From assembly GCA_025966295.1 (NCBI GenBank), contig JAOPVD010000034.1, forward strand, positions 1-37,655: DNA of 37,655 bases, in the 5' to 3' direction. Shown piece after piece: positions 1 to 37,655 of the stretch. Each line of letters begins with the position of its first letter. Positions within the stretch are counted from its first letter, which is position 1. This DNA is from Frankiales bacterium (lineage in GTDB: Bacteria > Actinomycetota > Actinomycetes > Mycobacteriales > SCTD01). The position numbers and the translations under genes are program-made. The notes under the pieces were generated by a model. The model had not been told where the DNA came from. It did no database searches and saw only the letters and a list, made by a program, of their open reading frames with translations.

Positions 1-1269
1 GTCTGAGCCCTCCGAACGTGGGCGCTGGTTCCGTGGATCACCGGAGGGGGGCGGGGGGGCCGAGGGGGCCGGAGCGACGGTGGGGGGGACCGGGGGTGCG
101 GTACCGGTGATGTCGAGGCGACGCTCGAGGCGCTCGAGGCGGGTCATCATGGCGGCGTCGTCGGAGGACGCGGAGGGCAGCAGCACCCGGGCGCAGACCA
201 GCTCGAGGAGCAGCCGCGGCGAGGTGGTGCCGCGCATCTCGGTCAGTCCGGCGTGGAACAGGTCCGCGGCCCGCGACAGGCCGGCGGTGCCGAGCGAGGC
301 GGCCTGCCGGGCCATCGCGGCGAGCTGGTCGGGCGGGCAGTCGAGCAGCCCCTTGTCGCCGGCCTCGGGTACGGCGTCGAGCACCACCAGGTCGCGCAAC
401 CGCTCCAGGACGTCGGCGGCGAACCGGCGCGGGTCGTGGCCGTTCTCCATGACCCGGTCGACGGTGGCGAACACGGCCGCGCCGTCCCGGACCGCGAACG
501 CGTCCACGACGTCGTCGAGCAGCGTGTCCGGGGTGACCCCGAGCAGCGAGGCGGCGGCCTCGCGGGTGACGCCGGCACTGCCGGCCGACGCCAGCACCTG
601 GTCCAGGATCGACAGTCCGTCACGGGCGCTGCCGGCGGCCGCCCGCACCACCAGCGGCAGCACCGTCGGGTCGACGGCGATGCCCTCCTTGTCGACGACG
701 TCCTGCAGCAGCGCGGTGAGCTCGCGGCGCGGCATCAGCCGGAACGGGTAGTGGTGGGTGCGCGAGCGGATGGTGGCGAGCACCTTCTCCGGCTCGGTGG
801 TCGCGAACACGAAGCGCAGGAAGTCCGGCGGTTCCTCGACCAGCTTGAGGAGGGCGTTGAAGCCCTCCCGCGACACCATGTGCGCCTCGTCGATGATGTA
901 GATCTTGAACTGGCTGGAGACGGGCGCGTAGAAGGCCCGCTCACGCAGGTCGCGGGCGTCGTCGACACCACCGTGCGAGGCCGCGTCGATCTCGACGACG
1001 TCCAGCGAGCCGGGGCCCATGGGGGCCAGCGCGATGCAGCTGTCGCAGAGCCCGCACGGGTCGGGCGTGGGGCCCTTCTCGCAGTTGAGGGAGCGGGCCA
1101 GGATCCGGGCGCTGGACGTCTTGCCGCATCCGCGCGGACCGCTGAACAGGTACGCGTGGTGCACGCGTCCGTTGCGGAGCGCCTGCTGGAGGGGGCCGGT
1201 GACGTGCTCCTGGCCCTTGACCTCGGCGAAGCTCCCGGGCCGGTACTTCCGGTACAGCGCCAGGCTCAC
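1..1269 (-). CDS. dnaX: DNA polymerase III subunit gamma/tau, C-terminus truncated by window edge
   Basis: Minus-strand translation from GTG at 1269: VSLALYRKYRPGSFAEVKGQEHVTGPLQQAL...HHAYLFSGPRGCGKTSSARILARSLNC...YIIDEAHMVSREGFNALLKLVEEPP; Walker A and zinc Cys motifs. Confidence 0.95.
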   Translation of the reverse strand, partial: MSLALYRKYRPGSFAEVKGQEHVTGPLQQALRNGRVHHAYLFSGPRGCGKTSSARILARSLNCEKGPTPDPCGLCDSCIALAPMGPGSLDVVEIDAASHGGVDDARDLRERAFYAPVSSQFKIYIIDEAHMVSREGFNALLKLVEEPPDFLRFVFATTEPEKVLATIRSRTHHYPFRLMPRRELTALLQDVVDKEGIAVDPTVLPLVVRAAAGSARDGLSILDQVLASAGSAGVTREAAASLLGVTPDTLLDDVVDAFAVRDGAAVFATVDRVMENGHDPRRFAADVLERLRDLVVLDAVPEAGDKGLLDCPPDQLAAMARQAASLGTAGLSRAADLFHAGLTEMRGTTSPRLLLELVCARVLLPSASSDDAAMMTRLERLERRLDITGTAPPVPPTVAPAPSAPPPPSGDPRNQRPRSEGSD

Positions 1270-1300
1270 GCGGTCATCCTCCCTGGGGCTCCAGCTGAAG

Positions 1301-1390
1301 GACCCCTCGCGCACCCGCCCAGAGCCCGCCTGCCCTTGCTGCCTTCCGGCCCTGGGGGAGTTCAGCGAGATGGGCGCCGCACGAGGGGTC
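1301..1390 (-). ncRNA. ffs: Bacterial small signal recognition particle RNA (4.5S)
   Basis: Minus strand GACCCCTCGTGC...CAGGGCCGGAAGGCAGCAAGGGCAGG...GCGCGAGGGGTC: conserved GGAAGGCAGCA apical loop and complementary terminal stem; next to dnaX as usual. Confidence 0.93.
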
Positions 1391-1471
1391 TGCTGCCACT
1401 CTAGCCCGGGCTGCGGGCAGCGTCGGGAGCGCCGTACCCGGCCCGCGGCGCGACCTTGTAATCTCGTCGGC

Positions 1472-1560
1472 GGAGGATTCGCCTAGTTGGCCTATGGCGC
1501 ACGCTTGGAAAGCGTGTTGGGGGCAACCCCTCGCGAGTTCGAATCTCGCATCCTCCGCCA
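1472..1560 (+). tRNA. tRNA-Ser (anticodon GGA), CCA encoded
   Basis: GGAGGATTCGCCTAGTTGGCCTATGGCGCACGCTTGGAAAGCG...long variable arm...GAGTTCGAATCTCGCATCCTCCGCCA; 7-bp acceptor stem, GGA anticodon, class II variable arm. Confidence 0.96.
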
Positions 1561-1570
1561 CCACGACGAG

Positions 1571-1594
1571 CCCGTCCCCTGCCAAGGGGGCGGG
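1571..1594 (+). terminator. Candidate terminator hairpin downstream of tRNA-Ser
   Basis: CCCGTCCCC-TGCCAA-GGGGGCGGG stem-loop (one G-U pair); no T-tract. Confidence 0.45.
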
Positions 1595-1608
1595 TTCGGT
1601 CGCTTCCG

Positions 1609-1995
1609 CTACAGGATCAGGGCGCGCTGGGACGGCGCGAACACCGCGTCCCCGGTGTAGCTGACGACGACCTGGTCGGCGTCCAGCGGCAGGGCCCAGC
1701 GGGCCGTGACGCTGCCGCCGCTCACCTGCGCCTGGGCGAGGACCTGCTCACCGGCCTGCACCAGCAGCCAGCCGCCGGGGCTGCCGGCCCCGGCGCCGGC
1801 CTTGACGGGCTTGACGGTGGCGGTGGTGGTGCGGACCCCGTCGGTCGCGGTGCTGGTGACGACCGACAGCACCGTGGCGACCTTGCGGTCCGGGATCGGC
1901 CCGGCGTCGCGCGCAGCGACAGCGGCGCCCAACCCGACGGCCTCCCGCATATCGACGTCGCTCTGGTCCTGGCGCGGTACGGCGTTGTCGGGCAT
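1609..1995 (-). CDS. Hypothetical Ig-like-fold protein
   Basis: ATG at 1995 with AGGAGAAGG RBS; MPDNAVPRQDQSDVDMREAVG...VVSYTGDAVFAPSQRALIL, resembling bacterial Ig-like repeat 'YTGDxxFxPS'. Confidence 0.65.
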   Translation of the reverse strand: MPDNAVPRQDQSDVDMREAVGLGAAVAARDAGPIPDRKVATVLSVVTSTATDGVRTTTATVKPVKAGAGAGSPGGWLLVQAGEQVLAQAQVSGGSVTARWALPLDADQVVVSYTGDAVFAPSQRALIL

Positions 1996-2323
1996 GACCT
2001 TCTCCTGGGCACTCGGTCCTGGCCCGGCTCGGCCAGTCGCCACCCACGGTCCTCTGCCGGTTTCGTCGGTTCTGTCTCCCCGGCGACAGAACCGCTGTCC
2101 GGCTGGCGACATGGACGGGTGTTCACCCCGGGGCAGGTCCTGACGGCGCCGGGGCCGGCCGGGGTTCCACTCGACGTACTCGGTGCGGGTGGCCGAGGTG
2201 ACTCGGTCAGCACGTCCCCCCGACCTATCCGCGGGCGTGCGTTCACCCGTCCGGGTGGTGGCCGGCCGAGGCCGTACCCCCGGCCGGTACCGCCGCGATG
2301 ACGGGGTGGAGCAGCCGCTCCCG

Positions 2324-2396
2324 ACAAAGGCAAACCCGTCGCGATGCGGGGACGCAAAGCCACGGGGCCTCGCCTGCCGAGGTAGCCCAGCCGCCC
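2324..2396 (+). promoter_or_regulatory. Cyclic di-GMP-I (GEMM-I) riboswitch
   Basis: ACAAAGGCAAACCCGTCGCGATGCGGGGACGCAAAGCCACGGGGCCTCGCCTGCCGAGGTAGCCCAGCCGCC matches the GEMM-I core (GGCAAACC...GGACGCAAAGCC..GGCCT..AGGTAGCC); RBS and ATG follow directly. Confidence 0.92.
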
Positions 2397-2407
2397 AGAG
2401 GAGAACC

Positions 2408-3283
2408 ATGCGCATCCGTACCGCCGCCATCCCGGCCGGGGTTGCCCTGTTCCTGGTGACTGCCGTCGCCGGGCCCGCCACCGCAGCCGCCTCCCCCGAC
2501 ACCGACCGGGACGGGATGTCGAACGCCTGGGAGAAGGCCCACAAGCTCAACCCCCGGAACGCGGCCGACGCCAAGACCGACCTCGACCAGGACGGTCTGA
2601 ACAACCTGGCCGAGTACCGGCTCAAGGGCAACCCGCGGGACGAGGACACCGACAACGACGGCCAGGACGACGGCGACGAGCGCTCGAGCCGCACCCGCGT
2701 CGACAAGGCCGACACCGACGGCGACCGGGTCCCGGACGGCGACGAGGACGCCGACCGCGACGGCATCGCCAACGAGGACGAGGACGACGCCACGGAGGCC
2801 TGCAAGGCCGACGACGACGACGTGGACGGGGACAACGTCGACGACGAGGACGAGAACGAGCAGCGCCTCAAGGTCGGTTCCGCCGACAGCGACCGGGACG
2901 GCATCCGGGACGGTGACGAGGACGCCGACGGCGATGGCGAGGCCAACGAGGACGAGGACGACCTGGTCGTCGACAAGTGCAGCGGCGACCGCAACGGCGA
3001 CGGACGCGACGACGAGGACGCAGGTGACGCCTTCGGCACGATCACGTCCTACGACGCCGACAGCGGCGTGCTCAGCCTGGTGGCCCCCAACGGCAGGCAG
3101 CTCACGGTGCCGGTCACCGACGAGACCGAGATCGAGCTCGTCGGCCCCGGCAAGGACGCTGACGGCACCGTCGAGGACCTGCAGGCCGGCCGCGGTGTCG
3201 CGGAGCTCGACATCGAGGACGGCGCGCTGGAGGAGATCGCGCTGCTGCCGGCGCAGGAGCCGGGCGCGCCCGCCGCAGCTTGA
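2408..3283 (+). CDS. Secreted Asp-rich thrombospondin type-3/calcium-binding repeat protein
   Basis: Signal peptide MRIRTAAIPAGVALFLVTAVAGPATAAA; repeats such as DTDRDGMSNAWE, DLDQDGLNNLAEY, DTDGDRVPDGDED; C-terminal beta-rich domain. Confidence 0.88.
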   Translation: MRIRTAAIPAGVALFLVTAVAGPATAAASPDTDRDGMSNAWEKAHKLNPRNAADAKTDLDQDGLNNLAEYRLKGNPRDEDTDNDGQDDGDERSSRTRVDKADTDGDRVPDGDEDADRDGIANEDEDDATEACKADDDDVDGDNVDDEDENEQRLKVGSADSDRDGIRDGDEDADGDGEANEDEDDLVVDKCSGDRNGDGRDDEDAGDAFGTITSYDADSGVLSLVAPNGRQLTVPVTDETEIELVGPGKDADGTVEDLQAGRGVAELDIEDGALEEIALLPAQEPGAPAAA

Positions 3284-3669
3284 TCCCGCCCTCTCGACCC
3301 CTTGGAGACCTCGTGCCGCACTCCCTCGGCGCCCCCCTCGGCTGGCCGGCCCGAGTGCCTGCCGCGCCGGAGCACCCGGCGCGGGCGGACTGCCGCTGCT
3401 ACTGGTGCTGCACCGCCGCCGCCGCCGAGCTCTACCGCGACGCCCTGGCCCGGGTGACCGAAATGAGCCTGACGGAGGCCGCCCGCGCCGCCGGCGCCCG
3501 GACTCCCGAGGAGGTGTCGGTGCTCGCCGCGGAGATCAGCAGCGAGCGTCAGCGGCTCGGGCCTGACGCCGCCGGCCGGGTGGAGGCTGTGGAGGGCCGC
3601 CATCAGGCGCCGGAGCCGACGGGTGCTCCTACTGCGGGCGCAGGGCCATCCACAGCGCCGTCGCGCTGA
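3280..3669 (+). CDS. Small hypothetical protein with Cys cluster (CRCYWCC); start uncertain (TTG 3280 or GTG 3313)
   Basis: ORF directly after the preceding CDS; weak support. Confidence 0.4.
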   Translation: MIPPSRPLGDLVPHSLGAPLGWPARVPAAPEHPARADCRCYWCCTAAAAELYRDALARVTEMSLTEAARAAGARTPEEVSVLAAEISSERQRLGPDAAGRVEAVEGRHQAPEPTGAPTAGAGPSTAPSR

Positions 3670-4204
3670 CCTTGCCCGGGTTGCGCCAGGAGTGCGTCTG
3701 CACGGTGCGGAAGTGCAGCGAGTCCCCCGGCTTGAGCCGGTAGACCTGCTCGTTGACGACGAACTCCAGCTGGCCGTCGAGCACGTGGACCAGCTCCTCG
3801 CCGGGGTGCACCAGAGGGCGGTCGCCGCTGCTCGCGCCCGGCTCGACGGTGGCTCGGGCACCGGCCAGGAAGAAGCGCCCGTAGGTCCCGCTGATACCGG
3901 CCAGGCCGATGCCCGTGTGCGAGGTGTAGATCGGGCGCTGGTCGCCGTCCTTGGTGAAGACGGTGGGGTCGGAGGTGTCCCCCGCCTCGTCGACGAAGTA
4001 CGCCACCGGCCGCCCGAGCGCACCCGCCACCTTCAGCAGCGTGGTGATCGTGGGGACCATCCCGCCCTGCTCGATCTTGTGGATGGCCGCGGCCGAGACC
4101 TCGGAGCGCTCCGCCAGCTGCTGGAGCGACAGGCCGGCCTGCTTGCGCAGGGTGCGGACCTTCGGGCCGATGTCGGACACGATCCGTGTCAGCTCTTCGG
4201 TCAT
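3629..4204 (-). CDS. XRE-family HTH regulator with C-terminal cupin domain
   Basis: MTEELTRIVSDIGPKVRTLRKQAGLSLQQLAERSEVSAAAIHKIEQGGMVPTITTLLKVAGAL (HTH) plus VHPGEELVHVLDGQLEFVVNEQVYRLKPGDSLHF (cupin). Confidence 0.9.
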   Translation of the reverse strand: MTEELTRIVSDIGPKVRTLRKQAGLSLQQLAERSEVSAAAIHKIEQGGMVPTITTLLKVAGALGRPVAYFVDEAGDTSDPTVFTKDGDQRPIYTSHTGIGLAGISGTYGRFFLAGARATVEPGASSGDRPLVHPGEELVHVLDGQLEFVVNEQVYRLKPGDSLHFRTVQTHSWRNPGKVSATALWMALRPQ

Positions 4205-4264
4205 GCCCCGCCCTCCCTCCTTGCCCGACCGGGATCCAGAAGGCTGGGCCGAGGTTGCGAACCC

Positions 4265-4372
4265 TTTCACAACCGTGAACTCGGGCGTGGGCTTGACGCT
4301 GCTCCTCCGGGATGTCCAACATAGTGAACGCTTCGTCCCCGATGTTCAATGGCTTGTCCCGAAGGAGTTCAC
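4265..4372. promoter_or_regulatory. Divergent promoter/operator region with several GTTCAC-like half-sites
   Basis: TTTCAC(4265)-aacc-GTGAAC(4275), GTCCAACATAGTGAAC(4314-4329), GTTCAA(4344), GTTCAC(4367) between the divergent regulator and oxidoreductase. Confidence 0.55.
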
Positions 4373-5704
4373 GTGTCCCGTCGCATCGTCATCGTTGGTG
4401 GAGGTGCCGCCGGCATCGGTGCGGCAGGTGCGGCCAAGGGCACCGACCCGACCGCCGAGATCACCGTGTTCACCGAGTACCAGGACGCGGCCTACAGCCC
4501 GTGCGGCATCCCCTACGTGCACGGCAAGGAGATCCCCGACTTCGAGCGCCTGTTCCTCGGAACCAAGCAGCAGTACGCCGACCAGGGGATCGACATCCGC
4601 TACGAGACCCGGGTCGACAGCTACGACCTGGGCGCCAAGACGGTCTCGGTCGGAGGGCAGCAGCTGCCGTTCGACGCCCTGGTGGTGGGCAGCGGCTGGA
4701 ACTACGGCAAGCCCGACGTGCCCGGTAACGAGCTGTCCGGGATCTACTACATGAAGAACATCCGCGAGGCCATGGAGTGGGACAAGGTCCTCGACACCGT
4801 GAAGAGCGCGGTCGTCCTGGAGGCCGGACCGCTCGGACTCGAGATGGTCACGGCCCTCGCCCACCGCGGGATCGAGACGCACCTCGTCGACCCGACCCCG
4901 TGGGCGCTGTCGATGGCGACCGACCCCGACATCGCCAAGCCCGTCGAGGACTCCTGGGTCGAGATGGGCGTCCACCTGCACTTCAACACCAAGCTGGAGG
5001 AGATCCTCGGCGACGAGAACGGCGCCGTCCGCGGAGTCCGCACCTCCGACGGCGACATCCCCTGCCAGCTGCTGGTCGTCGCCACGCACAAGGTCCCGAA
5101 CACTGACATCGGGCAGGCAGCGGGCCTCAAGGTCGGCTCGGCCGGTGGCTTCATCGTCGACGAGTCCATGGCCACCTCGGTGCCGGGCGTGTGGGCGGCC
5201 GGGGACTGCATCGAGGTACCGCACGGCGTCTCCAACGTGCCCGTGCAAGGCCTGTCCGGCAGCCACGCCTACGCCCAGGGCAAGGTGGCGGGCATCAACG
5301 CTGCCGGCGGGCAGCGCGCCTACCAGCCGGTCTACGTGCCGTGGGGCATGGTCGCCGGCAAGTGGATGATCGGCGGGGTGAGCTTCAGCGAGACCCTCGC
5401 GACCGCGCTCGGCGTGCCCTTCGTGATGGGCGTCGCGCAGGGCATCTCGCGCGCCCGGTACTACCCGGACATGAAGCCGGTGAAGGTGAAGCTGCTCGCC
5501 GAGCCGGGGACCCTGCGGCTCATCGGCGCCCAGATGGTGGGTGGCGAGGGCATCAAGGAGCGGGCAGACTTCCTGGCCATGGCAGTGCGTACCGGCATCA
5601 CGCTCAGGGACCTGGCCACCATGGAGAACGTGTACTCGCCGCCCATCGGCGCGCTCAACGAGCCGATCGCGCTGGCCGCGCAGAACGCGCTGTCGAAGCT
5701 GTGA
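4373..5704 (+). CDS. FAD-dependent pyridine nucleotide-disulfide oxidoreductase (CoA-disulfide reductase/Nox-like)
   Basis: RRIVIVGGGAAGIGAAGAA FAD motif, AAYSPCGIPYVHG redox Cys motif, GVWAAGDCIEV; GTG start with GAAGGAG RBS. Confidence 0.85.
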   Translation: MSRRIVIVGGGAAGIGAAGAAKGTDPTAEITVFTEYQDAAYSPCGIPYVHGKEIPDFERLFLGTKQQYADQGIDIRYETRVDSYDLGAKTVSVGGQQLPFDALVVGSGWNYGKPDVPGNELSGIYYMKNIREAMEWDKVLDTVKSAVVLEAGPLGLEMVTALAHRGIETHLVDPTPWALSMATDPDIAKPVEDSWVEMGVHLHFNTKLEEILGDENGAVRGVRTSDGDIPCQLLVVATHKVPNTDIGQAAGLKVGSAGGFIVDESMATSVPGVWAAGDCIEVPHGVSNVPVQGLSGSHAYAQGKVAGINAAGGQRAYQPVYVPWGMVAGKWMIGGVSFSETLATALGVPFVMGVAQGISRARYYPDMKPVKVKLLAEPGTLRLIGAQMVGGEGIKERADFLAMAVRTGITLRDLATMENVYSPPIGALNEPIALAAQNALSKL

Positions 5705-5967
5705 GCGCACCCAGGCAGTCCTTCCCGCGCTGGCTGCGCAGCACCTCCGAGCACCACCTGCTGGTGGTCGCCCAGGCCAAGGTGGCGCGTCGCAACGGGC
5801 TGGTGCCGCCCAAGCCCCACGGTCTCGACATCTTCTGGCAGAAGGTCTACGCGCCCGTCTTCTACCTCCTGCCGTATTCGCTCCGGGCCAAGGCGGCCAA
5901 CGCCCTGCCCGGCAGCCACAAGCAGACCTGGCACCAGCCCGATCAGGTGAAGGGGCCGGCCGTCTGA
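5701..5967 (+). CDS. Small conserved-looking protein of unknown function
   Basis: GTG start overlaps upstream stop by 4 nt; MSAPRQSFPRWLRSTSEHHLLVVAQAKVARRNGLVPPKPHGLDIFWQKVYAPVFYLLPYSLRAKAANALPGSHKQTW. Confidence 0.65.
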   Translation: MSAPRQSFPRWLRSTSEHHLLVVAQAKVARRNGLVPPKPHGLDIFWQKVYAPVFYLLPYSLRAKAANALPGSHKQTWHQPDQVKGPAV

Positions 5968-6025
5968 GGCACGACCGCACGACCGCACGCAGAAACGACC
6001 CCTGTCGCCCTTGGAGGCAACACGC

Positions 6026-6517
6026 ATGAGCTCGCAGACCAACAACATCCCGAGGGCCCAAGAGGGCGACATCCTCTACGACACCAGCGAGAAGGTCTTC
6101 CCGGACATCCAGGCGGAGCCGGGTGAGACGGCCTTCGTGTTCATCCACTCGGTGCCCTTCGAGGGCTCCGTGGCGCTGGTCAACCTGCTCACCTCGACGC
6201 GCCTGCGTCGCAAGGGCTTCGACGTCAGCATCGTGCTGTACGGCCCGGCCGTCCTCATCGCCTCCGCCACCCGGGGCTACCCGTCCGTGGGCAAGGAGGG
6301 CTTCCCCGGCAACCTGTCGATGAACAAGCAGCTCAAGGTCCTCATGGACGAGGGCGCCAAGATCTACGCCTGCCGCTTCGCGATGGGTGCGCTCTACGGC
6401 ATGCGCGAGGACGACCTCATCGAGGGCGTCAAGGCCTTCAGCCCGCTCGACGTGCTCGACTCCGCGCTGACCGCGTGGCGTCAGAAGTCCTTCCAGCTCA
6501 ACACCTGGACGGTCTGA
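6026..6517 (+). CDS. DsrE-like protein, MSMEG_0572/Sll0783 nitrogen-starvation family (Nit1C component)
   Basis: FPDIQAEPGETAFVFIHSVPFEGSVALVNLLTSTRLRRKGFDVSIVLYGPAVLIASATRGYPSVGKEGFPGNLSMNKQLK...YACRFAMGALYG...SPLDVLDSAL...NTWTV. Confidence 0.85.
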   Translation: MSSQTNNIPRAQEGDILYDTSEKVFPDIQAEPGETAFVFIHSVPFEGSVALVNLLTSTRLRRKGFDVSIVLYGPAVLIASATRGYPSVGKEGFPGNLSMNKQLKVLMDEGAKIYACRFAMGALYGMREDDLIEGVKAFSPLDVLDSALTAWRQKSFQLNTWTV

Positions 6518-6533
6518 CCGGCTTTCCTGCAAG

Positions 6534-6574
6534 GCGTCGTACGGCGGCCCCAGACCTCGGCCGTCGTACGACGC
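6534..6574 (+). promoter_or_regulatory. Strong hairpin between Sll0783-like gene and nthB
   Basis: GCGTCGTACG (6534-6543) / CGTACGACGC (6565-6574) perfect 10-bp stem with inner GGCC/GGCC stem. Confidence 0.6.
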
Positions 6575-6598
6575 ACCACCCTCGAGGCAAGGACAGTC

Positions 6599-7267
6599 AT
6601 GGACGGCGTTCACGACATGGGCGGCAGGCCCGAGCACTTCGGGCCACTGAAGCCGCTCGACCCGGCGGAGAAGCCCTTCGGTGAGCCCTGGGAGGGACGG
6701 GCCTTTGCCGTGACCCTCCTGGCCAACCGCGCCGCCACGGCCTCCAACCTGCACGCCTTCCGGCACGCGCTCGAGCGCGTCCCCGAGAAGGAGTACCTGG
6801 CCGACTACTACGGCCGCTGGCTCGGCAGCGCCGAGATCCTGCTGGTCGAGAGCGGCCTGCTGGCGCCCGGCGCCGTCGAGGCGCGCGCCCGCAAGCTGCG
6901 CGGCGAGGCGGTCGAGGATCCGGCCGACCCCGAGCCGAACAAGCCCACCATGGAGAGTGGTGGCGGCGGCAACCTACGGAGCGTCGAGGCGGCCCCCGCC
7001 TTCGCCGTAGGTGACCGCGTCACGACCAGCAGCGACGCGGCCAGCGGCCACACCCGCCTGCCCGGCTACGTCCGCGCCAAGGTCGGTACCGTCACGGCGC
7101 TGCGCCCGGCGCAGGTGCTGCCCGACACCGCGGCGCACTTCATCGGGGAGAACCCGCAGCACGTCTACAGCGTCACCTACGACGCCCACGACCTGTGGCG
7201 CGCCGACAGCGAGCCGTTCAGCCTGACCATCGACCTCTACGAGAACTACCTGGAGCGCGCGCAGTGA
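6599..7267 (+). CDS. nthB: Nitrile hydratase subunit beta
   Basis: [41 protein letters not shown]...; C-terminal FAVGDRVTT...[16 protein letters not shown]...[14 protein letters not shown]3-like domain. Confidence 0.95.
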
Positions 7268-7872
7268 CGCAGGCAGACATGCAGCCCGGCATCGACCTGG
7301 CGCTGCGGACCGAGGCCCTCGAGTCCCTGCTGCTGGAGCGCGGCCTGGCCGACACCAAGACGATCGAGACCTTCATCGGGATCTACGAGACCCAGGTCGG
7401 CCCGATGAACGGCGCCAAGGTGGTCGCCAAGGCCTGGACCGACCCGGAGTACAAGGCCCGGCTGCTGGCGGAGGGCACCGCGGCCATCGCGGAGCTGGGC
7501 TTCAAGGGCCCGCAGGGCGAGCACATGGTGGTCCTCGAGAACACACCCGCGGTGCACCACGTCGTGGTCTGCACGCTGTGCTCCTGCTACCCCTGGCCCG
7601 TCCTGGGCCTGCCGCCGTCTTGGTACAAGGACTCGGCGTACCGATCGCGCGTGGTCAGGGAGCCGCGCGCGGTGCTGGCCGAGTGGGGCACCGTGCTCGG
7701 CGACGACGTCGAGGTGAAGGTCGTGGACTCCAGCTCGGAGGTCCGCTACTTCGTGCTGCCCGAGCGCCCTGCGGGCACCGAGAGCCTGTCCGAGGAGGAG
7801 CTCGCCGCCCTCGTCACGCGCGACAACATGGTGGGGGTCACCAAGGTCAGCACCGGGGTCGCTGCCCCGTGA
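7264..7872 (+). CDS. nthA: Nitrile hydratase subunit alpha, Co-type
   Basis: [48 protein letters not shown] metal claw (Thr variant typical of Co-type). Confidence 0.95.
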
Positions 7873-8234
7873 CCGCGGCCCTCGACGTCGACGGCGCCGC
7901 TGCGCCGCCCCGGCAGAACGGCGAGCTGGTCTTCGCCGAGCCCTGGGAGGGCCGCGCGTTCGGCCTCGCCATGGCGCTCACCGACGCGGGCGTCATCTCC
8001 TACGACGTGTTCCGCGACGCTTTGATCGCGAAGATCGCCGCCTGGGAGTCCGCCCCGCCCGCGGGCGAGTGCTACTCCTACTACCGCTGCTGGCTGCAGG
8101 CGCTCGAGCAGGTGCTCGCCGACGCCCAGCTCGTGGCTCCGGACGACGTCGCCGCGCGCGCCGCTCTGTTCGCCGTCCGCCCGGCAGGGCACGATCATGA
8201 CCATGACCACGACCACGAGCACCACCACGACTGA
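7869..8234 (+). CDS. Nitrile hydratase accessory/activator protein with His-rich C-terminal tail
   Basis: [43 protein letters not shown]...[13 protein letters not shown] (beta-subunit N-domain-like) ending [15 protein letters not shown]. Confidence 0.88.
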
Positions 8235-8628
8235 GCGGGGCGGCACCAACTCGGCCGTCGCGACCTGGGCGGGCGGATGGCGCTGCGACGTCGAGGCGGG
8301 CGGCTTCTCGCTCGTGGTCGACGAGCCGGTCGACGTCGGCGGTACCGGGCTGGGCCCGATGCCGACCGACCTGCTGCTGGCGTCGATGTCGTCCTGCTAC
8401 GCGCTCGCGCTGGCCTGGGCGGCGAGCAAGCGCGGTGTCGTGCTGCCGGACCTCCAGGTGACGGCGACCGGTACCTACAACGGTCAGAAGTTCGCGGCGC
8501 TGCTGCTCACCGTGACCACGTCGCTGCCGGCGCAGGAGCTGGCGCCGCTGCTCGAACCCGCCAAGCGGGTCTGCTACGTCTCCAACACCTTCGCGCACGC
8601 GCCGGTCATCGAGGTGGAGGTGGCATGA
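8197..8628 (+). CDS. OsmC family protein
   Basis: VDVGGTGLGPMPTDLLLASMSSCYALALAWAASKRGVVLPDLQVTATGTYNGQKFAALLL; 38-nt overlap with preceding CDS. Confidence 0.82.
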   Translation: MTMTTTTSTTTTERGGTNSAVATWAGGWRCDVEAGGFSLVVDEPVDVGGTGLGPMPTDLLLASMSSCYALALAWAASKRGVVLPDLQVTATGTYNGQKFAALLLTVTTSLPAQELAPLLEPAKRVCYVSNTFAHAPVIEVEVA

Positions 8629-9179
8629 GCCCGCGCCCGGCCCACGACCACGTGCACGACCCGGCGTGCGCGGCCGCGCACGGCGACGCGGTGCCGCCCA
8701 AGGACACCCGCCGCCTCGTGCTGGTCTTCGTCTCGCCGGTGGCGCAGGAGCTCGCCGCGCTGGCCGACCGGCTGGGCTGGCCGGTCACGGTCGTGGATCC
8801 CGACTCGGCGCTGGTCGACATCGATCCCATCCCCTACGCCCGGACCGTGACGACGGTCGCTGCCGCGCGGCTCGACGACGGCTGCGACGTGGTGCTCTGC
8901 GACCACGGCCGGCCGGAGCTCGGTGACGTGCTCGCCGCGGTGCTGGCGCAGCCGGCGCGCTGGGTGGGGGTCATGGGCAGCCTGCGGCACACCGCCCCGC
9001 ACATCGCGGCGCTGCGCAGCCGGGGCGTGGCCGAGGACGACATCGCCCGGGTCCATCGGCCCATCGGCCTCGACATCGGCTCGCACACCCCGCCGGAGAT
9101 CGCGATCGCCACGGTGGCCGGGCTTCTCGCCGACCGCAACGGCCGCCCCGGCGGTCCGTTCGCCGACACCAGCAGCTGA
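8625..9179 (+). CDS. XdhC/CoxI-family Rossmann-domain protein with His/Cys-rich N-terminus
   Basis: WVGVMGSLRHTAPHIAALRSRGVAEDDIARVHRPIGLDIGSHTPPEIAIATVAGLLADRNGRPGGPF; N-terminal AHDHVHDPACAAAHGD. Confidence 0.85.
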   Translation: MSPRPAHDHVHDPACAAAHGDAVPPKDTRRLVLVFVSPVAQELAALADRLGWPVTVVDPDSALVDIDPIPYARTVTTVAAARLDDGCDVVLCDHGRPELGDVLAAVLAQPARWVGVMGSLRHTAPHIAALRSRGVAEDDIARVHRPIGLDIGSHTPPEIAIATVAGLLADRNGRPGGPFADTSS

Positions 9180-9224
9180 TCGTGCGCCCGCCCGCGCCAG
9201 CGTTGGCCTAGCCGGGAGAAGGCC

Positions 9225-10637
9225 TCAGCGTCCCCGTGCCAGGCGCGCGTCGAGGTCGAGCAGCGCATCCCGGAAGCAGGCCAGCGGCGCCGCGGCGACC
9301 CCCGCCCCGACCTGCCCGGTGCCCTGGCGGTTGTCCAGGATCCCGGTGGTCACCTTGGGCGTGATGCCGTGCTCCACGACCCGTCGTACGTCGACGGCGA
9401 GGGGCGTGCCGCGGCCGCCCAGGGTCGGCAGGGTGAAACGGCTCGAGCGCCCGACGCAGATCCGCTCGAGCTCGGCCGTCAGCTCGCCCGCAGCGGCAAG
9501 GCCTCCCACCAGCTGACCGACGGCGGGCGAGCCTGCGGCGGCGGCGCCGCCCAGGCCGATGAGCTCCAGGACCGCGCTGTCGCCGATGTCCGGAGCGGCG
9601 TCGTCGTCGCCCCTGCCGGGGTGGTACAGCGCGTTGCCGACCATGGGCGCGGGGGCGAGGAACCACTCGTCGTTCCCGGACAGCCTGGTGCCGAACTCCG
9701 TGCCGTTGCGGGCCATGGTCGTGACCACCGAGGAGCCCTCGACCTGCCCGGCCCAGCCCGTCAGAGCGCGGGCCGCGGCCATCGCCAGGGTCAGGAACAA
9801 CAGGTGGTTGCTCGACAGGTAGCGACCGACCTCGACCCGGCGTGGGTCGGCACTGGCCATCAAGGAGGGCAGCAGGTGCTTGATCAGCAGGTTGGTGGAG
9901 GCCTGGGTGCGGACGTGGACGTCGTCGCCCATGGCCACGCCCTGGGCGGCGAACGCCAGGACCTCCACCGGTCCGCTGTGGCGCAGCGTCTCGGCGAGCA
10001 GCGGGGCGACGGCCTCGCGCAGCAGGACCAGCCGGTCGATCGCCCCCGGGGTGTCACGGCCGAACCACGCGACGTCCCCGGAGCCCTGCCCCAGCGGCGC
10101 CCAGGACGCCACCCCGCCGGCGGCGAGCTCGACGACCCACACCGGCGTCGTCGGGCCCATCACGGTGGCCATCGGGACGACACCGCCCGACTCGTTGGCG
10201 GGCCGCAGCGCGACGGAACCGCTCGCCAGCAGGGCATCTGCGGCCTCGACGTCGGCTGCCCAGCCCTCGGCCACGACCGCCGCGCGCATCGAGCGGCGCA
10301 GCGGGTCACCCGCGTCGGCCAGCTCCATCGCCGGACCCGCGTGCAGCAGCACCCGACCCTGCAGGCCGGGCACGACCTCGGACGCCGGGCGCACATCGGT
10401 GAGAGTCGGGACGCCGGTGTCCAGCCGGCGCAGGACCTCCGCGTTGGCCTCGTCAATGGGCCCGGTCAGCGGGCCCGAGAGCCGGCGCAGCGCGTCCAGG
10501 GCGACGGGGTCGCCGCCGGCGGGGATACGCCAGTCCACCTGGACGACCGGTCGTCCCTGGGCCGCGACGGCGTCCGCGAACAGCGGCAGCCCGACGTTGA
10601 CGACGGACACCTCGTCCGGAAGGGCAATGGGGTTCAT
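9225..10637 (-). CDS. DUF1116 (YlbE/AllG-like) protein, putative carbamoyltransferase component
   Basis: SVVNVGLPLFADAVAAQGRPVVQVDWRIPAGGD...NEAN-type IDEANAEVLRRL...RNGTEFGTRLSGNDEWFLAPAPMVGNALYHPGRGDDDAAPDIGDSAVLELIGLGG. Confidence 0.83.
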   Translation of the reverse strand: MNPIALPDEVSVVNVGLPLFADAVAAQGRPVVQVDWRIPAGGDPVALDALRRLSGPLTGPIDEANAEVLRRLDTGVPTLTDVRPASEVVPGLQGRVLLHAGPAMELADAGDPLRRSMRAAVVAEGWAADVEAADALLASGSVALRPANESGGVVPMATVMGPTTPVWVVELAAGGVASWAPLGQGSGDVAWFGRDTPGAIDRLVLLREAVAPLLAETLRHSGPVEVLAFAAQGVAMGDDVHVRTQASTNLLIKHLLPSLMASADPRRVEVGRYLSSNHLLFLTLAMAAARALTGWAGQVEGSSVVTTMARNGTEFGTRLSGNDEWFLAPAPMVGNALYHPGRGDDDAAPDIGDSAVLELIGLGGAAAAGSPAVGQLVGGLAAAGELTAELERICVGRSSRFTLPTLGGRGTPLAVDVRRVVEHGITPKVTTGILDNRQGTGQVGAGVAAAPLACFRDALLDLDARLARGR

Positions 10638-12148
10638 GCCGTGATCTCCTGTCCCTGTCCGGCGGCCAGTGCACGGGCGGTCGAGAGCAGGTCACGCTCG
10701 GCGGCGTGGAACCCTTCTCGGCGTCCTTGCGCCAACGCACGCAGCTGCTGCGCTTGGTCGCGGCAGTCCTGCGCCATCTGCTCCACCACGGGCGGGGCGG
10801 CCCCACCCGTGGCGGTGCGGGTCTCGACGATGTGTCGCGGGTCGAGCACGTCGGTGAGGTCTGTTCCGGTCAGCCCGACTGACCGGCCGGCCTGCTCCAG
10901 CGCGGCCTCGTCGAGCATCGCGCCGTCGATGTCGATCCCGCGCAGCCCGGCGGCGTTCGCCTTGCGCACGGCGACACCGACGACCTGGTAGGCGGTGCGG
11001 TAGTCCAGGTCGCACGTCTGCATCACGTACTCCGCCAGGTCCGTGGCCTGGCAGAAGCCGTTCTCGAGCGCTGACCACATCCGCGCGGTGTTGACCTGCA
11101 GCGTGCGGATCACGCCGTCGGTCAACCGGGTGGTGCGGAGCGCCAGGTCGAGGGCGCGCGGGACCTCGCCGTACGCGTAGATGAGGTTGTCGCTGCGCGC
11201 CGACGGGCTCTTGATGACGGCGAGGAAGCCGCTCAACCGGCCGATGAGAGTGCCCGAGGCGCCGCGGATGATCGACAGCGCGTAGGGGTTGCGCTTCTGC
11301 GGCATCAGGACGCTGGACCGGCTGAACCCGTCGGCGACCGTGACGTAGTCGAACTCGCTGCTGGCCCAGATCTCCAGGTCCTCCGCCAGCTTGCTCTGCG
11401 TCCCGACGAGCGAGGCAGCCGCGGCCAGGACGTCGACCAGGCCATCGGTCTGCCACATCGCGTCGCGGGTGTGCTCGATGACGCCGTCGAAGCCCAGCAT
11501 GCTCGCGACCGGCCGGCGGTCGTCGAGCAGGCGGCTGCCGTTGACGCACCCGGCTCCACCGGGGCTGGTGTTGGTCCAGGCCAGGGCATCGACGAGCCGG
11601 CGGGTGTCACGCAGCACGGGATAGGCGAACGACAGCAGGTAGTGGCCGTACGTCGACGGCTGCGCGTGCTGCAGGTAGGTCTGGTCGGGCAACCAGCTGC
11701 GGCTGTGCTCGGCGGCGCTGAGGGCGAGGGTGTCCGCGAGCTGGGCCGCGCGGTCGACCAGCTCGGTGATCTGCCCCCGCAGGTGCAGGCGCAGCGCGAT
11801 GCGGACCGCCTCGCGCCGGGGCCGGCCGGCATGCAACCACCCGGCGTCGTCCCCGATCTGCTCGGTGAAGAAGCGCTCCCGGCTGTTGTACGGCTCCCCG
11901 TAGGCAGGGTCGTAGGGGAAGTCCTCGGGCGCGGTTCCGTGCGTCTCGAGCAGCAGGGCCAGGAGGCGCCGCGCCGGCTCGACGGGAATCACGCCGCGTC
12001 CGCGCAGGTCGAGCACGTGCGCGAGGTCGGCGAGGTTCAAGCCGGCGTGCAGCAGCGGCGCGTCGGCGTTCTCGAGGTGGAACCCCGACTCGACGAGCTC
12101 AGGGGCGGGCCCGTCGAGCGGCGGGCCGAGCCGGTGTCCGGCGGTCAT
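10634..12148 (-). CDS. Aspartase/fumarase superfamily enzyme, argininosuccinate lyase-like
   Basis: YNSRERFFTEQIGDDAGWLHAGRPRREAVRIALRL...TYLQHAQPSTYGHYLLSF...FSRSSVLMPQKRNPYALSIIRG. Confidence 0.87.
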   Translation of the reverse strand: MTAGHRLGPPLDGPAPELVESGFHLENADAPLLHAGLNLADLAHVLDLRGRGVIPVEPARRLLALLLETHGTAPEDFPYDPAYGEPYNSRERFFTEQIGDDAGWLHAGRPRREAVRIALRLHLRGQITELVDRAAQLADTLALSAAEHSRSWLPDQTYLQHAQPSTYGHYLLSFAYPVLRDTRRLVDALAWTNTSPGGAGCVNGSRLLDDRRPVASMLGFDGVIEHTRDAMWQTDGLVDVLAAAASLVGTQSKLAEDLEIWASSEFDYVTVADGFSRSSVLMPQKRNPYALSIIRGASGTLIGRLSGFLAVIKSPSARSDNLIYAYGEVPRALDLALRTTRLTDGVIRTLQVNTARMWSALENGFCQATDLAEYVMQTCDLDYRTAYQVVGVAVRKANAAGLRGIDIDGAMLDEAALEQAGRSVGLTGTDLTDVLDPRHIVETRTATGGAAPPVVEQMAQDCRDQAQQLRALAQGRREGFHAAERDLLSTARALAAGQGQEITA

Positions 12149-13074
12149 CTGTCTTCTCCCATGAATCCGGCGACCGCGTCGAGCAGGCCACCTGTGTGCC
12201 AGAACAGCGCTGCCTGGTCGCCGACGGCGGCCGGCAGCACGGCGAGTGCCTTCGCCGTGTACACGGGGTCGAGGACGAGTCCCTCCGCCCGCAGGGCCAG
12301 GCACGCGGCGGCGTCACCGGCGGCCGAGGCCAGGCCGTGCCCGGGGCCGCGGGCGTCGACCAGCTCGACGTCGTCGGCCCGAGGGGCCGGCTCGCCGCGC
12401 AGGGCCGCCACCTGCCGGGCGAGGTCGAGCACCTGCACGTCCTCCACGGGTCGGCTCACCGAGGCGCCGACGATCCGGAGCGGACGGCCGTGGGCGACGT
12501 TGCCGGCGATGAGCCCGGCGAGGGTCCCGCCGGCACCGCAGGCGATCACGACCACCGGCCGGCGTCCCTGGAGCTGCTCGAGCAGCTCGTCGACGGCGAC
12601 GCGGTAGGCGTCCGCGCCCGTCGCGCTGGCTCCGCCCCTGGGCACGACGTACGGCGAGAAGCCCTGTTCCCTGAGGGCGGCGGCCGTGACGGGCAGCTGG
12701 GCGTCGACGCTGGCGCGGTCGGCGTCACCGGTGAAGCGGACCTCGGCGCCCCACGCCGCGGCCGCCGCGAGGTTGGGGTGGGAGGTGAGCGGCACCGGGT
12801 CGCCGGCCAGCACCAGGACGCAGCGCAGGCCGCCCCAGGCGGCGGCGGCCGAGGCGGCCTGGACGAAGTTGGACCCCGGCGTGCCACCGGTGACCAGGAC
12901 GTCGGCGTGCTGGGCCTGGGCGTCGGCGACGATCGGCGCCAGCTGCCTGGCCTTGTTGCCGGCGACGGCGAAGCCGGTGAGGTCGTCACGCTTGACGAGC
13001 AGCGACGTGACCCCCAGGGCTGCGGCCAGCCGAGGGGCCTGGACGAGCGGGGTCGGGAGCAGGGCCAGGGTCAC
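12145..13074 (-). CDS. PLP-dependent D-cysteine desulfhydrase/ACC deaminase-like enzyme
   Basis: LPTPLVQAPRLAAALGVTSLLVKRDDLTGFAVAGNKARQL...VLVTGGTPGSNFVQAAS...VVIACGAGGTLAGLIAG; GTG start overlaps upstream stop. Confidence 0.86.
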   Translation of the reverse strand: MTLALLPTPLVQAPRLAAALGVTSLLVKRDDLTGFAVAGNKARQLAPIVADAQAQHADVLVTGGTPGSNFVQAASAAAAWGGLRCVLVLAGDPVPLTSHPNLAAAAAWGAEVRFTGDADRASVDAQLPVTAAALREQGFSPYVVPRGGASATGADAYRVAVDELLEQLQGRRPVVVIACGAGGTLAGLIAGNVAHGRPLRIVGASVSRPVEDVQVLDLARQVAALRGEPAPRADDVELVDARGPGHGLASAAGDAAACLALRAEGLVLDPVYTAKALAVLPAAVGDQAALFWHTGGLLDAVAGFMGEDR

Positions 13075-14402
13075 GGCCACTGCTCTGGCTCGTCGGCGCG
13101 CGCCTTGCGGGCGCGCAGGACGACGTGGTCGACCATCTCGCCGGCCGAGCCGGCCGCCGGGTGCAGCGCCGCGATCTCCTGCGGCGTCAGCAGGTCCGCC
13201 ACCACCGCCGTGAGGGACCGTCCGGTGGAGAGGGCCTGCTGCAGCGTGTCCTGGGCCTGGTGCTTGCCGAGCCGGGTGGTGAGCACGGCCAGGACCTGCT
13301 CGCTGCCGGTGGCGTCGCCGAGGTTGCGGCGCATGGCCTCGGTGTCGACCTCCAGGCCCTCGACGAGCTCGACGGCGAGGGACGTGGCTGTCGCGGTCAG
13401 CAGGCACACCTCCGGCAGCGCCACCCACTCGGCCTTCCAGCTGCGGCCGTCGCGCTCGTGCCCGCCCACCATGCCCTCGAGCAGCACCGCGGCCTGGGCG
13501 CGGGTCAGGCGGGCCAGGGTGTCGAGGTGCTCGCTGCGCTCGGGGTTGACCTTGTGCGGCATGGTGATGCTGCCGACGACACCGGGGCGCGGCGTCTCGC
13601 GCAGCTCGCCGATCTCCGGGCGCTGCAGCTCGTAGACCTCGCCCCCGAGGCGCGCCAGCGTGCCGGTGACCATCGTCAGTACGGCGCCGACCTCGGCGAT
13701 CCGGTCACGTGCGGTGAGCCAGGAGATCCCCGGGTCGGCAAGGCCCAGCTCGGCGCAGAGCCGCTGGCGCACGGCTGGGCCGGCGGGCCCGAGCGCGGCC
13801 AACGTGCCGACACCGCCGCCGAGCTGACCCACCAGCCAACGGGGTGCGCCCTCGTGCAGGCGGTCGAGGTGACGGCGCACCTCGTCGGCCCAGGAGGCGG
13901 CTTTGAGGCCGAAGGTGACGGGTGCCCCGGGCTGCCCGTGGGTGCGGCCGGGGCCCAGGGTGTCCCTGTGCAGCTCGGCCAGCTCCAGCAGCAGCTCCTC
14001 CAGCCGCCGCAGGTCCCGGCGCACCTCGCGCAGCACGGCCCGCAGGGCGAGAGAGGTCCACGTGTCGGTCAGGTCCTGCACGGTGGCGCCGACGTAGACG
14101 TACGGGTGCACGTCGTCGTCGAGCACCTGCCGGAGGGCCCGGATCAGCCCGAGGGTCGAGTGGCCGCTGGCGCGGGTCTCGGCCGCGACCAGGTCCAGGT
14201 CGAGCAGGTCGACCGACGCGCGCTCGGTGATCTGGTCCGCGGCCGCAGCGGGCACCAGACCCTCCAGGGCCTGCGCCCTGGCGAGCGCCGCGAGGACCTC
14301 GAGCCAGCCCTGCAGCCGGCCGCTCTCGCAGAAGACGGCGCGCACGGCAGGGGTGCCCCAGAGGTGGCCGTACATCCCGGACTCGGTGATGCGGGCACTC
14401 AC
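13071..14402 (-). CDS. Aspartase/fumarase superfamily enzyme, adenylosuccinate lyase/PcaB-like
   Basis: GPGRTHGQPGAPVTFGLKAASWADEVRRHLDRL...GVVGSITMPHKVNPERSEHLDTLARL. Confidence 0.88.
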   Translation of the reverse strand: MSARITESGMYGHLWGTPAVRAVFCESGRLQGWLEVLAALARAQALEGLVPAAAADQITERASVDLLDLDLVAAETRASGHSTLGLIRALRQVLDDDVHPYVYVGATVQDLTDTWTSLALRAVLREVRRDLRRLEELLLELAELHRDTLGPGRTHGQPGAPVTFGLKAASWADEVRRHLDRLHEGAPRWLVGQLGGGVGTLAALGPAGPAVRQRLCAELGLADPGISWLTARDRIAEVGAVLTMVTGTLARLGGEVYELQRPEIGELRETPRPGVVGSITMPHKVNPERSEHLDTLARLTRAQAAVLLEGMVGGHERDGRSWKAEWVALPEVCLLTATATSLAVELVEGLEVDTEAMRRNLGDATGSEQVLAVLTTRLGKHQAQDTLQQALSTGRSLTAVVADLLTPQEIAALHPAAGSAGEMVDHVVLRARKARADEPEQWP

Positions 14403-15271
14403 GGCTGGGCCAGCTGCACGGCGCTGTCGAGGGCCTCCCGCAGGTGCCCGAAGGACGCGCCCCACGGCACGACGACGACCTGGCCGTCGGTCTCGACGTG
14501 CTCCTCGAGCAGACAGCACTTGGTCAGCAGCACCTCTCCGGGTGCGAGGTCGACGGCCTTTGCCAGCACCCGCGGGCAGGTGTCTACCTGGCGCACGTCG
14601 TCGTCGTAGAGGAAGTCGTGGATCGCGCGTGACCGGGCGCAGCCCAGCAGCGTCCAGTCCTGCCGGGGCGGCACCTCGTCGAGGTAGTGGACCGTGGTAC
14701 CGGGCACCTCCATGCCGCCGCCGCGGCAGGGCAGCAGGTAGTGGCCCGAGGCACCGGCGGGCACGAGGTCACCGAGCTCGACGACCTCCGGCACGGGGAG
14801 GACCCCTGGCAGCTCCTCGGCGGTGGCGAGCACCCGCTGGACCTGGTCGAGCAGCTTGGCCGGGTGTGGCGGTGCCACGTCGAGCACGTGCAGGCGCACC
14901 GGCGCGCTGTCGAGCACGAAGCTGATGTGGCCGTAGCGGCCCTCGAGGACCACGCAGCGCACGCCGGGCCGCATCGACGCGGCGCGGGCCAGGTCGCTCG
15001 GGATGCCGGGATCCAGGGCGTCGTCCACGACCCAGGCGGTCTCGTCGGGACCGGCCAGCAGCCGCACGTCGAGCACGTCCCAGAACAGCGAGTCCGACGC
15101 GCGCTTGTCGACCTCGACCAGGGCGGTCTCCCCGGCGTGACGGAGGACGAGGTACCGGGTGCGGCGGTAGACCGGCCGCGACATCAGCAGCTCGCGCAGC
15201 GCCGCGGCCGTCAGGGGGACATCGACGTCGGTGACCGAGACCTCGCGGTAGCGGTCGGGGATCGTGGTCAC
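14399..15271 (-). CDS. Uncharacterised protein in putative sulfonate/CoM-like operon
   Basis: GTG start overlaps upstream stop by 4 nt; translation VTTIPDRYREVSVTDVDVPLTAAALRELLMSRPVYRRTRYLVLRHAGETALVEVDKRASDSLFWDVLDVRLL...LLTKCCLLEEHVETDGQVVVVPWG. Confidence 0.75.
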   Translation of the reverse strand: MTTIPDRYREVSVTDVDVPLTAAALRELLMSRPVYRRTRYLVLRHAGETALVEVDKRASDSLFWDVLDVRLLAGPDETAWVVDDALDPGIPSDLARAASMRPGVRCVVLEGRYGHISFVLDSAPVRLHVLDVAPPHPAKLLDQVQRVLATAEELPGVLPVPEVVELGDLVPAGASGHYLLPCRGGGMEVPGTTVHYLDEVPPRQDWTLLGCARSRAIHDFLYDDDVRQVDTCPRVLAKAVDLAPGEVLLTKCCLLEEHVETDGQVVVVPWGASFGHLREALDSAVQLAQP

Positions 15272-16029
15272 CGAGCGCGCACCCGGCTGTCGAAGGTGTC
15301 GGCCCGCAGACCCACCCGGAGGGCCTCGAGGCCGAGAGCGTCGGACGGTGCGACGTTGGCGAGGTTGACGTCCGGGCCGAAGCGGCGGATCAGCCAGGCC
15401 TGCTGCTCCTTCAAAGGTGCCTCGAACACCGTCGTGTCGAGCCCGACGGCGTCGACGACGGCGTCGACCACGTCGGACCGCACCTCCCCCGTCGGGTCGA
15501 ACAGCCCCACGGTGCCGCTCTCCCTGCCCTCGGTGACGATCCAGGTGGCGCCGGCCTCGAGGTCGGCCGTCGCGTCGGCCGCCCACGCCGACGGCGAGAC
15601 CGTGGCGTCGGCGTCCTTGACGCCGATCTCGGCGAGCACGATGAAGCGCTCCGCGGCGAGCTCGACCAGCTCGCGCTTGTCCGTGACCGACATGGCGGCG
15701 ACGCCGCAGGAGACCTCGACGCAGGGAAAGCCGAGCTCGCCCGCCCAGTCGAGGTAGGGCTCGACCGCGCCCTGCTGCCACGCGACCTCGAGCAGCGTGC
15801 CCCCGAGGCAGGCCAGCACTCCGTGACCGTCGAGCACCGCCAGCTTCTCGGCCAGCCCGGGGTCGAGGTAGGCCGTGCCCCAGCCGAGCTTCCACACGTC
15901 GACGTAGTCGCCGCAGACCCCGAGAAGGGGGGCCACCTCGGCGACGGGCATGCCCTTGTCGAGCACGTGGGTGATACCGCGGCGACGAGGCTTCGCCGTC
16001 CGCGCGGGCAGGGTCAGGAAACTCGGCAT
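15268..16029 (-). CDS. Phosphosulfolactate synthase (ComA) family protein; alternative start 16041
   Basis: GITHVLDKGMPVAEVAPLLGVCGDYVDVWKLGWGTAYL...GFPCVEVSCGVAAMSVTDKRELV...VTEGRESGTVGLFDPTGEVR...FEAPLKEQQAWLIRRFGPDVNLANVAPSDALGLEALRVGLRADTF. Confidence 0.92.
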   Translation of the reverse strand: MPSFLTLPARTAKPRRRGITHVLDKGMPVAEVAPLLGVCGDYVDVWKLGWGTAYLDPGLAEKLAVLDGHGVLACLGGTLLEVAWQQGAVEPYLDWAGELGFPCVEVSCGVAAMSVTDKRELVELAAERFIVLAEIGVKDADATVSPSAWAADATADLEAGATWIVTEGRESGTVGLFDPTGEVRSDVVDAVVDAVGLDTTVFEAPLKEQQAWLIRRFGPDVNLANVAPSDALGLEALRVGLRADTFDSRVRAR

Positions 16030-16032
16030 GGC

Positions 16033-16049
16033 GTTCACCATGGTAGACA
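16033..16049. promoter_or_regulatory. Candidate shared operator, site D
   Basis: GTTCACCATGGTAGACA between divergent comA-like and AIR synthase-like genes. Confidence 0.5.
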
Positions 16050-16085
16050 ACCGGCTCCCCGCCGACGCCGCTTCAGGAGGCTCCC

Positions 16086-17033
16086 GTGACCGATCTCGCC
16101 GCCCTGGCCGCCGGCCTGCGAGACCTCCCCGGCGTGCGCGCCAAGGCCGACATCGGCCTGGTCGCGGAGGTCTTCGGCGGCGGTGACTGGTACGCCGGCC
16201 CCGGTGACGACGGCGCGGTGCTGCCCGACGGGCCGGGACAGGTGGTCGTGGGTGGCGAGGCGATCCTGCCGGCGTTCGTGGCTGCGGACCCGTACGGGGC
16301 TGGCATCGCGGCAGTGCTGGCCAACGTCAACGACCTGGCCGCGATGGGCGCGCGGCCCGTTGCCCTGCTCGACACCGTCGTCGGTGACGAGGCGACGAGC
16401 CGCGAGGTGCTGCGCGGCATGCAGTGGGCCGCCGACCTGTACCAGGTCCCGGTGGTCGGGGGGCACCTCACGCGTACCGACGGTCCGCCGTCGCTGTCGG
16501 CCTTCGGCATCGGCCGTGCGGACAAGGTGCTGTCGGCGACCCACGCGGCGGCCGGTCAGGTCCTCGTGCTGGGCTGCTGCCTGGAAGGGACGATGCGCCA
16601 GGACTTCTTGTTCTTCCCCTCCTTCGAGCAGCGCGGAGCGCAGCTCGCCGGCGACGTGCGGCTGCTGGCCGACCTGGCGACGAGCGGTGCGGCAGTTGCC
16701 GCGAAGGACGTGAGCATGGCGGGCCTGGTCGGCTCGCTCGCGATGCTGCTCGAGGCGGGCCGGCTCGGCGTGACCGTCGACCTCGACGCGCTGCCCGTGC
16801 CGGACGGTGTACCGCTGGCCGACTGGCTCGGGTGCTTCCCCTGCTTCGCGTTCTTGCTGACCTGCCCCGCCGACCGGGTAGCGGACTGCCTGGCGGGCTT
16901 CCGCGGTCGCGGTCTGACGGCCGAGGCGCTGGGGGTGCTCGACACCAGCGGGCAGGTGCGGTTGCGGCGCGGGGACGAGGTGGCGACGGTGTTCGACCTG
17001 GTCACTGAGGGCGTCACGAACCTGCGCAGCTAG
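16086..17033 (+). CDS. AIR synthase-like protein, sll0787 family (Nit1C component)
   Basis: PGDDGAVLPDGPGQVVVGGEAILPAFVAADPYGAGIAAVLANVNDLAAMGARPVALLDTVVGD...VPVVGGHLTRTDGPPSLSAFGIGRAD. Confidence 0.88.
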   Translation: MTDLAALAAGLRDLPGVRAKADIGLVAEVFGGGDWYAGPGDDGAVLPDGPGQVVVGGEAILPAFVAADPYGAGIAAVLANVNDLAAMGARPVALLDTVVGDEATSREVLRGMQWAADLYQVPVVGGHLTRTDGPPSLSAFGIGRADKVLSATHAAAGQVLVLGCCLEGTMRQDFLFFPSFEQRGAQLAGDVRLLADLATSGAAVAAKDVSMAGLVGSLAMLLEAGRLGVTVDLDALPVPDGVPLADWLGCFPCFAFLLTCPADRVADCLAGFRGRGLTAEALGVLDTSGQVRLRRGDEVATVFDLVTEGVTNLRS

Positions 17034-17038
17034 GCAGG

Positions 17039-17515
17039 TCATAGCGCGATCGTCATGTCCTGGTGGAGCACACCGAGGTAGTCGGCGGGCTCGCCTACCG
17101 GTGTCCACCCGAGGTGCACGAAGAAGGTCGTGTTCACGGCCTGCACCGTCGCGTCCATGCGGCGACCGCCGGCGGCGGCCGCGGTGGCGACGGCGGTCCG
17201 GACCAGCGGTGCTCCGATGCCGGCGTGCCGGTGCTCGGGCAGGACGGCGAGCCGGTCGCCCTTCCACACCCCGTCGCTGAGCGGGTAGAGCCGGACGGTG
17301 CCGGCGGGCTCGTCATCGACGAAGCCCAGGACGTGCACCACCTGGGCGTCGTCGTCGTGGCTGTCGCGGTCGTCGCCGTCGAACAGCCGCTGCTCCTGCA
17401 CGAACACGGCCCGCCGGATGCGGTGGTGCGTCGCGAGCTCGTCGGGGCCCTGGACGGACCGGCAGCGGAGCGCGTCAGGCCTTCGTGAACAGGGGGAGGG
17501 AAGGACGTCCGTCAC
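17039..17515 (-). CDS. GNAT N-acetyltransferase, MSMEG_0567/Sll0786 family (Nit1C component); start uncertain
   Basis: HHRIRRAVFVQEQRLFDGDDRDSHDDDAQVVHVLGFVDDEPAGTVRLYPL...GDRLAVLPEHRHAGIGAPLVRTAVATA...VHLGWTPVGEP. Confidence 0.86.
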   Translation of the reverse strand: MTDVLPSPCSRRPDALRCRSVQGPDELATHHRIRRAVFVQEQRLFDGDDRDSHDDDAQVVHVLGFVDDEPAGTVRLYPLSDGVWKGDRLAVLPEHRHAGIGAPLVRTAVATAAAAGGRRMDATVQAVNTTFFVHLGWTPVGEPADYLGVLHQDMTIAL

Positions 17516-18665
17516 GAGTGCCTCCGTCCGAACGCTCGAACGCGCCCATGCCCGAGCAGGCCTGGCAGCGGGCGCAGCCGGCGGCGACGCCCGAGCTCGA
17601 CATCCCCTTTTGCGCCAGGTACGGCACCACCTGGCGGTAGACCGCCTCGACCGCCTCGCGCGGCGGCGGCAGGAAGTCCTCCATCAGGCTGCCGGGCACC
17701 GGACGCAGCGGCACGATGAACGGGTAGACGCCCAGGTCGATGGCCCGCTTGCAGCCCTCGACGGTCAGCTTCTCGTCCTCGCCAATGCCGAGGATCACGT
17801 AGGTCGACACCTGGCCGGCGCCGAAGGCCTTCACCGCTCGTTCCCAGGCCCCGAAGTAGGCCTCGATGCCCCAGCGCGCCTTGCCCGGTGCGACCCGGGC
17901 GAGCACCGCCGGGTCGAAGGTCTCGATATGGATGCCGACCGAGTCGATGCCCAGGTCGGCCACCCGGTCGATGACGTCGAGGTCGGACGGCGGTTCGAAC
18001 TGCACCTGCACCGGCAGCCCGGCCGCCTCCTTCACGGCCTGCCCGCAGCGACCGACGTACATCGCCCCGCGGTCGGGGGTAGCGGTGCTGCCCGTGGTCA
18101 GGGTCGCGTCGACCGCGCCGTCGAGCTCCTTTGCCGCGAGGGCCACCTCGGCCAGCATCGCCGGGGTCTTCTTCGCGATGGTGCGGCCCTGGGCCAGCGT
18201 GACGCCGATGCCGCAGAACTGGCACTGGTCGTCGTTGCCCCAGTAGGCGCAGGTCTGCAGCACCGTGCTGGCCACGGAGTCCAGGTGCAGCAGGGCGATC
18301 TGGTGGTAGGGGATGCCGTCGGCGGTCGTCAGGTCGTAGTACTTCGGGCGGGGGGCCAGGGCGGCGGTCGCGAGCCGCTCGCTGCCCTGGTAGACCGCCC
18401 AGCTGCCGTCGTCCTCCCCACGCAGGGCATAGGGCGAGCTCTCGACGTACGACGCACTCGTCGGCACCGTGGTCTGCACGCCCTCGATGTACAGCATCCC
18501 GGCGTCGGCCGGTCCGGCGCCGCCGGCGCGGGCGGACAGCGGCACCTCGACCCGCAGCCCGGAGCTCTGCAGCGACGTCAGCAGCTGCGCCAGGGCCTCG
18601 GCGGACAGCACGGGGGCCGGAGCTGGGGTGTCGATGCCGTGGGCATCGGACGTGGTGAGGGTCAT
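17475..18665 (-). CDS. Radical SAM protein, MSMEG_0568 family (Nit1C component)
   Basis: LQTCAYWGNDDQCQFCGIGVTLAQGRTIAKKTPAMLAEVALAAKELDGAVDATLTTGSTATPDRG...VSTYVILGIGEDE...GCARCQACSGMG. Confidence 0.88.
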   Translation of the reverse strand: MTLTTSDAHGIDTPAPAPVLSAEALAQLLTSLQSSGLRVEVPLSARAGGAGPADAGMLYIEGVQTTVPTSASYVESSPYALRGEDDGSWAVYQGSERLATAALAPRPKYYDLTTADGIPYHQIALLHLDSVASTVLQTCAYWGNDDQCQFCGIGVTLAQGRTIAKKTPAMLAEVALAAKELDGAVDATLTTGSTATPDRGAMYVGRCGQAVKEAAGLPVQVQFEPPSDLDVIDRVADLGIDSVGIHIETFDPAVLARVAPGKARWGIEAYFGAWERAVKAFGAGQVSTYVILGIGEDEKLTVEGCKRAIDLGVYPFIVPLRPVPGSLMEDFLPPPREAVEAVYRQVVPYLAQKGMSSSGVAAGCARCQACSGMGAFERSDGGTRDGRPSLPLFTKA

Positions 18666-18695
18666 GCGGTGTGGCCCTTCTCCGGGAGGTGCGGC

Positions 18696-18714
18696 ATTCA
18701 CTATAGGAAATGTC
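18696..18714. promoter_or_regulatory. Candidate shared operator, site C
   Basis: ATTCACTATAGGAAATGTC upstream of radical SAM gene; reverse strand contains TATAGT, a possible -10. Confidence 0.45.
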
Positions 18715-18730
18715 GGTGGTCGGTCCCCTG

Positions 18731-19396
18731 TCAAGGGTTGGGGGTACCTCGCCGCAGCGCCTCGGCCCGGGCGTCGCGCTCGCCGGCGCCCGGATACGAC
18801 GTGGCGGACGCACCTGTCTCGCGGGACTCCGTGACCGAACCGGTGGCCAGATCGACGTGCAGCGGCTCGACGGCGTGCACCACGCTGGTGAAGTCCTCGT
18901 CGGGGGTGGCCGTCACGAGCAGCGCCCGGCCGGTGGCGACCTCGACCTCGAGCCGGTGGTAGGGCACGAACGGGTCGCCCTCGGGGTGACCCGCTTCCTC
19001 TACCACGACCCATTCCTGGCCGGAGCGACGCGCGTCGGCGAGCGTGCGCAACCGCCGCGCGACGGCCTGCTCGCCCACCACCTCCCGGTGCCGCATCGCC
19101 AGCGCGGCGTCGGCCACCAGGGCGAGGTCGAGCTCGGCAGGGCTCATCCCGCTGTCGGTCAGCACGTCGACCACGAGGTCGGGGCCGCGCTCGGCGGCGA
19201 GCAGGAGGGCGGCGGTCGACGGCCCCAGCTCACGCAGGCGGTCGACCGTCATCCGGACGAGCTGCACCACCCGCTGGTAGATGTCCGGCCGCGAGGTCAC
19301 CGAGGGGTACAGGCGCGCTTCGGCCTGCTGCCAGGCTGCGCTGGTCAGCATCGGCACCGAACTGTCGTCAAAAGCGTGATTCCCGGGCTCGGTCAT
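18731..19396 (-). CDS. Uncharacterised protein in Nit1C-like cluster
   Basis: MTEPGNHAFDDSSVPMLTSAAWQQAEARLYPSVTSRPDIYQRVVQLVRMTVDRLRELG...; co-directional with radical SAM gene. Confidence 0.7.
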   Translation of the reverse strand: MTEPGNHAFDDSSVPMLTSAAWQQAEARLYPSVTSRPDIYQRVVQLVRMTVDRLRELGPSTAALLLAAERGPDLVVDVLTDSGMSPAELDLALVADAALAMRHREVVGEQAVARRLRTLADARRSGQEWVVVEEAGHPEGDPFVPYHRLEVEVATGRALLVTATPDEDFTSVVHAVEPLHVDLATGSVTESRETGASATSYPGAGERDARAEALRRGTPNP

Positions 19397-19415
19397 TGCG
19401 TTTCCCTTCCGGCGA

Positions 19416-19436
19416 GTTCACTATGCTGCACATGTC
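19416..19436. promoter_or_regulatory. Candidate shared operator, site B
   Basis: GTTCACTATGCTGCACATGTC between divergent hypothetical gene and carbamate kinase. Confidence 0.5.
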
Positions 19437-20418
19437 ATCTCCTATCCGATGCGCCACGCCCCTGACGCGGGGTGTAGCCGTCGTCGCCGTGGGTGGCAAC
19501 GCCCTGACCGCCGAGACCCAGCGGGGAACCGCCGACGAGATCGCTGCCAACGCCGCGCAGATGGCCAGCTGCCTCGGTGAGCTGGTCGCCGCAGGCTGGC
19601 AGGTCGCCGTCGTCCACGGCAACGGCCCGCAGGTGGGCAACCTGGCGATGCAGCAGGACGCCGCCGAGGACCTCGTCCCCGTGCAGCCGCTGCACCAGCT
19701 CTGCGCGATGACGCAGGGACAGCTCGGCAGCGTGCTGGTGCGCGCGGTCGACCGCGAGTGCGGCGCGGGGAAGGCGGTCTGCGTCGTCACCCACGTCGGC
19801 GTCGACCCGCAGGACCCGGCGTTCGAGACGCCGACCAAGCCCATCGGCCCCTTCTTCGACGAGGACCGGGCGCAGGCCTACGCCGCCCAGCGGGGCTGGA
19901 CGGTCGCGGAGGACTCCGGGCGCGGCTGGCGCCGGGTCGTCGCCTCGCCGCGACCCGAGTCGATCGTCGAGATGCAGGCCATCCGCACGCTGCTCGAGGC
20001 CGGCCACGTCGTGCTCGCCGCCGGCGGCGGCGGGGTGGCGGTTGATGCCGGCAGCCTCGACGGGGTCGACGCGGTCATCGACAAGGACCGCGCGTCGGCA
20101 GCGCTCGCCACCGCGGTCGGCGCCACCGAGCTGTACCTGCTGACCGGCGTCGACTGTGTGCTGCTGGACTTCGGCACGCCACGGCAGCGACCCGCCCACC
20201 GCATGACGCAGCAGGAAGCCGCCCAGCACCTGGCGGACGGGCAGTTCCCCGCGGGCAGCATGGGCCCCAAGGTCGAGGCAGCACTGCGCTTCCTGGACGA
20301 CGGCGGGCACCGCGCCATCATCACGTCCGTCGGGCGCCTGGCGGAAGCCGTGGCCGGCGATCCCACCGCGGGCACGAGCATCGAGCGGGCGCACGCCGCC
20401 ACCCGGACGGCGTCATGA
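19432..20418 (+). CDS. arcC: Carbamate kinase; start uncertain (19423, 19432 or downstream GTG)
   Basis: GVAVVAVGGNALTAETQRGTADEIAANAAQMASCLGELVAAGWQVAVVHGNGPQVGNLAMQQDAAED...VLAAGGGGVAVDAGSLDGVDAVIDKDRASAALA...GSMGPKVEAALRFL. Confidence 0.92.
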   Translation: MSSPIRCATPLTRGVAVVAVGGNALTAETQRGTADEIAANAAQMASCLGELVAAGWQVAVVHGNGPQVGNLAMQQDAAEDLVPVQPLHQLCAMTQGQLGSVLVRAVDRECGAGKAVCVVTHVGVDPQDPAFETPTKPIGPFFDEDRAQAYAAQRGWTVAEDSGRGWRRVVASPRPESIVEMQAIRTLLEAGHVVLAAGGGGVAVDAGSLDGVDAVIDKDRASAALATAVGATELYLLTGVDCVLLDFGTPRQRPAHRMTQQEAAQHLADGQFPAGSMGPKVEAALRFLDDGGHRAIITSVGRLAEAVAGDPTAGTSIERAHAATRTAS

Positions 20419-21950
20419 GCGCCAGCGGCCTGTCGGTCCACAAGGACACCTACCTGGACTCGCTGCTCCTGATGGTGTGCACCGTCAGCATGGACGGCCT
20501 GCAGGGCGTCACCTGGGCGGGCGCGACGATGGCCAGCCCCCGCGGTCTGGAGGACCTTGCGGCGGCCGGTTTCACCGGCGTCGAGGGCCTCGGCGCCAAC
20601 GACCTCGTCCTCGCCGTCAAGGCCGAGGACGAGACCGCTCTGGAGGCCGCCCTCGAAGCGGGCCGGCAGGCGGCCTTCAGCGAGCGGGAGACGGCCGGAC
20701 CCGCGAGCGAGAAGCCTCCGACGAGCCTGGCCGACGCGGCCCGACGCCAGGCCGGCAGCAACGTCGCGATCGTGTCGGTGCCCGGGGACTACGCCGCCCT
20801 CGAGGCCCATCACGCCCTGACGGCAGGTCTGCACGTCCTGCTGTTCAGCGACAACGTGCCGCTGGAGCAGGAGATCGAGCTCAAGGAGCGGGCCGCCGCG
20901 CTCGGGCTGCTCGTCATGGGCCCCGGAGCCGGTACGGCGGTGCTGGGAGGCACCGGACTCGGCTTCGCCAACACCCTCACCGCCTCCAGCGGCGGTGCGG
21001 TCGGTGTCGTCGCGGCGGCTGGTACCGGCGCGCAGGAGGTCTCGGCGCTGCTCGACCGCTGGGGCGTCAAGGTCTCCCAGGTGATCGGAGTCGGCGGCCG
21101 CGACTTGTCCGCCCCCGTGCAGGGCCGGATGGCGCAGGAGGCTGCCCGGGCCCTGGAGGCCGATCCCGGCACCACCGCCGTGCTGCTCGTCTCCAAGCCC
21201 CCGGACCCGGCCGCCGCGCAAGCGGTCCTGGCCGAGTGCCGGGGGACGAGGGCGGTGGCCGTCTTCCTCGGCCTGGACGACCTCGATCCGCCGGACGGCG
21301 TGACCCTCTCGCCGACCCTGGAGCAGGGAGCGCTCGCGGCGGCGCGACTGACGGGCGCGACCCCGCCGAGCCTCACCGAGGGGCTCAGGGACAAGGTGGC
21401 CGCGGTCACGCTCGACGCCCGGCGCACCAGGGTCCAGGGCCTGTTCTCGGGCGGGACGCTCTGCTACGAGGCGCAGTGGGTCCTCGAGAGCCTGCTCGGG
21501 CCGGTCTACTCCAACGAGCCGCTGCGCAAGGCACACTCGGTCGCGGCGGCACCGGCCGGCGCGCACGTGCTGCTTGACCTGGGAGCTGAGGAGTACACCG
21601 TGGGACGCCCCCACCCCATGATCGACCCGAGCGGCCGGCTCGAGCTGCTGCGGGCGGTGGCGGACGACCCGGAGGTGGCCGTGGTGCTGATGGACGTCGT
21701 CATCGGGCACGGCAGCCACACCGACCCGGCGGGGCAGATCGCCCCCGTCGCCGCGGAGCTGATGGCCGGCGGGGGCCCTCAGGTCGTCACCTACCTGCTC
21801 GGCACCGAGGGCGACCCGCAGGCCTACTCCCGCCAGCGGCGGATCCTCGAAGACGCCGGCTGCCTCGTTCCGGAGACCAACGCCCGGGCCGCCTACGTGG
21901 CGGCCGCGCTGGTGCGCCGCGAGCCCGAGCTCGTCGAGCTGGGCACATGA
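20415..21950 (+). CDS. fdrA: FdrA family protein (acyl-CoA synthetase-like; oxamate carbamoyltransferase subunit homolog)
   Basis: KDTYLDSLLLMVCTVSMDGLQGVTWAGATMASPRGLEDL...VMGPGAGTAVLGGTGLGFAN...GVVAAAGTGAQEVSALLDRWGVKVSQVIGVGGRDLS...GLFSGGTLCYEAQWVL...LMDVVIGHGSHTDPAG. Confidence 0.88.
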   Translation: MSASGLSVHKDTYLDSLLLMVCTVSMDGLQGVTWAGATMASPRGLEDLAAAGFTGVEGLGANDLVLAVKAEDETALEAALEAGRQAAFSERETAGPASEKPPTSLADAARRQAGSNVAIVSVPGDYAALEAHHALTAGLHVLLFSDNVPLEQEIELKERAAALGLLVMGPGAGTAVLGGTGLGFANTLTASSGGAVGVVAAAGTGAQEVSALLDRWGVKVSQVIGVGGRDLSAPVQGRMAQEAARALEADPGTTAVLLVSKPPDPAAAQAVLAECRGTRAVAVFLGLDDLDPPDGVTLSPTLEQGALAAARLTGATPPSLTEGLRDKVAAVTLDARRTRVQGLFSGGTLCYEAQWVLESLLGPVYSNEPLRKAHSVAAAPAGAHVLLDLGAEEYTVGRPHPMIDPSGRLELLRAVADDPEVAVVLMDVVIGHGSHTDPAGQIAPVAAELMAGGGPQVVTYLLGTEGDPQAYSRQRRILEDAGCLVPETNARAAYVAAALVRREPELVELGT

Positions 21951-23116
21951 CCCACCGCCCCGTCGCGCTGCTGACCTACTCCACCAAGCCGCGCGGCGGT
22001 GTGGTGCACACCCTGGAGCTGGCCGAGGCGCTGAGCGACCTCGGGGTGCCGGTGCGGGTCGTGGCCCTGGGTGACCCGGGGGCCGGCTTCTTCCGGCCGG
22101 TGCGCGTGCCGGTCACCCTGGTGCCAGGCCCGGTGGGCACTGAGACGCTGGAGGAGAAGGTCGCCGGCGGGATCGACTGCCTCGAGGGCGCGCTCGCCGA
22201 GATCGTGCGGGCCACGCCCGACGTGGTTCTGCACGCCCAGGACTGCATGAGCGCCCGGGCGGCTGCCCGCGTCCGTGACGCCGGCAGCGGCGTACCGGTC
22301 GTGCGGACCGTCCACCACGTCGACGACTTCTCCAGCGCGATGCTGATGGACTGCCAGCGGCAGGCGATCCTCGAGCCCGACGTCGTCCTGGCGGTCACTG
22401 AGGTCTGGCGGGGGATCCTCGAGCGCGACTACGGGGTTGCCAGCGCGGTCGTACCCAACGGCGTCGACGTCCGACGCTTCGCCACCGCCTCGCAGGAGCG
22501 CGCGGCGGAGCTGCGCCGCTCGGTCGGCGCGGCGGACCGCCCGCTGATCCTGGGCGTCGGCGGCATCGAGCCACGCAAGGGCACCGACGACCTGGTCCGG
22601 GCAGTGGCGGACCTGCGCAGCCGTACCGGCCTGGACCCCGTGCTCGCCGTCGTCGGCGGCCACTCCTTCCAGGACTACAAGGCCTACCGGGACAGGGTCC
22701 TGGCGGAGCTGCCCTCCCTCGGCCTGGTGCTCGGTCGCGACATCGTCCAGGTCGGGACGGTGCCCGAGGCCGACATGGCCGCCTGGTACGCCGCTGCCGA
22801 CCTGCTCGCCTTCCCCTCGGTGAAAGAGGGCTTCGGTCTGGCCGTGCTGGAGGCGATGGCCGCCGGCACCCCCGTCGTCACCAGCGACCTCCCCGTGTTC
22901 CGTGAGTACCTCGTCGACGGTCGCGACGCCCTGCTCGTCCCGGTCGGGAACGTGCCGGCGCTGTCCTCAGCGCTGGAGGCGGTCCTGCGGGACACCGCAC
23001 TGCGGACCCGGCTGGTCGCAGCCGGAACCGGCGTCGCGCAGGCGTTCACCTGGCCGGCCAGCGGCCGCCGGCACCTTGAGGTCTACGCGGACCTGCCGAG
23101 CACCGCCCGGGTGTGA
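21947..23116 (+). CDS. Glycosyltransferase, MSMEG_0565 family (Nit1C-associated GT4)
   Basis: VALLTYSTKPRGGVVHTLELAEALSDLGVPVRVVALGDPGAGFFRPV...VPNGVDVRRFA...GGIEPRKGTDDLVRA...FPSVKEGFGLAVLEAMAAGTPVVTSDLPVFREYL. Confidence 0.9.
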   Translation: MTHRPVALLTYSTKPRGGVVHTLELAEALSDLGVPVRVVALGDPGAGFFRPVRVPVTLVPGPVGTETLEEKVAGGIDCLEGALAEIVRATPDVVLHAQDCMSARAAARVRDAGSGVPVVRTVHHVDDFSSAMLMDCQRQAILEPDVVLAVTEVWRGILERDYGVASAVVPNGVDVRRFATASQERAAELRRSVGAADRPLILGVGGIEPRKGTDDLVRAVADLRSRTGLDPVLAVVGGHSFQDYKAYRDRVLAELPSLGLVLGRDIVQVGTVPEADMAAWYAAADLLAFPSVKEGFGLAVLEAMAAGTPVVTSDLPVFREYLVDGRDALLVPVGNVPALSSALEAVLRDTALRTRLVAAGTGVAQAFTWPASGRRHLEVYADLPSTARV

Positions 23117-23151
23117 GCCCCAGGCGGCCCAGCGTGCCTGGATCGAGCTGA

Positions 23152-23204
23152 ACGACCGACAGAACGGCGCGCCGGCGAGGGCTTGCCCTTCTGTCGATCG
23201 TCGT
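23152..23204. repeat. Inverted repeat / possible bidirectional terminator
   Basis: ACGAC+CGACAGAA (23152-23164) vs TTCTGTCG+AT+CGTCGT (23189-23204), with inner GGCGCGCC and GGGCTTGCCC. Confidence 0.5.
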
Positions 23205-23226
23205 AGGGCTTCCGGAGGAAGCTTGT

Positions 23227-23316
23227 TGGCGGTGGCGGTGGGATTTGAACCCACGGACGGCTTGCACCGTCACACGCTTTCGAGGCGTGCTCCTTCGGCC
23301 GCTCGGACACGCCACC
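23227..23316 (-). tRNA. tRNA-Ser (anticodon CGA), CCA encoded
   Basis: Minus strand GGTGGCGTGTCCGAGCGGCCGAAGGAGCACGCCTCGAAAGCGTGTGACGG...GTGGGTTCAAATCCCACCGCCACCGCCA. Confidence 0.96.
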
Positions 23317-23352
23317 GCCGATGACTCTAGCGAACGACGACGGCGGCTCGCT

Positions 23353-23805
23353 CTAGCGCTGGCCCTCGAAGAACGCGGTCAGCAGCGCGCTGCTCGGCTC
23401 GGCCAGGACGCCGGGCAGCACCTCCGGTCGGTGGTTGAGCCGGCGGTCCCTCAGCACGTCCCAGAGCGAACCGGCGGCTCCCGCCTTCGGGTCCAGCGCG
23501 CCGTACACGACGCGCTCGAGCCGGCTCAGGACGATCGCGCCGGCGCACATCGTGCACGGCTCGAGGGTGACCACCAGCGTGCAGCCCTCCAGCCGCCACA
23601 CGCCACGTGACGCGGCGGCCCGGCGGATCGCGAGCACCTCGGCGTGCGCCGTCGGGTCCCCGCTGCCCTCACGGTCGTTGTGCGCCTGCGCCAGGACGGC
23701 CCCGTCCACCCCCAGGATGACCGCGCCGACCGGGACGTCGCCGTGCTGCAGGGCCCGCTCGGCCTCGTGCAGCGCCAGCTGCATGGCGTCGTCGTACCGG
23801 GTCAC
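23353..23805 (-). CDS. tadA: tRNA adenosine(34) deaminase
   Basis: MQLALHEAERALQHGDVPVGAVIL...DPTAHAEVLAIRRAA...TLEPCTMCAGAIVLSRLERVVYGALDPKAGAAGS. Confidence 0.94.
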   Translation of the reverse strand: MTRYDDAMQLALHEAERALQHGDVPVGAVILGVDGAVLAQAHNDREGSGDPTAHAEVLAIRRAAASRGVWRLEGCTLVVTLEPCTMCAGAIVLSRLERVVYGALDPKAGAAGSLWDVLRDRRLNHRPEVLPGVLAEPSSALLTAFFEGQR

Positions 23806-24302
23806 CCGTCGCGCAGGCTGTCGAGGACCTCCAGGAAGCCCGCCCGCTCGCCGAGGGCGGACAGCACGTCGGCGGGCAGCAGGCCCTCCCCCGCGCACAG
23901 GTCGAGCAGCGCCTCGGCCGGGATGCCGAGGTCGCTCAGCAGGGCGGTGTCGCCGACCGGCTCCGCGACCGGCCGCGTGCCCTCGTCGTCCTCGTCGCTG
24001 TCGGCCTCCTCGACGTCGCCGTCCTCCCAGAGCATCGCGGCGACGTCACTGCCGAGCACGGCCCGGCGGTCGGAGAGGAACACCCGGGGCTCGGCGAGGC
24101 TGCCGGAGCCGCCGTCGACGCGCACGAGCGCGACGTACTCGTCGTCCTCCTCGAACAGCAGCAGCGCCGGGCCGTCGCCGTCCCCGGTGAGGTCGCGGAG
24201 CTCGTCCGCCAGCGTGTCGAGGTCCTCCACGTCGTGCAGGTCGAGCTCGCGTCCGGTCCAACCGTCGTCGGTGCGTGCGAGCGCAGCGGCGAAGTACGTC
24301 AC
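23802..24302 (-). CDS. tRNA adenosine deaminase-associated protein
   Basis: VTYFAAALARTDDGWTGRELDLHDVEDLDTLADELRDL...; 4-nt overlap with tadA. Confidence 0.82.
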   Translation of the reverse strand: MTYFAAALARTDDGWTGRELDLHDVEDLDTLADELRDLTGDGDGPALLLFEEDDEYVALVRVDGGSGSLAEPRVFLSDRRAVLGSDVAAMLWEDGDVEEADSDEDDEGTRPVAEPVGDTALLSDLGIPAEALLDLCAGEGLLPADVLSALGERAGFLEVLDSLRDG

Positions 24303-24315
24303 AGGGCCTCTCTTC

Positions 24316-24792
24316 TCAGACCAGGGCGTCCATGGCCCGCTCGTACGCCGCCGCGAAGCCGAGCCGACGGGCGAGGGTGGACAGCATCTCGTCGGCGTAG
24401 GCGTCGACGTCGGACAGGATGGCACCCAGCTCCATCTCGTCCAGACCCAGGTCGGCGAAGACGCCCAGGTCGCCGGCCGGCCAGACGTCGTCGAGCTCGT
24501 CGTCGGCGGGCGGCTCCAGGTCCAGGCGCTCCATCACCTGCGCGGCCAGGTCCCAGGCGACGGACGCGGTGACGTCGCTGAGCAGCAGCCGCTCCTGCCC
24601 GCCGACGAACCGGACCACGACGAAGAACTCGTCCGCAACGTCGACGAGGGCGAACGCGCCGGGCACCTGGCCGCGCACCGCCGCGACCACGTCCCCCAGG
24701 TCGTCCGCGACGGTCGGGGGCAGCTCACCGACCTGCCAGACGCCGTCCTGCTGGAAGACGACGACCGCCCACTTGTCGAAGGACTCAGCCAC
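24316..24792 (-). CDS. tRNA adenosine deaminase-associated protein (paralog)
   Basis: VAESFDKWAVVVFQQDGVWQVGELPPTVADDLGDVVAAVRGQVPGAFALVDVADEFFVVVRFVGGQERLLLSDVTASVAWDLAAQVMERL. Confidence 0.82.
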   Translation of the reverse strand: MAESFDKWAVVVFQQDGVWQVGELPPTVADDLGDVVAAVRGQVPGAFALVDVADEFFVVVRFVGGQERLLLSDVTASVAWDLAAQVMERLDLEPPADDELDDVWPAGDLGVFADLGLDEMELGAILSDVDAYADEMLSTLARRLGFAAAYERAMDALV

Positions 24793-24864
24793 GTGGGGAC
24801 TCTTACAGGTGCAGGCGCGGGTGGGAAGGGGTAGGCGAGCAGGTAGTCGATCCCGGAGGTTCCC

Positions 24865-25605
24865 TTGTCTGAGCGCAACACGTTTGCCCACTTCCTGCAC
24901 GATGCCGGCCTTGCCGCGTGGTTCGGTGGTTCGCTCATGGGCGCCGTCGGCGTCAACGGCGCCGCGGCCGACGTGGACGACCCGAGGCAGCGGGCCCGGG
25001 TCGCCAACTCCGGGTGGTCCCGCTGGACCCCGATCAACGCGGTCGCCATCGGCGCGCACCTGCTCGGTGGGGCCATGCTCCTGAAGGAGAACAAGGGCCG
25101 GGTCAAGAGCCAGAAGGGCGTGCTCGGCAACACCAACCTGAAGCTTGCCCTGACCGCCGGCGCGCTCGGCGCCACCGCCTACTCGCGGATGCTCGGCCAG
25201 AAGGTGATGAACGCCGGCGACGTGCCGGTGGCCGGCGGCACCGAGCCGCTGCCCACCACCCCGCCCGAGGTGGCCAAGGCCCAGAAGCAGCTCAAGGCGC
25301 TGCAGTGGGCGATCCCCGGGCTGACCGGTGCGGTCCTGGCCTCCTCGGCCCTGCACGAGGAGCAGCAGCGCCCGTCCCAGGTGCTCAAGGGCTCGCTGCA
25401 GGCGCTGCCATCCCGGGCCGCCGGGGTCGCCGGCACGGTCGGGGCGCTGGCCGGCGCCAAGGCCCTGTCTGCTGCGCAGGCCGCCGGGCCGGCGCTGGAG
25501 CGCGGCAGGGCGGCGGCGGTGCCGGCGCTGGAGAAGGCCGGCCAGGCCGCGACGTCCGCGTACGAGAAGGCCCTCGACAGGGCCAAGGAGACGCTCCCCG
25601 CCTGA
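24865..25605 (+). CDS. Hypothetical membrane-associated protein
   Basis: TTG start with GGAGG RBS; LSERNTFAHFLHDAGLAAWFGGSLMGAVGVNGAA...; repetitive Ala-rich C-terminus. Confidence 0.7.
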   Translation: MSERNTFAHFLHDAGLAAWFGGSLMGAVGVNGAAADVDDPRQRARVANSGWSRWTPINAVAIGAHLLGGAMLLKENKGRVKSQKGVLGNTNLKLALTAGALGATAYSRMLGQKVMNAGDVPVAGGTEPLPTTPPEVAKAQKQLKALQWAIPGLTGAVLASSALHEEQQRPSQVLKGSLQALPSRAAGVAGTVGALAGAKALSAAQAAGPALERGRAAAVPALEKAGQAATSAYEKALDRAKETLPA

Positions 25606-25719
25606 GCACCGTCCCGGGGCCAGCACCCCTGCACACGACCGACGTCGGGCGCGCCGCCTGCAGGCGTGCCCGACGCGTGTCCAGGGCTCGTTGCGCTCAG
25701 GTGTGTGCCGCTGTGCTGG

Positions 25720-26673
25720 TCAGGCCGCGGTGTCCTGCGGCGCGAGGCAGTCCTTGAGCAGCCGCCCCACGTAGTCCGGGTGGTGCACCACGTCGTCCCA
25801 GGTGATCCGGAGCAGCCGCCAGCGCAACCGCGCCAGCTCGTTGTCCTTGCGGCGGTCCTTCTCACGGACGTCCTCGGGGTCGTGCCAGCGCCGGCCGTCG
25901 CACTCGACGATCAGCCGCTGCTCCCGGAAGCAGAAGTCGAACCTGCCGACTCGGCCACCCCCGGGCCGGCGGACGGTGACCTGGCTCTCCGGGTGCAGGC
26001 CCTGCTCCAGCGCCAGGACCCGGAAGAGCGACTCGAGCACCGACTCGCAGGCCGGGTCGACGAACTCCAGCACGCCTCGAAGGCGGCGCGCACCTGGGCG
26101 ACGGCTGCGAGCCCCGACGGCCGCCACCAGCTCGTCCAGGGTGATCAGCCCCCGCCGAAGCGCGCTGTCCGCGATGACGACCGCCTCGCGCAGCGGCCGG
26201 GTCAGCGCGCACTCGACCACGGTCACGAGGGCCGTGGTGACCGGAAGGCCCTCGCAGCCGAGGACCCCGAGCTCGACAACACCGCCGTCGGCTCGGCGGG
26301 TGGCATCCACCCCCGGGAGCGCGACCCGGGAGCGACCGGTCGGCACGTTGACCTCGACCAGCCGGGGCTCGACGAACATGTCCATCCCCCACAGCACCGC
26401 CGCCGTGCGACCGGCGGCTGCGCAGTCGGCACCGAGGGAGAGCAGGACCGCACGCACCTCGGCGACGTAGGCCGGGTCCGGCAGGCCACCGGAGAGCAGG
26501 TGCCGCGCCCGGACCGGTAGCGGTGCCGGCGCGTAGACCCCTCGCCGGATCCGCAGCAGACCGCCGGACCTGAGCAGGGCCTCCAGCCCGTACCGGCTGA
26601 TGCCGGCGTCGGCCAGGTGCTCCCGGGCGAGGTGCTGCCGCGAGGCGGGGCAGGCACGGGCGAGGGGGTGCAT
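25720..26673 (-). CDS. AbiEi-like N-terminal domain plus DUF559 endonuclease-like domain protein
   Basis: HLADAGISRYGLEALLRSGGLLRIRRGVYAP ... GRFDFCFREQRLIVECDGRRWHDPEDVREKDRRKDNELARLRWRLLRITWDDV. Confidence 0.8.
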   Translation of the reverse strand: MHPLARACPASRQHLAREHLADAGISRYGLEALLRSGGLLRIRRGVYAPAPLPVRARHLLSGGLPDPAYVAEVRAVLLSLGADCAAAGRTAAVLWGMDMFVEPRLVEVNVPTGRSRVALPGVDATRRADGGVVELGVLGCEGLPVTTALVTVVECALTRPLREAVVIADSALRRGLITLDELVAAVGARSRRPGARRLRGVLEFVDPACESVLESLFRVLALEQGLHPESQVTVRRPGGGRVGRFDFCFREQRLIVECDGRRWHDPEDVREKDRRKDNELARLRWRLLRITWDDVVHHPDYVGRLLKDCLAPQDTAA

Positions 26674-26860
26674 TCCCCCAGCCTGGGATGGCGTCGCGCG
26701 CCGCGGGGGCGTGGACCGGCAGCTGTGGATGGCCAGCACAGCTGCACACGACCGAAGGCCCGCGCGCCGGAGCTGAGCGGGCGCCAGGGCCGCACAGCCC
26801 TCGACAGCCCCCGTTCGTGTGCAGTTGTGCCGACCGCAGACGCCAGGGGCGGGGCGGCGG

Positions 26861-27805
26861 TCAGGCGGGGGTGGCGGGGGCGGCGGCCGGATCGACGGGC
26901 GCGGCCGGCGGTGAGGTGGGCGCACCCGGCTCGCCGAACAGCGACTGCGCGGCCGAGACCCCGGCCACCACACCGGACGCCGCCGCGACCTGCACCAGCT
27001 GCAGGCCGGGCGTGAGGTCCCCCGCCGCCCAGACGCCGTCCACGGACGTCCGGCCGCAGTCGTCCACCTTGACATAGCCGTCCGCATCGAGCTCGCAGCC
27101 CAGCGCCACCGCCAGCTCGGTCCGCGGCTGGTGCGCGAGCGAGAAGAACACCAGCGAGCCCGGCAGCTGACGGCCCGAGCCCAGGCAGACCCCACGCAGG
27201 TCGCCGCGGCGCCCCAGGAACGACACCGCATCGTCCTCGACCAGCTCGACGCCGAGATCACGCAGGTAGGCCCGGCACTGCTCGTCGCCGCGGAACGCGC
27301 GCCCGTTGGTCACCACCGTCACCGACCGCGCCCAGTTCAGCAGCATCCCGGCGAAGCCCACCAGGTGCGGGTCCCAGCCCAGCGCCACCACGTCCCGGTC
27401 GCGGGCCTCGTAGCCGTCGCACGACGGGCAGTGGAACACCGAGGCGCCGTAGTGCTCCTCGAAGCCCTCCACGTCGGGGAAGGCGTCCTGCACGCCGCAG
27501 GCCAGCACCAGCCGGTGGGCCCGGTACGACGCGAGCTCGAACAGCCCGTCCCGGACGGTGACCGAGGACGCCGTCGTCGGCACCACCGACGCGGTCGGGT
27601 AGGCGAGCAGCTCCTTCCGACCCTGGGCCAGCAGGTCCATCGGCCGCTGGGGGTCGCGGCCCAGGTAGCCGTGCGATGACTCCACCGCGGCGGCCCGGTA
27701 CGCCCCGGAGTCCAGGACCACGACCGACCGGCGGTAGCGGGCCAGCCAGAGGGCCGCGGCGAGCCCGGACGGGCCGCCGCCCACGACGACGCCGTCGACC
27801 TCCAC
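26861..27805 (-). CDS. FAD/NAD(P)-binding oxidoreductase, thioredoxin reductase-like
   Basis: VDGVVVGGGPSGLAAALWLARYRRSVVVLD...HCPSCDGYEARDRDVVALG...GVWAAGDLTPGLQLVQVAAASG. Confidence 0.85.
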   Translation of the reverse strand: MEVDGVVVGGGPSGLAAALWLARYRRSVVVLDSGAYRAAAVESSHGYLGRDPQRPMDLLAQGRKELLAYPTASVVPTTASSVTVRDGLFELASYRAHRLVLACGVQDAFPDVEGFEEHYGASVFHCPSCDGYEARDRDVVALGWDPHLVGFAGMLLNWARSVTVVTNGRAFRGDEQCRAYLRDLGVELVEDDAVSFLGRRGDLRGVCLGSGRQLPGSLVFFSLAHQPRTELAVALGCELDADGYVKVDDCGRTSVDGVWAAGDLTPGLQLVQVAAASGVVAGVSAAQSLFGEPGAPTSPPAAPVDPAAAPATPA

Positions 27806-27814
27806 GTCGCGCCC

Positions 27815-29452
27815 CTACCCCGCTGCCGGCTGCTCGGCACCCGAGGTCAGCAGGCCGTTCGCCAGCACCGCGTCCAGCGACAGCGTCTTGTAGCCCTCCT
27901 CCTGGAACAGCACCGTGATCCGGTCGCCCTCGTAGCTCATCACCACCCCGGTCCCCCAGGTCGCGTGCTGCACCTCGGAGTCCAGCGGGAACGGCGAGGC
28001 GGCCGGGTCCGGCGCGGTCGCCGCGGCCCCGGCCAGGCAGCTGTCGCAGTTCCCGCACAGCTGCTCGAGCCGCTCGCCGAAGTACCCCAGCAGGTACTGC
28101 CGCCGACAGCCCTGGGTCTCGGCGTAGCCGCGCATCATGTCGACCCGGGAGCGCTCCACCCGGCGGCGCGACTCGGCCACCGCGACCGCCGCGGCGACCG
28201 CGTCGGACGGCACCGGGTCGCCGGTCAGACGGCCGTCGGGCAGCACCTCCACCGCCGCGACCTGCTCGAGCAGGTTGACCAGCCCGACGAGCCGGGTCGA
28301 GGACAGCCCCATCTCCTCGGCCAGCTCCGCGGGCGACACCGGCCCTGGGGCGTGCTTGACCAGGGTCGCGACCTTCTGCAGGGCCTGCTCATCGACGCCC
28401 CCGGAGGCGAAGAACTGCCGCAGCCCCAGGTCCTCCGGCCGGTAGTACAGCACCGCCTCGGCCGGCTCCCCGTCGCGGCCGGCCCGCCCGATCTCCTGGT
28501 AGTAGCTGTCCAGCGAGTCCGCCACCTCGGCGTGCAGGACGAACCGCACGTCCGCCTTGTCGATGCCCATCCCGAACGCCGTCGTCGCCACCACCACGTC
28601 CAGCTCACCGGCCATGAACCGCTCCTGCACCGCGGTGCGGTCCGCCGCCCTCAGCCCGGCGTGGTACGCCGCCGCATCGGCACCCAGGTCGGCCAGGGCC
28701 GCGGCGTAGGCGTCCGCCGAGGCCCGGGTCGCGGTGTAGACCAGGCCGGGCTTTGGCGAGCCCATCGCGCGCAGCAGCACCGCCTCGCGGCGCTGCTCGT
28801 CGGTGCGCACCCACTCCACGTCGAGCGAGAGGTTCGGGCGGTCGAAGCCCTGCACCAGCTGCACCGGGTCCCGCATGCCCAGCCGCTCGACGATCTCGGC
28901 CCGCACCGGCGGGGAGGCGGTGGCGGTGAGGGCCAGCACCCGCGGCCGACCGAGCCGCTCCACCACGGTGCCCAGCCGCAGGTAGTCCGGCCGGAAGTCG
29001 TGCCCCCACGAGCTGATGCAGTGCGCCTCGTCCACCACGAACATCGACGGCCGGGCCGCGGCCAGCGCCTCCAGCACCTCGTCCTTCGCGAGCTGCTCCG
29101 GCGCGAGGAAGATGAACTCCGCGTCACCCGCAACGACCGCCTCCAGCGCCGCGGACCGCGCCGTCGCCGACAGCGAGCTGTTGGCCTGCACCGCCCCGCC
29201 GGCCTCGACGTCGGTGAGCCCGGTGACCTGGTCGCGCTGCAACGCGATGAGCGGGGAGACCACCACCGTGGGGCCTTCCACCAGCACCGCCGGCACCTGG
29301 TAGACGGCGCTCTTGCCGGCCCCGGTCGGCATCACGACCAGCACGTCCCGGCCGGCCACGACCGCCTCCATCGCCTCGAGCTGTCCCGGTCGCAGGGTGG
29401 GCCAGCCGAAGACCTGCTCGGCGGTACGGCGGATGTCGTCGGCGCGCGACAC
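27815..29452 (-). CDS. recQ: RecQ family ATP-dependent DNA helicase
   Basis: FGWPTLRPGQLEAMEAVVAGRDVLVVMPTGAGKSAVYQ...VVDEAHCISSWGHDFRPDY...ATTAFGMGIDKADVRFV...QEIGRAGRDGEPAEA. Confidence 0.93.
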   Translation of the reverse strand: MSRADDIRRTAEQVFGWPTLRPGQLEAMEAVVAGRDVLVVMPTGAGKSAVYQVPAVLVEGPTVVVSPLIALQRDQVTGLTDVEAGGAVQANSSLSATARSAALEAVVAGDAEFIFLAPEQLAKDEVLEALAAARPSMFVVDEAHCISSWGHDFRPDYLRLGTVVERLGRPRVLALTATASPPVRAEIVERLGMRDPVQLVQGFDRPNLSLDVEWVRTDEQRREAVLLRAMGSPKPGLVYTATRASADAYAAALADLGADAAAYHAGLRAADRTAVQERFMAGELDVVVATTAFGMGIDKADVRFVLHAEVADSLDSYYQEIGRAGRDGEPAEAVLYYRPEDLGLRQFFASGGVDEQALQKVATLVKHAPGPVSPAELAEEMGLSSTRLVGLVNLLEQVAAVEVLPDGRLTGDPVPSDAVAAAVAVAESRRRVERSRVDMMRGYAETQGCRRQYLLGYFGERLEQLCGNCDSCLAGAAATAPDPAASPFPLDSEVQHATWGTGVVMSYEGDRITVLFQEEGYKTLSLDAVLANGLLTSGAEQPAAG

Positions 29453-29530
29453 AGGGGGCCTCCAGGGTCAGGGACGCAGGCCCTACCCAGGAATCGGCAC
29501 CGCGACCGCCCGCTGGGCTAGGTTGCGGTC

Positions 29531-30016
29531 ATGACGAGCCCGCTGGGGCGGTACGCCGGGGAAGCCCACGACGCGCCGGTGACGGTGCGGCTGCTGGCCG
29601 CGCCGCTCAAGATCTGGCAGCGGGCGGCGGAGCACCACGACGAGCTGATGCGCGAGATGGCCCTGCTGGCGCTGTCCCCGACCCCGCCCGAGCTGCCGAC
29701 CCGGTTGCTGCAGCTCGTCGACCTGCTCGGCCGCCAGTACGGCGCGGCCGGCGCCCGGCCGGACGACGCCCGCGAACAGGCGATGGCCGCCGGACTGGAC
29801 CGCCTGGACCTGAGCTACGAGGTACCGCGGGGCATCGCCGCCGACGCGCAGCGGATGCGCGACCTGCTCGACGAGGTCGAGAACTACTGCCAGACCGACC
29901 TGCTGACGCTCGAGCAGTCGCCGGTGCAGGCCGCCTTCTCCCGCTGGTACATCGACCAGTTCGTGCAGCAGGCGGCCGGCCGGCCGGCGGTGCCCTGGCC
30001 CGGGCCCTGGGACTAG
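29531..30016 (+). CDS. Hypothetical protein
   Basis: ATG start; MTSPLGRYAGEAHDAPVTVRLLAAPLKIWQRAAEHHDELMREMALLALSPTPPELP... Confidence 0.72.
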   Translation: MTSPLGRYAGEAHDAPVTVRLLAAPLKIWQRAAEHHDELMREMALLALSPTPPELPTRLLQLVDLLGRQYGAAGARPDDAREQAMAAGLDRLDLSYEVPRGIAADAQRMRDLLDEVENYCQTDLLTLEQSPVQAAFSRWYIDQFVQQAAGRPAVPWPGPWD

Positions 30017-30999
30017 AGCGAGCCGCCCACGACCACCGGCTCGTTGACCAGCTCGATCCCGAACCGCACCCGCACCCCGTCCCGGACCGTCCGCGCCAGC
30101 GCCAGCAGCTCCGCGGTGGTCGCGCCGCCCCGGTTGACCAGGGCCAGCGTGTGCTTGCTCGACAGGCCGACCGGGCCGTCGCCCCAGCCCTTCCCGAAGC
30201 CGCTGTGCTCGATCAACCAGGCGGCGCTGACCTTCACCAGGCCGGACGGGTCGGGCCACGACGGGGCGCCCTCCGGGGCCAGCGGCACCAGCGGGTTGGT
30301 GAAGAACGAGCCGGCGCTCACGCTGTCGGGGTCCGCCGGATCGAGCACCATGCCCTTGCCCCGGCGCAGCTCGAGCACCGCCTCGCGCACGTCCGCCGCC
30401 GGGGCGCGCTCGCCCAGCGCGACACCGAGCGCCCGCGCCAGCTCGGCGTACCGGACCGGGGCCGACAGCCGCCCGGCGCTCAGCTGGAGCAGCACCGACA
30501 GCACCACCCAGCGCTCCGGCTCCGCCTTGAAGGCGCTGTGGCGGTAGGAGAAGCCGCAGGCCGCGGCCGGCAGCACGGCGAGCTCCCCGGTGGTGCGGTC
30601 GAGCGCCCGCACCGAGACGACCGCGGTGGCGACCTCGGCGCCGTACGCGCCGATGTTCTGGACCGGGCTGGCACCGACGGTGCCCGGGATGCCGGACATC
30701 GCCTCGAGGCCGACCAGGCCCTCCGCGAGGGCGCAGGCGACGAGGCCGTCCCAGTCCTCGCCGGCCTGCACCTCGAGCCGGGTGCCGTTGCGCCGGATGC
30801 CGCGGGTGCGCACGAGCGCGACGGTGTCCAGGCCCTGGTCGGGCAGCACGACGTTGGAGCCACCGCCGAGCACGAAGACCCCCGGGCGGGCCGCCTCGAC
30901 AACGTCCTCGGCCGTGGTGCACTCGAGCAGCCGGCGGGCCGGACCACCGAGCTGCAGGCTGGTCAGCGGCGCGAGCGGGACATCGGTGCGCTCACGCAT
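30013..30999 (-). CDS. murB: UDP-N-acetylmuramate dehydrogenase
   Basis: VPLAPLTSLQLGGPARRLLEC...VLGGGSNVVLPDQG...GLEAMSGIPGTVGASPVQNIGAYG...SAGSFFTNPLV. Confidence 0.93.
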   Translation of the reverse strand: MRERTDVPLAPLTSLQLGGPARRLLECTTAEDVVEAARPGVFVLGGGSNVVLPDQGLDTVALVRTRGIRRNGTRLEVQAGEDWDGLVACALAEGLVGLEAMSGIPGTVGASPVQNIGAYGAEVATAVVSVRALDRTTGELAVLPAAACGFSYRHSAFKAEPERWVVLSVLLQLSAGRLSAPVRYAELARALGVALGERAPAADVREAVLELRRGKGMVLDPADPDSVSAGSFFTNPLVPLAPEGAPSWPDPSGLVKVSAAWLIEHSGFGKGWGDGPVGLSSKHTLALVNRGGATTAELLALARTVRDGVRVRFGIELVNEPVVVGGSL

Positions 31000-31134
31000 C
31001 AGCCCGGCACCCGAGCAGCGGGGGCCGGCAGGAGCGCCCGGGTGGTCACGCCGCCAGAGTAGGAGACCAACTGCTGCGGGTCCCGGACGTGCTGTGCGGC
31101 GCGCGACCGGTGGGTCGCCGCGGAGCGGATCGGC

Positions 31135-32298
31135 TCAGCCCGAGAAGCTGCCGGCGCTCACCCCGGCGCCCACCCCCTCGCTGAAGCCCTGGAGGAGCTG
31201 GTCGAGCAGTGCCCCGACGTCGAAGCTGGAGACGTTGTCGGGGACCGTCACCTCGTCGGCGCGGTCGTCGATGTCCACGATCACCTCGGCGCCGGCGACG
31301 CTGTCCTTGCCGGGGTCCTTCGCGAGCTTGCGGATCGACTCGATGTCGACGGTGAACTGCGACAGGTGGCCGCTCTTGAGCGTGATGGTGCCGGTGGCCG
31401 GGCCGTCGAGGACGTTGTCGTCGATGACGGTCGGGTCGACGTCGACCAGCGCCTCGGCGAACGGCAGGCTCTTGGTGGTCTGCAAGATCTTGAGCGCTGC
31501 CTTCAGGGCCGGCCGGGCCTGCACCTTGACGTCCAGGACCCGGTCGGCCGAGGAGTCGTTGGCGTCGGTGACCGTGACGTAGGGCTTGACCGCGCCGAAG
31601 AGCCGCTTCCCGAGATCGCTGAGCGCGGCCGCGTCCGGCGTGTCGCCCGCTGCGCCACCCAGGCCCGGCGTCAGCTCGTCGGCCAGCTCCTTGAACTGCT
31701 CGATGTACTTGCTGAGGTCGAGCTTGATCCACTTGCCGGCGCGGACGTCGGCGAGGGCGGTGCCGAGCTCGGGCGGGCCGGACGCCGCCGCCTCGTCCAG
31801 CGTGGCGTCGAAGTCGTCGACCCCACCGGCCGCGGCCAGCCGGCCGATCGCCGTGAGGTCGACGTGGGCGTACAGCACGCCCCCGACGACCCGCAGCTCA
31901 CCCAGCGCGCTCCGGTCGTCGCGGACGATGAAGGCGAAGTTCACGTCCTTCAGCTGCTCGCTCAGGGTGGCGCCCGGGGTCCCGGCGGCGTTCTGCAGGT
32001 CCTTGAGCCGCTTGTCGCTGGCCGGGTCGACGACGTAGGTGATGCTGCCCTTGAGCAGCGACGTCATCAGCTCCGGCGGCGTGCTGCCGTCCTGGCTCGC
32101 GAGCTTCGCGACCGTGCCGTTCGGGTCGTTGAAGCGCAGCGTGAACGCCGCCGCCCGCGCGTCCTGGAGGTTGGTGCTCGCGGCGGCGAACTCCGCCTTG
32201 ATCGTCCGCTTCTTCTCCGTGCCGCAGCCGGCGGCTGCGGCCAGCGGAAGGGCCAGGACGAGGGTGCCGGCGGCGAGCCGGCGGGAGGGACGGGCCAC
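31135..32298 (-). CDS. Putative lipoprotein
   Basis: VARPSRRLAAGTLVLALPLAAAAGCGTEKK signal/lipobox from GTG 32298; LppX/LprG-like size and repeats not verified. Confidence 0.75.
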   Translation of the reverse strand: MARPSRRLAAGTLVLALPLAAAAGCGTEKKRTIKAEFAAASTNLQDARAAAFTLRFNDPNGTVAKLASQDGSTPPELMTSLLKGSITYVVDPASDKRLKDLQNAAGTPGATLSEQLKDVNFAFIVRDDRSALGELRVVGGVLYAHVDLTAIGRLAAAGGVDDFDATLDEAAASGPPELGTALADVRAGKWIKLDLSKYIEQFKELADELTPGLGGAAGDTPDAAALSDLGKRLFGAVKPYVTVTDANDSSADRVLDVKVQARPALKAALKILQTTKSLPFAEALVDVDPTVIDDNVLDGPATGTITLKSGHLSQFTVDIESIRKLAKDPGKDSVAGAEVIVDIDDRADEVTVPDNVSSFDVGALLDQLLQGFSEGVGAGVSAGSFSG

Positions 32299-32439
32299 GG
32301 AAATCTCCAAAGTAGGGGGTGCAGCTCGGCAGTCTGCCCGCTGGAACCCGCTCTGCCGGTCGAGATGGGCGAAATGTGGCTCACGATCTGATGTCGATGC
32401 CCGGACAGGGCACACTGTTCCGCCGGTCGGAGCAACGAC

Positions 32440-34605
32440 GTGGAGCAGCGAGGGAGGTACGGCGTGGGAGACCTGGAGCGCGAGATCGCGCGGGAGCAGG
32501 CGGTGGTCGACCGCGCCCTGACCCGCCTGGAGGTGCTGCGCACCGTGGCAGCGCAGCGCGAGCGGGAGTCGCTGCACGGCACCGGTACCGGCACGCCGCA
32601 GGCGGTCTACGAGCGCGACGTGCAGGCCCTGGCCGCCGCGGCCCGCCGGGTGGACCTCGACGCCGCGGGTGAGGGCCTGGTGTTCGGCCGGCTCGACGTG
32701 CTCGAGGGCCCGGCCCTGCACATCGGCCGGCTCGGCCTGCGGACCGAGGACCAGGAGCCGATCGTCGTCGACTGGCGGGCCCCGGCCGCCGCGCCGTTCT
32801 ACCGGGCGACCGCCGCCGACCCGCTCGGGGTCGTGCGCCGCCGCACGATCAGCTGCCGCGGCCCGCAGGTCACCGGCGTCGAGGACGAGCTGCTCGACCC
32901 GGACGCGCACCTGGACGGCACCATCGTCGGTGATGGGGCGTTCCTCGCCGCGGTCTCCCGCGAGCGCGGTGCCCACATGCGCGACATCGTCGCCACCATC
33001 CAGCGCGAGCAGGACCTGGCGGTGCGCGCCCCCGACGACGGCGCCCTGGTCGTCACCGGCGGCCCCGGCACCGGCAAGACCGCCGTGGCGCTGCACCGGG
33101 TCGCCTACCTGATGTACGCCCGCCGCGAGTGGTACGGCCGGCGCGGCGTGCTGGTCGTCGGTCCGTCGCCGGTCTTCGTCGACTACATCGGCGCGGTCCT
33201 GCCGTCCCTGGGCGAGACCAGCGTGCGGCTCGCCGACCTCGGCCGGGTGCCGGTGCTGCCGCGCAGCCTCACCCTGGACGGCGACGACGACCCGGCGGCG
33301 GTCGCGGTCAAGGGCTCCGCCCGGATGGCAACGCTGCTCAAGCGGGCGGTGCGGCACCTGGCCGGCGCCCAGCGGATCAGCGACCTGGAGCTGATCCACT
33401 GGGGGTACGCGTTCACGCTGCCCGTCGACGAGCTGCTCCGCCGCCGCTCGCAGGTCGGGCGGTCGCCGCGCAGCCACAACGCCGGCCGCACCGCCTACGT
33501 CGCCGCGCTGGTGGAGGTGGCGTGGCGGGCCTGGGAGCGGCGCCCGCAGGCCGCCAAGCCCGAGCCCGGCGACCGGGAGGACTTCGGCCGCTGGCTGCGC
33601 AGCGACCCGGCTTTCGTCCGCGAGGTCGACAAGGCCTGGCCGGTGCTCGCGCCGCTGCAGGTGCTCGACGCGCTCCGCACCGGCAAGGTCCCGCTCGCCA
33701 AGGTCGCCGGCGGCCTGTACGACGACACCGAGCAGGCGGTGCTCGCCCGCAGTTGGCCCAGCACGTCGTTCTCGGCCGCCGACGCGGCGGTGCTCGACGA
33801 GCTCGCCACCATCCTGGGCCCGCCGCCGGAGCCCGAGGTCGACCCGGACGACGCGTGGGACGAGCTGTCCGAGCTCGACGCCCTGGCCGCCGAGCACGGG
33901 GTGACGACCTTCGCCGACCGCAACCGCGGGGCGACTCGCGCCCCGGCGCTGGACGCCGACTACCGCACCTACGCGCACGTCGTGGTCGACGAGGCGCAGG
34001 ACGTCACGCCGATGCAGTGGCGGATGCTGGGCCGCCGGGCCCGCGGTGCCACCTGGACGATCGTCGGCGACTGGGCGCAGTCGGCCTGGCCGGACGTGGA
34101 GGAGGTCCGGCGGGCGATGGACGAGGTGCTCGGCAAGGCGCGGTTGCGCAGCTCCGAGCTGTCCACCAACTACCGCACCAGCACCGAGATCGCCGACCTG
34201 GCCGCCCGCGTGCTGCACCGGATCGACCCCGCGGCGGTCGCCCCCGAGGCGGTCCGCTCCACCGGCGTGGTCCCGGACTGGGTCGTCACCGACGACGTCG
34301 TGGCGGCCCTGCCCGCGGCGCTGTCCGCCTTGCTCGACCAGGTGGGCGGCACCGTCGGCGTCGTCGTGCCACGCGCCCTCCGGGCCGCCGTACGCGCGGT
34401 CGTCGACGACCCCCGGGTCGCGGTCGTCGACACCTGGCAGGTCAAGGGGCTGGAGTACGACGGCTGCGTCGTGCTGGCACCCGAGGCCGTGGTCGCCGAG
34501 GCGCTCACCGAGAAGGCCGGCCTCCGGACGCTGTACGTCGCGCTGACCCGCGCCACGCAGCGCCTGGTCGTGCTGTCGACGCACGCCGAGGTGTGGCTCG
34601 ACTGA
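32440..34605 (+). CDS. helD: UvrD-like/HelD-type RNA polymerase-associated ATPase; start may be GTG 32464
   Basis: LEREIAREQAVVDRALTRLEVLR coiled coil; IVVDWRAPAAAPFYRATAADPLGVVRRR; GGPGTGKTAVALHRVAYLMY; HVVVDEAQDVTPMQWRMLGRR; VKGLEYDGCVVL. Confidence 0.9.
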   Translation: MEQRGRYGVGDLEREIAREQAVVDRALTRLEVLRTVAAQRERESLHGTGTGTPQAVYERDVQALAAAARRVDLDAAGEGLVFGRLDVLEGPALHIGRLGLRTEDQEPIVVDWRAPAAAPFYRATAADPLGVVRRRTISCRGPQVTGVEDELLDPDAHLDGTIVGDGAFLAAVSRERGAHMRDIVATIQREQDLAVRAPDDGALVVTGGPGTGKTAVALHRVAYLMYARREWYGRRGVLVVGPSPVFVDYIGAVLPSLGETSVRLADLGRVPVLPRSLTLDGDDDPAAVAVKGSARMATLLKRAVRHLAGAQRISDLELIHWGYAFTLPVDELLRRRSQVGRSPRSHNAGRTAYVAALVEVAWRAWERRPQAAKPEPGDREDFGRWLRSDPAFVREVDKAWPVLAPLQVLDALRTGKVPLAKVAGGLYDDTEQAVLARSWPSTSFSAADAAVLDELATILGPPPEPEVDPDDAWDELSELDALAAEHGVTTFADRNRGATRAPALDADYRTYAHVVVDEAQDVTPMQWRMLGRRARGATWTIVGDWAQSAWPDVEEVRRAMDEVLGKARLRSSELSTNYRTSTEIADLAARVLHRIDPAAVAPEAVRSTGVVPDWVVTDDVVAALPAALSALLDQVGGTVGVVVPRALRAAVRAVVDDPRVAVVDTWQVKGLEYDGCVVLAPEAVVAEALTEKAGLRTLYVALTRATQRLVVLSTHAEVWLD

Positions 34606-34606
34606 G

Positions 34607-35035
34607 CTACGGCAGCGAGGTGGCGCGCCGGTCCCACTCGGTGCGGAACACCTGCTCCAGCGAGGGGTGCCGCGCGAACAGGCCGGTGAGGTCGTCGTAG
34701 CCGAGCCGCAGGGCCCGTACCTCGCCGGAGGTGATGACCGTGGCGTTGCGGCGCTTCTGCTCCACGAGCGCGGCCTCCCCGATGAGCGCTCCGGCGTGCA
34801 GCTCGGCGACGACCTCGGCGCCGTGCCGGACCTCGGTGTCGCCCGACATCAGCACGTAGCAGGAGTCGGCCGGGGTGTTCTCGCTCATGAGCGCCCAGCC
34901 GTCCGGCAGGTGCACCACCCGGCCGCTGCCGGCCAGCGCGTCCAGCGCCTTCCGGTCGACGTGCGCGAACACCTCGAGGCCGGCCAGCTCGTCGGCGAGG
35001 GCCTTGGTCTGCTTGTCCTGCTTGTGGAGCGCCAT
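34607..35035 (-). CDS. Cyclic nucleotide-binding (Crp-like) domain protein without HTH
   Basis: LAGLEVFAHVDRKALDALAGSGRVVHLPDGWALMSENTPADSCYVLMSGDTEVRHGAEVVAELHAGALIGEAALVEQKRRNATV. Confidence 0.86.
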   Translation of the reverse strand: MALHKQDKQTKALADELAGLEVFAHVDRKALDALAGSGRVVHLPDGWALMSENTPADSCYVLMSGDTEVRHGAEVVAELHAGALIGEAALVEQKRRNATVITSGEVRALRLGYDDLTGLFARHPSLEQVFRTEWDRRATSLP

Positions 35036-35102
35036 CGGTCGTCTCCTCTCGAAGCCGACCACCACCCTGCCCCTCCAGCACCCAGCCGACAAGGACCTCC
35101 GG

Positions 35103-36253
<1,151 letters not shown>

Positions 36254-36257
<4 letters not shown>

Positions 36258-37180
36258 GACGTGATCTCCTTGGCGAGGGCCTGGACGGCCCGGGACGGGC
36301 TGGGGCGGCCGAGATGGCCGGCCATCCACACGCTGGTGCGAGTGAGGGCCTCGAGGTCGACGCCGGTCTCGATGCCGAGGCCGTGCAGCTGCCAGAGCAG
36401 GTCCTCGGTGGCGAGGTTGCCGGTGGCGCTCTTGGCGTAGGGGCAGCCGCCGAGGCCGCCGGCGCTGGCGTCCACCACGGTGATGCCGTGCTGCAACGCG
36501 ATGAGGGTGTTGGCGAGCGCCTGGCCGTAGGTGTCGTGGAAGTGCACGGCCAGCTGGCCGACCGAGACGCCCTGCTGGCCCAGCGCCTCGAGCAGCGCCA
36601 CGACCTGACCCGGGGTGGCGACGCCGATGGTGTCGCCCAGGCTGAGCTCGGTGACGCCCATGTCGATCAGCGTCCTGGCGTGGCCCGCGACGACGTGCGG
36701 GTCCACGGCGCCCTCCCACGGGTCGCCGAAGCACATCGACAGGTAGCCGCGCACCGCGACGCCCGCGCCGCGGGCCCGGTCGACGACTGGCCGGAACATC
36801 TCGAGCGACTCCGCGACCGAGCGGTTGAGGTTCTTCTGCGCGAAGGTCTCGGTGGCGCTGCCGAAGACCGCGATCTCCCGCACGCCGGCGGCGAGCGCCC
36901 GCTCGAGGCCCTTGCCGTTGGGGACCAGCACCGGCATCCGCACGCCCTCGGGCGCCGGTCCCAGGGCGGCGAGCAGCTCGGCGGCGTCGGCCAGCTGGGG
37001 CACCCAGGTCGGGCTGACGAAGCTGGTGGTCTCGACGGCGCAGTGCCCGGCCGCGAGCAGCTGCCGGACGAACTCGGCCTTCACCTCGACGGGGATCAGG
37101 CCCGACTCGTTCTGCAGCCCGTCCCGCGGGCCGACCTCGTAGACGGTGACGCGCTTGGGTAGCCCGGGCAGCGGGGTCAC
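36254..37180 (-). CDS. Hydroxymethylglutaryl-CoA lyase family protein
   Basis: KRVTVYEVGPRDGLQNESGLIPVEVKAEFVRQLL...ETTSFVSPTWVPQLADA...SLGDTIGVATPGQV...AVHFHDTYGQALAN...GLGGCPYAKSATGNLATEDLLWQLHG. Confidence 0.93.
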
Positions 37181-37655
37181 GCCTTCACCTGCACGAGCAG
37201 CTCGTCGACGGCGACCTGCTGGCCGACGCGGACCAGCAGGTCCGCGACGGTCCCGTCCATCGGTGCACTGAGCGTGTGCTCCATCTTCATCGCCTCCCCG
37301 ACCACGAGCGGCTGGCCCATGACGACCACCGCCCCCACCGAGGTGTGGACGGCGATGACGCTGCCCGGCATCGGGCTGGTGATCTCGCCGTCGTGCGCGT
37401 GCGCCTCGTCGACGCGCAGCACGCGCGGCTGCTCGTGCAGGACCCAGCTGGCCCCCTCCCGGCCTACCCACACGTTGCCACCGTCGACCGCGGTCGCCCA
37501 CCGCGTGGTGCGGCCGCCGGCGGTGAGCAGCACGTCGTCGCCGATCAGCCGGCCGGCGACGGTGACCGGGTCGGCGCCGTCCACGGTGAGCTGGTCGCCC
37601 TGCAGGGCGACGCCGGCGGTCCGGCCGCCGGGCAGCGCGAGCAGCCAGCGCAGCG
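37177..37655 (-). CDS. Biotin-dependent acyl-CoA carboxylase alpha subunit, C-terminus (truncated at window edge)
   Basis: GEITSPMPGSVIAVHTSVGAVVVMGQPLVVGEAMKMEHTLSAPMDGTVADLLVRVGQQVAVDELLVQVKA; AMKMEH biotinyl motif. Confidence 0.92.
   Translation of the reverse strand, partial: LRWLLALPGGRTAGVALQGDQLTVDGADPVTVAGRLIGDDVLLTAGGRTTRWATAVDGGNVWVGREGASWVLHEQPRVLRVDEAHAHDGEITSPMPGSVIAVHTSVGAVVVMGQPLVVGEAMKMEHTLSAPMDGTVADLLVRVGQQVAVDELLVQVKA

Follow-up and report, generated by a model that had tools for sequence, protein, structure and literature searches.

The window, that is, the whole stretch of 37,655 nucleotides that was analysed, contains an operon of six genes on the minus strand (16029-9225), which encode, in this order, ComA/XcbB, XcbA, XcbD, XcbE, XcbC, and an AllG-type carbamoyltransferase subunit. 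Four-bp start/stop overlaps are present at all five junctions; the start of XcbA was placed at the GTG at position 15271 by sequence inspection. The operon is surrounded by genes for a cobalt nitrile hydratase, Nit1C-type proteins (NitB, radical SAM, GNAT, AIR-synthase-like, and glycosyltransferase), FdrA, carbamate kinase, and a flavoenzyme resembling CoA-disulfide reductase. The source genome is 88% complete.

Profile searches of the operon revealed that all five enzymes of bacterial coenzyme M (CoM) biosynthesis are encoded. The phosphosulfolactate synthase ComA/XcbB (15268-16029) matched PF02679 (1.6e-80) and TIGR03849 (243 bits, cut-off 280), and XcbA/DUF7714 (14399-15271) matched NF052538 with 300 bits (cut-off 150). 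For XcbD (13071-14402), a PcaB-like member of the aspartase/fumarase superfamily, NF052536 was the best NCBIfam match (554 bits). XcbE (12145-13074), an ACC-deaminase-like PLP enzyme of the D-cysteine desulfhydrase family, scored 238 bits with NF052537 (cut-off 450), the top score among all models, ahead of CuyA (173) and an ACC-deaminase-related model (171), and its residue K41 was invariant in the alignment. The ASL-like XcbC (10634-12148), which is assigned the elimination of phosphate from phosphosulfolactate, scored 446 bits with NF052535 versus 273 bits with argH. With respect to the curated NCBIfam cut-offs, XcbA lay above and ComA, XcbC, XcbD, and XcbE lay below, and the assignments of the steps are based on NCBIfam names, PMC11507031, and published abstracts. 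The AlphaFold model of XcbA is confident, and a fold search with it against the PDB returned no match.

In phylogenetic trees, XcbC and XcbD clustered with the Xcb proteins of the alkene operons of Xanthobacter, Nocardioides JS614, and Mycolicibacterium, and were set apart from ArgH (SH-aLRT 99) and PurB (SH-aLRT 100), respectively. Separate ArgH and PurB proteins are encoded elsewhere in the source genome; together with the trees, this ruled out a housekeeping identity of the two lyases. An earlier, sequence-only reading of this DNA had located the operon genes on the minus strand, and each was found at the position it gave; it had also proposed a phylogeny of the lyases against true ArgH and PurB, in which both now fall with Xcb proteins. 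Its identification of ComA, two lyases, and a PLP enzyme holds, and the protein that it listed as uncharacterised is XcbA. The same five enzymes are encoded by xcbA-E of Xanthobacter autotrophicus Py2 (pXAUT01, Xaut_5051-5055), with identities of 36-47%, and all invariant residues compared are common to both. No alignment columns were found that distinguish XcbC, XcbD, XcbE, or ComA from their counterparts in alkene operons. Together, these comparisons support the view that the Xcb enzymes of both settings are equivalent as far as can be judged from sequence. The neighbourhoods differ: in Xanthobacter, the xcb genes lie next to epoxide carboxylation genes and a gene for an EtnE-class 2-hydroxypropyl-CoM lyase, whereas here nitrile hydratase, Nit1C-type, and carbamoyl genes are found, and EtnE is absent.

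The nitrile hydratase genes are located on the plus strand and encode the beta subunit (6599-7267; TIGR03888), the alpha subunit (7264-7872; TIGR01323, 293.8 bits), and the accessory protein (7887-8234; TIGR03889), all scoring above cut-off. The alpha subunit carries the cobalt-type motif CTLCSC, which also occurs in the cluster copies found, and its best PDB matches are Co-type nitrile hydratases. The Nit1C core is complete. The DsrE-fold protein NitB (MSMEG_0572/Sll0783; 6026-6517, plus strand; TIGR04044, 198.8 bits), the NitE-type GNAT N-acetyltransferase (MSMEG_0567; 17039-17515, minus strand; TIGR04045), and the NitD-type radical SAM protein of the MSMEG_0568 family (17475-18662, minus strand; TIGR04043, 380 bits) exceeded their cut-offs, and the NitF-type AIR-synthase-like protein (sll0787; 16086-17033, plus strand; TIGR04049, 254 bits) remained below its own cut-off of 321. 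A glycosyltransferase of the MSMEG_0565 family, related to MshA/BshA, follows at 21947-23116 (plus strand; TIGR04047, 368 bits, above cut-off). Homologues of the NitB, NitD, NitE, and NitF proteins and of the glycosyltransferase are shared with Nit1C (nitABCDEFGH) of Pseudomonas and cyanobacteria, and growth of Pseudomonas on cyanide requires Nit1C (PMC11049912). However, no nitrilase match was obtained within the window, and the locus is therefore Nit1C-like rather than Nit1C: nitrile hydratase takes the place of the nitrilase NitC, the FAD enzyme is CoA-disulfide-reductase-like, and Xcb, AllG, FdrA, and carbamate kinase are additions.

The last gene of the operon encodes the oxamate-carbamoyltransferase-type subunit AllG/DUF1116 (9225-10637; PF06545, 3.1e-60). 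Carbamate kinase (19423-20418; TIGR00746, 328.8 bits, cut-off 358; NF009007, above cut-off) and a second carbamoyltransferase-type subunit, FdrA/AllF (20415-21950; NF004760, 363 bits, cut-off 433), are encoded on the plus strand. Oxamate carbamoyltransferase consists of AllFGH and acts with carbamate kinase (PMC11326118). The likeness to AllFGH and AllK of Escherichia coli thus lies in the FdrA and AllG homologues combined with carbamate kinase, an ATP-yielding carbamoyl phosphate route. In contrast to E. coli, AllH was not detectable in the window, such that the triad is incomplete there (AllH was found in about 25 relatives), no allantoin or oxalurate genes are present, and the presumed carbamoyl donor differs.

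Two further proteins may be related to thiol chemistry. The FAD/NAD(P) disulfide reductase of the CoA-disulfide-reductase/NADH oxidase family (4376-5704, plus strand) scored 237 bits with TIGR03385, below the cut-off of 578.8; its active-site cysteine (YSPCGIPY) is kept in 50 of 53 determinable relatives and is missing from three Pseudonocardia enzymes. We propose that it is a CoM-disulfide oxidoreductase. The OsmC-family protein (8197-8628, plus strand; PF02566) has two conserved cysteines, C67 and C126, which are near-invariant in 60 relatives. An HTH-cupin transcriptional regulator (3629-4204, minus strand; PF01381 and PF07883), whose start codon was inferred and whose frame is open further upstream, has homologues, 38-75% identical to the search query, in roughly 40 related loci. 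A small conserved protein of 88 amino acids (5701-5967, plus strand), the gene of which overlaps the upstream stop codon, is encoded between the flavoenzyme and NitB, and occupies the same slot in about 47 related loci, including Methylocystis. A 221-aa protein (18731-19396, minus strand) has orthologues in about 30 related loci; its AlphaFold model (pLDDT 92) found no match in a fold search against the PDB. An XdhC-C domain protein (8625-9179, plus strand; PF13478) was, among the related loci compared, confined to the source locus and its closest relative.

The arrangement is repeated in dozens of genomes, and a chance neighbourhood in one MAG was therefore rejected. Pseudonocardia dioxanivorans CB1190, Nocardioides soli, and Geodermatophilus ruber are among the carriers. 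About 70 of 80 XcbA loci, from Actinomycetota and Chloroflexota, carry at least one partner gene, and EtnE accompanies three of the 80. Among 398 Actinomycetota genomes, the MSMEG_0568 radical SAM gene was present in nine of the ten with XcbA and in 22 overall (p = 8e-12, uncorrected for relatedness). AllG was lacking in four of 19 genomes tested; three of these are the genomes with EtnE, and the fourth is a fragmentary case. In the related loci, one slot is filled by genes for nitrile hydratase, amidohydrolase, or nitrilase, mostly as alternatives; 10 of the 12 amidohydrolase genomes searched contain no nitrile hydratase alpha gene at all, and a PDB sequence search with the amidohydrolase gave no usable match. 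The set is retained even where its genes are scattered: in Pseudonocardia with a separate Xcb locus, a second locus carries AIRS, radical SAM, AllG, nitrile hydratase, FdrA, and carbamate kinase. XcbE was missing in five deep-branching genomes, for which the five-enzyme route does not account for the thiolation step.

The set was also found on a plasmid of Methylocystis iwaonis SD4 (NZ_CP143315.1, about 175-202 kb), which shares the full Xcb set, flavoenzyme, small ORF, NitB, AllG, FdrA, glycosyltransferase, regulator, AIRS, GNAT, radical SAM, and OsmC. It differs in that a Nit6803-type nitrilase replaces the nitrile hydratase, carbamate kinase has no match, and the vicinity contains a bd-type oxidase and the remnant of a broken etnE. 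That a nitrilase coexists there with both AllG and FdrA is at odds with a strict swap and weakens the idea that a nitrilase simply replaces nitrile hydratase plus carbamoyltransferase. The idea that a cyanide-insensitive oxidase generally accompanies the set was rejected, because such an oxidase was found only in Methylocystis.

These comparisons support a conserved partner set, which comprises the Nit1C core, a predicted nitrile-active enzyme, the flavoenzyme resembling CoA-disulfide reductase, AllG and FdrA, and in most cases carbamate kinase. To our knowledge, CoM has so far been tied to methanogens and alkene-consuming bacteria. The source locus contains no alkene or epoxide genes, and an EtnE-class epoxyalkane:CoM transferase was found neither in the window, as the sequence-only reading had stated, nor in the 88%-complete genome, so that an alkene cluster with EtnE elsewhere in the genome was rejected. 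Of 30 genomes searched for EtnE, 29 gave no match or only a distant one, and in the tree the actinobacterial loci lacking EtnE form one supported Xcb clade, separate from the EtnE loci. CoM-type biosynthesis outside an alkene context, the central suggestion of that reading, is thus favoured by each sequence test run; the nitrile and carbamoyl neighbours that it noticed are indeed present, and they are conserved with the operon as its partners rather than being incidental.

We consider it slightly better than an even chance that the operon makes CoM, or a very close sulfonated thiol, via the five-enzyme Xcb route, and that the surrounding genes use it in the assimilation of nitrile nitrogen, with cyanide as the most likely nitrile. 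A specific chain can be inferred more tentatively. CoM disulfide and cyanide would yield CoM-thiocyanate and CoM; as CoM has no amine, CoM-thiocyanate could not cyclise, unlike the adduct of cysteine. Nitrile hydratase would hydrate it to S-carbamoyl-CoM, phosphorolysis of which by AllG/FdrA, modelled on oxamate carbamoyltransferase acting on oxalurate, would release carbamoyl phosphate and CoM. Carbamate kinase would then generate ATP, NH3, and CO2, and the thiol/disulfide state would be set by the flavoenzyme and/or the OsmC protein. CoM may thus possibly be a dedicated amine-free thiol carrier for cyanide nitrogen, and cyanide would yield ATP and ammonia. Against the use of CoM for nitrile nitrogen stand the five genomes without XcbE, the gene mix of Methylocystis, the failure to find AllH in the window, and the three Pseudonocardia flavoenzymes without the cysteine; in addition, Nit1C of Pseudomonas is thought to act on 2-hydroxynitriles and to do so independently of CoM (PMC11049912).

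Four other explanations were weighed. It is unlikely that the Xcb enzymes provide another sulfonated product, such as a sulfonated amino acid or cysteine adduct, from which the Nit1C core assembles a natural product or a new thiol of low molecular weight, with nitrile hydrolysis as a tailoring step. The MshA/BshA-related glycosyltransferase and the GNAT are reminiscent of mycothiol assembly, and the XcbE-less genomes and the lack of PDB fold matches for XcbA and the 221-aa protein would agree with this; however, no alignment column separates the Xcb enzymes from those of alkene operons, which are linked to CoM, and biosynthesis alone would not account for carbamate kinase and AllG/FdrA.

CoM is a good nucleophile, and nitrile hydratases act mostly on organic nitriles. 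Both facts, and the several nitrile hydratase alpha genes in P. dioxanivorans, would suit a scavenging or conjugation of another electrophile (an isothiocyanate, organic thiocyanate, or reactive aldehyde) by CoM, alongside the handling of an organic nitrile unrelated to cyanide. We regard this as quite improbable, as the conserved genes of the block do not include a dedicated CoM transferase, the trio of AllG, FdrA, and carbamate kinase requires a carbamoyl donor, for which a plain amide is insufficient, and the Nit1C homologues indicate cyanide (PMC11049912).

The block might also run in the making direction, with transfer of the carbamoyl group from carbamoyl phosphate onto CoM, followed by a HypE-like dehydration by the AIR-synthase-like protein that supplies a cofactor with a thiocyanate or cyanide ligand. 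Carbamoyltransferase works reversibly (PMC11326118), and the AIRS protein shares a superfamily with HypE, SelD, and PurM, but the likeness to HypE is at the superfamily level only (24 bits), no metal-cofactor acceptor is conserved, and the nitrogen-starvation names of MSMEG_0572/Sll0783 homologues favour assimilation, which makes this direction very unlikely. Least credible is alkene/epoxide metabolism as in Xanthobacter, with EtnE elsewhere or lost and the nitrile genes as bystanders: the enzymes shared with alkene operons, the etnE fragment in Methylocystis, and the incompleteness of the source genome are outweighed by the EtnE searches, the separate Xcb clade, and the conservation of partner genes even when unlinked.

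The literature searched, which consisted largely of papers available without subscription, contained none that connects CoM to Nit1C or to the present gene set, which is no proof of priority. For the favoured reading, a use of CoM in nitrile nitrogen assimilation, the complete CoM gene set within a widely conserved actinobacterial nitrile/cyanide and carbamoyl-phosphate block without alkene genes suggests a third, undescribed use of CoM. The majority of detected bacterial XcbA loci lie in this conserved, non-alkene setting, and metagenomic ComA/Xcb matches alone therefore do not indicate alkene oxidation or methanogenesis. A possible function is also offered for the poorly understood Nit1C proteins. 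Since carriers include the culturable genera Pseudonocardia, Nocardioides, Kribbella, Nonomuraea, and Geodermatophilus, the proposed role is directly testable; if true, it would be the third biological role of CoM, beside methane/alkane and alkene metabolism.

The minus-strand operon described in the sequence-only reading proved to be real, with ComA, both lyases and the PLP enzyme encoded at the claimed coordinates. From its 5' end, the operon comprises ComA (15268-16029), XcbA (14399-15271), XcbD (13071-14402), XcbE (12145-13074), XcbC (10634-12148) and, last, AllG (9225-10637). A 4-bp overlap was found at every junction from ComA to AllG, as is typical of tightly coupled operons; for XcbA, this required a GTG start at 15271, which was set by sequence inspection. 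The NCBIfam score of XcbA was above the cut-off and that of ComA under the curated cut-off, while for XcbD, XcbE and XcbC the respective Xcb models ranked top and scored under their curated cut-offs. The "uncharacterised protein" of the earlier reading is XcbA, so that the five-enzyme Xcb set for coenzyme M (CoM) biosynthesis is complete. The AlphaFold model of XcbA was confident (pLDDT 91), and a fold search against the PDB gave no match at E < 0.001; the model possibly represents a new fold. The conserved cysteines are Cys178, 207, 228, 248 and 249.

That XcbC and XcbD are ordinary ArgH and PurB enzymes was ruled out by their tree position and by separate ArgH and PurB encoded elsewhere in the same genome. 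In a tree including genuine ArgH and PurB from this and related genomes, a comparison proposed earlier, both clustered with Xcb proteins (SH-aLRT 99 for XcbC, 100 for XcbD) of the Xanthobacter Py2, Nocardioides JS614 and Mycolicibacterium chubuense reference operons. When 5-7 alkene-operon rows were compared with 11-12 window-type rows, 0 columns were fixed differently in the XcbC, XcbD, XcbE and ComA alignments, and lysine K41 of XcbE was invariant. This conservation makes it likely that both groups share the same chemistry. XcbE was missing in five deep-branching actinobacterial genomes (G093, G125, G168, G190 and G255), in which other Xcb genes were present.

The block around the operon encodes an HTH-cupin regulator, a flavoenzyme of the CoA-disulfide-reductase family, NitB (MSMEG_0572), a cobalt-type nitrile hydratase with its accessory protein, OsmC, an XdhC-like protein, an AIR-synthase-like protein, a GNAT and a radical SAM protein of the Nit1C (cyanide assimilation) type, carbamate kinase, FdrA and the MSMEG_0565 glycosyltransferase, an MshA/BshA relative. 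The active-site cysteine of the flavoenzyme is present here and absent from three flavoenzymes of related Pseudonocardia loci. A conserved 88-aa ORF (5701-5967, plus strand) between flavoenzyme and NitB recurred in about 47 related loci, Methylocystis among them. A conserved 221-aa protein (18731-19396, minus strand) yielded a confident AlphaFold model (pLDDT 92) and neither a Pfam nor a PDB fold match. AllH was undetectable in the window. As read earlier, the window lacks epoxyalkane:CoM transferase (EtnE), and an EtnE query found no match in the genome (88% complete); the block thus differs from alkene/CoM clusters, to which EtnE belongs. It also lies outside Nit1C proper, to which a nitrilase belongs, as none occurs in the window. 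tRNA-Ser genes lie at 1472-1560 (plus) and, just past the block end, at 23227-23316 (minus); the latter could mark an insertion boundary.

XcbA was present in 10 of 398 Actinomycetota genomes. The MSMEG_0568 radical SAM protein scored above cut-off in 9 of these 10, versus 22 of all 398 (hypergeometric p ~8e-12, kinship ignored). Among the best 80 XcbA loci of a species-genome scan, about 70 contained at least one window partner gene, most of them many, and 3 contained EtnE, proportions biased toward window-like loci by this selection and by patterns built from window-like XcbA proteins. AllG was absent in 4 of 19 genomes tested, namely three EtnE genomes and one with a 3.4 kb XcbA contig. In several Pseudonocardia, the Xcb locus is separate from a second locus with AIRS, radical SAM, AllG, nitrile hydratase, glycosyltransferase, FdrA and carbamate kinase, and in P. 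dioxanivorans the block is split over three places. That the partner set persists without linkage argues for retention for function and against hitch-hiking. Near the P. dioxanivorans Xcb locus, a LarE-like ATP-dependent sulfur transferase gene was recognised by eye (L045:6047-6916).

The nitrile slot was variable. In 70 longer loci, it held only nitrile hydratase in 17, only a PF04909 amidohydrolase in 17 and both in 2; most others were cut off, and the second loci of seven such loci again contained one or the other. No nitrile hydratase alpha gene was found anywhere in 10 of 12 amidohydrolase genomes searched. A Methylocystis iwaonis plasmid carries the block almost in full, and there the slot is taken by a Nit6803-type nitrilase. 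That one gene set can hold two nitrile-active enzyme types as well as another hydrolase points to a nitrile intermediate, and the amidohydrolase would then act on nitriles. In P. dioxanivorans, which has further alpha genes elsewhere, one alpha-subunit start is fused to the accessory protein (L147:10635-11186), apparently as the remainder of a deletion.

When XcbA, XcbD and XcbC were concatenated for a tree (root unknown), window-type actinobacterial loci formed one supported clade apart from actinobacterial EtnE loci, with Methylocystis nested inside. Chloroflexota window-type loci lay near Xanthobacter. By this topology, the nitrogen-type setting is no recent accident, and Methylocystis probably received it by transfer. 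Adjoining the Methylocystis cluster are a frameshifted, unannotated etnE remnant (L117:3034-3395) and genes for a bd-type quinol oxidase and DUF2474 (L117:5263-7841). Such oxidases can tolerate cyanide; their genes were not found in the other loci.

Pseudomonas growth on cyanide requires Nit1C (PMC11049912), and AllFGH with carbamate kinase converts a carbamoyl donor to carbamoyl phosphate and ATP (PMC11326118). No conserved block member uses CoM in a known way, and a new use is therefore proposed. Cyanide would be captured by CoM disulfide as CoM-SCN. CoM has no amine, so its thiocyanate cannot cyclise, unlike that of cysteine. Nitrile hydratase would yield S-carbamoyl-CoM, AllG/FdrA would phosphorolyse it, and carbamate kinase would make ATP; control of the thiol state would fall to the flavoenzyme and OsmC. 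In a nitrilase variant, ammonia would be released directly, which is no clean swap because AllG and FdrA persist in Methylocystis. The chain from cyanide to ATP, conjectural at every step, is the simplest consistent proposal. All parts of the block belong to known families, and what is new would be the use of CoM. The Xcb and nitrile/carbamoyl block is a real, conserved and apparently previously undescribed setting for predicted CoM biosynthesis.
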